From Oscillospiraceae bacterium (GTDB lineage: Bacteria > Bacillota > Clostridia > Oscillospirales > Oscillospiraceae), in NCBI GenBank assembly GCA_902787755.1, contig CADAHL010000025.1, positions 1 through 37,412 of the forward strand: a stretch of 37,412 nt of DNA, written 5' to 3'. Below the pieces are notes generated by a model. It ran no database searches and was not told the DNA's origin. It saw only the letters and a list, made by a program, of their open reading frames with translations. Below, piece after piece: positions 1 to 37,412 of this stretch. The position numbers were made by a program, and so were the translations under genes. Each line of letters begins with the position of its first letter. The first letter of the stretch is position 1.

Positions 1-31
1 CTTCTACCGCTATCTTTTGCTTTTGTGGCAT
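1..31 (-). CDS. Transposase orfA / HTH protein, N-terminal ten residues only
   Basis: The minus strand reads ATG at 31-29 followed by MPQKQKIAVE and then leaves the window. This start resembles IS3-family orfA proteins, short helix-turn-helix subunits that recognise the element ends. A GGGGGAG ribosome binding site (complement of about 39-45) sits 7 nt before the ATG. Only ten residues are visible, so the call rests on the N-terminus plus the adjacent inverted repeat; other HTH proteins are possible. Confidence 0.45.
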   Translation of the reverse strand, partial: MPQKQKIAVE

Positions 32-37
32 GACGAT

Positions 38-92
38 GCTCCCCCTATGTTTGACAGTGCTTCTTTATTTCACTGTCTCTCATAGAGGGAGC
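38..92 (-). repeat. 22-bp imperfect inverted repeat in the transposase leader
   Basis: Positions 38-59 pair with 71-92 at 18 of 22 positions, with an 11-nt loop. In minus-strand RNA the 3' arm contains the GGGGGAG ribosome binding site of the transposase, so a transcript that includes both arms would bury the site. Confidence 0.7.
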
Positions 93-230
93 ATATCACT
101 TCCGTCGGAGGCTTTGTCTTATCCTCGCCTTTTCAAGCCCCGCTTCGCGATCCTTTTTCCGCATCAGCAGGCGGTGGAACAGCCTCGGGGCGGCGCCTCA
201 TGATCCTGTCCCTGCCGGATCGGCAGGACT

Positions 231-258
231 TTAAAAGTCAAAACAGCTGTGTTATACT
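231..258 (+). promoter_or_regulatory. Candidate promoter of the GH120 gene
   Basis: A -10-like TATACT at 253-258 is preceded by TTAAAA at 231-236 with a 16-bp spacer. It lies 34 nt before the start codon, downstream of the insertion-sequence end. The -35 match is weak. A small perfect 7-bp hairpin (CCTGCCG / CGGCAGG, about 211-228) lies just upstream. Confidence 0.45.
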
Positions 259-291
259 GGCAGCAGCGTTTTTGAAAGAGGAGGCAAAAAT

Positions 292-2313
292 ATGATCCTG
301 TATGTTGACTGCGGCAGCCCTGTTCCCGGCGACGGAAGCAAAGAACGCCCCTATCAGACGATCCAGGCTGCGGCCGATCTGGCCAGGCCCGGGGACGAGG
401 TGCTGGTTGCCCCCGGGATCTATCGTGAAAACGTGAATCCCCGGTGCGGCGGAACGGAGACGCAGCGCATCGTTTACCGCTCCCGGGAGCCTCTGGCGGC
501 CGTCATTACCGGCGCGGAAACGCTGACCGGCTGGAAGAACGAGGGCGGCGGCTTGTGGTCCGCGCGGGTGTCCAACCGGATTTTCACCGATCGGAACCCC
601 TATACCACCCTGGTCTCCGGCGACTGGTTCAACGCCGCCAGGATCGCCCATACGGGAGATCTCTTTCTGAACGGGAAGTCTCTCTACGAGGTGACCGACC
701 TGGAGGCCGTGCGTCACCCCAAGCCCTCCCCCGCCTCCTGGGACCCGGAGTTCTCCGTATATACCTGGTACACGCAGCAGGACGGTGACGAAACCGTTTT
801 CTACGCAAACTTTCAGGACAAGGACCCCAACGAGCATACCGTTGAATTCTCCGTCCGCCCGGCCTGCTTTGCGCCGCAGGCGGAGGGCGTCGGCTATATC
901 ACCCTCTCCGGCTTCACCGTCTGCATGGCCGCCACCCAGTGGGCGCCGCCCACGGCTTTCCAGGAGGGCATGATCGCGCCCCATTGGTCCAAGGGCTGGA
1001 TCATTGAGGACTGCGAGATCTATGAATCCAAGTGCAGCGGCATCTCCCTGGGCAAGTATCGGCAGGAAAGCAACGATAACAAGTGGCTGCACTGGAAGTA
1101 CAAGGACGGCACCCAGACCGAGCGGGAGTGCATCTGCCTGGCTCAGATCGAGGGCTGGAGCAAGGAGACGATCGGCTCCCACACCGTACGGCGCTGCCAT
1201 ATCCACCACTGCGGTCAGACCGGCATCGTGGGCCATCTGGGCGGGGTGTTTTCCCTCATCGAGGACTGCCATATCCACCATATCAACAACAAGCAGAACC
1301 TGGCGGGCGCCGAGATCGGCGGGATCAAGATGCACGCCGCCATCGACGTGATCTTCCGCCGCAACCACATCCACCACTGCACCCGTGGACTGTGGCTGGA
1401 CTGGCAGGCCCAGGGCACCCGCGTGACACAGTGCCTCTTTCATGACAACTGCCTGCCCTATGATTTCCTGATGAACCCCCAGGCCATGAGCGCCGTCGGG
1501 GAAGATATCTTCGTGGAGGTCTCCCACGGGCCTACGCTCATCGACAACAACCTTCTGCTCTCCACCCGGTCCCTGAAGCTGCCGTCCCAGGGTATCGCGG
1601 TGGCGCACAATCTGCTGGCCGGGTCCTGCGCCTGTGTGGGCCGCGGCGTGACCAACGGCACCAGGACGCTGCCCAGCCCCCGCTATACGCCCTATCATCT
1701 GCCCCACCGCACTGAGGTGGCGGGCTTCATGACGATTCTCCACGGAGACACGCGCTTTTACAACAACATCTTCGTCCAGCAGCCGGTGCACCGGATGCTG
1801 CGCATCCCCGGCATGATCGCAAAGCGCGTCAAGTCCTTTGAATGGGACGACATGAACGTCCAGGCCGGTCTCAGCCCCTATGACGGCTATCCCACCGAGG
1901 AGGAATGGAAGAGCCAGTTTGAGGGCTACTGCGGTATGGGCGCCCCGGCCAGCGACAAATACTACTCCTATCTGCCCGTGTGGACCGGCGGCAACGTGTA
2001 CTGCAACGGCGCCAGGCCCCGGAAGGGAGAAAAGGACGCCGTCTGTATCTCCGGGAAGGTCTCGCTGACCCTGCTGGAGCAGAAGAACGGCTGGAAGCTG
2101 GTCACGGATCTGTATCAGAGATTGCCCGCCACAGGCTGCCGGACGGTGGATACCGACAGGCTCGGCATGGCCTTCGAGCCGGAGCAGCGCTTCGAGAACC
2201 CGGACGGCAGCGCCCTCTGCCTGGACAGAGACTATTGGGGCAGAGAGCGAAGCGGGGCCGTCCTGCCCGGGCCCTTTGCCGACGGCGCCTCCGCCGCAGA
2301 GCGCCTGGCCTGA
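292..2313 (+). CDS. GH120 family beta-xylosidase (right-handed beta-helix)
   Basis: The 673-residue protein is a parallel beta-helix enzyme with no signal peptide, so it should act in the cytoplasm, releasing xylose from xylo-oligosaccharides. The N-terminus has the usual opening of this fold (YVDCGSPVPGDGSKERPYQT). The middle strongly resembles Thermoanaerobacterium XylC, the founding GH120 beta-xylosidase: WAPPTAFQEG near 217, GWSKETIGSH near 288, GIVGHLGGVF near 311 and GLWLDWQAQGTRV near 366. By that comparison the nucleophile is Asp370 (LWLDW) and the acid/base Glu409 (FVEVSHGP). About 16 residues between them (NCLPYDFLMNPQAMSAVG region) seem to be an insertion relative to XylC. GAGGAGG at 278-284 sets the start. 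The gene is monocistronic, with its own promoter and terminator. Confidence 0.85.
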   Translation: MILYVDCGSPVPGDGSKERPYQTIQAAADLARPGDEVLVAPGIYRENVNPRCGGTETQRIVYRSREPLAAVITGAETLTGWKNEGGGLWSARVSNRIFTDRNPYTTLVSGDWFNAARIAHTGDLFLNGKSLYEVTDLEAVRHPKPSPASWDPEFSVYTWYTQQDGDETVFYANFQDKDPNEHTVEFSVRPACFAPQAEGVGYITLSGFTVCMAATQWAPPTAFQEGMIAPHWSKGWIIEDCEIYESKCSGISLGKYRQESNDNKWLHWKYKDGTQTERECICLAQIEGWSKETIGSHTVRRCHIHHCGQTGIVGHLGGVFSLIEDCHIHHINNKQNLAGAEIGGIKMHAAIDVIFRRNHIHHCTRGLWLDWQAQGTRVTQCLFHDNCLPYDFLMNPQAMSAVGEDIFVEVSHGPTLIDNNLLLSTRSLKLPSQGIAVAHNLLAGSCACVGRGVTNGTRTLPSPRYTPYHLPHRTEVAGFMTILHGDTRFYNNIFVQQPVHRMLRIPGMIAKRVKSFEWDDMNVQAGLSPYDGYPTEEEWKSQFEGYCGMGAPASDKYYSYLPVWTGGNVYCNGARPRKGEKDAVCISGKVSLTLLEQKNGWKLVTDLYQRLPATGCRTVDTDRLGMAFEPEQRFENPDGSALCLDRDYWGRERSGAVLPGPFADGASAAERLA

Positions 2314-2330
2314 GGAAAACAGAATCAAAA

Positions 2331-2372
2331 AGCCAATGCACGGGAGAGCTTTCCCTGTGCATTGGCTTTTTT
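2331..2372 (+). terminator. Rho-independent terminator after GH120
   Basis: AGCCAATGCACGGG at 2331-2344 pairs with CCCTGTGCATTGGCT at 2353-2367 (one bulged base), followed by a T run to 2372. It lies 17 nt after the GH120 stop codon. The A run on its left side could also let it serve the minus-strand remnant ending at 2372. Confidence 0.85.
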
Positions 2373-2555
2373 CAGCTTTTGATCAGCTCGGCGCTGTAGG
2401 CCGGCAGGACCAGGGCATCCTGTATCGTCTGCTGCCGCAGAACTCCGAAGCCGGGCTCTGCGAGGGGGATCGAAACGGGCCGGTTCGTCGTATTCACGTA
2501 GAACCGGGCGCCCGGAGCAAGCTTCCGGGCCTGCACGCCCTCGGGAAGAGAAGCG
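2372..2555 (-). pseudogene. C-terminal remnant of a GH42-like beta-galactosidase
   Basis: Read on the minus strand from about 2555 to a TGA at 2374-2372, an open frame of about 60 codons contains LPEGVQARKL, FYVNTTNRPVSI and ends LVLPAYSAELIKS. This pattern (a small beta-sandwich with F-x-N-N-P-V followed by a LPPY/LPAYS ending) is typical of the C-terminal domain of GH42 beta-galactosidases. There is no start codon, ribosome binding site or catalytic domain; the frame breaks at about 2555, where sequence of the opposite orientation begins. It is a tail of a lost gene. Assignment to GH42 rather than another GH-A clan enzyme is moderate. Confidence 0.55.
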
Positions 2556-2640
2556 GGGCCTCAAGAAGGAGCGCACCAACATCTCCGCCACCAATCCCCT
2601 GATCCTCAAGCTGGCGAAGAAGGCCATGCAGAAGAATTGA
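2556..2640 (+). pseudogene. 3' remnant of an unidentified + strand gene
   Basis: An open + frame ends at TGA 2638-2640 with GLKKERTNISATNPLILKLA and then KKAMQKN, a basic C-terminus directly followed by a terminator at 2655. The frame has no start codon and merges upstream with the minus-strand GH42-like tail. The arrangement (real-looking stop, then terminator) suggests the end of a former gene. I do not recognise the family. Confidence 0.4.
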
Positions 2641-2654
2641 TCCCCTGTCAGCAA

Positions 2655-2684
2655 AGCAGCGGTGCCGCGCGCCGCTGCTTTTTT
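2655..2684 (+). terminator. Rho-independent terminator of the lost + strand gene
   Basis: AGCAGCGG (2655-2662) pairs with CCGCTGCT (2672-2679) around a 9-nt loop, followed by six T. It lies 15 nt after the stop of the remnant. Confidence 0.8.
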
Positions 2685-2741
2685 GACGATTTTTTTCCTG
2701 TTATGGCAAAAATAGATATTTCTTTTTCGGCACAGATTCTT

Positions 2742-2747
2742 TACAAT
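2742..2747 (+). promoter_or_regulatory. Possible -10 element of the GH3-GH42-SGNH operon
   Basis: TACAAT lies in an AT-rich stretch 40 nt before the GH3 start codon, after the preceding terminator. No convincing -35 hexamer is visible at 17 bp (TTTCTT at 2719-2724). Confidence 0.35.
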
Positions 2748-2787
2748 GTCATCGTGATCAAAACTGCATATCAAAGGAGGACCTTCC

Positions 2788-5193
2788 ATGGAACGCTATA
2801 TGGACACCACTCTGACTGCCCGGGAGCGGGTGGAGCTGCTGCTCAAGGAAATGACGCTGGACGAAAAAATCGCCCAGCTGACGGGCGTGTTCTCGCTCAA
2901 GGGATATGAGGACAAAATGGCCGCCTTTTTCAAAAACGGCATCGGCCAGATCAGCACCCTGGGCTTCCGCATGTGTGAGAGCATGGAGGAGGCGGCCGCC
3001 TGGCAGCGGCAGCTGCAGACCCTGGTAATGGAAAACAGCCGTCTGCATATCCCGGCAGTTTTCCACATGGAGGGCCTCAACGGCGCGTTTATCCAGGATA
3101 CCACCTCCTTCCCCTCCGGCGTGAACCGCGGCGCGGGCTTTGATGCCGAATTGGAGCGCGAGATCGGCGAGATCGTCTCCCGTCAGGAGGCGGCCTTCGG
3201 CTTTACCCAGGTGCTGGCCCCGGTGCTGGACATCTCCCGGGACTCCCGCATGGGCCGCCAGTCCGAGCCCTACGGCGAGGACGCCACTCTGGCCTCCGCC
3301 CTGGGCGTGGCCTACACCCGCGGCATTCAGGAGACCGAGACGGCGGGCCGCCATCCCGAATCCGCCGCCAAGCATTTTACCGGCTTTCACCGGGGTGCGG
3401 CCGGCATCCACGGCACGGACACGGAGATCGGCGAGCGGCTTTTGCGCGAGGTCTACGCCAAGCCCTTCCAGGCCGCCATCACCGAGGCAAAGCTGCGCGG
3501 CGTGATGCCCTGCTACTGCTCCGTCAATGGTCTGCCCATGCACGCGAGCAAGCACTATCTGACCGGTCTTCTCCGCCAGGAGATGGGCTTTGAGGGCGTC
3601 ACCGTCTCCGACTACGGCGGAGCGGAAAACACCTTCCTGTATCAGAAGACCTGCGAGAGCAAGGGCGAGGCGGGCTACCGCTGCCTGAAGGCGGGCCTGG
3701 ACGTGGAGCTTCCCATGCCTGCGGCCTTCGCGGAGATGAAGGCGCTCTTTGAGCAGGGCGAGGCGGAGGAAGCGTACGTGGACGCTGCCGTGCTTCGCGT
3801 GTTGGAAGCCAAGTTCCGCATGGGAATCTTTGAGCATCCCTTCGCTCTGCAGGGTGCGGAACTGGAAGAAACCGTGCACCACGCCCATGACGACGAGGTG
3901 TCTTTCCGCGCGGCCCAGCAGAGCATCATCCTGCTGAAGAACACCGGTGCATTGCCGCTCTCTGGCAAAGAAAAGACCATTGCAGTCATCGGCCCCCATG
4001 CCGCCAACGCCCGCTACTACTTTGGCGGCTACACTCACGTGAGCATGGTGGAGGCCATGCACGCCGCCATGAACTCCATGGCCGGTGTTGGTGGCGGCGG
4101 AGACGCGGTCCATGCCGAGATGGAGCGCGTCCCCGGCACGAACGTTCAGATCGACGAGCGGGAGGATTTCGACCAGGTCCTGCGCAAGCTGGAGCCCAAA
4201 TGCCGCAGCCTCCTGCAGGTGCTGCGCGAGGAGCTGCCCGAAGCGGAGATCCTGTACGCCCCCGGCTACTATAAGGCCGGTGCGGACGAGGGCCTCTTTG
4301 ACGAGGCGCTGAAGTTCGTCGAGAAGGCCGATGCGGTCATTCTGACCCTGGGCGGCAAGAACGGCACCGGCTCCATCGCCACCATGGGCGAGGGGATCGA
4401 CGGCACGAACGTCAATCTGCCCGCCTGCCAGGACGCCTTCATCCGCAGGGCCGCGGCGTACGGCAAGCCGCTGATCGGCGTGCACTTCGACGGGCGGCCC
4501 ATCTCCTCCGACGCGGCGGACGAGCATCTGGACGCCATCGTGGAGGCCTTTACCCCCGCCAAATTTGGCGCGGAGGCTGTGGTCAACGTGCTGCTGGGCA
4601 AGGTTAATCCCTCCGGTAAGCTTCCCCTCTCCGCGGCCTATAACGCCGGGCAGATCCCCGTTTATTACAACCACCCCAACGGCTCCGGCTGGCACCAGAG
4701 CCCCAGCATCGGCTTTACCGACTATGTGGACTGCCCGCACCGCCCGCGCTACTGCTTCGGCCATGGGCTGAGCTATACCACCTTTGCCTACCGCGATCTC
4801 ACCCTCGGCAAAAAGGAAGTCAGCCCCTTTGAGAAGCTGACGGTTTCCGTGAAGGTCAAGAACACCGGCGATGTGGCCGGCACCGAGGTGGTGCAGCTCT
4901 ATCTCCGGGACGTGCAGGCCTCCATGACCCGCCCCAACAAGGAGCTGCAGGGCTTTGCCCGGGTGGAGCTGCAGCCGGGCGAGGAAAAGACCGTCCGCTT
5001 CACCGTCTCGCCCAGCCAGATGGCCTTCGTGGATGAGGACATGAAGTGGAAGATCGAGAAGGGCGAATACGAGGTGCAGATCGCCGCCTCCTCTCAGGAC
5101 GTGCGCCTGACCGACAGTTATGTTGTTACAAAGAACGCCTGGCTGGAGGGCCGCGACCGCGCCTTCTATGCCGGTGTTCAGATTGGAGAATAA
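2788..5193 (+). CDS. GH3 family beta-glucosidase/beta-xylosidase
   Basis: The 801-residue cytoplasmic GH3 enzyme has classical domain order: (beta/alpha)8 catalytic domain (about 20-350), alpha/beta sandwich (about 380-600), and a C-terminal fibronectin-III-like domain (about 690-780). It removes non-reducing-end beta-linked glucose or xylose from oligosaccharides. Visible landmarks are RQSEPYGED (157-165), the substrate-binding AKHFTGF (194-200) and VSDYGG with nucleophile Asp275. Most GH3 enzymes have SDW; Tyr here is a variant. The sugar specificity cannot be fixed from sequence; BglX/Xyl3-like. AAAGGAGG at 2773-2780 sets the ATG. It is the first gene of an operon: the stop lies 4 nt before the GH42 start, whose ribosome binding site is inside this gene's end. 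Confidence 0.9.
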   Translation: MERYMDTTLTARERVELLLKEMTLDEKIAQLTGVFSLKGYEDKMAAFFKNGIGQISTLGFRMCESMEEAAAWQRQLQTLVMENSRLHIPAVFHMEGLNGAFIQDTTSFPSGVNRGAGFDAELEREIGEIVSRQEAAFGFTQVLAPVLDISRDSRMGRQSEPYGEDATLASALGVAYTRGIQETETAGRHPESAAKHFTGFHRGAAGIHGTDTEIGERLLREVYAKPFQAAITEAKLRGVMPCYCSVNGLPMHASKHYLTGLLRQEMGFEGVTVSDYGGAENTFLYQKTCESKGEAGYRCLKAGLDVELPMPAAFAEMKALFEQGEAEEAYVDAAVLRVLEAKFRMGIFEHPFALQGAELEETVHHAHDDEVSFRAAQQSIILLKNTGALPLSGKEKTIAVIGPHAANARYYFGGYTHVSMVEAMHAAMNSMAGVGGGGDAVHAEMERVPGTNVQIDEREDFDQVLRKLEPKCRSLLQVLREELPEAEILYAPGYYKAGADEGLFDEALKFVEKADAVILTLGGKNGTGSIATMGEGIDGTNVNLPACQDAFIRRAAAYGKPLIGVHFDGRPISSDAADEHLDAIVEAFTPAKFGAEAVVNVLLGKVNPSGKLPLSAAYNAGQIPVYYNHPNGSGWHQSPSIGFTDYVDCPHRPRYCFGHGLSYTTFAYRDLTLGKKEVSPFEKLTVSVKVKNTGDVAGTEVVQLYLRDVQASMTRPNKELQGFARVELQPGEEKTVRFTVSPSQMAFVDEDMKWKIEKGEYEVQIAASSQDVRLTDSYVVTKNAWLEGRDRAFYAGVQIGE

Positions 5194-5197
5194 ACAG

Positions 5198-7267
5198 ATG
5201 AACAAGCAGAAGTATCAGTGGCCGGAATACACCGTCGGCGTGTGCTATTACCCCGAGCATTGGGACGAGAGCCTGTGGGAGAGCGATCTGGACCGGATGC
5301 TCGCCGCGGGGATCCACGTGGTGCGCATCGCGGAATTTGCCTGGAATCTCACGGAGCCGGAGGAGGGCGTTTTCCGCTTTGACTTCTTCGACCGCTTCCT
5401 GGATCTGTGTGCGGAAAAGGGCATGAAGGTCATCTTCGGCACCCCCACCGCCACACCGCCGGCATGGCTCACGAAGAAGTACCCCGAGGTCCTGAACGCG
5501 GATCAGAACGGTCTCCCCTACGAGCACGGCGCCAGACGCCACTACAACTACAATTCTCCCATCTACCGGGAGAAGGCGCGGATCATCGTCACCGTGCTGG
5601 CCGAGCACTACGGGAAGCATCCTGCCATCGCAGGCTGGCAGATCGACAATGAGATGAACTGCGAGACCTGCGAGTTTCATTCCGAGGCGGATCAGGAGGC
5701 CTTCCGCGTCTTTCTGAGAGAGACCTACGGCAGCCTGGATGCGCTCAACCGCGCCTGGGGAACGGCGTTCTGGAACCAGACCTACACCGCTTGGGAAGAG
5801 CTCCGCCTGCCCGGCCATGTGCTGAACGACGGCTGGAACCCTCATCAGCGGCTGGACTATCTCCGCTTTGTTTCCGCGAGCGCCCGCAGTTTCTGCAAGC
5901 TGCAGTCGGACATTCTGCACCGCTACAAAAAGCCCGGGGATTTCATCACCACCAACGCGCTCTTCTGGCATATCGACAACCCGAAGATGTTTGAGGAAAG
6001 CCTGGATCTCTTCGGCTACGACTCCTACCCCAACTTTGCCTTCGGCCTGAACCGCGAGGAAGTGCTGAAGGATCAGGGCTACGGCGTCGAGGGCGATCTG
6101 AACGACCGTCTGAGCGGAAAGAGCCTCAGCGAGGTGCGGGGCATCTGCCCCCATTTCGCCATTCTGGAGCAGCAGTCCGGCGCGGGCGGCTGGGTCAGCC
6201 GTATGGAGGGCCCGCAGCCGAGGCCCGGTCAGATCCGGCTCTGGGCCATGCAGAGCGTGGCCCACGGGGCGGACTTCGTCTCCTTCTTCCGCTGGCGGAC
6301 CTGCAGCTTCGGCACGGAGATGTACTGGCACGGTATCCTGGACTATGACGGCCGGGACAACCGCCGCCTGCGCGAGGTCGCGGCTTTCGCATCGGATCTG
6401 AAGAAGCTCGCGCCGCTGTGCGGCTCTGAGTACGCGGCCCCGCTCGCCATCGTCAAGGACTATGACAACGCCTGTGACGCCGAGGTCGACGTCTGGCATG
6501 GCCGCCTGAGCTTCCCGGATGATTCCGCGATCTATCAGCAGGCGCAGCTGAGCCACGTCCCCTGTGACTATCTCCATCTGGCGGACGATTCCGCACTCGA
6601 AGACCTCCGCCGCTATCCGGTGCTGATCTACCCGCATCCGGCGATCATGACCGGGGCGAGGGCGGATCTGCTCAAAGCGTACGTGGAGCAGGGCGGCACG
6701 CTGATCCTGGGCTGCCGCACGGGCTACAAGCAGGAAAACGGCCGGGCCATCCTGCTGCCCCCGCCGGGCCTTCTGCGTGAGCTCACCGGCAGCACGGTCC
6801 GGGAATCCGGCTTCTGGCACCCGGCGGAGCCCACCGTCACAGTGGAATGGAACGGCGAACGCTTCGAGGCTCCCCTGTTCCAGGATCAGCTGGAGGCGGA
6901 GGGCGACGCCGCGGTCCTGGCCCGGTATGACAGCTCCTGGTTCGCGGGAACGCCCGCGCTGATCGAGCACAGGCTCGGCGCCGGCCGCTGCCTCCACTGG
7001 GGCAGCACCTTCTCCCGGCCGCTGCTCAAAGAGCTGTTTGCGTATCTGGGCTTGACCGGCCGCTTTGACGAACTGCTGGACCTGCCGGAGGCCGTGGAGA
7101 TCGCCGAGCGGCGGAAGGACGGACGGCGCTTCCTCATGCTGCTCAACTACCTGCCGGAGGCGCAGGAAATCCTCCTGCACAGGGAAATGCGCGATATGCT
7201 GGAAGACAGGCCCGTCTCCGGGAAAATCAGTATGCCGCCCTTCGGCGTTCTCGTTTTGGAGGCATGA
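5198..7267 (+). CDS. GH42 beta-galactosidase
   Basis: The 689-residue GH42 enzyme hydrolyses terminal beta-galactose (some members take alpha-L-arabinopyranose) in the cytoplasm. The N-terminal TIM barrel carries GVCYYPEHW (14-22), the acid/base in QIDNEMNC (Glu152) and the nucleophile in AILEQQSG (Glu324). The trimerisation/glutamine-amidotransferase-like middle domain spans about 400-610. The C-terminal small beta domain ends MPPFGVLVLEA. The ATG at 5198 is preceded by GGAG at 5185-5188, overlapping the GH3 end; an in-frame extension to 5120 would lie wholly inside GH3 and is unlikely. The stop overlaps the Shine-Dalgarno region of the next gene (stop 7267, next start 7269), so translation is probably coupled. 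Confidence 0.93.
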   Translation: MNKQKYQWPEYTVGVCYYPEHWDESLWESDLDRMLAAGIHVVRIAEFAWNLTEPEEGVFRFDFFDRFLDLCAEKGMKVIFGTPTATPPAWLTKKYPEVLNADQNGLPYEHGARRHYNYNSPIYREKARIIVTVLAEHYGKHPAIAGWQIDNEMNCETCEFHSEADQEAFRVFLRETYGSLDALNRAWGTAFWNQTYTAWEELRLPGHVLNDGWNPHQRLDYLRFVSASARSFCKLQSDILHRYKKPGDFITTNALFWHIDNPKMFEESLDLFGYDSYPNFAFGLNREEVLKDQGYGVEGDLNDRLSGKSLSEVRGICPHFAILEQQSGAGGWVSRMEGPQPRPGQIRLWAMQSVAHGADFVSFFRWRTCSFGTEMYWHGILDYDGRDNRRLREVAAFASDLKKLAPLCGSEYAAPLAIVKDYDNACDAEVDVWHGRLSFPDDSAIYQQAQLSHVPCDYLHLADDSALEDLRRYPVLIYPHPAIMTGARADLLKAYVEQGGTLILGCRTGYKQENGRAILLPPPGLLRELTGSTVRESGFWHPAEPTVTVEWNGERFEAPLFQDQLEAEGDAAVLARYDSSWFAGTPALIEHRLGAGRCLHWGSTFSRPLLKELFAYLGLTGRFDELLDLPEAVEIAERRKDGRRFLMLLNYLPEAQEILLHREMRDMLEDRPVSGKISMPPFGVLVLEA

Positions 7268-7268
7268 T

Positions 7269-7925
7269 ATGAATCTCGGTCTGTATATCGCTCGTTTGTT
7301 CGTTCATCCGGAAAAGGCGGATCCCGGCCGCCGGCGCATTGCCTGTATCGGCGACAGCATCACCTTCGGCGCCGGCGTGGCGGCAACCCGGAAGACCGAC
7401 GCCTGGACCTATATTCTGCAGAACCGGCTTGGCGACAGCTTCCAGGTGCTCAACTACGGCGTCTCGGGAGCGACGCTCCAGCGGGAGGGTGATTTTCCGT
7501 ACCGCAGGATCGGTTTCCTGAAGAGGCTCAAAAAAGCGCAGCCGGAGCTGATCGTTCTGATGCTCGGCACCAACGACTCCAAGCCCTACAACTGGAACGC
7601 GGAGCGCTTTGGCCGGGAGTATGAGGCGCTGGTCAGGGAGCTGATCGCCATGCCCTGGCCCCACCGTCTTGTCCTGATGACGCCGCCCAAGGCATTCCCG
7701 GAGGAGAAAACCGGGGTGATCGGCTACGACATTCAAAACGAACCGATCCGGGACGTGATCCGCCCGCTGGTTTTCTCCCTCGGTCAGAGCTATGAACTGC
7801 AGGTGATCGATCTCTATGCCCTGACAGAGGAGCACCCCGAATATTTCTGTGACGGGGTGCATCCAAATGAGCTGGGAAACCGCATCCTCGCCGAGCAGCT
7901 TGTCAAGGAGCTCGCATTGGGCTGA
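7269..7925 (+). CDS. SGNH/GDSL-type esterase
   Basis: The 218-residue cytoplasmic SGNH hydrolase is probably a carbohydrate esterase that removes acetyl groups from hemicellulose-derived oligosaccharides. The four family blocks are visible: CIGDSITFGAG with nucleophile Ser30 (block I), YGVSG (block II glycine), LGTND at 99-103 (block III) and DGVHPN with Asp195/His198 (block V). GGAGG at 7258-7262 precedes the ATG, which starts 1 nt after the GH42 stop. Its position as third gene of a GH3-GH42 operon supports the deacetylase role. The exact substrate is inference; related proteins include isoamyl-acetate-hydrolysing-type esterases. No terminator is visible downstream. Confidence 0.85.
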   Translation: MNLGLYIARLFVHPEKADPGRRRIACIGDSITFGAGVAATRKTDAWTYILQNRLGDSFQVLNYGVSGATLQREGDFPYRRIGFLKRLKKAQPELIVLMLGTNDSKPYNWNAERFGREYEALVRELIAMPWPHRLVLMTPPKAFPEEKTGVIGYDIQNEPIRDVIRPLVFSLGQSYELQVIDLYALTEEHPEYFCDGVHPNELGNRILAEQLVKELALG

Positions 7926-8038
7926 GCAGAAGCAAATCGCAAAAATGCTTTTCACGAACAGAGCCCGGAGCAGACCGCTTCCGATCGCGAAGTCAGGATA
8001 AGAAAAGCGAATATTCACCCGTTCAATGCCATTATTTC

Positions 8039-8047
8039 TGCTATAAT
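8039..8047 (+). promoter_or_regulatory. Extended -10 promoter upstream of GH78
   Basis: TGC-TATAAT at 8039-8047 is a perfect extended -10 element 95 nt before the GH78 start. The -35 region is poor (GTTCAA at 8021-8026, 15-bp spacing), which an extended -10 can tolerate. The remaining intergenic sequence 7926-8142 shows no gene. Confidence 0.6.
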
Positions 8048-8142
8048 GGAAGCGATAAATGGAGCGAAGCGGCAGGGCTCCGTCTGACCGGGAAGCGGCC
8101 CGGCGGCGCCGGCGGCAATCGGATGAGGAGAGGAATTTTAAA

Positions 8143-10265
8143 ATGGATCTGAAAAACAGTCAATGGATCACCACAGCGCGGGACCTGGGCGGCGTCTGCC
8201 CGGTTTTCCGAAAGCGCTTTTGTGCGGAGAAGGAGATCCTCTCCGCCACTTTGGAGATCACCGCCCTCGGCGTCTATGAGGCGGAGCTGAACGGCCGGCG
8301 TGTGGGCGACTTCGTCCTGGCCCCGGGCTGGACCAGCTATGACCACCGCCTGCAGGTACAGAGAACGAGCTGCGCGTCACCGTGGGGCGCGGCTGGTTCC
8401 GCTCTCCCATGCCGGGCTTTGAGGAATCGGAGGATAAGCAGCGCCGCTTCCATCAGCCCTGCGGCCTGATCGCCCGTCTGGAGCTCCGCTATGCCGACGG
8501 CAGCGCGAGCGTTCTGGGTACCGATGAGAGCTGGGAGTTTGCCGAAAGTCCGGTCCGCTTCAGCGAGATCTACGACGGCGAGCGCTATGACGCGGCTTTT
8601 TCCCCCAAGGATTGGGAAAATGCCGCGGGGCTTGCCTGGTCGAAGGACATCCTGATCCCCCAGGAGGGCGAGATCGTCCGGGAGACGGAGCGGGTGGCCG
8701 CCAGGGCCGTACTGCATACTCCTGCCGGGGAGACGCTGATCGACTTCGGCCAGGAGGTCACGGGCTACGTGGAATTCTCCGTGACAGCCCGTGAGGGCGA
8801 TGAAGTCCGTTTTACCCACGGAGAAATGCTGGACGCTGACGGCAATTTCTACAATGCCAATTACCGCAGCGCCAAAGCGGAGCTGTGCTACCGCTGCAGG
8901 GAGGGACGCCAGACCTGGCATCCCCGCCTGACCTTCTTCGGTTTTCGCTATATCAAGCTGCTCTCGTGGCCGGGAGAGCTCCGGGCCGAGGACTTCACCG
9001 CCCTCGTCGTCCACTCGGACATGAAGCGAACCGGCTGGCTGGAATCCGGCGATCCGATGCTCAATCAGCTCTTTTCCAATATCGTCTGGGGCCAGCGCGG
9101 CAACTTCCTGGACGTGCCCACCGACTGCCCCCAGCGGGACGAGCGCCTGGGCTGGACCGGCGACGCCCAGGTCTTCGTCCGCACCGCATCCTATCTGTAC
9201 GACGTGGAGCGCTTCTTCCGCAAGTGGCTGCGGGATCTGGCCGCCGACCAGCGCGCAAGCGGCGAGGTGGGCCAGATCATCCCGGACGTGATGCCCGCGG
9301 CTCCCGGCAGCGCGGCCTGGGGCGACGCGGCGGTGATCTGCCCCTGGACGATCTACCAGACCTACGGCGATCTGTCCGTGCTCGAGGCGCAATACGAGAG
9401 CATGAAACAATGGGTGGATTACATCTCCGGGGACGGCTGGGAGGAACACTTCCACTTCGGCGACTGGCTTGGTCTGGACGCTCCCAGCGGCAGCTACAAG
9501 GGCTCCACACGGGACGGCTTCATCGCCGCCGCCTTCCGCCTCCACGCCATCGAGCTGCTCTGCAGAGCGGGACGCCTGCTGGGCAAAGATATTTGCGGCT
9601 ACATGGACCTGTACGAGGGCTTTGCCGAACGCTTCCGGGAAGATTATCCCGACTATCGCACCCAGACAGAGCATGTGCTGGCGATCCACTTCGGCCTGGC
9701 GGAGAATCCGCAGAAGACCGCCGACGCCCTGGCCGCTCTGGTCTGCGCCGACGGAAAGCAGCTGCGCACCGGCTTCGTGGGTACGCCCTATCTGCTGCAC
9801 GCCCTCACCGATTACGGTCACGCGGAGCTGGCCTGGGATCTGCTGCTGCGCAGGGCCTACCCCGGCTGGCTCTACTCGGTGACCAGGGGCGCCACCACGA
9901 TTTGGGAGCACTGGGACGGGGCGAAGGAGGATGGCAGCTTCTGGAGCACCGACATGAACTCCTTCAACCACTACGCCTACGGCGCGGTGGCGGACTGGGT
10001 CTTTGAAAAGGCCGCGGGCATCTGGCACGAGGAGAACGCTCCGGGCTTCTCGACGCTGATCTATGAACCCCATCCCGATCCCCGGATCGGATTTCTCAAA
10101 GCAGCGCTGGAGACCCGTCACGGGACCATCCGCGCGAGCTGGCGCTATGAAGGCGACGGCATTCGGTACGAGCTGGAGACGCCGGTTCCCGTGACCGTCC
10201 GCCTTGACCATACCCAGCGGCAGCTGGAAGCCGGAAGCTATACCTTCTGGACTGCGGCAAAATAA
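8143..10265 (+). pseudogene. GH78 alpha-L-rhamnosidase, broken by a small out-of-frame deletion
   Basis: The gene starts well (GGAGAGG before ATG 8143; MDLKNSQWIT) and encodes the N-terminal carbohydrate-binding domain up to APGWTSYDHRLQVQ. At about 8358-8361 the frame changes and the protein resumes in another frame with ENELRVTVGRGWFRS. GH78 proteins normally have about 11-16 residues here (a YDVT-LL--GEN stretch), and they are missing. The rest is intact: CPQRDERLGWTGD near 9129-9165 carries the catalytic acid Asp, and TTIWEHWDG near 9895 the catalytic base Glu. The enzyme would cleave terminal alpha-L-rhamnose. As given, translation stops at about 8467. It is a true pseudogene unless the break is an assembly error. 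It probably forms an operon with the GH43 gene, 22 nt downstream. Confidence 0.85.
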
Positions 10266-10287
10266 ACGGAGCGGCAAAGGAGGCATT

Positions 10288-11340
10288 ATGTATCACGCTT
10301 TTTATCCCGGTCGGGAGTGGCTGGATACGGAGGGCAAGCCCATCCAGGCCCACGGCGGCTCTGTGATCTATGTGAAGGATCGCTATTACTGGTACGGGGA
10401 GAATAAAGAAAAGACCGACGGAAAGAACGGAATCTGGCACTGGGGAGTCCGCTGCTACAGCTCCGCGGATCTGTACAACTGGAAGGACGAGGGCCTCATC
10501 ATCCCTCCGGATCCGGAGGATGAGACCTCGCCCCTGCATCCGTCTGCCTGCATGGACCGGCCGCATATTCTGTTCAATGCGCAGACCGGGAAGTTCGTCT
10601 GCTGGCTGAAGATCATGGAGAAGGACGGGCGCCAGACGGAGACCGTATTGACGGCGGACCGGATCCTCGGCCCCTACACCATCGTGAAAACCGGGCTGAT
10701 GCCCCTGGGCATGAGCGCCGGGGACTTCGATCTGGCGGCAGACGAGAACGGAAAAGCCTATTACTTCTTCGACAAGGTCCACAGCGAGATGATCTGCGCG
10801 GAGCTGACGGAAGATTACACCGACGTCAGCGGCGTATTCAGCCGCCATTTTCCCCGCAGCCAGCCGCCCTATGTGCGGGAGGCCGTCGCCCATTTCAAGC
10901 GCGGCGGTCTGCACTATCTGATCACCTCCGGCACCACCGGCTACCTGCCGAACCCCTCGGAGCTGGCGGTTTCCGAAGACTGGCACGGGCCCTACCGTCT
11001 GCTGGGCGAGGTGCATCCCGGCGACGAGAGCCATACCTCCTTCCACAGTCAGGTTTCCTGCGTTTTCAAGGTGCGGGAGAGAGAGGACCTGTATATCGCC
11101 ATGGCCGACCGCTGGGTACCGGACCGGATGGATCTGCGCTACGAGGATTACGCAGAGTGGTTCCGCATCCGCTTTGCGCCCGGGTCCACGGACGAGGAGC
11201 TGGCGCGTGCGGAGGAGCTGGGCAAGCGCCTGCCCGCCGACGGGGAGATCAGCACCGCCAAAGCCCGCTACGTCTGGCTGCCGTTCCGCTTTGACGGAGA
11301 ACAGGCCGTTCTCGACTGGCAGGACGAATGGACATGGTAG
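10288..11340 (+). CDS. GH43 family glycosidase (exo-galactanase-like subgroup)
   Basis: The 350-residue, single-domain five-bladed beta-propeller enzyme has no signal peptide. The opening QAHGGSVIYVKDRYYWYGEN (20-39) and the segments MDRPHILFNAQTGKFVCWL (89-107) and SAGDFDLAADENGKAYYF are typical of the GH43 branch that includes subfamilies 24 and 34. The proposed acid is Glu198 in YVREAVAHFKRGG, followed by the conserved LITSGTTGYLPNP. In this branch the usual N-terminal catalytic Asp of GH43 is absent, as here (Gln/His-Gly-Gly instead). Likely substrates are beta-1,3-galactan or arabinogalactan side chains; this is inference. AAAGGAGG at 10276-10283 sets the ATG, just after GH78. Confidence 0.8.
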   Translation: MYHAFYPGREWLDTEGKPIQAHGGSVIYVKDRYYWYGENKEKTDGKNGIWHWGVRCYSSADLYNWKDEGLIIPPDPEDETSPLHPSACMDRPHILFNAQTGKFVCWLKIMEKDGRQTETVLTADRILGPYTIVKTGLMPLGMSAGDFDLAADENGKAYYFFDKVHSEMICAELTEDYTDVSGVFSRHFPRSQPPYVREAVAHFKRGGLHYLITSGTTGYLPNPSELAVSEDWHGPYRLLGEVHPGDESHTSFHSQVSCVFKVREREDLYIAMADRWVPDRMDLRYEDYAEWFRIRFAPGSTDEELARAEELGKRLPADGEISTAKARYVWLPFRFDGEQAVLDWQDEWTW

Positions 11341-11379
11341 GGAGACCCGCGGGCGCGGGATTTCAGGAAGAAAAACATC

Positions 11380-11461
11380 ATGCTGAGAAAGATCATAAAA
11401 ATCCAGGAAGAGCGCTGCAATGGCTGCGGCCTGTGCGCCAATGCCTGTCATGAGGGCGCCC
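11380..11461 (+). pseudogene. 5' remnant of a 2[4Fe-4S]-type ferredoxin-like protein
   Basis: ATG at 11380 opens MLRKIIKIQEERCNGCGLC and then ANACHEGA, a standard first [4Fe-4S] motif (CxxCxxCxxxC). The second cluster motif and everything after the alanine are missing: from about 11462 the sequence is the end of a different gene in another frame. The remaining reading frame runs out as GC-rich nonsense. Such ferredoxins serve electron transfer and often sit beside flavodoxins. The fragment is too short to function. Confidence 0.7.
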
Positions 11462-11701
11462 CAGGCCTACTATCAGCTCCAGTACAAGCGGAAGCTCAGC
11501 GCCCAGGCGGACAGCTTCCGCAGTCTGAACGGAACGGTGCGGATGCTCGCCAGCTGCGATACCCTGCAGGTCAGCGACTACAGCAGGTTCAGCATGGCCG
11601 GCTTCGACGCCGAGCACAAAAAGGCCCACCACGAGAAGCAGTTTCCCCTGGACCTGGAAAAAGCCCGTCAGATGGGCGCGGATCTGGTGCGCCTGGGATA
11701 G
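11462..11701 (+). pseudogene. 3' remnant of a flavodoxin / NADPH-dependent FMN reductase-like protein
   Basis: The + frame from about 11462 to TAG 11699-11701 reads AYYQLQYKRKLSAQADSF, then CDTLQVSDYSRFSMAGFD and ends FPLDLEKARQMGADLVRLG. This is how many clostridial flavodoxin-family proteins end (W/C-x-TLQV-DYS...FP-DLE-A--LG). The N-terminal FMN-binding part is missing and the segment is fused out of frame to the ferredoxin start. A good terminator follows. The family name is a moderate-confidence recognition. Confidence 0.55.
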
Positions 11702-11724
11702 GCCGCCCTGTACCCCGATTCTCG

Positions 11725-11762
11725 CGCGCAGCCGCTCGGAACTCGAGCCGCTGCGCGTTTTT
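11725..11762 (+). terminator. Rho-independent terminator closing the GH78-GH43-remnant unit
   Basis: CGCGCAGC (11725-11732) pairs with GCTGCGCG (11750-11757), with an inner GCTCG/CGAGC stem, followed by five T. Confidence 0.8.
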
Positions 11763-11816
11763 CTGCCCTCCCGTACCGGTATCAAAATGCGTACCAGGTA
11801 CAGGAAATCTGTGTAC

Positions 11817-11844
11817 TTGATTTCAAAAACAGATATGGTACAAT
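11817..11844 (+). promoter_or_regulatory. Promoter of the Shango-like operon
   Basis: TTGATT (11817-11822) and an extended -10 TGG-TACAAT (11836-11844) are separated by 16 bp, 47 nt before the first start codon. The region 11763-11875 is more AT-rich than its surroundings. No clear operator palindrome is visible. Confidence 0.7.
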
Positions 11845-11890
11845 AAATATACTTGTTTGAGGCAATGAGTCCGGCCCGGGAGGTGATCGA

Positions 11891-13723
11891 ATGCAGCTGG
11901 AGGAACTGACGGCCTACGCCAGAGAAAAATATCAGATCGAGGAAGAGCACAAGTGGGTGGATTTCCCCGGCTTCTCCGTGCTGTGCCATCCCGAGACGGG
12001 AAAGTGGCTGGCCCTTCTCATGCGCCAGTGGGATCCCGATTCCGGTACCATGCTCCAGCGCTGCGATCTGAAGTGCGGAGACGACAGTCTGCTGCGGGCG
12101 CGGCAGGACTTTCTTCTTCCTCCCCTTCGGATGCGGGGCCGGCAGTGGCTCGGGATTGCCTTCGACGATCGGACGGACCCGGAGCTGGTTTTCCGGCTGT
12201 TCGACCGGGCAGTGGCTGCCGGCAGGCCCCAGGGCTATACCATCGTGCTGGGCTCCCCGCCTCCGGACCGGGAGACGTCCTATCGGGACACCGCTCTGCC
12301 CTTTACCCCCGGAACCCGCCGGGCGGAACGGGAAGAGCTCCCGGACCGGCTGCGGGAGATGCGGCGGCTCTATGAATACGGCCGGGAGACTCCCGCCGCC
12401 AAGGCCAGGAACTTCTACCGGCAGGCCATGTTCATGCGGGACTATGAGGACGATCTGCCCTGGACCGGGGACTTCAACTGCTACTTCCCCACCTACCACG
12501 ATATGAACACCCGACAGCTCCGGGGCTACTTCACCTGGCGTACCCAGCTGCGCAAGGGCAATGCCCAGCCGATCCCGGAATCTGCCGCCTACCTTTACCT
12601 CTACGAGCTTCTCAACGGCGCAGGCGCGGCCTCGCCTCAGGAGAGTCTGGAGAAGCTGCGGGAATTTGAAAGGCTCTATCTGGACGCGGGCTTTGGCAGC
12701 AAAGCCATGGGCGCCAATCTCCGGCGCTGGATGCTGGAGTTCGCGGTGCTGAAGGACCTGCCGCCGGAGCTGGCCCGTCAGGCGGCGGACCCGGCGATGA
12801 TGGAGCTGGACTCCGCCCTGTCCGCTCTGCGCCGGCCCGAGAGCTATCTGGACGCGGAGGTATTCTCCGCCCTGTGCCTGCTGGGCGGCAAAAAGCTCGA
12901 AAGCTCGCCGGTTCTGGGCCCCGACCCGGAGAGGGGCAAGGCCCTGTTCGCAAACTGCTGGCGGGCGGCCGCCCGGGGAAAGGAGCTCTTCTCCCTCTGC
13001 TTCGGGCAGAAGACGCTCCGGCGCTGGTATCCGCTGGTCAACGCCGTCTATTACGAGCAGGCGGCTCAGCGAAACCGGGAATACCGGCTGAGCCCCTGCC
13101 GCAGCTATCTCTATCGGAACGGGCTCTGGCAGGTGGAGGCTTACGACAAGGCAAACTTTGACAAGAACCGGCTTCAGGCCTTTCTGCACGAGTGTGACGC
13201 CCGGCTGCGCCGCTATCTGAAAACCGGCCGAAGCCTGAAGGAGAATCCCTCCGACGCTTGGGTCATCCCCTATGTGGACGAGGCGATCCGGGAGGATAAG
13301 AAGGCGCTTTTGGAGGCCAGGCGCGCCCAGGTCCGGATCGATCTGAGCGGGCTGGACCGGATCCGCCGGGACGCGGCGGTGACCCGGGAGAGCCTGCTGA
13401 CCGACGAGGAGCGGGCGGAAGCGGAATCGCTCGCCGCGGCGCCGGAGCCGGAGCCGGTCCTCGCGCCGGAGCCGGAACCGTCCGGGGTGAACCTGGACCC
13501 GACGGATCGGGAGCTGCTGCTGGCGCTGCTGGCGGGACGGGAGACCGGGCCGATCCTCAGGGCCGCTCACCGGATGCCCTCCATCGCCGCCGACGCCGTC
13601 AACGAAGCCTTCTTCGACGAGATCGGCGACACCGTGGTGCTCTGCGAGGGGGACGCGCTGGTCCTGGTGGAGGATTATATCGAAGACATTCAGCGTTTGC
13701 TGGGAGGAAACACCAATGGATGA
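11891..13723 (+). CDS. sngA: Shango-like TerB-domain protein SngA, with MmcQ-like N-terminal domain
   Basis: The 610-residue protein is the first component of a predicted antiphage system. Residues about 1-120 resemble the MmcQ/YjbR fold (FSVLCHPETGKWLALL, CDLKCG, MRGRQWLGIAFDD then DPELVFRLFDRA). Residues about 155-350 are TerB_N-like (PTYHDMNTRQLRGYFTWR at 200-217 is the signature stretch). An acidic/proline linker (EPEPVLAPEPEP) near 520 leads into the TerB_C-like end (DPTDRELLLALLAG, VLVEDYIEDI). In Shango the TerB protein partners an ATPase and a helicase, exactly as here. GGAGGTGATC at 11879-11888, almost the full anti-Shine-Dalgarno complement, sets the start. The gene overlaps sngB by 8 nt. 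Arginine codons are mostly CGG, unlike the upstream glycosidases. TerB proteins also occur in tellurite-resistance-type loci, but the neighbours favour Shango. Confidence 0.82.
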   Translation: MQLEELTAYAREKYQIEEEHKWVDFPGFSVLCHPETGKWLALLMRQWDPDSGTMLQRCDLKCGDDSLLRARQDFLLPPLRMRGRQWLGIAFDDRTDPELVFRLFDRAVAAGRPQGYTIVLGSPPPDRETSYRDTALPFTPGTRRAEREELPDRLREMRRLYEYGRETPAAKARNFYRQAMFMRDYEDDLPWTGDFNCYFPTYHDMNTRQLRGYFTWRTQLRKGNAQPIPESAAYLYLYELLNGAGAASPQESLEKLREFERLYLDAGFGSKAMGANLRRWMLEFAVLKDLPPELARQAADPAMMELDSALSALRRPESYLDAEVFSALCLLGGKKLESSPVLGPDPERGKALFANCWRAAARGKELFSLCFGQKTLRRWYPLVNAVYYEQAAQRNREYRLSPCRSYLYRNGLWQVEAYDKANFDKNRLQAFLHECDARLRRYLKTGRSLKENPSDAWVIPYVDEAIREDKKALLEARRAQVRIDLSGLDRIRRDAAVTRESLLTDEERAEAESLAAAPEPEPVLAPEPEPSGVNLDPTDRELLLALLAGRETGPILRAAHRMPSIAADAVNEAFFDEIGDTVVLCEGDALVLVEDYIEDIQRLLGGNTNG

Positions 13724-15044
13724 ACAGAAAAAGGTGCCCAAGCGCATCGCGCAGACGGTCCTGAACTCTCTCAAGGGCGGCGTCGTGCCCCGGATCGGCC
13801 TGCCCTATATCGCGGTGGGGCGAAAGAATGAGATCGAGGCCCTGCTGCACGACGTGGACATCATCTCGGAGGGCGGCGCGTCCTTCCGCTTTATCGTGGG
13901 CCGCTACGGCAGCGGCAAGAGCTTTCTCCTGCAGACCATCCGAAACTACGTGATGGACCGGGGCTTTATCGTGGCGGACGCGGATCTCTCTCCGGAGCGG
14001 CGGCTCCAGGGCACCCGGGGCCAGGGGCTGGCCACCTACCGGGAGCTCATCTCCAATCTGTCCACCAAAACCAAGCCCGAGGGCGGCGCTCTGACCCTGG
14101 TGCTGGACCGCTGGATCAGCGCGGTACAGAGCGAAGCCATTCGGGAGACCGGCCTTTCGCCCGACGATCCCGCTCTGGCTGCCGCCACCGACCGGAAGAT
14201 CTACGCCGTCACCGCCTCGGTCAGCGAGCTGGTCCACGGCTTTGAGTTTGCACGGCTCCTCTCCGCCTATTACCGGGCCTATCTGGAGGGCGACGACGAG
14301 ACGAAGGCCAAAGTCGTTCGCTGGTTCCGGGGGGAATACGCGCTGAAAAGCGAGGCCAAAGAGGCCCTGGGTGTGAATATCATCATCACAGATGACGACT
14401 GGTACGACTACCTGAAGCTCTTTGCCGTCTTCTTCCGGCAGGCGGGTTACGCAGGCATGATGATCATGGTGGACGAGCTGGTGAACATCTACAAGATCCC
14501 CAACACCATCACCCGCCAGTACAACTACGAGAAGATGCTGACCATATACAACGACACCCTGCAGGGCAAGGCCCGGTATCTGGGCATCATTATGGGCGCC
14601 ACGCCCCAGGCCCTGGAGGACAAGCGCCGGGGCATCTACAGCTACGAGGCCCTGCGCTCCAGGCTTTCGGAGGGGCGCTTCTCCCGGCCCGGCGCCAGAG
14701 ACCTGCTGGCCCCGGTGATCCGGCTGGAGCCTCTGACCGCCGAGGAGATGCTGGTGCTGTGCGAGAAGCTGGCGGAAATGCACGCCGGGCTCTACGGCTA
14801 TTCCCGCCGCGTCACCACCGAGGACCTGGTCGGCTTTCTGAAGATCGAATACGGCCGCATCGGCGCTGATCAGAACATCACGCCCCGGGAGGTGATCCGG
14901 GACTTCATCGAGCTGCTGGACCTGCTGTACCAGAACCCGGACATGGGCGTGGGCGCCCTGCTGGAATCCGAGGAATTCAGCTACGCCAAGTCGGAGGCCC
15001 TGTCAGATGAGGCCGACCCTGGCTTTGTGGAGTTTACGATATGA
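13716..15044 (+). CDS. sngB: Shango-like P-loop ATPase SngB (DUF2791 / BrxD-like)
   Basis: The 442-residue ATP-binding protein has Walker A GRYGSGKS at 62-69 and Walker B MMIMVDEL at about 248-255. The N-terminal KRIAQTVLNSLKGGVVPRIGL and VGRKNEIEALL are typical of the DUF2791 ATPases found in BREX (BrxD) and in Shango. The sequence TRQYNYEKMLTIYNDTLQGK and the later ARYLGIIMGATPQAL correspond to sensor-side segments of the AAA-type core, and the C-terminal part (about 330-420) is a winged-helix-like region. It probably loads or powers the helicase encoded next. GGGAGG at 13702-13707 precedes the ATG; the stop overlaps the sngC start as ATGA. Translation of all three sng genes is therefore likely coupled. 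Confidence 0.87.
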   Translation: MDEQKKVPKRIAQTVLNSLKGGVVPRIGLPYIAVGRKNEIEALLHDVDIISEGGASFRFIVGRYGSGKSFLLQTIRNYVMDRGFIVADADLSPERRLQGTRGQGLATYRELISNLSTKTKPEGGALTLVLDRWISAVQSEAIRETGLSPDDPALAAATDRKIYAVTASVSELVHGFEFARLLSAYYRAYLEGDDETKAKVVRWFRGEYALKSEAKEALGVNIIITDDDWYDYLKLFAVFFRQAGYAGMMIMVDELVNIYKIPNTITRQYNYEKMLTIYNDTLQGKARYLGIIMGATPQALEDKRRGIYSYEALRSRLSEGRFSRPGARDLLAPVIRLEPLTAEEMLVLCEKLAEMHAGLYGYSRRVTTEDLVGFLKIEYGRIGADQNITPREVIRDFIELLDLLYQNPDMGVGALLESEEFSYAKSEALSDEADPGFVEFTI

Positions 15045-17293
15045 ACGTGTTCGAGCGCTACGCGCCATTTATTCAGGACTATATCTACCGCTCGGGCTGG
15101 CAGAGCCTGCGGGCGGTGCAGAACGCCGCCGGGGACGCCATCTTCGGCACCGATCAGAACGTGCTGCTGACGGCCTCCACCGCCTCGGGCAAGACGGAGG
15201 CCGCCTTCTTCCCCATTCTGACCCTGCTGGACGAGGAGCCCTCCCGGACCGTGGGAGTTCTCTACATCGCGCCGCTGAAGGCGCTGATCAACGACCAGTT
15301 CGGGCGCCTCAATGAGCTGTGCGAGGAGCAGGGCATCGCCGTCACCCGCTGGCACGGGGACGCGTCCCAGTCCCGGAAGCGGAAGCTCCTGAAAAAGCCC
15401 TCGGGGATCCTGCAGATCACCCCGGAGTCCCTGGAATCGCTGATGATCAACAAGCACATGGAGATCCCCTCCCTGTTCGGAGATCTGCGCTTTATCGTCA
15501 TCGACGAGATCCACTCCCTCTTGCGGGCGGACCGGGGCCTGCAGACCTTCTGCCTGATCCAGCGGCTGTGCCGGCTGGCCGGCTGCGATCCCCGGCGGAT
15601 CGGCCTGTCCGCCACCATCGGCGATCCGGAGCTGGCGGGACAGTTTCTGGCCGCCGGCAGCGGCCGGGGCACCGTGATCCCCCGCTTCGACGGGGGCAGA
15701 GAGGTCTGGCGGCTGAGCATGGAGCACTTCTACAACGCCGCGCCCCAGGCGGACGAGGGCAAGCCCGCGCCGGACTCCACACCCCCGGTGGAGGAGCCGA
15801 GCGACACCGCCCCCAAGGCGGCGGATCCGGGCATCGGCTATATCTTCGAGCATACCCGGGGCAGGAAGTGCCTGGTCTTTACCAACTCCCGGGAGGAGTG
15901 CGAATCCGTCTGCCAGCAGCTAAGGCAGTACTGCGAGGTCAATCATGAGCCGGACCGCTTCCTGATCCACCACGGCAATCTCTCCGCCTCCTACCGGGAG
16001 AGCGCCGAGGAGGAGATGAAAGACGACGAGTCCCTGATGTCGGTCTGCGCCACCGCCACTCTGGAATTGGGCATCGACATCGGCCGGCTGGAACGGGCCT
16101 TTCAGATCGACGCGCCCTTCACCGTCTCCGGCTTTCTCCAGCGCATGGGCCGCACCGGGCGGCGGGGCGATCCCTCGGAGATGTGGTTCGTGATGCGGGA
16201 GGACCATCAGGAGGCCCGGGCCATGCTGCCCGACGCCATTCCCTGGTATCTGATCCAGGGGATCGCCCTGGTGCAGCTGTACATCGAAGAGCGCTTTGTG
16301 GAGCCGCCGAGAATGGACCGGCTACCCTACAGTCTGCTGTATCACCAGACCATGAGCACCCTGGCCTCCCACGGGGAGATGAGCCCGGCGGAGCTGGCCT
16401 CCCGGGTGCTGTCTCTCAGCTGCTTCCATAGGATCACCCAGGACGACTACCGGCTGCTGCTGCGGCACCTGCTGGAGATTGAACACATCATGCGCACGGA
16501 AAACGGCGGCCTGATCCTGGGACTGCCCGGGGAGCGGGTGGTGAACAACTATAAGTTCTACGCCGTGTTCCAGGAGAACGTGGAATACACGGTCCGCTCC
16601 GGCTCCGAGCAGCTTGGCACCATCGTCAAGCCCCCTCCGGTGGGCGACAAGATCGCCATCGCCGGCCGGGTCTGGGTGGTGGAGGAAGTGGATCACAAGC
16701 GGCGGGAGCTGTTCTGCACCCTGGTCAAGGGCAATATCCCCGCCTACTTCGGCGACGTGGCCGGGGATATCCATACCCGGATCCTGGAGCGGATGTTCCG
16801 GGTGCTGGGCGAGGACCGGCAGTATCCCTACCTGATGCGCCACGCGGTCTGCCGCCTGGCCGACGCCCGGGAGACCTTCCGCAAGTCCGGTATGGCCGGT
16901 CGGCCCCTGGTCCATCTGGGCGGCAAAATGTGGGCGCTGTTTCCCTGGCTGGGCAGCTACGCCTTCCTGGCCATGGAGCGCTTTCTGAAGCTGCGCTGCG
17001 CCGAGGCGCTGGGACTCAAGGGGCTTCAGTCCTCCCGGCCTTACTATATGCAGTTTACCATGCAGGCCACGGAGGAGGAGTTCTATGAGGTCCTCAGCCG
17101 GGAGGCCGCCCGGGACTTCGACCCCCTGGAGCTGGTCTACCCCAACGAGGTGCCGGTCTTTGAGAAGTACGACGAGTATGTCCCCGAGGAGCTGGTGCGC
17201 AAGGGCTTTGCCTATGGCGTGCTGGATCTGGAGGGCATGCGGCGGCGGGTCCTGAGCTGGAAGGAATTCGGAGGTGAGCAGGATGAGCGGTGA
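15041..17293 (+). CDS. sngC: Shango-like superfamily 2 helicase SngC (Lhr-like DEAD/DEAH)
   Basis: The 750-residue helicase has motif I TASTASGKT (44-52), motif Ia IAPLKALINDQF, motif II DEIH (155-158), motif III LSATIGDP (189-196) and motif VI QRMGRTGRRGD (367-377). The order and wording are Lhr-like, as in BREX BrxHI and Shango SngC. Residues about 400-750 form a winged-helix and a specific C-terminal domain without recognisable nuclease motifs. It probably translocates on phage nucleic acid under control of SngA/SngB. It starts in a 4-nt ATGA overlap with sngB, and its last 11 nt overlap the next gene. The 235-265 region (ADEGKPAPDSTPPVEEPSD) is a low-complexity insertion between the two RecA domains. 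Confidence 0.88.
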   Translation: MNVFERYAPFIQDYIYRSGWQSLRAVQNAAGDAIFGTDQNVLLTASTASGKTEAAFFPILTLLDEEPSRTVGVLYIAPLKALINDQFGRLNELCEEQGIAVTRWHGDASQSRKRKLLKKPSGILQITPESLESLMINKHMEIPSLFGDLRFIVIDEIHSLLRADRGLQTFCLIQRLCRLAGCDPRRIGLSATIGDPELAGQFLAAGSGRGTVIPRFDGGREVWRLSMEHFYNAAPQADEGKPAPDSTPPVEEPSDTAPKAADPGIGYIFEHTRGRKCLVFTNSREECESVCQQLRQYCEVNHEPDRFLIHHGNLSASYRESAEEEMKDDESLMSVCATATLELGIDIGRLERAFQIDAPFTVSGFLQRMGRTGRRGDPSEMWFVMREDHQEARAMLPDAIPWYLIQGIALVQLYIEERFVEPPRMDRLPYSLLYHQTMSTLASHGEMSPAELASRVLSLSCFHRITQDDYRLLLRHLLEIEHIMRTENGGLILGLPGERVVNNYKFYAVFQENVEYTVRSGSEQLGTIVKPPPVGDKIAIAGRVWVVEEVDHKRRELFCTLVKGNIPAYFGDVAGDIHTRILERMFRVLGEDRQYPYLMRHAVCRLADARETFRKSGMAGRPLVHLGGKMWALFPWLGSYAFLAMERFLKLRCAEALGLKGLQSSRPYYMQFTMQATEEEFYEVLSREAARDFDPLELVYPNEVPVFEKYDEYVPEELVRKGFAYGVLDLEGMRRRVLSWKEFGGEQDER

Positions 17294-17669
17294 GGCCATG
17301 AGCTATGAGGAATATCTGGTCAAGCTGAAGAACGGCATCGTCACCCGGGACGGCAACTGCCCGGTGACCCCTTTGCTGCTCATGCTCCAGGGCCGGTGGA
17401 AATCCCAGCTGATGTACGAGATGTGCATCCATGATACCGTGCGCTTCGGCCAGCTCAAGAGGGACCTGCCCGGCATTACCAACACCATGCTGACCAAGGC
17501 CCTGCGGGAGCTGGAGGAGGACGGGCTCATCCACCGGGAGCAATTCAACGAGATCCCACCCCACGTGGAGTATTCCCTGACCGAGATGGGGCGGGACCTG
17601 CAGCCCGTGTTCTACGCCATCATGAACTGGGGCTTCCGGCACGAGAAGGAATTATATGGCAAACCCTGA
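17283..17669 (+). CDS. HxlR-family winged-helix transcriptional regulator
   Basis: The 128-residue regulator has a single winged helix-turn-helix of the HxlR type: CPVTPLLLMLQGRWKSQLMY, RFGQLKRDLPGITNTMLTKA (recognition region), LEEDGLIHREQFNEIPPHVE and YSLTEMGRDLQPV are all standard for the family. Members sense redox state, electrophiles or small molecules, and repress or activate neighbouring genes. GGAGG at 17270-17274 lies 8 nt before ATG 17283; an upstream GTG at 17274 overlaps that site and is less likely. The start lies inside sngC (11-nt overlap), so it is part of the same operon. HxlR is not one of the three named Shango components, so here it may autoregulate the operon or control the DUF5131 gene. 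CGG-rich arginine codons match sngABC. Confidence 0.85.
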   Translation: MSGEAMSYEEYLVKLKNGIVTRDGNCPVTPLLLMLQGRWKSQLMYEMCIHDTVRFGQLKRDLPGITNTMLTKALRELEEDGLIHREQFNEIPPHVEYSLTEMGRDLQPVFYAIMNWGFRHEKELYGKP

Positions 17670-17680
17670 GGTGATGACCC

Positions 17681-18556
17681 TTGCATGATATCTGGAATCC
17701 CTGGCACGGCTGCGTCCGATGCAGCGAAGGCTGCCAGAACTGTTATATGTACTTCCTGGACGCCCAGCGTGGCAAGGACGGCGGCGAGATCTACCGCACC
17801 AAGGCGGGCTTCCGCTATCCCCTGTCCCGGGACCGGGAGGGACGGTACAAAATCAAAAGCGGCGAAATGCTCCGGGTCTGCATGACCTCCGACTTCTTTC
17901 TGCCGGAGGCCGACGCCTGGCGTCAGGAGGCCTGGGACATCATCCGCCAACGGCCGGACGTGAAGTTCTTCCTGCTGACCAAGCGGCCCCAGCGGGTGGC
18001 AGACCAGCTCCCCGACGACTGGGGCGAGGGCTGGGAGAACGTGATGTTCAACGTCACCTGCGAGAACCAGCGCCGGGCCGACGAGCGGATCCCCCTTCTC
18101 CTGTCCCTGCCCTTCAAGCACAAGGGCATCATGTGCGCGCCCTTCATCGGGCCGGTGAGCATCGAACAATACCTGCCCGAAGGTCAGATCGAGCAGGTGC
18201 TGTGCGACGGGGAGAATTACGGCGGGGCCCGGCCCTGCCGCTACGAGTGGGTCAAGGCCCTGCACGATGAGTGTGCGGCCCACAACGTGACCTTCGTCTT
18301 CTGCGGCACCGGCCGGCGCTTCGTGAAGGACGGAAAGACCTATCACCTGGAGGGAAGCGTTCAGTCCGAGCAGGCCCGCAAATCCGGGCTGAGCTTCCTG
18401 GGCAGGCCCATGGACTTCAAGCTCTGCGATACCTGGGGCTGTCCCATCCCGAAGGAGGAGCTGTACGTGCCCCGATACGGCTCCCGGTGCGAAAAATGCG
18501 GCATGCAGCTCATCTGCAACGGCTGCAGTCAATGCGGCAAATGCGGGGAAGTCTGA
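17681..18556 (+). CDS. DUF5131 (phage Gp37/Gp68-type) radical-SAM-like protein
   Basis: The 291-residue protein belongs to the DUF5131 family, found in phages and defence-type loci. HDIWNPWHGCVRCSEGCQNC begins at residue 2 and holds Cys14-x3-Cys18-x2-Cys21, the canonical radical-SAM [4Fe-4S] triad, plus Cys11. LLTKRPQR and NVMFNVTCENQRRADERIPL are family-conserved. The C-terminus has six cysteines (270, 273, 279, 282, 285, 288), suggesting a second cluster or a zinc knuckle. The only usable start is TTG at 17681: an in-frame stop at 17675-17677 rules out an upstream one, and GAGGTGAT at 17668-17675 is a strong ribosome binding site. It lies 11 nt after hxlR in the Shango-like operon. The reaction and substrate are unknown; a nucleotide or RNA modification role is speculation. 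Confidence 0.85.
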   Translation: MHDIWNPWHGCVRCSEGCQNCYMYFLDAQRGKDGGEIYRTKAGFRYPLSRDREGRYKIKSGEMLRVCMTSDFFLPEADAWRQEAWDIIRQRPDVKFFLLTKRPQRVADQLPDDWGEGWENVMFNVTCENQRRADERIPLLLSLPFKHKGIMCAPFIGPVSIEQYLPEGQIEQVLCDGENYGGARPCRYEWVKALHDECAAHNVTFVFCGTGRRFVKDGKTYHLEGSVQSEQARKSGLSFLGRPMDFKLCDTWGCPIPKEELYVPRYGSRCEKCGMQLICNGCSQCGKCGEV

Positions 18557-18581
18557 GCTCCGCAGCCTCTCCCGACAACGA

Positions 18582-18629
18582 AAAAAGGCGGCTCCGACCG
18601 GCACACAGCCGGGTCCGAGCCGCCTTTTT
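18582..18629. terminator. Bidirectional terminator between the Shango-like operon and ydcF
   Basis: A perfect 13-bp stem, AAAAAGGCGGCTC (18582-18594) with GAGCCGCCTTTTT (18617-18629), plus an inner CCGG/CCGG stem, has T runs in both directions. It lies 25 nt after the DUF5131 stop and 24 nt from the convergent ydcF stop. Confidence 0.92.
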
Positions 18630-18652
18630 CTGTTTCTTCGGTTTTTCCCCGC

Positions 18653-19684
18653 TCAGCCCGCGATCAGCACGTACAGGATGGGGCCGATAAACACCGCATA
18701 TCCCAACAGGGACCAGATCAGAAACCGACGGGTCAGGAAGATGGCGATAAACTCCCGGATCAGGGCAGAGGGCCAATAGTACAGGGCCACATCCGCGCCG
18801 ATGCCGGTACACTTCAGGCCCGCTTCCCGGGCCAGGCGCAGGCAGCGGTACACATGATAGTTGCTGGACACCAGCGCCGTCCTCTTCCGGCCCGGCCGGG
18901 CATCAATGATCTCCTTGGAATACAGAAGGTTTTCCCGGGTGGTTTTGGACCGGTCCTCCGGCAGGATGCACTCCTCGGGGATCCCGTGCTCCAGCAGGTA
19001 CTTCTTCATGGCCTCCGCCTCGCTGAGCTTCTCGTCGTCGCCCTGTCCGCCGCTGGGGATGAGGATGGGCTTCCGCCGACATTTTCGCCAGATCTGGATG
19101 GCCTTGTCCACCCGGTTGGAGAGGAGCTTTGTCATCCGTTCTCCCCCGGCCAGACCGCAGCCGTGGATGATCACATAGTCGAAATTCATCCTGTGCGGCA
19201 TGATCTGGATAAACACCGTGTAGATGACGAAGCTCAGCACCAGAGAGCTGAAATAGAACACCGTAAAGGTAATGGCCAGAAACCAGGGCTCCGGCCGCCC
19301 TAGGCCGCTGAAATCCCGCAGCCCCAGCACATAGGCCACCGCCGCCAGCTCCCCCAGCCCCACCACGAGGCCCAGTGCCAGAGACAGCAGGTGGGCGGGG
19401 CTCAGGCCTTCCCGGCGGATCAGCTGGATCCCGTTGAGGATCAGCAGCACCGGCGCCAGCAGAAGGCCCAGCAGAATGAGCAGGACGCCGGCCAGCAGGA
19501 TCCAGGGACCGATCCTGTCCCCGAACAGTCCGGCCACAAACACCAGGGTGACCAGCAGGGCTCCCAGCAAAAGGAAGCTGTTCAGATACCGCTGGGGCCG
19601 GAGCAGCGCGCACAGGATCGTCACGACCCAGACCCCGGCAAACACGGGGCCCATGGTCCGAAGAAATTCCGACAGTTCCGTCAT
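18653..19684 (-). CDS. YdcF/ElyC-family (DUF218) membrane protein
   Basis: The 343-residue protein has about five hydrophobic helices in the first 165 residues (for example LNSFLLLGALLVTLVFVAG and WILLAGVLLILLGLLLAPVL). A DUF218 domain follows at about 168-300, with VIIHGCGLAGGERMTKLL, PILIPSGGQGDDEKLSEAEAM, EDRSKTTRENL and ALVSSNYHVYRCLRLAREAG. A last membrane segment closes the protein. DUF218 proteins such as ElyC, SanA and YdcF act in envelope homeostasis and bind S-adenosylmethionine in YdcF; the reaction in Firmicutes is unknown. It starts 13 nt after the cyclase gene stop, with a GAGGGG site overlapping that stop, so it is the second gene of the operon. It ends at a shared terminator. 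Confidence 0.87.
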   Translation of the reverse strand: MTELSEFLRTMGPVFAGVWVVTILCALLRPQRYLNSFLLLGALLVTLVFVAGLFGDRIGPWILLAGVLLILLGLLLAPVLLILNGIQLIRREGLSPAHLLSLALGLVVGLGELAAVAYVLGLRDFSGLGRPEPWFLAITFTVFYFSSLVLSFVIYTVFIQIMPHRMNFDYVIIHGCGLAGGERMTKLLSNRVDKAIQIWRKCRRKPILIPSGGQGDDEKLSEAEAMKKYLLEHGIPEECILPEDRSKTTRENLLYSKEIIDARPGRKRTALVSSNYHVYRCLRLAREAGLKCTGIGADVALYYWPSALIREFIAIFLTRRFLIWSLLGYAVFIGPILYVLIAG

Positions 19685-19697
19685 TCGCTTCCGCCCC

Positions 19698-20291
19698 TCA
19701 TTTCCGGATCAGGGTAGCGCGGCAGGGCGCTCCCTCCGCGCCTGCCAGATTCAAGGGCGCCGCGTGCAGGAAGCAGGCTCCCTCTTCCACCGCCCCCAGC
19801 CGGATCCCCTCCAGCAGAACGACCCCGGCGCCCAGCAGGATGAGATGCACCTGCATCGGGGCCTCCTCCGGTCCCACGGTCTGGGATTCGTTTCCAAAGA
19901 GCCGGATCCCTCCGGCCGCGAAGACCCGGGCCCCTTCCTCGGTCAGGAAGGCTTTCCCCTTTACGAGGATCCGTTCCTCCGTCCCGGGCCGGCGCTCCCG
20001 CGCCTCGCGCAGGATCCGCCCGGCGTCCTCCGCCAGGATCGGCCCCTCATGCTCCGCCACCCAGGCCGGCCCCACAAAGCTCTCCAGCGGCAGCTGATCG
20101 ATGCTCTTCCCCTCCCGGAGGAAGTGCAGCGGCGCGTCCACGTGAGTACCGTTGTGGGCGCACATAAAGAACGCGCTCAGATTGCAGTTCTCGCCGTCCT
20201 CCATCCTCTTCAGAGTCTTCCGCTCCGGTTTCGGATTCCCGGGAAAGACCGCACAGGAGAACAGCTCCTGGGAGATATCATAAATCTTCAT
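19698..20291 (-). CDS. Cyclase-family metal hydrolase (kynurenine-formamidase-like)
   Basis: The 197-residue protein of the cyclase family (KynB-like fold) carries the metal-binding signature HNGTHVDAPLHF at 46-57 (HxGTHxDxP). The family hydrolyses N-formylkynurenine, isatin or other cyclic or amide substrates using Mn or Zn. MKIYDISQELFSCAVFPGNP at the N-terminus is characteristic of the small clostridial members. The substrate cannot be deduced; no tryptophan-degradation genes are nearby. An AAGGAAG-type site precedes the ATG at 20291. It is the first gene of a two-gene minus-strand operon with the DUF218 protein, with a clear promoter at 20373-20401. Confidence 0.85.
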   Translation of the reverse strand: MKIYDISQELFSCAVFPGNPKPERKTLKRMEDGENCNLSAFFMCAHNGTHVDAPLHFLREGKSIDQLPLESFVGPAWVAEHEGPILAEDAGRILREARERRPGTEERILVKGKAFLTEEGARVFAAGGIRLFGNESQTVGPEEAPMQVHLILLGAGVVLLEGIRLGAVEEGACFLHAAPLNLAGAEGAPCRATLIRK

Positions 20292-20372
20292 CTTTTTCCA
20301 CTTCCTTGTCGAAATCGCTCTCTCCGCTCCCTGCCGTCCCGGGCTGTCGACGGCCCGGGGGGCGGCGTCTCC

Positions 20373-20401
20373 AGTATAGGCGGGAGGGCCCTTCCCGTCA
20401 A
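20373..20401 (-). promoter_or_regulatory. Near-consensus promoter of the cyclase-DUF218 operon
   Basis: On the minus strand TTGACG (20401-20396) and TATACT (20378-20373) are separated by exactly 17 bp, about 80 nt before the cyclase start. The spacer contains the palindrome GGGCCC flanked by AAG/CTC arms. This is the best sigma-A-type match seen in the window. Confidence 0.75.
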
Positions 20402-20500
20402 GAACCGATCGGGCGGATCGCCCCGGCCTGAGCCGGGCCCGGCCGCCCGGGCCCCTCTCCCTACTGTACGCAAAGGGCGCGCGGATCTGCGGGATCGCGC

Positions 20501-20749
20501 TTGATAGGCGCGCTTCCCTTCTATTACTTCGGCGAGGCCTTCTGCGCCGCGCTCCCGGAATACGAGGCTCTGTACCCGGCGATCCTGTACTATGCCTTTC
20601 GGGAGCTGAAGGACGATTCCGGGCTTGGGATCGCCATCTGTGACGGGAACGCCGGAGAGATCGAGGCGCCGCAGGCGTTGGCAAAGCCGAGCGCATCGGC
20701 GTGGGAGGCGCCCCGGAGGATCTCGGAGGCAAAGCCGGCTTTGTACTAA
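20501..20749 (+). pseudogene. Acetyltransferase-like (GNAT) fragment
   Basis: An open frame contains ALPFYYFGEAFCAALPEYEA, then LYPAILYYAFRELKDDSGLG and IAICDGNAGEIEAPQAL. This looks like the acetyl-CoA-binding and C-terminal part of a GNAT-type N-acetyltransferase, followed by a run without recognisable pattern from about 20675. There is no ribosome binding site or plausible start, and the N-terminal half of a GNAT is missing. It is probably a decayed gene. The rest of the gap (20292-20500 and 20750-20818) holds the promoter above, a candidate -10 element, and nothing else recognisable. Confidence 0.4.
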
Positions 20750-20771
20750 TCCTCCCAGGGGGGAAGATGTG

Positions 20772-20777
20772 TATAAT
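20772..20777 (+). promoter_or_regulatory. Candidate -10 element of the dehydrogenase gene
   Basis: TATAAT lies 41 nt before the start codon of the dehydrogenase. A TTGTAC at 20741-20746 is too far away (25 bp) to be a good -35, so the promoter is incomplete or activator-dependent. Confidence 0.4.
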
Positions 20778-20818
20778 GATGGCACAGAATCACAGAAATC
20801 AGGACGGAGAGGATCACG

Positions 20819-21784
20819 ATGAAATTTACGAGAGCATGTCTGGTCGCGCCGAGAAAGTTCGGCTTTTTTGAAGTGGACGAGGAGCCGGGAGAAGGACAGG
20901 TCCTGCTGAAGATCGCAAGCTGCGGGCTGTGCAACTGGGAGCTGAACTTCTGGGACGGAAACATGAAGCTGGGCGAGTATCCCATGAAGCTGGGCCATGA
21001 ATTTGCCGGTGAGGTGGTCAAGCTCGGCCCGGGCGTCAAGCGTCTGAAGGTGGGCGATCGCGTCAGCGCGATCCCCGACGGCCTGAACTTCGGCGGCTTT
21101 GCCCAGTACCGGGTGACCAGTGAAAAGGAGTGCCAGCTGCTGGCTCCCGGGATCGACCCGGTTTACGCCCTGGGTGAGCCGCAGAAGTGCGTGATGACCG
21201 TGCTGCGGGCTACCGCGCCCGAGCCGGGAGACTTCGGCGTGGTTCTGGGCGTGGGCCCCATGGGCATGTGGTGCGTCCAGACCCTGGCGGGCAAGTCTCT
21301 GGCCGGGCTGATCGCCATCGACATCGACGACGCCAAGCTGGCGATGGCAAAGCAGTTTGGCGCGACCCACGTCATCAACAGCAAAACCGAGGACGCCCAG
21401 GCGCGGATCCGGGAGATCACCGACGGCCACATGGCGGACTTTGTGATCGAAGGGACCGGCATCAACGCGGTGTTCAACGCGGCTCAGGACTATCTGCGCG
21501 CAGGCCGGGGGCGTCTCATTCTGATGAGCAGCCACCACGACAGCGGCGAATTTGATTTTCGCAAGGCCATCGACCTCTGCGCCGAGATCATCGTCCCCCA
21601 TCCCGGTTTCTCTCAGGATCCCTGGGACGATTTCCGCCGGACCGTGCAGCTGATCAACAACGGGACCTTTGTGACCAAGCCTCTCGTGACCCATGAGTTC
21701 AAGCTCAGCGAGATTGAAAAGGCCTTCGACATGCTGGAGCACAAACCGGCCGGCTTCAACAAGGGCATTGTGATCCCGGACTGA
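20819..21784 (+). CDS. Medium-chain zinc-type dehydrogenase (sugar/polyol-like)
   Basis: The 321-residue MDR-superfamily oxidoreductase binds NAD(P) through a Rossmann domain with GVGPMG at 144-149 and an acidic residue at the end of beta-2 (IAIDIDD). The N-terminal catalytic domain has SCGLCNWELNFWDG (34-47) and GHEFAGEVVKLGPGVKRLKV (59-78). Cys35 or Cys38 and the His60-Glu61 pair are candidate catalytic zinc ligands, but the four-cysteine structural-zinc lobe is absent, so it is a short variant. Enzymes of this kind oxidise sugar alcohols, threonine or related alcohols; the exact substrate is unknown, though the neighbouring glycosidases suggest a sugar derivative. The gene stands alone, with a GAGAGG ribosome binding site and its own terminator. 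Confidence 0.85.
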   Translation: MKFTRACLVAPRKFGFFEVDEEPGEGQVLLKIASCGLCNWELNFWDGNMKLGEYPMKLGHEFAGEVVKLGPGVKRLKVGDRVSAIPDGLNFGGFAQYRVTSEKECQLLAPGIDPVYALGEPQKCVMTVLRATAPEPGDFGVVLGVGPMGMWCVQTLAGKSLAGLIAIDIDDAKLAMAKQFGATHVINSKTEDAQARIREITDGHMADFVIEGTGINAVFNAAQDYLRAGRGRLILMSSHHDSGEFDFRKAIDLCAEIIVPHPGFSQDPWDDFRRTVQLINNGTFVTKPLVTHEFKLSEIEKAFDMLEHKPAGFNKGIVIPD

Positions 21785-21797
21785 TCCGCTTCAATAG

Positions 21798-21843
21798 AAA
21801 AGCCTTTCATCCCGAGCGCGAGCTCAGAATGAAAGGCTTTTTT
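21798..21843. terminator. Bidirectional terminator between the dehydrogenase and the sugar transporter
   Basis: A perfect 13-bp stem, AAAAGCCTTTCAT (21798-21810) with ATGAAAGGCTTTT (21829-21841), is followed by a T run. It lies 13 nt after the dehydrogenase stop and 15 nt from the convergent transporter stop. Confidence 0.9.
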
Positions 21844-21858
21844 CATATTACATTGTGC

Positions 21859-23352
21859 TTACTGCTGCGCGGCCTTACGCTCCGCGATGATTCGCTGATC
21901 CTCCCGGATGCCCTTCTCCACCGTCAGGAACAGAAGGATCACCGCCAGGATGAGCTGGGCGGGGATCTCAAAGCCCAGGAAGAAGAAGCTGGCCACCGAG
22001 CGGGGGGCAAAGACGCCCCCGTCATAGAAGAGGTTGAAGAACGCGATGGCAAGGCCGTTGACCACGGTAAGGATCGTGCTGTACACCGACATGGATACGC
22101 CGTCCACCCGGGTTCCGAAGCGCGCCTCCAGATGGTCAAGCACATCGGCGAAGAGCGCCATCATGATATAGGCCCCGGGGATGGAGGAGAAGCCCTTCAC
22201 CACCTGCCCGATGAGCAGGATCCAGATATTTCCGGGCCCGAGCAGACAGATGATACTGCCCAGCACCGAAAGGATGCAGCCGAGGATCATAAAATTCCGC
22301 TTGCCCATCTTGTTGGCCACCGGCCAGGCAAAGAGCATGCCCGCCGCCAGCGGCACGCCGCCGACCAGCGCCACCAGGGCCTGTACATTGTCCGCCGCCA
22401 CCGTATAGCCGAGCAAATGTACCCCCTCGGTATAGAACTCATGGCAGAAAATGTTGAACACGTAGCCGCCCTTGAACATGACGCCCATCTGGTAGAGGGC
22501 ATAGAACACCATGACGATCCACCAGAATTTGTCGCTGGCCGCGTTTTTGAGCTGCACGGCGCTGGGGACCGGCTCCTTCTCCTCGGGGGCGAGATCCGCG
22601 GAGATATCCTCCTCGGTGATGCGCTCTCGGGTATAGCGGTATTCCAGCAGGCAGCCGATGAACGCAAGCACCGCGAAGATCCCCATGACCGTCTGCCAGC
22701 GGTTCTGCACGATCATCTGTCCCACGTCCACGCCGTCCAGCACCCGGGGCGCGCTGTTGATCCAGCTGAGCACCACGGGCATCAGGATGCTGGAAATGAG
22801 CCCGTTCCCGGCTACGGCGGGGATGTTCGCCACCACCGAGAGCTTGCCGCGCTGATCCAGATTTCTGGTGGAGAGCGACACCATCAGGTAGTGCGCGTTG
22901 CTGTAAACCGGGTTTGCCACGGCGGCGAAGATATTGTAGGTGATCGCCATCCAGGCCAGGCGGAAGCCCAGGCTCAGATACGGGATCAGGAACATCACCA
23001 TGCCCGACAACAGCAGGAGCGGCGCGGCGGTGAAGAGCAGCGGGCGCGCCTTTCCCTGGCGGGTCTGGGTCCGGCCCAGGATCACGCCGACAATGATATT
23101 CGCCAACGCCATGGGGATGACGGAGATCAGGGGCAGGAGCACCAGAAAGGACGAGGCCCTGCTCAGGATATCGTCATAGGTGCGGTAGAAGGTCAGATAG
23201 TAGGTGCTGATGACCGTGGTCATGGCCAGCACCAGGAAAGGGCCCAGGAAGTAGCCGAAGATCATTTCGCTGAGCGTCACATCCGAGGAACGGATGCGCG
23301 AATCCATGACCGGAAGGTCCCACAGCTTCAGTCTTTGTCTGGTTTCGTTCAT
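21859..23352 (-). CDS. GPH-type (MFS) glycoside:cation symporter
   Basis: The 497-residue integral membrane protein of the glycoside-pentoside-hexuronide family would import oligosaccharides or glycosides with Na+ or H+. About twelve hydrophobic segments are visible, with a cytoplasmic loop near the middle rich in acidic residues (ERITEEDISADLAPEEKEP). The N-terminal MIFGYFLGPFLVLAMTTVIS and the ILGRTQTRQGKARP loop fit the family's conserved loop 2-3, and ADVLDHLEARFGTRVDGVSM is a typical late conserved loop. The ATG at 23352 starts 2 nt after the GH5 stop, with AAGGA about 12 nt upstream; a longer in-frame extension overlaps GH5 and is rejected. The pairing suggests it imports the substrate or product of the GH5/GH3 enzymes. 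Confidence 0.88.
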   Translation of the reverse strand: MNETRQRLKLWDLPVMDSRIRSSDVTLSEMIFGYFLGPFLVLAMTTVISTYYLTFYRTYDDILSRASSFLVLLPLISVIPMALANIIVGVILGRTQTRQGKARPLLFTAAPLLLLSGMVMFLIPYLSLGFRLAWMAITYNIFAAVANPVYSNAHYLMVSLSTRNLDQRGKLSVVANIPAVAGNGLISSILMPVVLSWINSAPRVLDGVDVGQMIVQNRWQTVMGIFAVLAFIGCLLEYRYTRERITEEDISADLAPEEKEPVPSAVQLKNAASDKFWWIVMVFYALYQMGVMFKGGYVFNIFCHEFYTEGVHLLGYTVAADNVQALVALVGGVPLAAGMLFAWPVANKMGKRNFMILGCILSVLGSIICLLGPGNIWILLIGQVVKGFSSIPGAYIMMALFADVLDHLEARFGTRVDGVSMSVYSTILTVVNGLAIAFFNLFYDGGVFAPRSVASFFFLGFEIPAQLILAVILLFLTVEKGIREDQRIIAERKAAQQ

Positions 23353-23354
23353 GT

Positions 23355-24467
23355 TCAGAAGTCCTTCGGATCCAGCCAGCCGTTTTTCAGGCAGCGGCTC
23401 AGATCCCAGCTCTGCTTCCAGGTTTCGTCCGTAGGCGCCTCGCGGTCGCGCAGAAGCTGATAGTTCCAGTAGAACCAGCCCGCCGTCTCCCGCCAGGCGT
23501 CCAGCTCGATCTTGGCGATCTCGCGGTAGCGCGCAGCGCAGAGCTCCTTGTCCGCGTAGACCTTGTCCGCGTACTTGTTGCAGATGCACCATTCGCCGGC
23601 AATGACGGGGATATCCTTCTGGGCGGTGCGGATCTGGCTCATGACGCCCGCCAGATACAGCTTGTACACCCAGGGGCGCGGAATGGGCACAAAGTTCTCC
23701 ATGGCGAAGATATAGGGGTGCGTATCCAGCGCGACGTTGGTGAACTTTGCTTCCCGGAAGAATTTGTTCCAGGAGGTGCAGCGGAAGCCGTCGTGGAACA
23801 CCACGGTTTTTTCCTCGCCCATATGCTTGCGGACGCGGGCATAGGCTCTGGTGTAGAAGTCCCGCAGGAAGGGCAGCGGCACATAGCCGGAGCCCTTGGC
23901 CTCTTCCTTGTCCACGGCTTTGCCGGTGGAGGGCGCGGTGAGATAGACGATCCAGCTGATGGGCTCGTTGAGTACCTCGATGCCGAACAGGCCCGGACGC
24001 TTTCCGTAGCGCTCCGCCAGGCGTTCCAGCACGGTGAGGGCAAATTCCACCTCCTCCGGATGCTTGTACCAGTGGCAGACGCCGGTGAGGCCGCCGTTGT
24101 CGTAGCCGTTCTGGCTGTAGGGTACCGTGTGCAGATCCAGAAGGATCTGCAGGCCGTACTTCTCGGCCCAGTCGAAGGCTTTGTCGATCCACTCCACACA
24201 GCCGACGAAGGGAGGCCGATCACCAAAGGTGAAGTACGGTACCGGCAGGCGGACCGTGTTCAGTCCGTGTTCGCTGATAAACTTGAAGTCCTCTTCGGTC
24301 ACATAGGTATCCCGGTGCTTCTTGATGACGGCGGCGAACTCTTCGGCGGGCAGCTTCCGGCTCAGCCAGGTCTCGTCCTCGGTATGGGTGCTTTCAAACA
24401 GATCCGGCTTCATCCATTTTTCCAAAACGAGCCAGTTGCCCAGATTGGTTCCTCGAATCGCTTTCAA
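23355..24467 (-). CDS. GH5-type exo/endo beta-glucanase
   Basis: The 370-residue TIM-barrel enzyme has no signal peptide. RGTNLGNWLVLEKWMKP (5-21) is the opening of GH5 exo-beta-1,3-glucanase-like enzymes. HGLNTVRLPVPYF, LDLHTVPYSQNGYDNGG, EVLNEP with acid/base Glu168, and IAGEWC with nucleophile Glu292 complete the active site. It probably hydrolyses beta-1,3- or mixed-linkage glucan oligosaccharides in the cytoplasm. The start codon is TTG at 24467: the ATG 11 nt upstream is out of frame, and AGGAGA (24480-24475) is well placed for TTG. It is cotranscribed with the transporter and separated from the upstream membrane protein gene by a hairpin. Confidence 0.86.
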   Translation of the reverse strand: MKAIRGTNLGNWLVLEKWMKPDLFESTHTEDETWLSRKLPAEEFAAVIKKHRDTYVTEEDFKFISEHGLNTVRLPVPYFTFGDRPPFVGCVEWIDKAFDWAEKYGLQILLDLHTVPYSQNGYDNGGLTGVCHWYKHPEEVEFALTVLERLAERYGKRPGLFGIEVLNEPISWIVYLTAPSTGKAVDKEEAKGSGYVPLPFLRDFYTRAYARVRKHMGEEKTVVFHDGFRCTSWNKFFREAKFTNVALDTHPYIFAMENFVPIPRPWVYKLYLAGVMSQIRTAQKDIPVIAGEWCICNKYADKVYADKELCAARYREIAKIELDAWRETAGWFYWNYQLLRDREAPTDETWKQSWDLSRCLKNGWLDPKDF

Positions 24468-24485
24468 ACTACCATCTCCTTTCGG

Positions 24486-24513
24486 AAAAAGGCGCGGCAG
24501 AGCCGCGCCTTTT
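24486..24513 (-). terminator. Hairpin with T run between the repeat protein and GH5
   Basis: On the minus strand AAAAGGCGCGG pairs with CCGCGCCTTTT around a 5-nt loop, followed by a T run ending at about 24486. It lies 8 nt after the stop of the upstream gene and only about 5 nt before the GH5 ribosome binding site, so there is no room for a promoter after it. GH5 expression must come from read-through or from a promoter inside the upstream gene. Confidence 0.75.
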
Positions 24514-24521
24514 CACTTGTT

Positions 24522-27212
24522 TCATGCGAAGATCGCGGGGTCGATGGTGTACTCGCCGGTGAGCTGATCGGGAGCGCCCGAGTAGCCGTAGTGCAGGTGC
24601 AGAGTCTCCCCGTCCGCGGTATACTGAACGGCGTTTACGTCCGTCAGGGTCAGCACGCCCTTCTCGAAGGTCCAGGTACCCGCGTCCAGAATGCCGTAGG
24701 AATCGAAGGTGAACAGGTAGGTCCCGTCCTCAAAGAAGCTGATATTGGTGCCGAGGTCATCGCTGGGAATGCTGGTGCCGGAGGCCGGGAAGGGGAAGGC
24801 GCCTGTGGGGATGGTGTAGTCGCCGGTCAGCTGCTCCGACTGGGAATAGACGTAGTGCAGCTTGTAGGGCGTGCCCTCGGCCCGGATCACCTTGCCGTTT
24901 GCGTCCGTCAGGCTGAGGACCCCGTCGGCGATCTGCCAGAGCCCCAGATCCTCGATCTGGTAGGCCTCGAAGAAGAAGCGGTAGCTGCCGTCCGACAGGA
25001 AGCTGATGGTGGTGCCCCGGTCGTCGCTGACCACAGTCAGGCCTTTCAGCTCCTCCCCGGCCTGGAAGGCCAGCGCCTCGGCCGGGATCGTGTACTCGCC
25101 GGTGAGCTGATCGGGCGCGCCGGAATAGCCGTAATGCAGCTTGAGGGGATCGCCCTCGGCGGTGTACGCAACGCCGTTTACGTCCGTCAGCGTCAGCACG
25201 CCGTCGGCATAGGTGTAGGTGCCCGCGTCGGAAATACCGTAGGCGGCAAAGTCAAACTGATAGGTGCCGGTGGGATAGAAGGTCATGGTGGTGCCGCCGT
25301 CGTCGCTGACGATCTCCACCCCCTCCACGGCGGGAGCCACGGGGAAGTCAAAGGTGCTGGCCGGGATCGTATAATCGCCGGTGAGCTGGTCGCTCTGGGA
25401 GTAGACGTAGTGCAGCTTCATGGGGTCGCCCTCGGCGGTGGTCTGCGCCCCGTTGGCGTCGGTGAGAGTCAGCACGCCGTCCTCATAGGTGTAGGTGCCC
25501 AGATCCTCGATGCCGTAGGCCTCGAAGAAGAAGCGGTAGCTGCCGTCGGGAGAGAAGGTCATGGTCGTGCCGCCGTCGTCACTGGTGATCGTCACGCCCT
25601 CCGGCGCGGCAGCCGGCTCCTCGGTCTCCTCCGGCTCCTCTTCCGCTTCGGCCACCTGATAGGCCGCGATGCTCATATCCGCGCCCAGCGTCCAGGTCGC
25701 CTCGGGCACGGCATCGAGAACCGCGGGGTGCTCGGCGGAATCGTAGGTGCCGTCCGCGTCCAGGTCCCCGATCTTGTATTCGGCCGGGCCGCGCATCTGG
25801 CTGGAATAGGTGTCAAGAGCGAGCTCAAACACCGCGTGCGTCGCCGGAGAGGTGGTCACGGTGCCGTCCTCGTTGAAGACGTAGGTACCCTCGGCGTTCA
25901 TGGTGGAGATCATGCCCAGGCCGGTCTCATCCCCGATCTCCGCGCGCTTGCCCGCCTCGATGCAGTAGGCGTCGGAGAACAGGGCATAGGTGCCGTCTTC
26001 GTTCAGCGTCAGACTCAGGGTCAGATTCAGGCGGGTGTCATAGTTCATCAGGCCGAGCAGGTTGGCGCACTGGAACTGGACGTCCTGCACCAGATCCACA
26101 TTGCCCTCCGCGCCGGAGAAGGTGGTCGTGTAGGTGCCGACGCCGGCCACGGGCTTGCCGTAGGCTTCGATGGTGCCGTCGCCCAGCGTCCAGGTCGTCT
26201 CGGGCACGGCGTCGAGAACCGCGGGGTGCTCGGCGGAGTCATAGGTGCCGTCCGCGTCCAGATCCCCGATCTTGTATTCGGCCGGGCCGCGCATCTGGCT
26301 GGAGTAAGTGTCCAGCGCCAGCTCGAACACCGCGTGGGTCGCCGGGGAGGTGGTCACGGTGCCGTTTTCATTGACCGTATAGGTGCCCTCGGCGTTCATG
26401 GTGGAGATCATGCCAAGGCCGGTCTCGTCCCCGATCACCGCGCGCTTGCCCGCCTCGATGCAGTAGGCGTCGGAGTTCAGGGCGTAGGTACCGTCTGCGT
26501 TCAGCGTCAGACTCAGCGTCAGATTCAGGCGGGTGTCGTAGTTCATCAGACCGAGCAGGTTGGCGCACTGGAACTGGTAATCCTGTACCAGATCCACGTT
26601 GCCCTCCGCGCCGGAGAAGGTGGTCGTGTAGGTGCCGGTGAGGGATGTACCGCCGCCCGCGCCTCCGGGGGCGGAGGCCTTGGGCGCAAAGACGCCGCCC
26701 AGGGCCAGGGACGGGATCAGGATAGCCAGCAGCAGGATCGCGCCGGCAGCGGAAAGGCCGATCTTGCCGCTCTTGCTGACGGGTTCATCCGCGCCGAAGG
26801 AGCCGATGATGTTGAACACCATGGCGGCAAGCCAGGCGATGGAGGCGCCCAGGGACATGTAGATCGCCTCTTCGCCGCCGTGGCCGGAGTCGTAGTCGGT
26901 CAGGATGCAGATGCCGATGCCCTCCACGCGGTCGCCGATCAGGGTCATGGCCGCGTAGGCCAGCAGCGCCGTCACGCAGAAGCCAAGGAGCTTCGGCCAC
27001 CACTGCTTATCCAGCTTCTGTCTCAGAATCAGCGCGGCGCAGGCGATCACGGCGGCCGCGATGGCAGAAGCGAGAACCGCTTTGGAATTGAGCTGTCCGA
27101 AGGTGTAGTAGCCCGTCGAAAAGTTGAGGGCAAAGAGCAGGATGCCGAGGATCGTCAGGGCGATCACAACGAGGGAGCAAAGCGCCTCTCTGGTCAGCTT
27201 GGTGTTTTTCAT
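24522..27212 (-). CDS. Five-helix membrane protein with two kinds of extracellular beta-type repeats
   Basis: The 896-residue protein is of unrecognised family. Residues 1-171 contain about five membrane helices (11-29, 46-62, 74-92, 117-137, 152-171). A Gly/Ala/Pro linker (PKASAPGGAGGGTS) leads to two near-identical 166-residue repeats (193-358 and 359-519). An acidic linker (AEAEEEPEETEEPAAAPEG) follows, then four repeats of about 90 residues (538-896). The repeats are rich in Thr, Tyr, Asp and Gly and look like beta-sandwich or lipocalin-like modules, perhaps carbohydrate-binding or cell-surface display; this is inference. GGAGG 8 nt before ATG 27212 sets the start; a GTG at 27218 is too close to it. 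The start is 2 nt after the stop of the membrane GH3, so the two are probably partners. Confidence 0.8.
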   Translation of the reverse strand: MKNTKLTREALCSLVVIALTILGILLFALNFSTGYYTFGQLNSKAVLASAIAAAVIACAALILRQKLDKQWWPKLLGFCVTALLAYAAMTLIGDRVEGIGICILTDYDSGHGGEEAIYMSLGASIAWLAAMVFNIIGSFGADEPVSKSGKIGLSAAGAILLLAILIPSLALGGVFAPKASAPGGAGGGTSLTGTYTTTFSGAEGNVDLVQDYQFQCANLLGLMNYDTRLNLTLSLTLNADGTYALNSDAYCIEAGKRAVIGDETGLGMISTMNAEGTYTVNENGTVTTSPATHAVFELALDTYSSQMRGPAEYKIGDLDADGTYDSAEHPAVLDAVPETTWTLGDGTIEAYGKPVAGVGTYTTTFSGAEGNVDLVQDVQFQCANLLGLMNYDTRLNLTLSLTLNEDGTYALFSDAYCIEAGKRAEIGDETGLGMISTMNAEGTYVFNEDGTVTTSPATHAVFELALDTYSSQMRGPAEYKIGDLDADGTYDSAEHPAVLDAVPEATWTLGADMSIAAYQVAEAEEEPEETEEPAAAPEGVTITSDDGGTTMTFSPDGSYRFFFEAYGIEDLGTYTYEDGVLTLTDANGAQTTAEGDPMKLHYVYSQSDQLTGDYTIPASTFDFPVAPAVEGVEIVSDDGGTTMTFYPTGTYQFDFAAYGISDAGTYTYADGVLTLTDVNGVAYTAEGDPLKLHYGYSGAPDQLTGEYTIPAEALAFQAGEELKGLTVVSDDRGTTISFLSDGSYRFFFEAYQIEDLGLWQIADGVLSLTDANGKVIRAEGTPYKLHYVYSQSEQLTGDYTIPTGAFPFPASGTSIPSDDLGTNISFFEDGTYLFTFDSYGILDAGTWTFEKGVLTLTDVNAVQYTADGETLHLHYGYSGAPDQLTGEYTIDPAIFA
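24525..25601 (-). repeat. Four tandem repeats B1-B4 (about 270 bp) in the same protein
   Basis: B1 25601-25323, B2 25322-25044, B3 25043-24783 and B4 24782-24525. Shared features are a SDD-GT-hydrophobic opening, GVLTLTD-N, and an LTG(D/E)YTI ending. B1 and B3 share SYRFFFEAY-IEDLG and HYVYSQS-QLTGDYTIP; B2 and B4 share AYGI/SYGI-DAGTxT and HYGYSGAPDQLTGEYTI. The unit is therefore a duplicated B1-B2 pair. Confidence 0.9.
25656..26636 (-). repeat. Tandem direct repeat A1-A2 (about 495 bp each) in the membrane protein
   Basis: A1 (26636-26139) and A2 (26138-25656) are nearly identical in DNA and protein. Both contain TFSGAEGNVDLVQD, QCANLLGLMNYDTRLNLTLS, SPATHAVFELALDTYSSQMR and DLDADGTYDSAEHPAVLDAV. 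Differences are a few substitutions such as Asn/Asp and Val/Glu. The similarity implies recent duplication or gene conversion and is a recombination or mis-assembly hotspot. Confidence 0.93.
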
Positions 27213-27214
27213 GG

Positions 27215-30200
27215 TCACGCCCTCCTTTCCTTGCGTTCAGCCAGGACATACAAGACCGTCAATGCCATAAAGCCTACATAGCCCGCGCCCATGAAGATCT
27301 TCATCACCGTGAGCCACACGGGTTCCGCGCTCTTTGCGGCGGTATCGGCCTTGATGCCGTTCATGACCGCGCTGTTGACATGGACGAAGAGCTTTCTGTG
27401 GTAGCTCTCGCGGATACTGGCCTGCAGGACGATGTCCTTGGAGACCTCAGACTCGCTGAGGTTCCAGACCTTTGCGTTGTTCGAGGCGCCGAGCATCTGA
27501 TCGTTGCCGGCCACGGCGCACTCCCGGGGGAGGAAGTAGGCGGAGGACTTGACGGAGTCGGTCATCATAAAGCCGTTCCAGCCCCATTCGCCCCGCAGGA
27601 TATTGACCATCAGGGCTTTGGAAGCACCGACGTGGGTGCAGCCGATGCGGTTGAAGGCGGACATGAGGCCCTTGATGCCGCCGTCGCGGATGCCGATCTG
27701 GAAGCCGCGCAGCTCGTTTTCGCGGGCGGCCTGCTCGTTGAGGAAGACCGCCAGACCGTCACGGTTGGTCTCCTGGTCGTTGAAGGCAAAGTGCTTGACG
27801 TTGGTGACCATGCCGTATTTGTTCAGCGCCTGATGCACATAGGCGCCGGTATTGCCGGTGAGGACCGGGTCCTCGGAATAATAGCAGATGTTTCTGCCGT
27901 TATAGGGGGTGCGGTGAATGTTCATGCCGGGGCCGAACCAGACCTCATAGCCGCTCCAGAGACCGTCGTTGCCCACCAGGCGTCCGTTTTCATACTGGAG
28001 CAGCGGGCTGAAGGTGGCGGCCAGAACGGGGCCGGCCTGGTAGATATCGGTGTAATGCCGGTAGGCCGGATCATCCTGGGAGACCGCGTACAGGCCCTTG
28101 CTGCGCTGGCCGATAAAGCCGATGATACCCAACGGAGAGTCGGCGCGGTTTTCCACCGGCATGGTGATCTCCTCGATCTCCTCCAGGTAGGAAATGTACT
28201 GATTGATGAGATCCTGCAGGCTCATCTGATCGAGCACCTGCTCGTAGAGCGGATCGTCATAATCCAGCCCGATGAGGTTGGCCGCGGTGAGTCCGTTCTT
28301 CGCGCCGTAGGTGAAGGATTCGGGGCCGGTATAAGCCGCCGCTTCTCCTTCGGCGCTGTAGATCTCGTTGCGGAGCATGAAGATCATCTCATCCGTAGCG
28401 GTGAGGCTGTCCACACTCTTCGGGAAGCTGTTGAGCCAGTCACTGCGGGTCAGATACCTGGCCTGGATGCCGAAGCTGTTCAGATCGGCCTGGCCAAGCT
28501 GGTTCTGAATCACCGTGTCGTTTTCGCCGTGGGTTTTGAAGCTGTCCGCAGCAACGGTCTCCTTGACGGCTGTGCCGCTGGTCTCGGTGGGCAGGCCCAT
28601 CGCGGTCAGGGCCGCGTTCAGCGCGTCATGGGCGCCGTTGCCGGTGGCGAAATAGTAGTCGCCGGTCTCCAGGATCCACGCGCCGGTCACGCCGTCATGC
28701 TCATAGCTCTTGTCGTAGGAGTAGAGATCCGTGGCGTTGAAACGGATGGTGACTTCCTCGGATTCCTTCGGCTGGAGCAGCACCACGTCCGCATAGCTCT
28801 GCTCCTGAGCCTCGCCGGTCTTGGCGTAGCCGATGAGCTGAATGGCGCTCTTTTCAATGCCGTTGGTGCGGTCGCGGTCGGTATAGGGAACAGACACATA
28901 GAGCTGCACCGCGTGCTTGGCGGGGACCGAGCCGGTGTTGGTGACCTTGACGGTCACGGTGGATTCGGTCTCGCCGCTCCAGGCGATGTTCGTGGAGGTG
29001 ATCTCCTCCGAGAAGGTGGAGCCTTCAACGCCGTAGCCGAAGCCGTAGCTGACTTCCCTGTCATACTCCCAGGTCGCGCCGTCCACACTCTGGCCCTTGG
29101 CGGCCTTGGCGGCGTTGCCCTGGTTGGCCAGGGTGTCGAAGTAACGGGTCTCATAATACTTATAGCCCTGGTAGATCCCCTCCAGCTGCACCAGATACCA
29201 GCTGGAGCGCAGACCGTTGTTGTTGGTCGTCTCGATGTCGTCGGCGTTGTCAAAGACATAGATGCCGTAGTTCTGGGCGGCGGGAGAGAGTGCGGAGTTG
29301 ACCGCCCAGGTGTCGGGCAGGTGGCCGGAGGGCAGCACAGAGCCCTTCAGCAGCTGCGCAATGCCATAGGTGCCGTAGCAGCCGGGATTGCCGATCCAGA
29401 GGATGGCGTCCACCGCCTCGTCCTGCTTGAGCTCCTCGATCTCCATGGAGGTGCCGGAGTTGAGCAGCACGACGATCTTTCCGAAGCCCTGCTCCTTGAC
29501 CCAGTTGACCAGGTCGCGCTCGTCGTTGGACAGGGACAGGATGTTGCCGGTGGGGGAATCCGTGAACTCCGCCGGCTCACTCAGGCCGTTTGCTCCGGGA
29601 TAGAAGCAGGCCGATTCGCCCGCGTCGCGGCCGAAGACGATGATGGCCGCGTCCTTGTAATTTCCAAGCAGGGAGGCGTCCAGCTCGCTGACCGGCACCT
29701 CGCCGATCTTGGCGCCCTGGTTTTCATAGGAGCTGATCACGTTGCCGCCGGAGGCCTGGGTGGGCGCGTAGGTCGCTTCCCGGTCCTGATAGAACTGTAC
29801 CATTGCGGGGTTCACTTCGAAGCCCTCTTTGGTCAGGGCCTCGGACAGGGTGACGGCCTGAGACGCTTCGATCAGCTCGCCCATGGAGCCGCCGAACTGC
29901 ATCTTGCTGCCGCTGCGCATACCGAACAGCGTGACCTTGCTGCCGTCGATGGCGGGCTGGCCCTTCAGAGCCACGCTGCCCTCGGCGGAGACACGGGTCG
30001 CGTAGGCGATCTCCGCGGTGACCAGGTCACTGGGGTTGGTGAAATCCGACTGATAGCGATAGTCGGCGGGATCGAGGCTGCGCTCGATACCGGTTTTGGA
30101 TGTGCCCAGAAGCTCGTCCACCTTGCCTGCCCACGCGGTGGCCACCGAAGCGGCCACAGAGAACAGGACGGCAACGGCAAGGAAGATGCTTCCCAAGCCA

Positions 30201-30223
30201 CGGTACAACCGTGTTTTCTTCAT
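27215..30223 (-). CDS. Membrane-anchored GH3 glycosidase with permuted domain order
   Basis: The 1002-residue GH3 enzyme has its domains in the order sandwich domain (about 80-370), fibronectin-III-like (about 410-545), then catalytic barrel (about 640-930), as in Butyrivibrio and Ruminococcus beta-glucosidases rather than classical GH3. Landmarks are VFGRDAGES, SGHLPDTW, YGFGYG, the late GPGMNIHRTPYNGRN, NVKHFAFNDQE, and FMMTDS with the presumed nucleophile Asp889. TDS replaces the usual TDW. A signal anchor at 8-32 (LGSIFLAVAVLFSVAASVATAWA) and a C-terminal helix at about 970-995 fix both ends in the membrane, placing the catalytic part outside. Substrate is unknown, probably beta-glucosides released near the cell surface. 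GGAG precedes the ATG. It is translationally linked to the downstream repeat protein. Confidence 0.88.
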   Translation of the reverse strand: MKKTRLYRGLGSIFLAVAVLFSVAASVATAWAGKVDELLGTSKTGIERSLDPADYRYQSDFTNPSDLVTAEIAYATRVSAEGSVALKGQPAIDGSKVTLFGMRSGSKMQFGGSMGELIEASQAVTLSEALTKEGFEVNPAMVQFYQDREATYAPTQASGGNVISSYENQGAKIGEVPVSELDASLLGNYKDAAIIVFGRDAGESACFYPGANGLSEPAEFTDSPTGNILSLSNDERDLVNWVKEQGFGKIVVLLNSGTSMEIEELKQDEAVDAILWIGNPGCYGTYGIAQLLKGSVLPSGHLPDTWAVNSALSPAAQNYGIYVFDNADDIETTNNNGLRSSWYLVQLEGIYQGYKYYETRYFDTLANQGNAAKAAKGQSVDGATWEYDREVSYGFGYGVEGSTFSEEITSTNIAWSGETESTVTVKVTNTGSVPAKHAVQLYVSVPYTDRDRTNGIEKSAIQLIGYAKTGEAQEQSYADVVLLQPKESEEVTIRFNATDLYSYDKSYEHDGVTGAWILETGDYYFATGNGAHDALNAALTAMGLPTETSGTAVKETVAADSFKTHGENDTVIQNQLGQADLNSFGIQARYLTRSDWLNSFPKSVDSLTATDEMIFMLRNEIYSAEGEAAAYTGPESFTYGAKNGLTAANLIGLDYDDPLYEQVLDQMSLQDLINQYISYLEEIEEITMPVENRADSPLGIIGFIGQRSKGLYAVSQDDPAYRHYTDIYQAGPVLAATFSPLLQYENGRLVGNDGLWSGYEVWFGPGMNIHRTPYNGRNICYYSEDPVLTGNTGAYVHQALNKYGMVTNVKHFAFNDQETNRDGLAVFLNEQAARENELRGFQIGIRDGGIKGLMSAFNRIGCTHVGASKALMVNILRGEWGWNGFMMTDSVKSSAYFLPRECAVAGNDQMLGASNNAKVWNLSESEVSKDIVLQASIRESYHRKLFVHVNSAVMNGIKADTAAKSAEPVWLTVMKIFMGAGYVGFMALTVLYVLAERKERRA

Positions 30224-30293
30224 TTTACCACTCCTTTTTTGCCTTGATTGGACGCTTTGATATGGGTTTGCCAGCTACGATCGTGTTTGTCTC

Positions 30294-30857
30294 TCACTCT
30301 CGTCCCCCTTCTGTCTGTTTTCTCGAGGAATTATAAACGCCGCTGCTCAATAGCAGCAATTTTCTCGCCATTTGCTCCGGCGGTATCCGATCACTTGAGG
30401 ACAGCCAGGAGCCGATCAGCCAGGTGCAGCCCGCAAAAATGAACTGAAACTCTTCCGGGATCTCCTGCTCGCCTTTCTCTTCAGAGGCCTCTTGATGCAC
30501 CACCCTCTCATAGGCCAATCGACAGGCGCGAACGGGAAAGGCCGGGTCGCCATTTCGGCTAAGGATCGCTGCAAAGACTTTGCGATCTGTCAGCATCACT
30601 TTAAGACGATCCGTCAGACTTTCCTCATTGCTGGGGGAAAAACCATCCATGATCTTCTCATAGAAGCGTTTCTCCAGCTCGTGGAGCACATCCATGGGTT
30701 CGGTATAGTGCAGATAAAAGGTGCCTCTGTTGAGCCCGGCCCGGTCACACAGCTCCTTGACCGTAACAGCGCCGATCGCTTTTTCTCCCAGCAGCTCTAC
30801 AACAGCCTGCTGAAAGCGGCTCTTGGTATATTGAACGCGGGTATCGGGATTTTCCAT
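30294..30857 (-). CDS. TetR/AcrR-family regulator of the glycan locus
   Basis: The 187-residue regulator has the helix-turn-helix VTVKELCDRAGLNRGTFYLH (31-50), typical of TetR proteins of Clostridia, and a C-terminal effector/dimerisation part (RNGDPAFPVRACRLAYERVV, FAGCTWLIGSWLSSSDRIPP). The ATG at 30857 has a GGGTGGGG purine-rich site; a GTG 9 nt upstream would overlap it. It is divergent from GH30 and 70 nt upstream of the membrane GH3, so it probably heads the minus-strand operon and controls both directions. Two palindromes in the shared 180-bp control region are candidate operators. The effector is unknown but is likely a sugar or glycoside. Confidence 0.87.
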   Translation of the reverse strand: MENPDTRVQYTKSRFQQAVVELLGEKAIGAVTVKELCDRAGLNRGTFYLHYTEPMDVLHELEKRFYEKIMDGFSPSNEESLTDRLKVMLTDRKVFAAILSRNGDPAFPVRACRLAYERVVHQEASEEKGEQEIPEEFQFIFAGCTWLIGSWLSSSDRIPPEQMARKLLLLSSGVYNSSRKQTEGGRE

Positions 30858-30874
30858 TTGCCCCACCCTTTCTG

Positions 30875-30885
30875 AACACTGTGTT
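30875..30885. promoter_or_regulatory. Candidate TetR operator (palindrome near tetR)
   Basis: AACACTGTGTT is a perfect 5+1+5 inverted repeat 18 nt before the tetR start codon. It would suit autorepression. Confidence 0.4.
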
Positions 30886-30964
30886 GATGTATTTACACAA
30901 AAGAATTCTCTTGTTATCTTGTTGATTCTATATTATCATAGCATTCGGAAACCCGCAATAGTTT

Positions 30965-30980
30965 GAACAAAAATTTGTTC
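30965..30980. promoter_or_regulatory. Candidate TetR operator (palindrome near GH30)
   Basis: GAACAAAAATTTGTTC is a 16-bp inverted repeat with 7 of 8 symmetric pairs, about 57 nt before the GH30 start. It shares the GAACA half-site with the flank of the other palindrome (GAACACTGTGTT). The AT-rich stretch between them (30886-30945) contains weak -10-like hexamers on both strands (minus-strand TGA-TAATAT, 17 bp from TTGCGG). Confidence 0.45.
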
Positions 30981-31036
30981 TTTCTCTCCCCCGATAATTG
31001 GGCAGACTAAATAGACTGGAAAAGGAGAAATCCGTC

Positions 31037-32383
31037 ATGCGTTTTACCTACAGGATCAAGCTGGATACCGGCACCTACGACAGCGACTTTACCCAGACCG
31101 TAGAGATGAATGAGGCTTTTTTTGACACGAAGGAATGCCAGGTGGTCAATCTCTACCCGGAATACACCTTTGAGCAGTTCGAGGGCTTCGGCGGCGCAGT
31201 CACAGAGGCGGCGGCCTATAACTACTCGCTGATGAGTCCGGAGCAGAAGCGGCAGCTCATCCACACCTATTTCTCCCCGGAGGAGATGAACTACCGCCTG
31301 GTGCGCGTGCATATGGACAGCTGCGACGCCAGTCTCGGCCTGTACGAGGCCGTATCCGATCCGGAGGATACGGAGCTGAAGAGCTTTTCCTTCTCCCGGA
31401 CGGAGAAATATATTCTTCCGATGCTGCGGGATATTCAGGCGGAACGCAAGGGCGATCTGCAGCTTATGCTCTCTCCCTGGTCTCCCCCGGCCTTTATGAA
31501 AACCAACGGACAGCGCTGCCACGGCGGCAAGCTGAAGCCCGAATACCGGGCGATGTGGGCCGCGATCCTCTGCCGCTATATCAAGGAATTCCAGGCCCGG
31601 GGCTTTCAGGTACAGCGTATCTCCATACAGAACGAGCCGAACGCTACTCAGATCTGGGATTCCTGCCGCTACACGGCGGAGGAGGAGAAGGTCTTCCTGC
31701 GGGACTTCCTCTGGCCCGAAATGCAGCGGCAGGGCCTGGGCGAGGTCGAGGTCTTTATCTGGGATCACAACAAGGAGCGGCTGTTTGAGCGCGTCCGCGA
31801 CACGGTGGACGACAGCACCAAGGGCATGGTGGCCGGCGCCGCCTTTCACTGGTATTCCGGCGACCACTTTGAAAATATGGACCTGGTCAAGCGCCTGTAC
31901 CCGCACATGAAGCTCATCCTGTCGGAGAGCTGTCTGGAGTACCGGATCATCGAGGGTAACGCCATTGAGGAGGCCGGTCTGCGCCTCTGTCATGAATATG
32001 TGCAGGATCTCAGCCACGGCACCCAGGCCTTCTACGATTGGAATCTGCTGCTGGACGAGCGGGGCGGCCCCAATCACGTGAACAATCTCTGCCACGCGGC
32101 CTTCCTGTATCACACCAAAACCGGCGAGCTGATGCCGCAGAAGATCCTGGACTACCTCTCCGCCCTCTCCCGCGCTGTCAGGCCGGGCTCCCGGCGGATC
32201 CTGTTCTCCAGCTTCTCCGATCGCTTTGAGGTCGCCGCCTTCCGCACGGGCGACAGAGAAGTGACCGCGCTGGTGCTGAACCGGAGCGACAAGCTCTCCC
32301 CGATCAATCTCCGGATGCACGGCAAGGGCGGCGCGGCTATCCTGCCGCCGAAAACTCTGGGCGTGTTTGTCGTGGAAGAGTAA
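31037..32383 (+). CDS. GH30 family glycosidase
   Basis: The 448-residue GH30 retaining enzyme is a (beta/alpha)8 barrel with a side beta domain. EQFEGFGGAVTEAAAYNY (46-63) is the family opening; LMLSPWSPPAFMKTNG (143-158), IQNEPNA with acid/base Glu200, HWYSGDHF, and LILSESCLE with nucleophile Glu297 complete the active site. GH30 members act on beta-glucosides, beta-1,6-glucans, beta-xylosides or glucosylceramide. The absence of a signal peptide here means cytoplasmic action on imported oligosaccharides. AAAGGAGA at 31020-31027 sets the ATG at 31037. It is transcribed divergently from tetR through the shared operator region and ends in a strong hairpin. Confidence 0.92.
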   Translation: MRFTYRIKLDTGTYDSDFTQTVEMNEAFFDTKECQVVNLYPEYTFEQFEGFGGAVTEAAAYNYSLMSPEQKRQLIHTYFSPEEMNYRLVRVHMDSCDASLGLYEAVSDPEDTELKSFSFSRTEKYILPMLRDIQAERKGDLQLMLSPWSPPAFMKTNGQRCHGGKLKPEYRAMWAAILCRYIKEFQARGFQVQRISIQNEPNATQIWDSCRYTAEEEKVFLRDFLWPEMQRQGLGEVEVFIWDHNKERLFERVRDTVDDSTKGMVAGAAFHWYSGDHFENMDLVKRLYPHMKLILSESCLEYRIIEGNAIEEAGLRLCHEYVQDLSHGTQAFYDWNLLLDERGGPNHVNNLCHAAFLYHTKTGELMPQKILDYLSALSRAVRPGSRRILFSSFSDRFEVAAFRTGDREVTALVLNRSDKLSPINLRMHGKGGAAILPPKTLGVFVVEE

Positions 32384-32430
32384 GCAGATCGACGCTGAAC
32401 GGTTCCCCGTTAACTGACCTTATATATTCA

Positions 32431-32464
32431 AGCCGGGCCGGAGCAAAATTGCTCCGGCCCGGCT
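32431..32464. terminator. Long GC-rich hairpin between convergent GH30 and GH2
   Basis: A perfect 16-bp stem, AGCCGGGCCGGAGCAA (32431-32446) with TTGCTCCGGCCCGGCT (32449-32464), has a 2-nt loop. The tail GTTTCTGTTTT is T-rich on the + side; the minus side has no clear T run. Confidence 0.8.
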
Positions 32465-32517
32465 GTTTCTGTTTTGGGTTCCGTTGTTTCGAGTGTTGCG
32501 CTGAACGAAGGTACCGG

Positions 32518-34812
32518 TCACTTGACCGGGATCTCCGCCGTTCCCGTCATGCTCCGGTCGGCCGCTTTTATCGTGATCGTGCCGCTCTCGCCCGCGCGGA
32601 CGATGGCAAGCGCACGGCCGTAATAGGTGGTAAAGCAGCCGGTGTGGTACTGCTCTTCGGTACAGGGGTTGGCGCTGCCAAAGGCCAGCAGCTCGCCGCC
32701 CTCCACCGTGACCGTCAGCTTTCGGTCGGCATTGGATTCCACAAGGCCGTTGCCGCCCTCGATGTTCACCGGAACATACACGATCTCGCCAGGCTTGGCC
32801 TCCGTCTTTTCGGGACGAACCGCAACGCCGAAGGGTCCCGTTGCGGAGGACAGCTCGCTCCTGCCGGTCTCCCGCCCGGAGGCGTCATAGGCCACCGCCG
32901 TGACCGTGCCGGGAGCGTACCTGACCTTGAAGAGCGCCTTGCACTCCTTCACTTTCTTCCGTCCAACACTCTTTCCATTGATCAGCAGCTCTACCTGGGA
33001 CTGGTCGGAGTAGACCTCCACCTCGGCCTTGTTGCCCTCGCAGCCCGCCCAGCTCCAGCTCAGGATCGCGTTGGTGCCGCGCCAGATGGATTTGGACACC
33101 CGCACACCCGGGTGATTCACGGGTTTCACCGCGATCACGGGGTTCTGCTCCAGCCCCCAGACCGTGGCGGTATATTTGCAGCTGCCGTCGGGAACGCCCA
33201 GAATGTCGATGACGCCGGCCCCGGCCAGCAGCCAGGGATAGGGGCGGTTGAAGGGCATGCCGCCGGTATAGCTCCAGGCGCCGATCCCTGCTTCACCTAA
33301 GTAGTCCCAGCTTGTCCACATGAAGTCGCCCACCAGGTAGGGATACTTCTTTACCATCTGCCAGTTCTTCCAGATATCCTGAGGGAAGGTCTCGCTGCCG
33401 AAGACGACGCGGTTGGGGTGCGCCTTCTCCTCAAGAGGATAGCGGCCGGAGGCATAGTTGTAGCCGGCGATGTCCAAGCTGTCCAGGAAGGGCGTGGTCA
33501 CTTCGTCGATCTGCCTGGAGTTGCCGCTCTTGTTCATACCGCTGCCGATAAAAGACGCCATGATATTGAAGGCCAGACTTGCGTTGCCGTTTTCTTTCTG
33601 GGGCTTCTGCTCGCCGCCGGGCTGTTCGCCGTCCTTATACAGGGCGTTGCCCTTGGCCGTCCTGCCCATGATCATCAGGTTGCTGCCGCAGGTGACGGGA
33701 CGGCTGGGATCCAGCCTGTGGCAGAGCTCGATCATCTTTTTTCCGTATTCAAGTCCCTTGGCCTCAGCCGGCTCGCCCACCTCGTTGCCGATGGAATAGA
33801 GGATCACCGAGGGATGGTTGAAGTCCCGCTCCACCATGCTCGTCACGTCCGTTTCCCAGCATGCCTCGAAGTCTTTTCCGTAGTCGTACGGATTCTTGCG
33901 GTTGTACCACATGTCGAAGGTCTCGTCCATGACGTACATGCCGAGCCTGTCGCAGGCCTCCAGCATGGCCTTGGAGGCGGGGTTGTGGGCCGAGCGGATG
34001 GCGTTGAAGCCGTTTTCCTTCAGGATGCGCACCCGGCGCTCCTCACTCTCGGCATAGGTGGCGGCGCCCAGGATGCCGCTGTCGTGGTGGACGCAGCCGC
34101 CCCGCAGCAGGGTCTCTTTGCCGTTAAGAAACAGGCCCTTGTTGGACCAGGTGATCTGACGGATCCCGAAAGGGATCTCCATGGTATCGCCCTCGCCGGC
34201 TGTGATTTTGGCGGTATAGAGAGTTGGCGTCTCGTCGCTCCAGAGCCTGGCGTCGGGGATCGTCAGTTCAAAACTCGTCCCCTCGCCGCAGATCCCGTCC
34301 ACCTCCGCCTTGACGGAAACGGGGCTTTCGATCTTCACAACAGCAGGATCGATGGAAACCGTGCTGATCTTCACGCTCTCGGGGCGCAGGCCGCCCTTCT
34401 CGCAGACGTACAGCCACGCGGGACGGTAGATGCCGGAGCCGGAGTACCAGCGAGAGTTGGGCAGCTTGGAGTTGTCCGCCACCACGGTGAGGGTGTTCTC
34501 TCCGCCATAGTTCAGCCCGTCCAGCTCAACAAAAAAGCCGGTATAGCCGTAAGGATGGAAGCAGAGTTCTTTCCCGTTGAGGGAGACCGTCGCATTCTTA
34601 TACACGCCCTCGAACTCAATAAGAATGTCCTTGCCTTCCCACTCCTGCGGAGCGGTAAAGGCCTTTTCATAGGTATAAACGCCGCCGGGGAAATAGCCGT
34701 GGCCGCCGTTGGACACGTCCGCGCCGCGCTTTTCCGAAATCTGCGCGTCGTGCGGCAGGGTCACGGGCTTGCCGTTGCAGGTCCAGTTGTCGCTAAAGGA
34801 AATCTGTTTCAT
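32518..34812 (-). CDS. GH2 family beta-galactosidase-like enzyme
   Basis: The 764-residue GH2 enzyme has an N-terminal jelly-roll sugar-binding domain (about 1-140: GGHGYFPGGVYTYEKAF, GSGIYRPAWLYV), an immunoglobulin-like domain (about 145-220), the TIM barrel (about 225-530) and C-terminal beta domains to 764. Acid/base is Glu344 in IGNEVGE and nucleophile Glu474 in VFGSETFP. RGGCVHHDSGILGAATY is the usual barrel entry. The likely activity is beta-galactosidase, with other GH2 specificities (such as beta-glucuronidase or beta-mannosidase) less likely. No signal peptide. GGAGG (34825-34821) sets ATG 34812; this site overlaps the last codons and stop of the upstream GH3 remnant, so the genes were cotranscribed. 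Confidence 0.9.
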   Translation of the reverse strand: MKQISFSDNWTCNGKPVTLPHDAQISEKRGADVSNGGHGYFPGGVYTYEKAFTAPQEWEGKDILIEFEGVYKNATVSLNGKELCFHPYGYTGFFVELDGLNYGGENTLTVVADNSKLPNSRWYSGSGIYRPAWLYVCEKGGLRPESVKISTVSIDPAVVKIESPVSVKAEVDGICGEGTSFELTIPDARLWSDETPTLYTAKITAGEGDTMEIPFGIRQITWSNKGLFLNGKETLLRGGCVHHDSGILGAATYAESEERRVRILKENGFNAIRSAHNPASKAMLEACDRLGMYVMDETFDMWYNRKNPYDYGKDFEACWETDVTSMVERDFNHPSVILYSIGNEVGEPAEAKGLEYGKKMIELCHRLDPSRPVTCGSNLMIMGRTAKGNALYKDGEQPGGEQKPQKENGNASLAFNIMASFIGSGMNKSGNSRQIDEVTTPFLDSLDIAGYNYASGRYPLEEKAHPNRVVFGSETFPQDIWKNWQMVKKYPYLVGDFMWTSWDYLGEAGIGAWSYTGGMPFNRPYPWLLAGAGVIDILGVPDGSCKYTATVWGLEQNPVIAVKPVNHPGVRVSKSIWRGTNAILSWSWAGCEGNKAEVEVYSDQSQVELLINGKSVGRKKVKECKALFKVRYAPGTVTAVAYDASGRETGRSELSSATGPFGVAVRPEKTEAKPGEIVYVPVNIEGGNGLVESNADRKLTVTVEGGELLAFGSANPCTEEQYHTGCFTTYYGRALAIVRAGESGTITIKAADRSMTGTAEIPVK

Positions 34813-34826
34813 TTTTCTTTCCTCCC

Positions 34827-35158
34827 TTATTTGCAAAGCTGTTCGGCCATGTGCAGCACACGGGTGACGTTGACCTGAAGCTGACTGCGCAGCACGGAGC
34901 CGTCGTTAAGACCTTCCTTGACGCGGTCATAGTCGTGCTGCGAGCCGGGCATGAACAGGTCGCCGCCCGCCATGTACACGTCGTGAGCGTCGGAGTTCGG
35001 GTAAAGGCAATCCAGCTCGTTTTCATAGCCTACGGTGACCCAAGAGGGCGATCTTGCCGGGCTTTTCCAGCGGGAAGCTCCCGTCGGATCTCAGCAGGAC
35101 GGTACATTCGGCTCCGTGACTGCGTACGAAAGCGGCGTGTTCTTTTAGGAAAGACCGA
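34827..35158 (-). pseudogene. Internally deleted permuted GH3 (start and end only)
   Basis: Minus strand, from about 35158: about 38 codons read LKEHAAFVRSHGAECTVLLR, then SDGSFPLEKPGKIALLG. This is the N-terminus of a permuted GH3 (compare the common start with ECTVLLKNDG-LPL). At about 35038 the frame changes and the sequence jumps to TVGYENELDCLYPNSDAHDV, MAGGDLFMPGSQHDYDR and ends VTRVLHMAEQLCK at TAA 34829-34827. That is the end of the GH3 catalytic domain (compare AGNDLTMPGSQADVD in the neighbour). Roughly 600-700 residues, including all catalytic ones, are missing. There is also no ATG before the N-terminal part. It lies directly after the intact paralogue, so the pair was probably a tandem duplication. 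Confidence 0.8.
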
Positions 35159-37412
35159 TTATTGCCGTTTTGCGCGAAGAAGCACCAGCTCCAAAATCCG
35201 TTTGGCACAGGCCTGCAGCTCCGCCAGCGTCAGCTCTTTGCTCACAGCGTTCACGATCGCGTCCACATCCGCCTGGGAGCCGGGCATGGTCAGATCGTTG
35301 CCCGCCCTGACACAGAGGGCGGCGTTGGACGAGCCGTATTTGAAGCCGGGCTTGTCCTCCGTAGTGCCCCAGTCGGTCATCACCAGACCCTTGAAGCCCC
35401 ATTCGCAGCGCAGAATGTCTGTCAGCAGTTCCCGGTGGTTGGCAGAGTGGATGCCGTTGATCAGATTATAGGAGGTCATCAGCGCAAGCGGCTGCGCCGT
35501 TTTCACGGCGATCTCGAAGCCCTTGAGATAGATCTCCCGCAGCGCGCGCTCGCCACAGTGGGAATTGTTGTGATTGCGGTTGTCCTCCTGGTTGTTCAGA
35601 GCGAAGTGCTTGATGGTGGTGCCGCGGCCCGGATGGCGCTGAACGCCGCGGGTATCGGCAGCAGCGCAGAAGCCAGAGAGCAGCGGATCCTCGGAATAAT
35701 ACTCAAAGTTGCGGCCGCAGAGAGGATTGCGGTGGATGTTCATGCCGGGCGCCAGCCACAGGTCGACGCCCAGCGCCTCCATCTCGGCGCCCACAAGGTC
35801 GCCCGCCTCCTCAATGGCGGCGGCATCCCAGGTCTGAGCCAGCAGCGTGGCAATGGGGATGGCGGTGCAGTACTGATAGTGGTCCACCGCGCCCTCGGGA
35901 CGAACGGCCGCCGGTACGCCGAGCATCTCAAAGAGATTGCCGAAGGAGCTCTCCCCCAAACCGGGGATCACGTTGCCCTCGCCATCGCTCACAAAGGATT
36001 TGGACAGGCGCAGCCCCGCAGGACCGTCGGCCAGGACCAGATTGGTAATGCCGCGGCTGTCGGCCATTTCCATCGTCGTGTCGCCCGCCGCGCCGGGGAC
36101 CGAGCCAGAGGCCGCGCCCACCGTGGAGACGCTGCCAAGGCCGCCGCGCTCGGCGCCCACCGTGAGCGCCGCGAGTTCCCGGATCGTAAGCTGCGCCGTC
36201 AGGTCGTCCAGCGTGGCTTTTCCGTTCAGCACGTCGTCGAGTGTGACTGCTTCGGTTTTCTCTGTGTGAAGCTCCGCAGGCTCGGTGCTGTAATCCGCCG
36301 TCCGGGTGGGGATGGTGGCGGGAATGATCTCCAACCGGAGAGCATTTGCCTTTTCGGCAGCTTCGGAGAGATAGGTGTAGAATTGATCCGGATTTGCGTG
36401 AACGACGTTCAGCTCACAGTCGAGTCTGACCTTGTTCTGCAGCTGCTCGGTGACGACGGTCTCATCCAGCTCCAGCGCGGCGGCGATATGTGTGTCGCGG
36501 GAATGGGCGCCGACGCGGATGTAGTAGATTCCGGCTTCCAGCACCCAGGCCGCGCGCTCCTCGTCATAGGAGGAAAGCGAGCGGATGGGGAAGCTCACCT
36601 CCACGGTCTCTTCCTGTCCAGGCTGAAGCAGCCCCGTTTTGGCAAAGCCCGCCAGCACCTGGTACGGCTTGTCCAGCTTTCCCCGGGGCTGGGAGACGTA
36701 AACCTGCACGGTTTCGCGTCCGGCATAGGTGCTGCCGCTGTTTTTTACCGCGGCGGTGACACGAATGGATTCGCCGCAGATCTCCGTCCGCTTGACAGCC
36801 AGTTCGAAGTCCGTATAGGACAGGCCGAAGCCGAAGGGATAGGCCGGGCGGATGCCAAAGCTGTCAAACCAGCGGTAGCCCACATAGACGCCCTCGTTGT
36901 AGTACGAATCGTCCAGATCTCCGCTGAGATAACTGAAAGGCTCAGCGCAGGGATAGTCGGCGTAGTTTTCCGCCCAGGTGGTGGTCAGACGCCCGCCCGG
37001 CGTCACTTTACCGGTGAGCACGTCTGCCAGCGCCCAGCCGCCGGCGCAGCCCGGCTGGCTCATGAGCAATATCGCGTCGACACCCTTCTGCGCGCGGAGG
37101 AATTTAGTGTCGATCACGCCGCCCACGTTGAGGATGACGATCGTGTGCTCATAATGCGAGGTCAATTTCTTCAGATTTTCGATCTCCCGCTCCGACAGCT
37201 CATAGTCGCCGGGGGCGAGCTTCCGGTCGGCGCCCTCGCCGGAGGTGCGGGCGATCACATAGATCGCAGCGCCGCGGTCGGTTTCCTCCACATCTTCCGG
37301 CGTGATTTCCGGCACGTCCGGGTCGCGGTAAGGGTTCTCCAGCGCCCAGTTGACGCCGGCAAAGCCCTGTTCCTTCAAAATGGCCGCAAACTCACCCATA
37401 TACTGCGCGCCG
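35159..37412 (-). CDS. Permuted-order GH3 glycosidase, N-terminus beyond the window
   Basis: At least 750 residues are visible; the frame remains open to the right edge (GAQYMGEFAAIL), so the internal ATG at 37399 is not the real start, and roughly the first 100 residues (start of the sandwich domain) are missing. The order is sandwich domain (VILNVGGVIDTKFLRAQKGV, GGWALADVLTGKVTPGGRLT), fibronectin-III-like (ETVQVYVSQPRG), then catalytic barrel (LVLADGPAGLRLSKSF, APGMNIHRNPLCGRNFEYYS, TIKHFALNNQEDNRN, GLVMTDWGTTED). The Asp of TDW, 71 residues from the end, is the nucleophile. No transmembrane segment is seen at its C-terminus, unlike the GH3 at 27215-30223. It is a cytoplasmic beta-glycosidase, probably of beta-glucosides. 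Confidence 0.9.
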   Translation of the reverse strand, partial: GAQYMGEFAAILKEQGFAGVNWALENPYRDPDVPEITPEDVEETDRGAAIYVIARTSGEGADRKLAPGDYELSEREIENLKKLTSHYEHTIVILNVGGVIDTKFLRAQKGVDAILLMSQPGCAGGWALADVLTGKVTPGGRLTTTWAENYADYPCAEPFSYLSGDLDDSYYNEGVYVGYRWFDSFGIRPAYPFGFGLSYTDFELAVKRTEICGESIRVTAAVKNSGSTYAGRETVQVYVSQPRGKLDKPYQVLAGFAKTGLLQPGQEETVEVSFPIRSLSSYDEERAAWVLEAGIYYIRVGAHSRDTHIAAALELDETVVTEQLQNKVRLDCELNVVHANPDQFYTYLSEAAEKANALRLEIIPATIPTRTADYSTEPAELHTEKTEAVTLDDVLNGKATLDDLTAQLTIRELAALTVGAERGGLGSVSTVGAASGSVPGAAGDTTMEMADSRGITNLVLADGPAGLRLSKSFVSDGEGNVIPGLGESSFGNLFEMLGVPAAVRPEGAVDHYQYCTAIPIATLLAQTWDAAAIEEAGDLVGAEMEALGVDLWLAPGMNIHRNPLCGRNFEYYSEDPLLSGFCAAADTRGVQRHPGRGTTIKHFALNNQEDNRNHNNSHCGERALREIYLKGFEIAVKTAQPLALMTSYNLINGIHSANHRELLTDILRCEWGFKGLVMTDWGTTEDKPGFKYGSSNAALCVRAGNDLTMPGSQADVDAIVNAVSKELTLAELQACAKRILELVLLRAKRQ

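Follow-up and report, generated by a model that had tools for sequence, protein, structure and literature searches.

A Shango-type operon with a predicted HxlR switch and an accompanying DUF5131 gene in an Oscillospiraceae genome

The anti-phage system Shango, as presented in the accessible part of its description, consists of three genes encoding a TerB-like protein, an ATPase and a helicase (PMC10250203), and in the accessible excerpts of the Shango literature we found no account of how the system is switched on. Other immune operons are controlled by dedicated regulators, as proposed here for Shango; however, CapK/CapS (PMC13373217) and RptR (PMC12255303) are, in the available portions of these papers, regulators of types other than HxlR. 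In the accessible excerpt of PMC11577772, HxlR appears solely as a gene neighbouring a prophage. Among the matches listed in the open PMC literature, there was no HxlR-controlled defence system; likewise, the open PMC full text yielded no paper combining Shango with HxlR and no occurrence of the names DUF5131, PF07505 or mobile pair, which is weak evidence since most subscription papers and bioRxiv lie outside this coverage. A regulator with a sequence-defined operator makes the switching of Shango directly testable, and a switch common to radical-SAM cassettes places DUF5131 and the mobile pair in a functional setting.

The window (the whole stretch of 37,412 nucleotides, annotated here up to 20732) contains five forward-strand genes that, by their ORF coordinates, overlap or are spaced by at most 11 nt. 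The first three encode SngA (11891-13723; PADLOC SngA, 1.9e-72; Pfam TerB_N and TerB_C, with a YjbR-like N-terminus), the BrxC/BrxD-like ATPase SngB (13716-15044; PADLOC SngB, 2.5e-191; PF10923, BrxC_BrxD, 2.9e-170) and the BrxHI-like DEAD/DEAH helicase SngC (15041-17293; PADLOC SngC, 1.3e-283; Pfam DEAD and Helicase_C). They are followed by the gene for an HxlR-family winged-helix regulator (17283-17669, ATG start; PF01638, 4.2e-29), which overlaps sngC by 11 nt, and, 11 nt behind the HxlR stop codon, by the gene for a radical-SAM-like DUF5131 protein of the long form (17681-18556, TTG start; PF07505, 1.3e-37; PADLOC PDC-M30B/M41B). A strong hairpin with a U run, predicted to act as an intrinsic terminator, closes the unit on the forward strand (18577-18635; -36.7 kcal/mol, z -6.8). 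It emerged from folding and is absent from the output of the pattern scan of 10500-20000, in which terminator-like forward-strand matches inside genes (at 12088 and 13867) are at chance level (4 on both strands, shuffle mean 5.4). The first-pass annotation had described a five-gene unit with a terminator at its far end and had recognized Shango in its first three genes; the ORF positions, the overlap, the 11-nt gap and the hairpin bear out the former claim, and the overlapping ORFs in A-B-C order with their PADLOC matches confirm the latter, the HMM check that it had suggested for all five proteins having returned the Shango, HxlR and DUF5131 models. By its core genes the unit is a Shango member, with a predicted anti-phage role. 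It differs from published Shango in the HxlR gene with its operator, the DUF5131 gene and the YjbR-like N-terminal domain of SngA, and the regulator and the shared switch make it a new variant.

Upstream of sngA, nhmmer, alignment and a promoter scan delimit a predicted HxlR operator/promoter block on the forward strand (11776-11853). This block comprises a distal inverted repeat GGTAT-n8-GTACC (11778-11795), additional GTAC half-sites, a -35 element (11817-11822), a -10 element (11839-11844) and a proximal inverted repeat overlapping the latter (11837-11853), both repeats being defined by alignment. The scan of 10500-20000 gave three sigma-70-like sites on both strands against a shuffle mean of 1.2, and thus the claim of an sngA promoter leans mainly on conservation; the site at 11817-11844 is the only one on the forward strand. 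A second forward-strand site that could serve as a separate promoter of the HxlR and DUF5131 genes, a possibility raised in the first-pass annotation, did not appear in this pattern scan of the same interval. A repeat overlapping the -10 element occupies the usual position for repression, and the proximal repeat suggests that HxlR is a repressor. In the genome of the window, the 11-mer operator core occurs two times (five times for the reversed control), once at sngA and once within a long open frame on contig C1.

The conserved block 5' of sngA in HxlR-bearing loci is also present between HxlR genes and divergent cassette genes. The operator model was built from 14 non-Shango HxlR promoters and is free of Shango-locus sequence; a caveat of circularity applies, as the 11-mer that selected these promoters was defined after a joint look at Shango and non-Shango promoters. 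In an nhmmer search against 145 sequences (1.6 Mb, some overlapping), the model matched the block in the window with E=2.8e-10, further loci with E values from 5.6e-13 to 4e-10 (L120, L130, L075, L183, L073, L211, L072/L175 and L208) and L163 with 5.6e-7; L208 has a second site, oriented to sngA (2.9e-7). The best match in Shango loci lacking HxlR was only E 0.54 (L079), and the block is missing from L117, which has DUF5131 and no HxlR. For the pairing count we accepted an operator on either strand within 500 bp 5' of sngA and excluded 14 of the 43 sngB-bearing rows (contig ends or missing sngA). The remaining 29 testable loci include nine with both HxlR and operator, 20 with neither and none with only one of the two (Fisher p 1e-7); the corresponding counts for YjbR-type loci alone are 9, 6 and 0 (p 2e-4). 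These statistics are inflated by relatedness, with two independent pairs on well-supported branches, five on all branches and a sign test p of 0.5; HxlR presence undergoes five changes on a quick SngB tree (in the SngB-tree analyses, L075 was counted as HxlR-bearing via L074, another contig of the same genome, and L106 was left out). As judged from these patterns, HxlR looks like the Shango operon's own regulator, and the switch appears real and recurrent. The L211 operator is oriented to a divergent esterase gene, and an HxlR-flavin reductase locus (L217) has no operator match; therefore our confidence in HxlR-controlled Shango is slightly lower.

Shango loci were collected via SngB alone from 250 family genomes (E<=1e-50) and 391 class genomes (E<=1e-200). 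The close set comprises 16 genomes with SngB of at least 80%, of which 12 are readable behind sngC (the window, G181, G123, G060, G376, G178, G011, G174, G608, G127, G326 and G259), the unreadable loci being L082, L083, L084 and L210. HxlR lies behind sngC in 6 of these 12 (the window, G181, G123, G060, G326 and, broken, G259), and DUF5131 is found in four (the window, G181, G259 and, as a remnant, G123). At 20 distant loci examined (SngB <80%; G167, G502, G567 and G028:C106 were left out), HxlR and DUF5131 are each present in 0 of the 15 readable ones. In G174, from the same genus as the window, Shango lacks an HxlR gene, and an 80% DUF5131 is encoded on a separate contig. A second survey, based on DUF5131, kept 80 loci from 330 relatives and found Shango genes just upstream in eight of them (L114, L117, L120, L130, L138, L163, L175 and L183), assigned to Oscillospiraceae, Christensenella, Solobacterium, Clostridia or Clostridiales. 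The five-gene order is identical in L120, L130, L163, L183 and G181 (L072/L175, exact reverse complements of one contig, L175 being used in place of L072). Variants include sngABC followed by DUF5131 without HxlR (L117), the end of sngB and a three-piece sngC followed by DUF5131, again without HxlR (L114), and the order sngC-HxlR-pair B-DUF5131 (L138). In L211 (5581-15276), the genes for an esterase, SngABC, a broken HxlR, YjbR, a Fer4 protein, DUF5131 and a macro protein lie in one stretch, and the operator block is retained despite the broken HxlR. ORFs in part of the compared loci come from a simple script, and spurious ORFs occur in high-GC DNA. Co-occurrence of HxlR and DUF5131 with sngABC elsewhere, on which the first-pass annotation had made its association depend, was thus found, and its proposal of a conserved, regulated version of Shango is well supported, since several genera and families repeat the combination of HxlR behind sngC with the operator 5' of sngA.

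We favor, with a probability of about 0.7, a Shango anti-phage operon under its own HxlR regulator, with the operator over the sngA -35/-10 region and DUF5131 co-expressed rather than part of the core; operon anatomy, regulator-operator pairing and recurrence are the sequence-derived grounds for this reading. HxlR would repress the operon, and with it its own gene, by covering the sngA promoter. A redox, electrophile or ligand signal (in broader terms, a chemical or infection signal) may release HxlR, perhaps via Cys26 and Cys48. Both cysteines are conserved without exception across the 28 aligned rows, and sensing of oxidants or electrophiles via cysteines is common among HxlR proteins. Upon release, the levels of SngABC, HxlR and DUF5131 would rise together. 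DUF5131 presumably belongs, as an enzyme of the [4Fe-4S]/radical-SAM type, to a shared regulon for stress or repair; it probably acts on nucleic acid and would be co-expressed with Shango outside the core machine, any part in defence being putative.

The residues C11, C14, C18 and C21 and six C-terminal cysteines of DUF5131 are invariant in all 38 long-form rows, and C14-X3-C18-X2-C21 agrees with the radical SAM motif CX3CX2C in each of them. The Radical_SAM Pfam profile did not match the window DUF5131 (P0005) at E<=0.1. The structure model (mean pLDDT 78.8, but below 50 at residues 4-32, which contain the cysteine motif) is similar to TIM barrels, among them those of SuiB, viperin-like enzymes and spore photoproduct lyase as well as unrelated ones; the best Foldseek E value was 0.012, with none at or below 0.001, and sequence search gave no relative with a solved structure. 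The label radical-SAM-like is reasonable but not proven. DUF5131 also matches the B component of PADLOC PDC-M30/PDC-M41 (4.9e-26 and 7.8e-26), and none of the five operon proteins matches the model of the partner gene.

Directly upstream of DUF5131, the 80 surveyed loci encode a DnaQ-like exonuclease (14), HxlR (7, including a distant 40% HxlR in L112), pair B (6) or YjbR (5), with Sir2 (3), sngC (2) and DUF362 (2) as further upstream partners and a contig edge in 5 cases; none of the 14 query genes is directly upstream in 36 loci. By this distribution DUF5131 appears to be a promiscuous tail gene, and its candidacy as a Shango-specific gene was rejected, with Shango at only 8 of the 80 loci and no query gene directly upstream in those 36. 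Viral contigs contain six DUF5131 loci and, by the pattern method, no SngB relative. In G164 (L078:2790-5054), the gene for an 80% relative of DUF5131 begins 6 nt behind that for a UG26 defence reverse transcriptase (PADLOC, 1.6e-161), a single example among the loci searched for UG26. Genes of macro-domain and/or Sir2-like proteins adjoin DUF5131 at L134:5183-7894, L164:1048-3789 and L211:13620-15276, an ADP-ribose theme, and a broken DUF5131 immediately follows a gene judged by eye to be rarA-like at L092:7009-7475. When 91 DUF5131s are placed on a quick tree, the ten Shango-linked copies require 8 changes (mean of the shuffles 9.6, with 29 of 500 as low), at least 3 of which lie on starred branches and could represent one gain and two losses. 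Unlike the Shango HxlRs, these copies do not form one clade, a scatter compatible with repeated recruitment or exchange.

It is possible, if doubtful, that DUF5131 is more than a co-regulated neighbour and provides this Shango variant with an enzymatic function, the modification or cleavage of nucleic acid of the phage. Non-monophyletic copies occupy the slot right behind sngC/HxlR, DUF5131 stands behind sngC even where HxlR is lacking (L117 and L114), and the UG26 case adds another defence gene; however, DUF5131 is absent from L073 and L208, survives as a remnant in L074 and is common behind genes without a known defence role. The suggestion of a chemically augmented Shango in the first-pass annotation is compatible with the cysteine pattern and the barrel-like model, yet it was not upheld, given this patchy presence and the lack of Shango specificity. 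As to the direction of control, an HxlR that activates or co-activates the Shango promoter rather than repressing it would suit the distal palindrome and the half-sites upstream of -35, but we consider it unlikely, as the proximal palindrome overlaps the -10 element and L117, devoid of HxlR and operator, has full-length sngABC matches and promoter-like sequence.

The radical SAM mobile pair of NCBIfam consists of TIGR04470 (pair B) and TIGR04471 (pair A), and pair A itself belongs to the DUF5131 family (PF07505 at 113 bits, against a cut-off of 28.9). The window DUF5131 scored 19.6 bits against TIGR04471 (cut-off 355) and does not qualify as pair A; the best pair B candidate in the same genome reached 68.7 bits against a cut-off of 410 and lies on another contig. 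The operator found at sngA occurs, together with close HxlRs, at flavin reductase-pair A-pair B operons (L090, L218-L221 and L224), at the L152 unit (esterase-pair B-YjbR-DnaQ-DUF5131) and at others. Pair B itself separates HxlR from DUF5131 in L138 and is located 5' of sngA in L183. HxlR, operator and DUF5131-family proteins are common to the window unit and the mobile pair cassettes (an association found here rather than a published definition), whereas the window unit has no pair B and its HxlR gene is downstream of sngC instead of divergent. In L089 (7769-11390), an HxlR gene (69%) lies towards the end of a series of FMN reductase and ABC transporter genes with the same operator at its head, and a gene that appears UvrA-like by eye follows the series.

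On the HxlR tree, nine Shango-locus HxlRs and L115 form one clade (86/87), nested within a starred group (95/94) that includes four pair-B-cassette HxlRs and L208. We infer from the wider spread of the cassettes, on a tree without an outgroup, that the switch moved from them to Shango rather than the reverse. L115 has the order operator-HxlR-DUF5131 in a locus that gave no match to Shango, and this arrangement, the many unrelated genes in front of DUF5131 and the scatter of its Shango-linked copies would all fit a cassette of independent origin that inserted behind sngC and uses read-through, with HxlR regulating something else. Such a cassette is quite improbable, however, given that each of the nine testable Shango loci with HxlR has the operator 5' of sngA and none of the 20 without HxlR does. 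The probability of a chance neighbourhood or assembly artefact is negligible: although the eight Shango-bearing DUF5131 loci all appear to be metagenome-assembled, the overlapping or closely spaced genes recur in identical order on contigs from several families, by which an accidental neighbourhood was ruled out.

Returning to a Shango operon under its own HxlR, we tentatively consider a wider arrangement, in which gut Firmicutes would possess an exchangeable regulon switched by HxlR. One operator-regulator pair and one radical-SAM-like DUF5131 tail gene would be combined with alternative nucleic-acid modules: Shango, the radical SAM pair together with YjbR and a DnaQ-like exonuclease or, through DUF5131 only, Sir2/macro or UG26 reverse transcriptase genes. 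The same chemical stress might then induce anti-phage immunity and repair enzymes, and during the action of Shango, host DNA or RNA would be protected or modified by DUF5131.

The YjbR-like domain of SngA covers residues about 4-107, ahead of TerB_N and TerB_C. Its match to Pfam YjbR is weak (1.3e-4, under the cut-off), and hhalign of a profile of 14 SngA N-termini against one of 11 free-standing YjbR proteins gave a probability of 98.3 (E 1.7e-14). At loci with SngB <80% identity, the tblastn match to the window SngA starts past residue 110. The SngA structure model is of low confidence (pTM 0.46). Fusions of YjbR with TerB and with EVE are on record (PMC7641849), and the accessible part of that paper draws no link to Shango, HxlR or DUF5131. 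An EVE domain guessed by eye in YjbR proteins was rejected, as those tested had no Pfam EVE match at E<=0.01.

A ferredoxin-like short ORF (11380-11820) was rejected as a sixth gene of the operon and seems to be a relic located 5' of the sngA promoter. The 4Fe-4S-binding ORF at 11380-11701 shows an apparent frame change after about 30 residues and is probably a decayed gene. Glycoside hydrolase genes adjoin the operon at 292-11340 and encode GH3, GH42, GH43 and rhamnosidase proteins and a protein with a GH120-type insertion domain.
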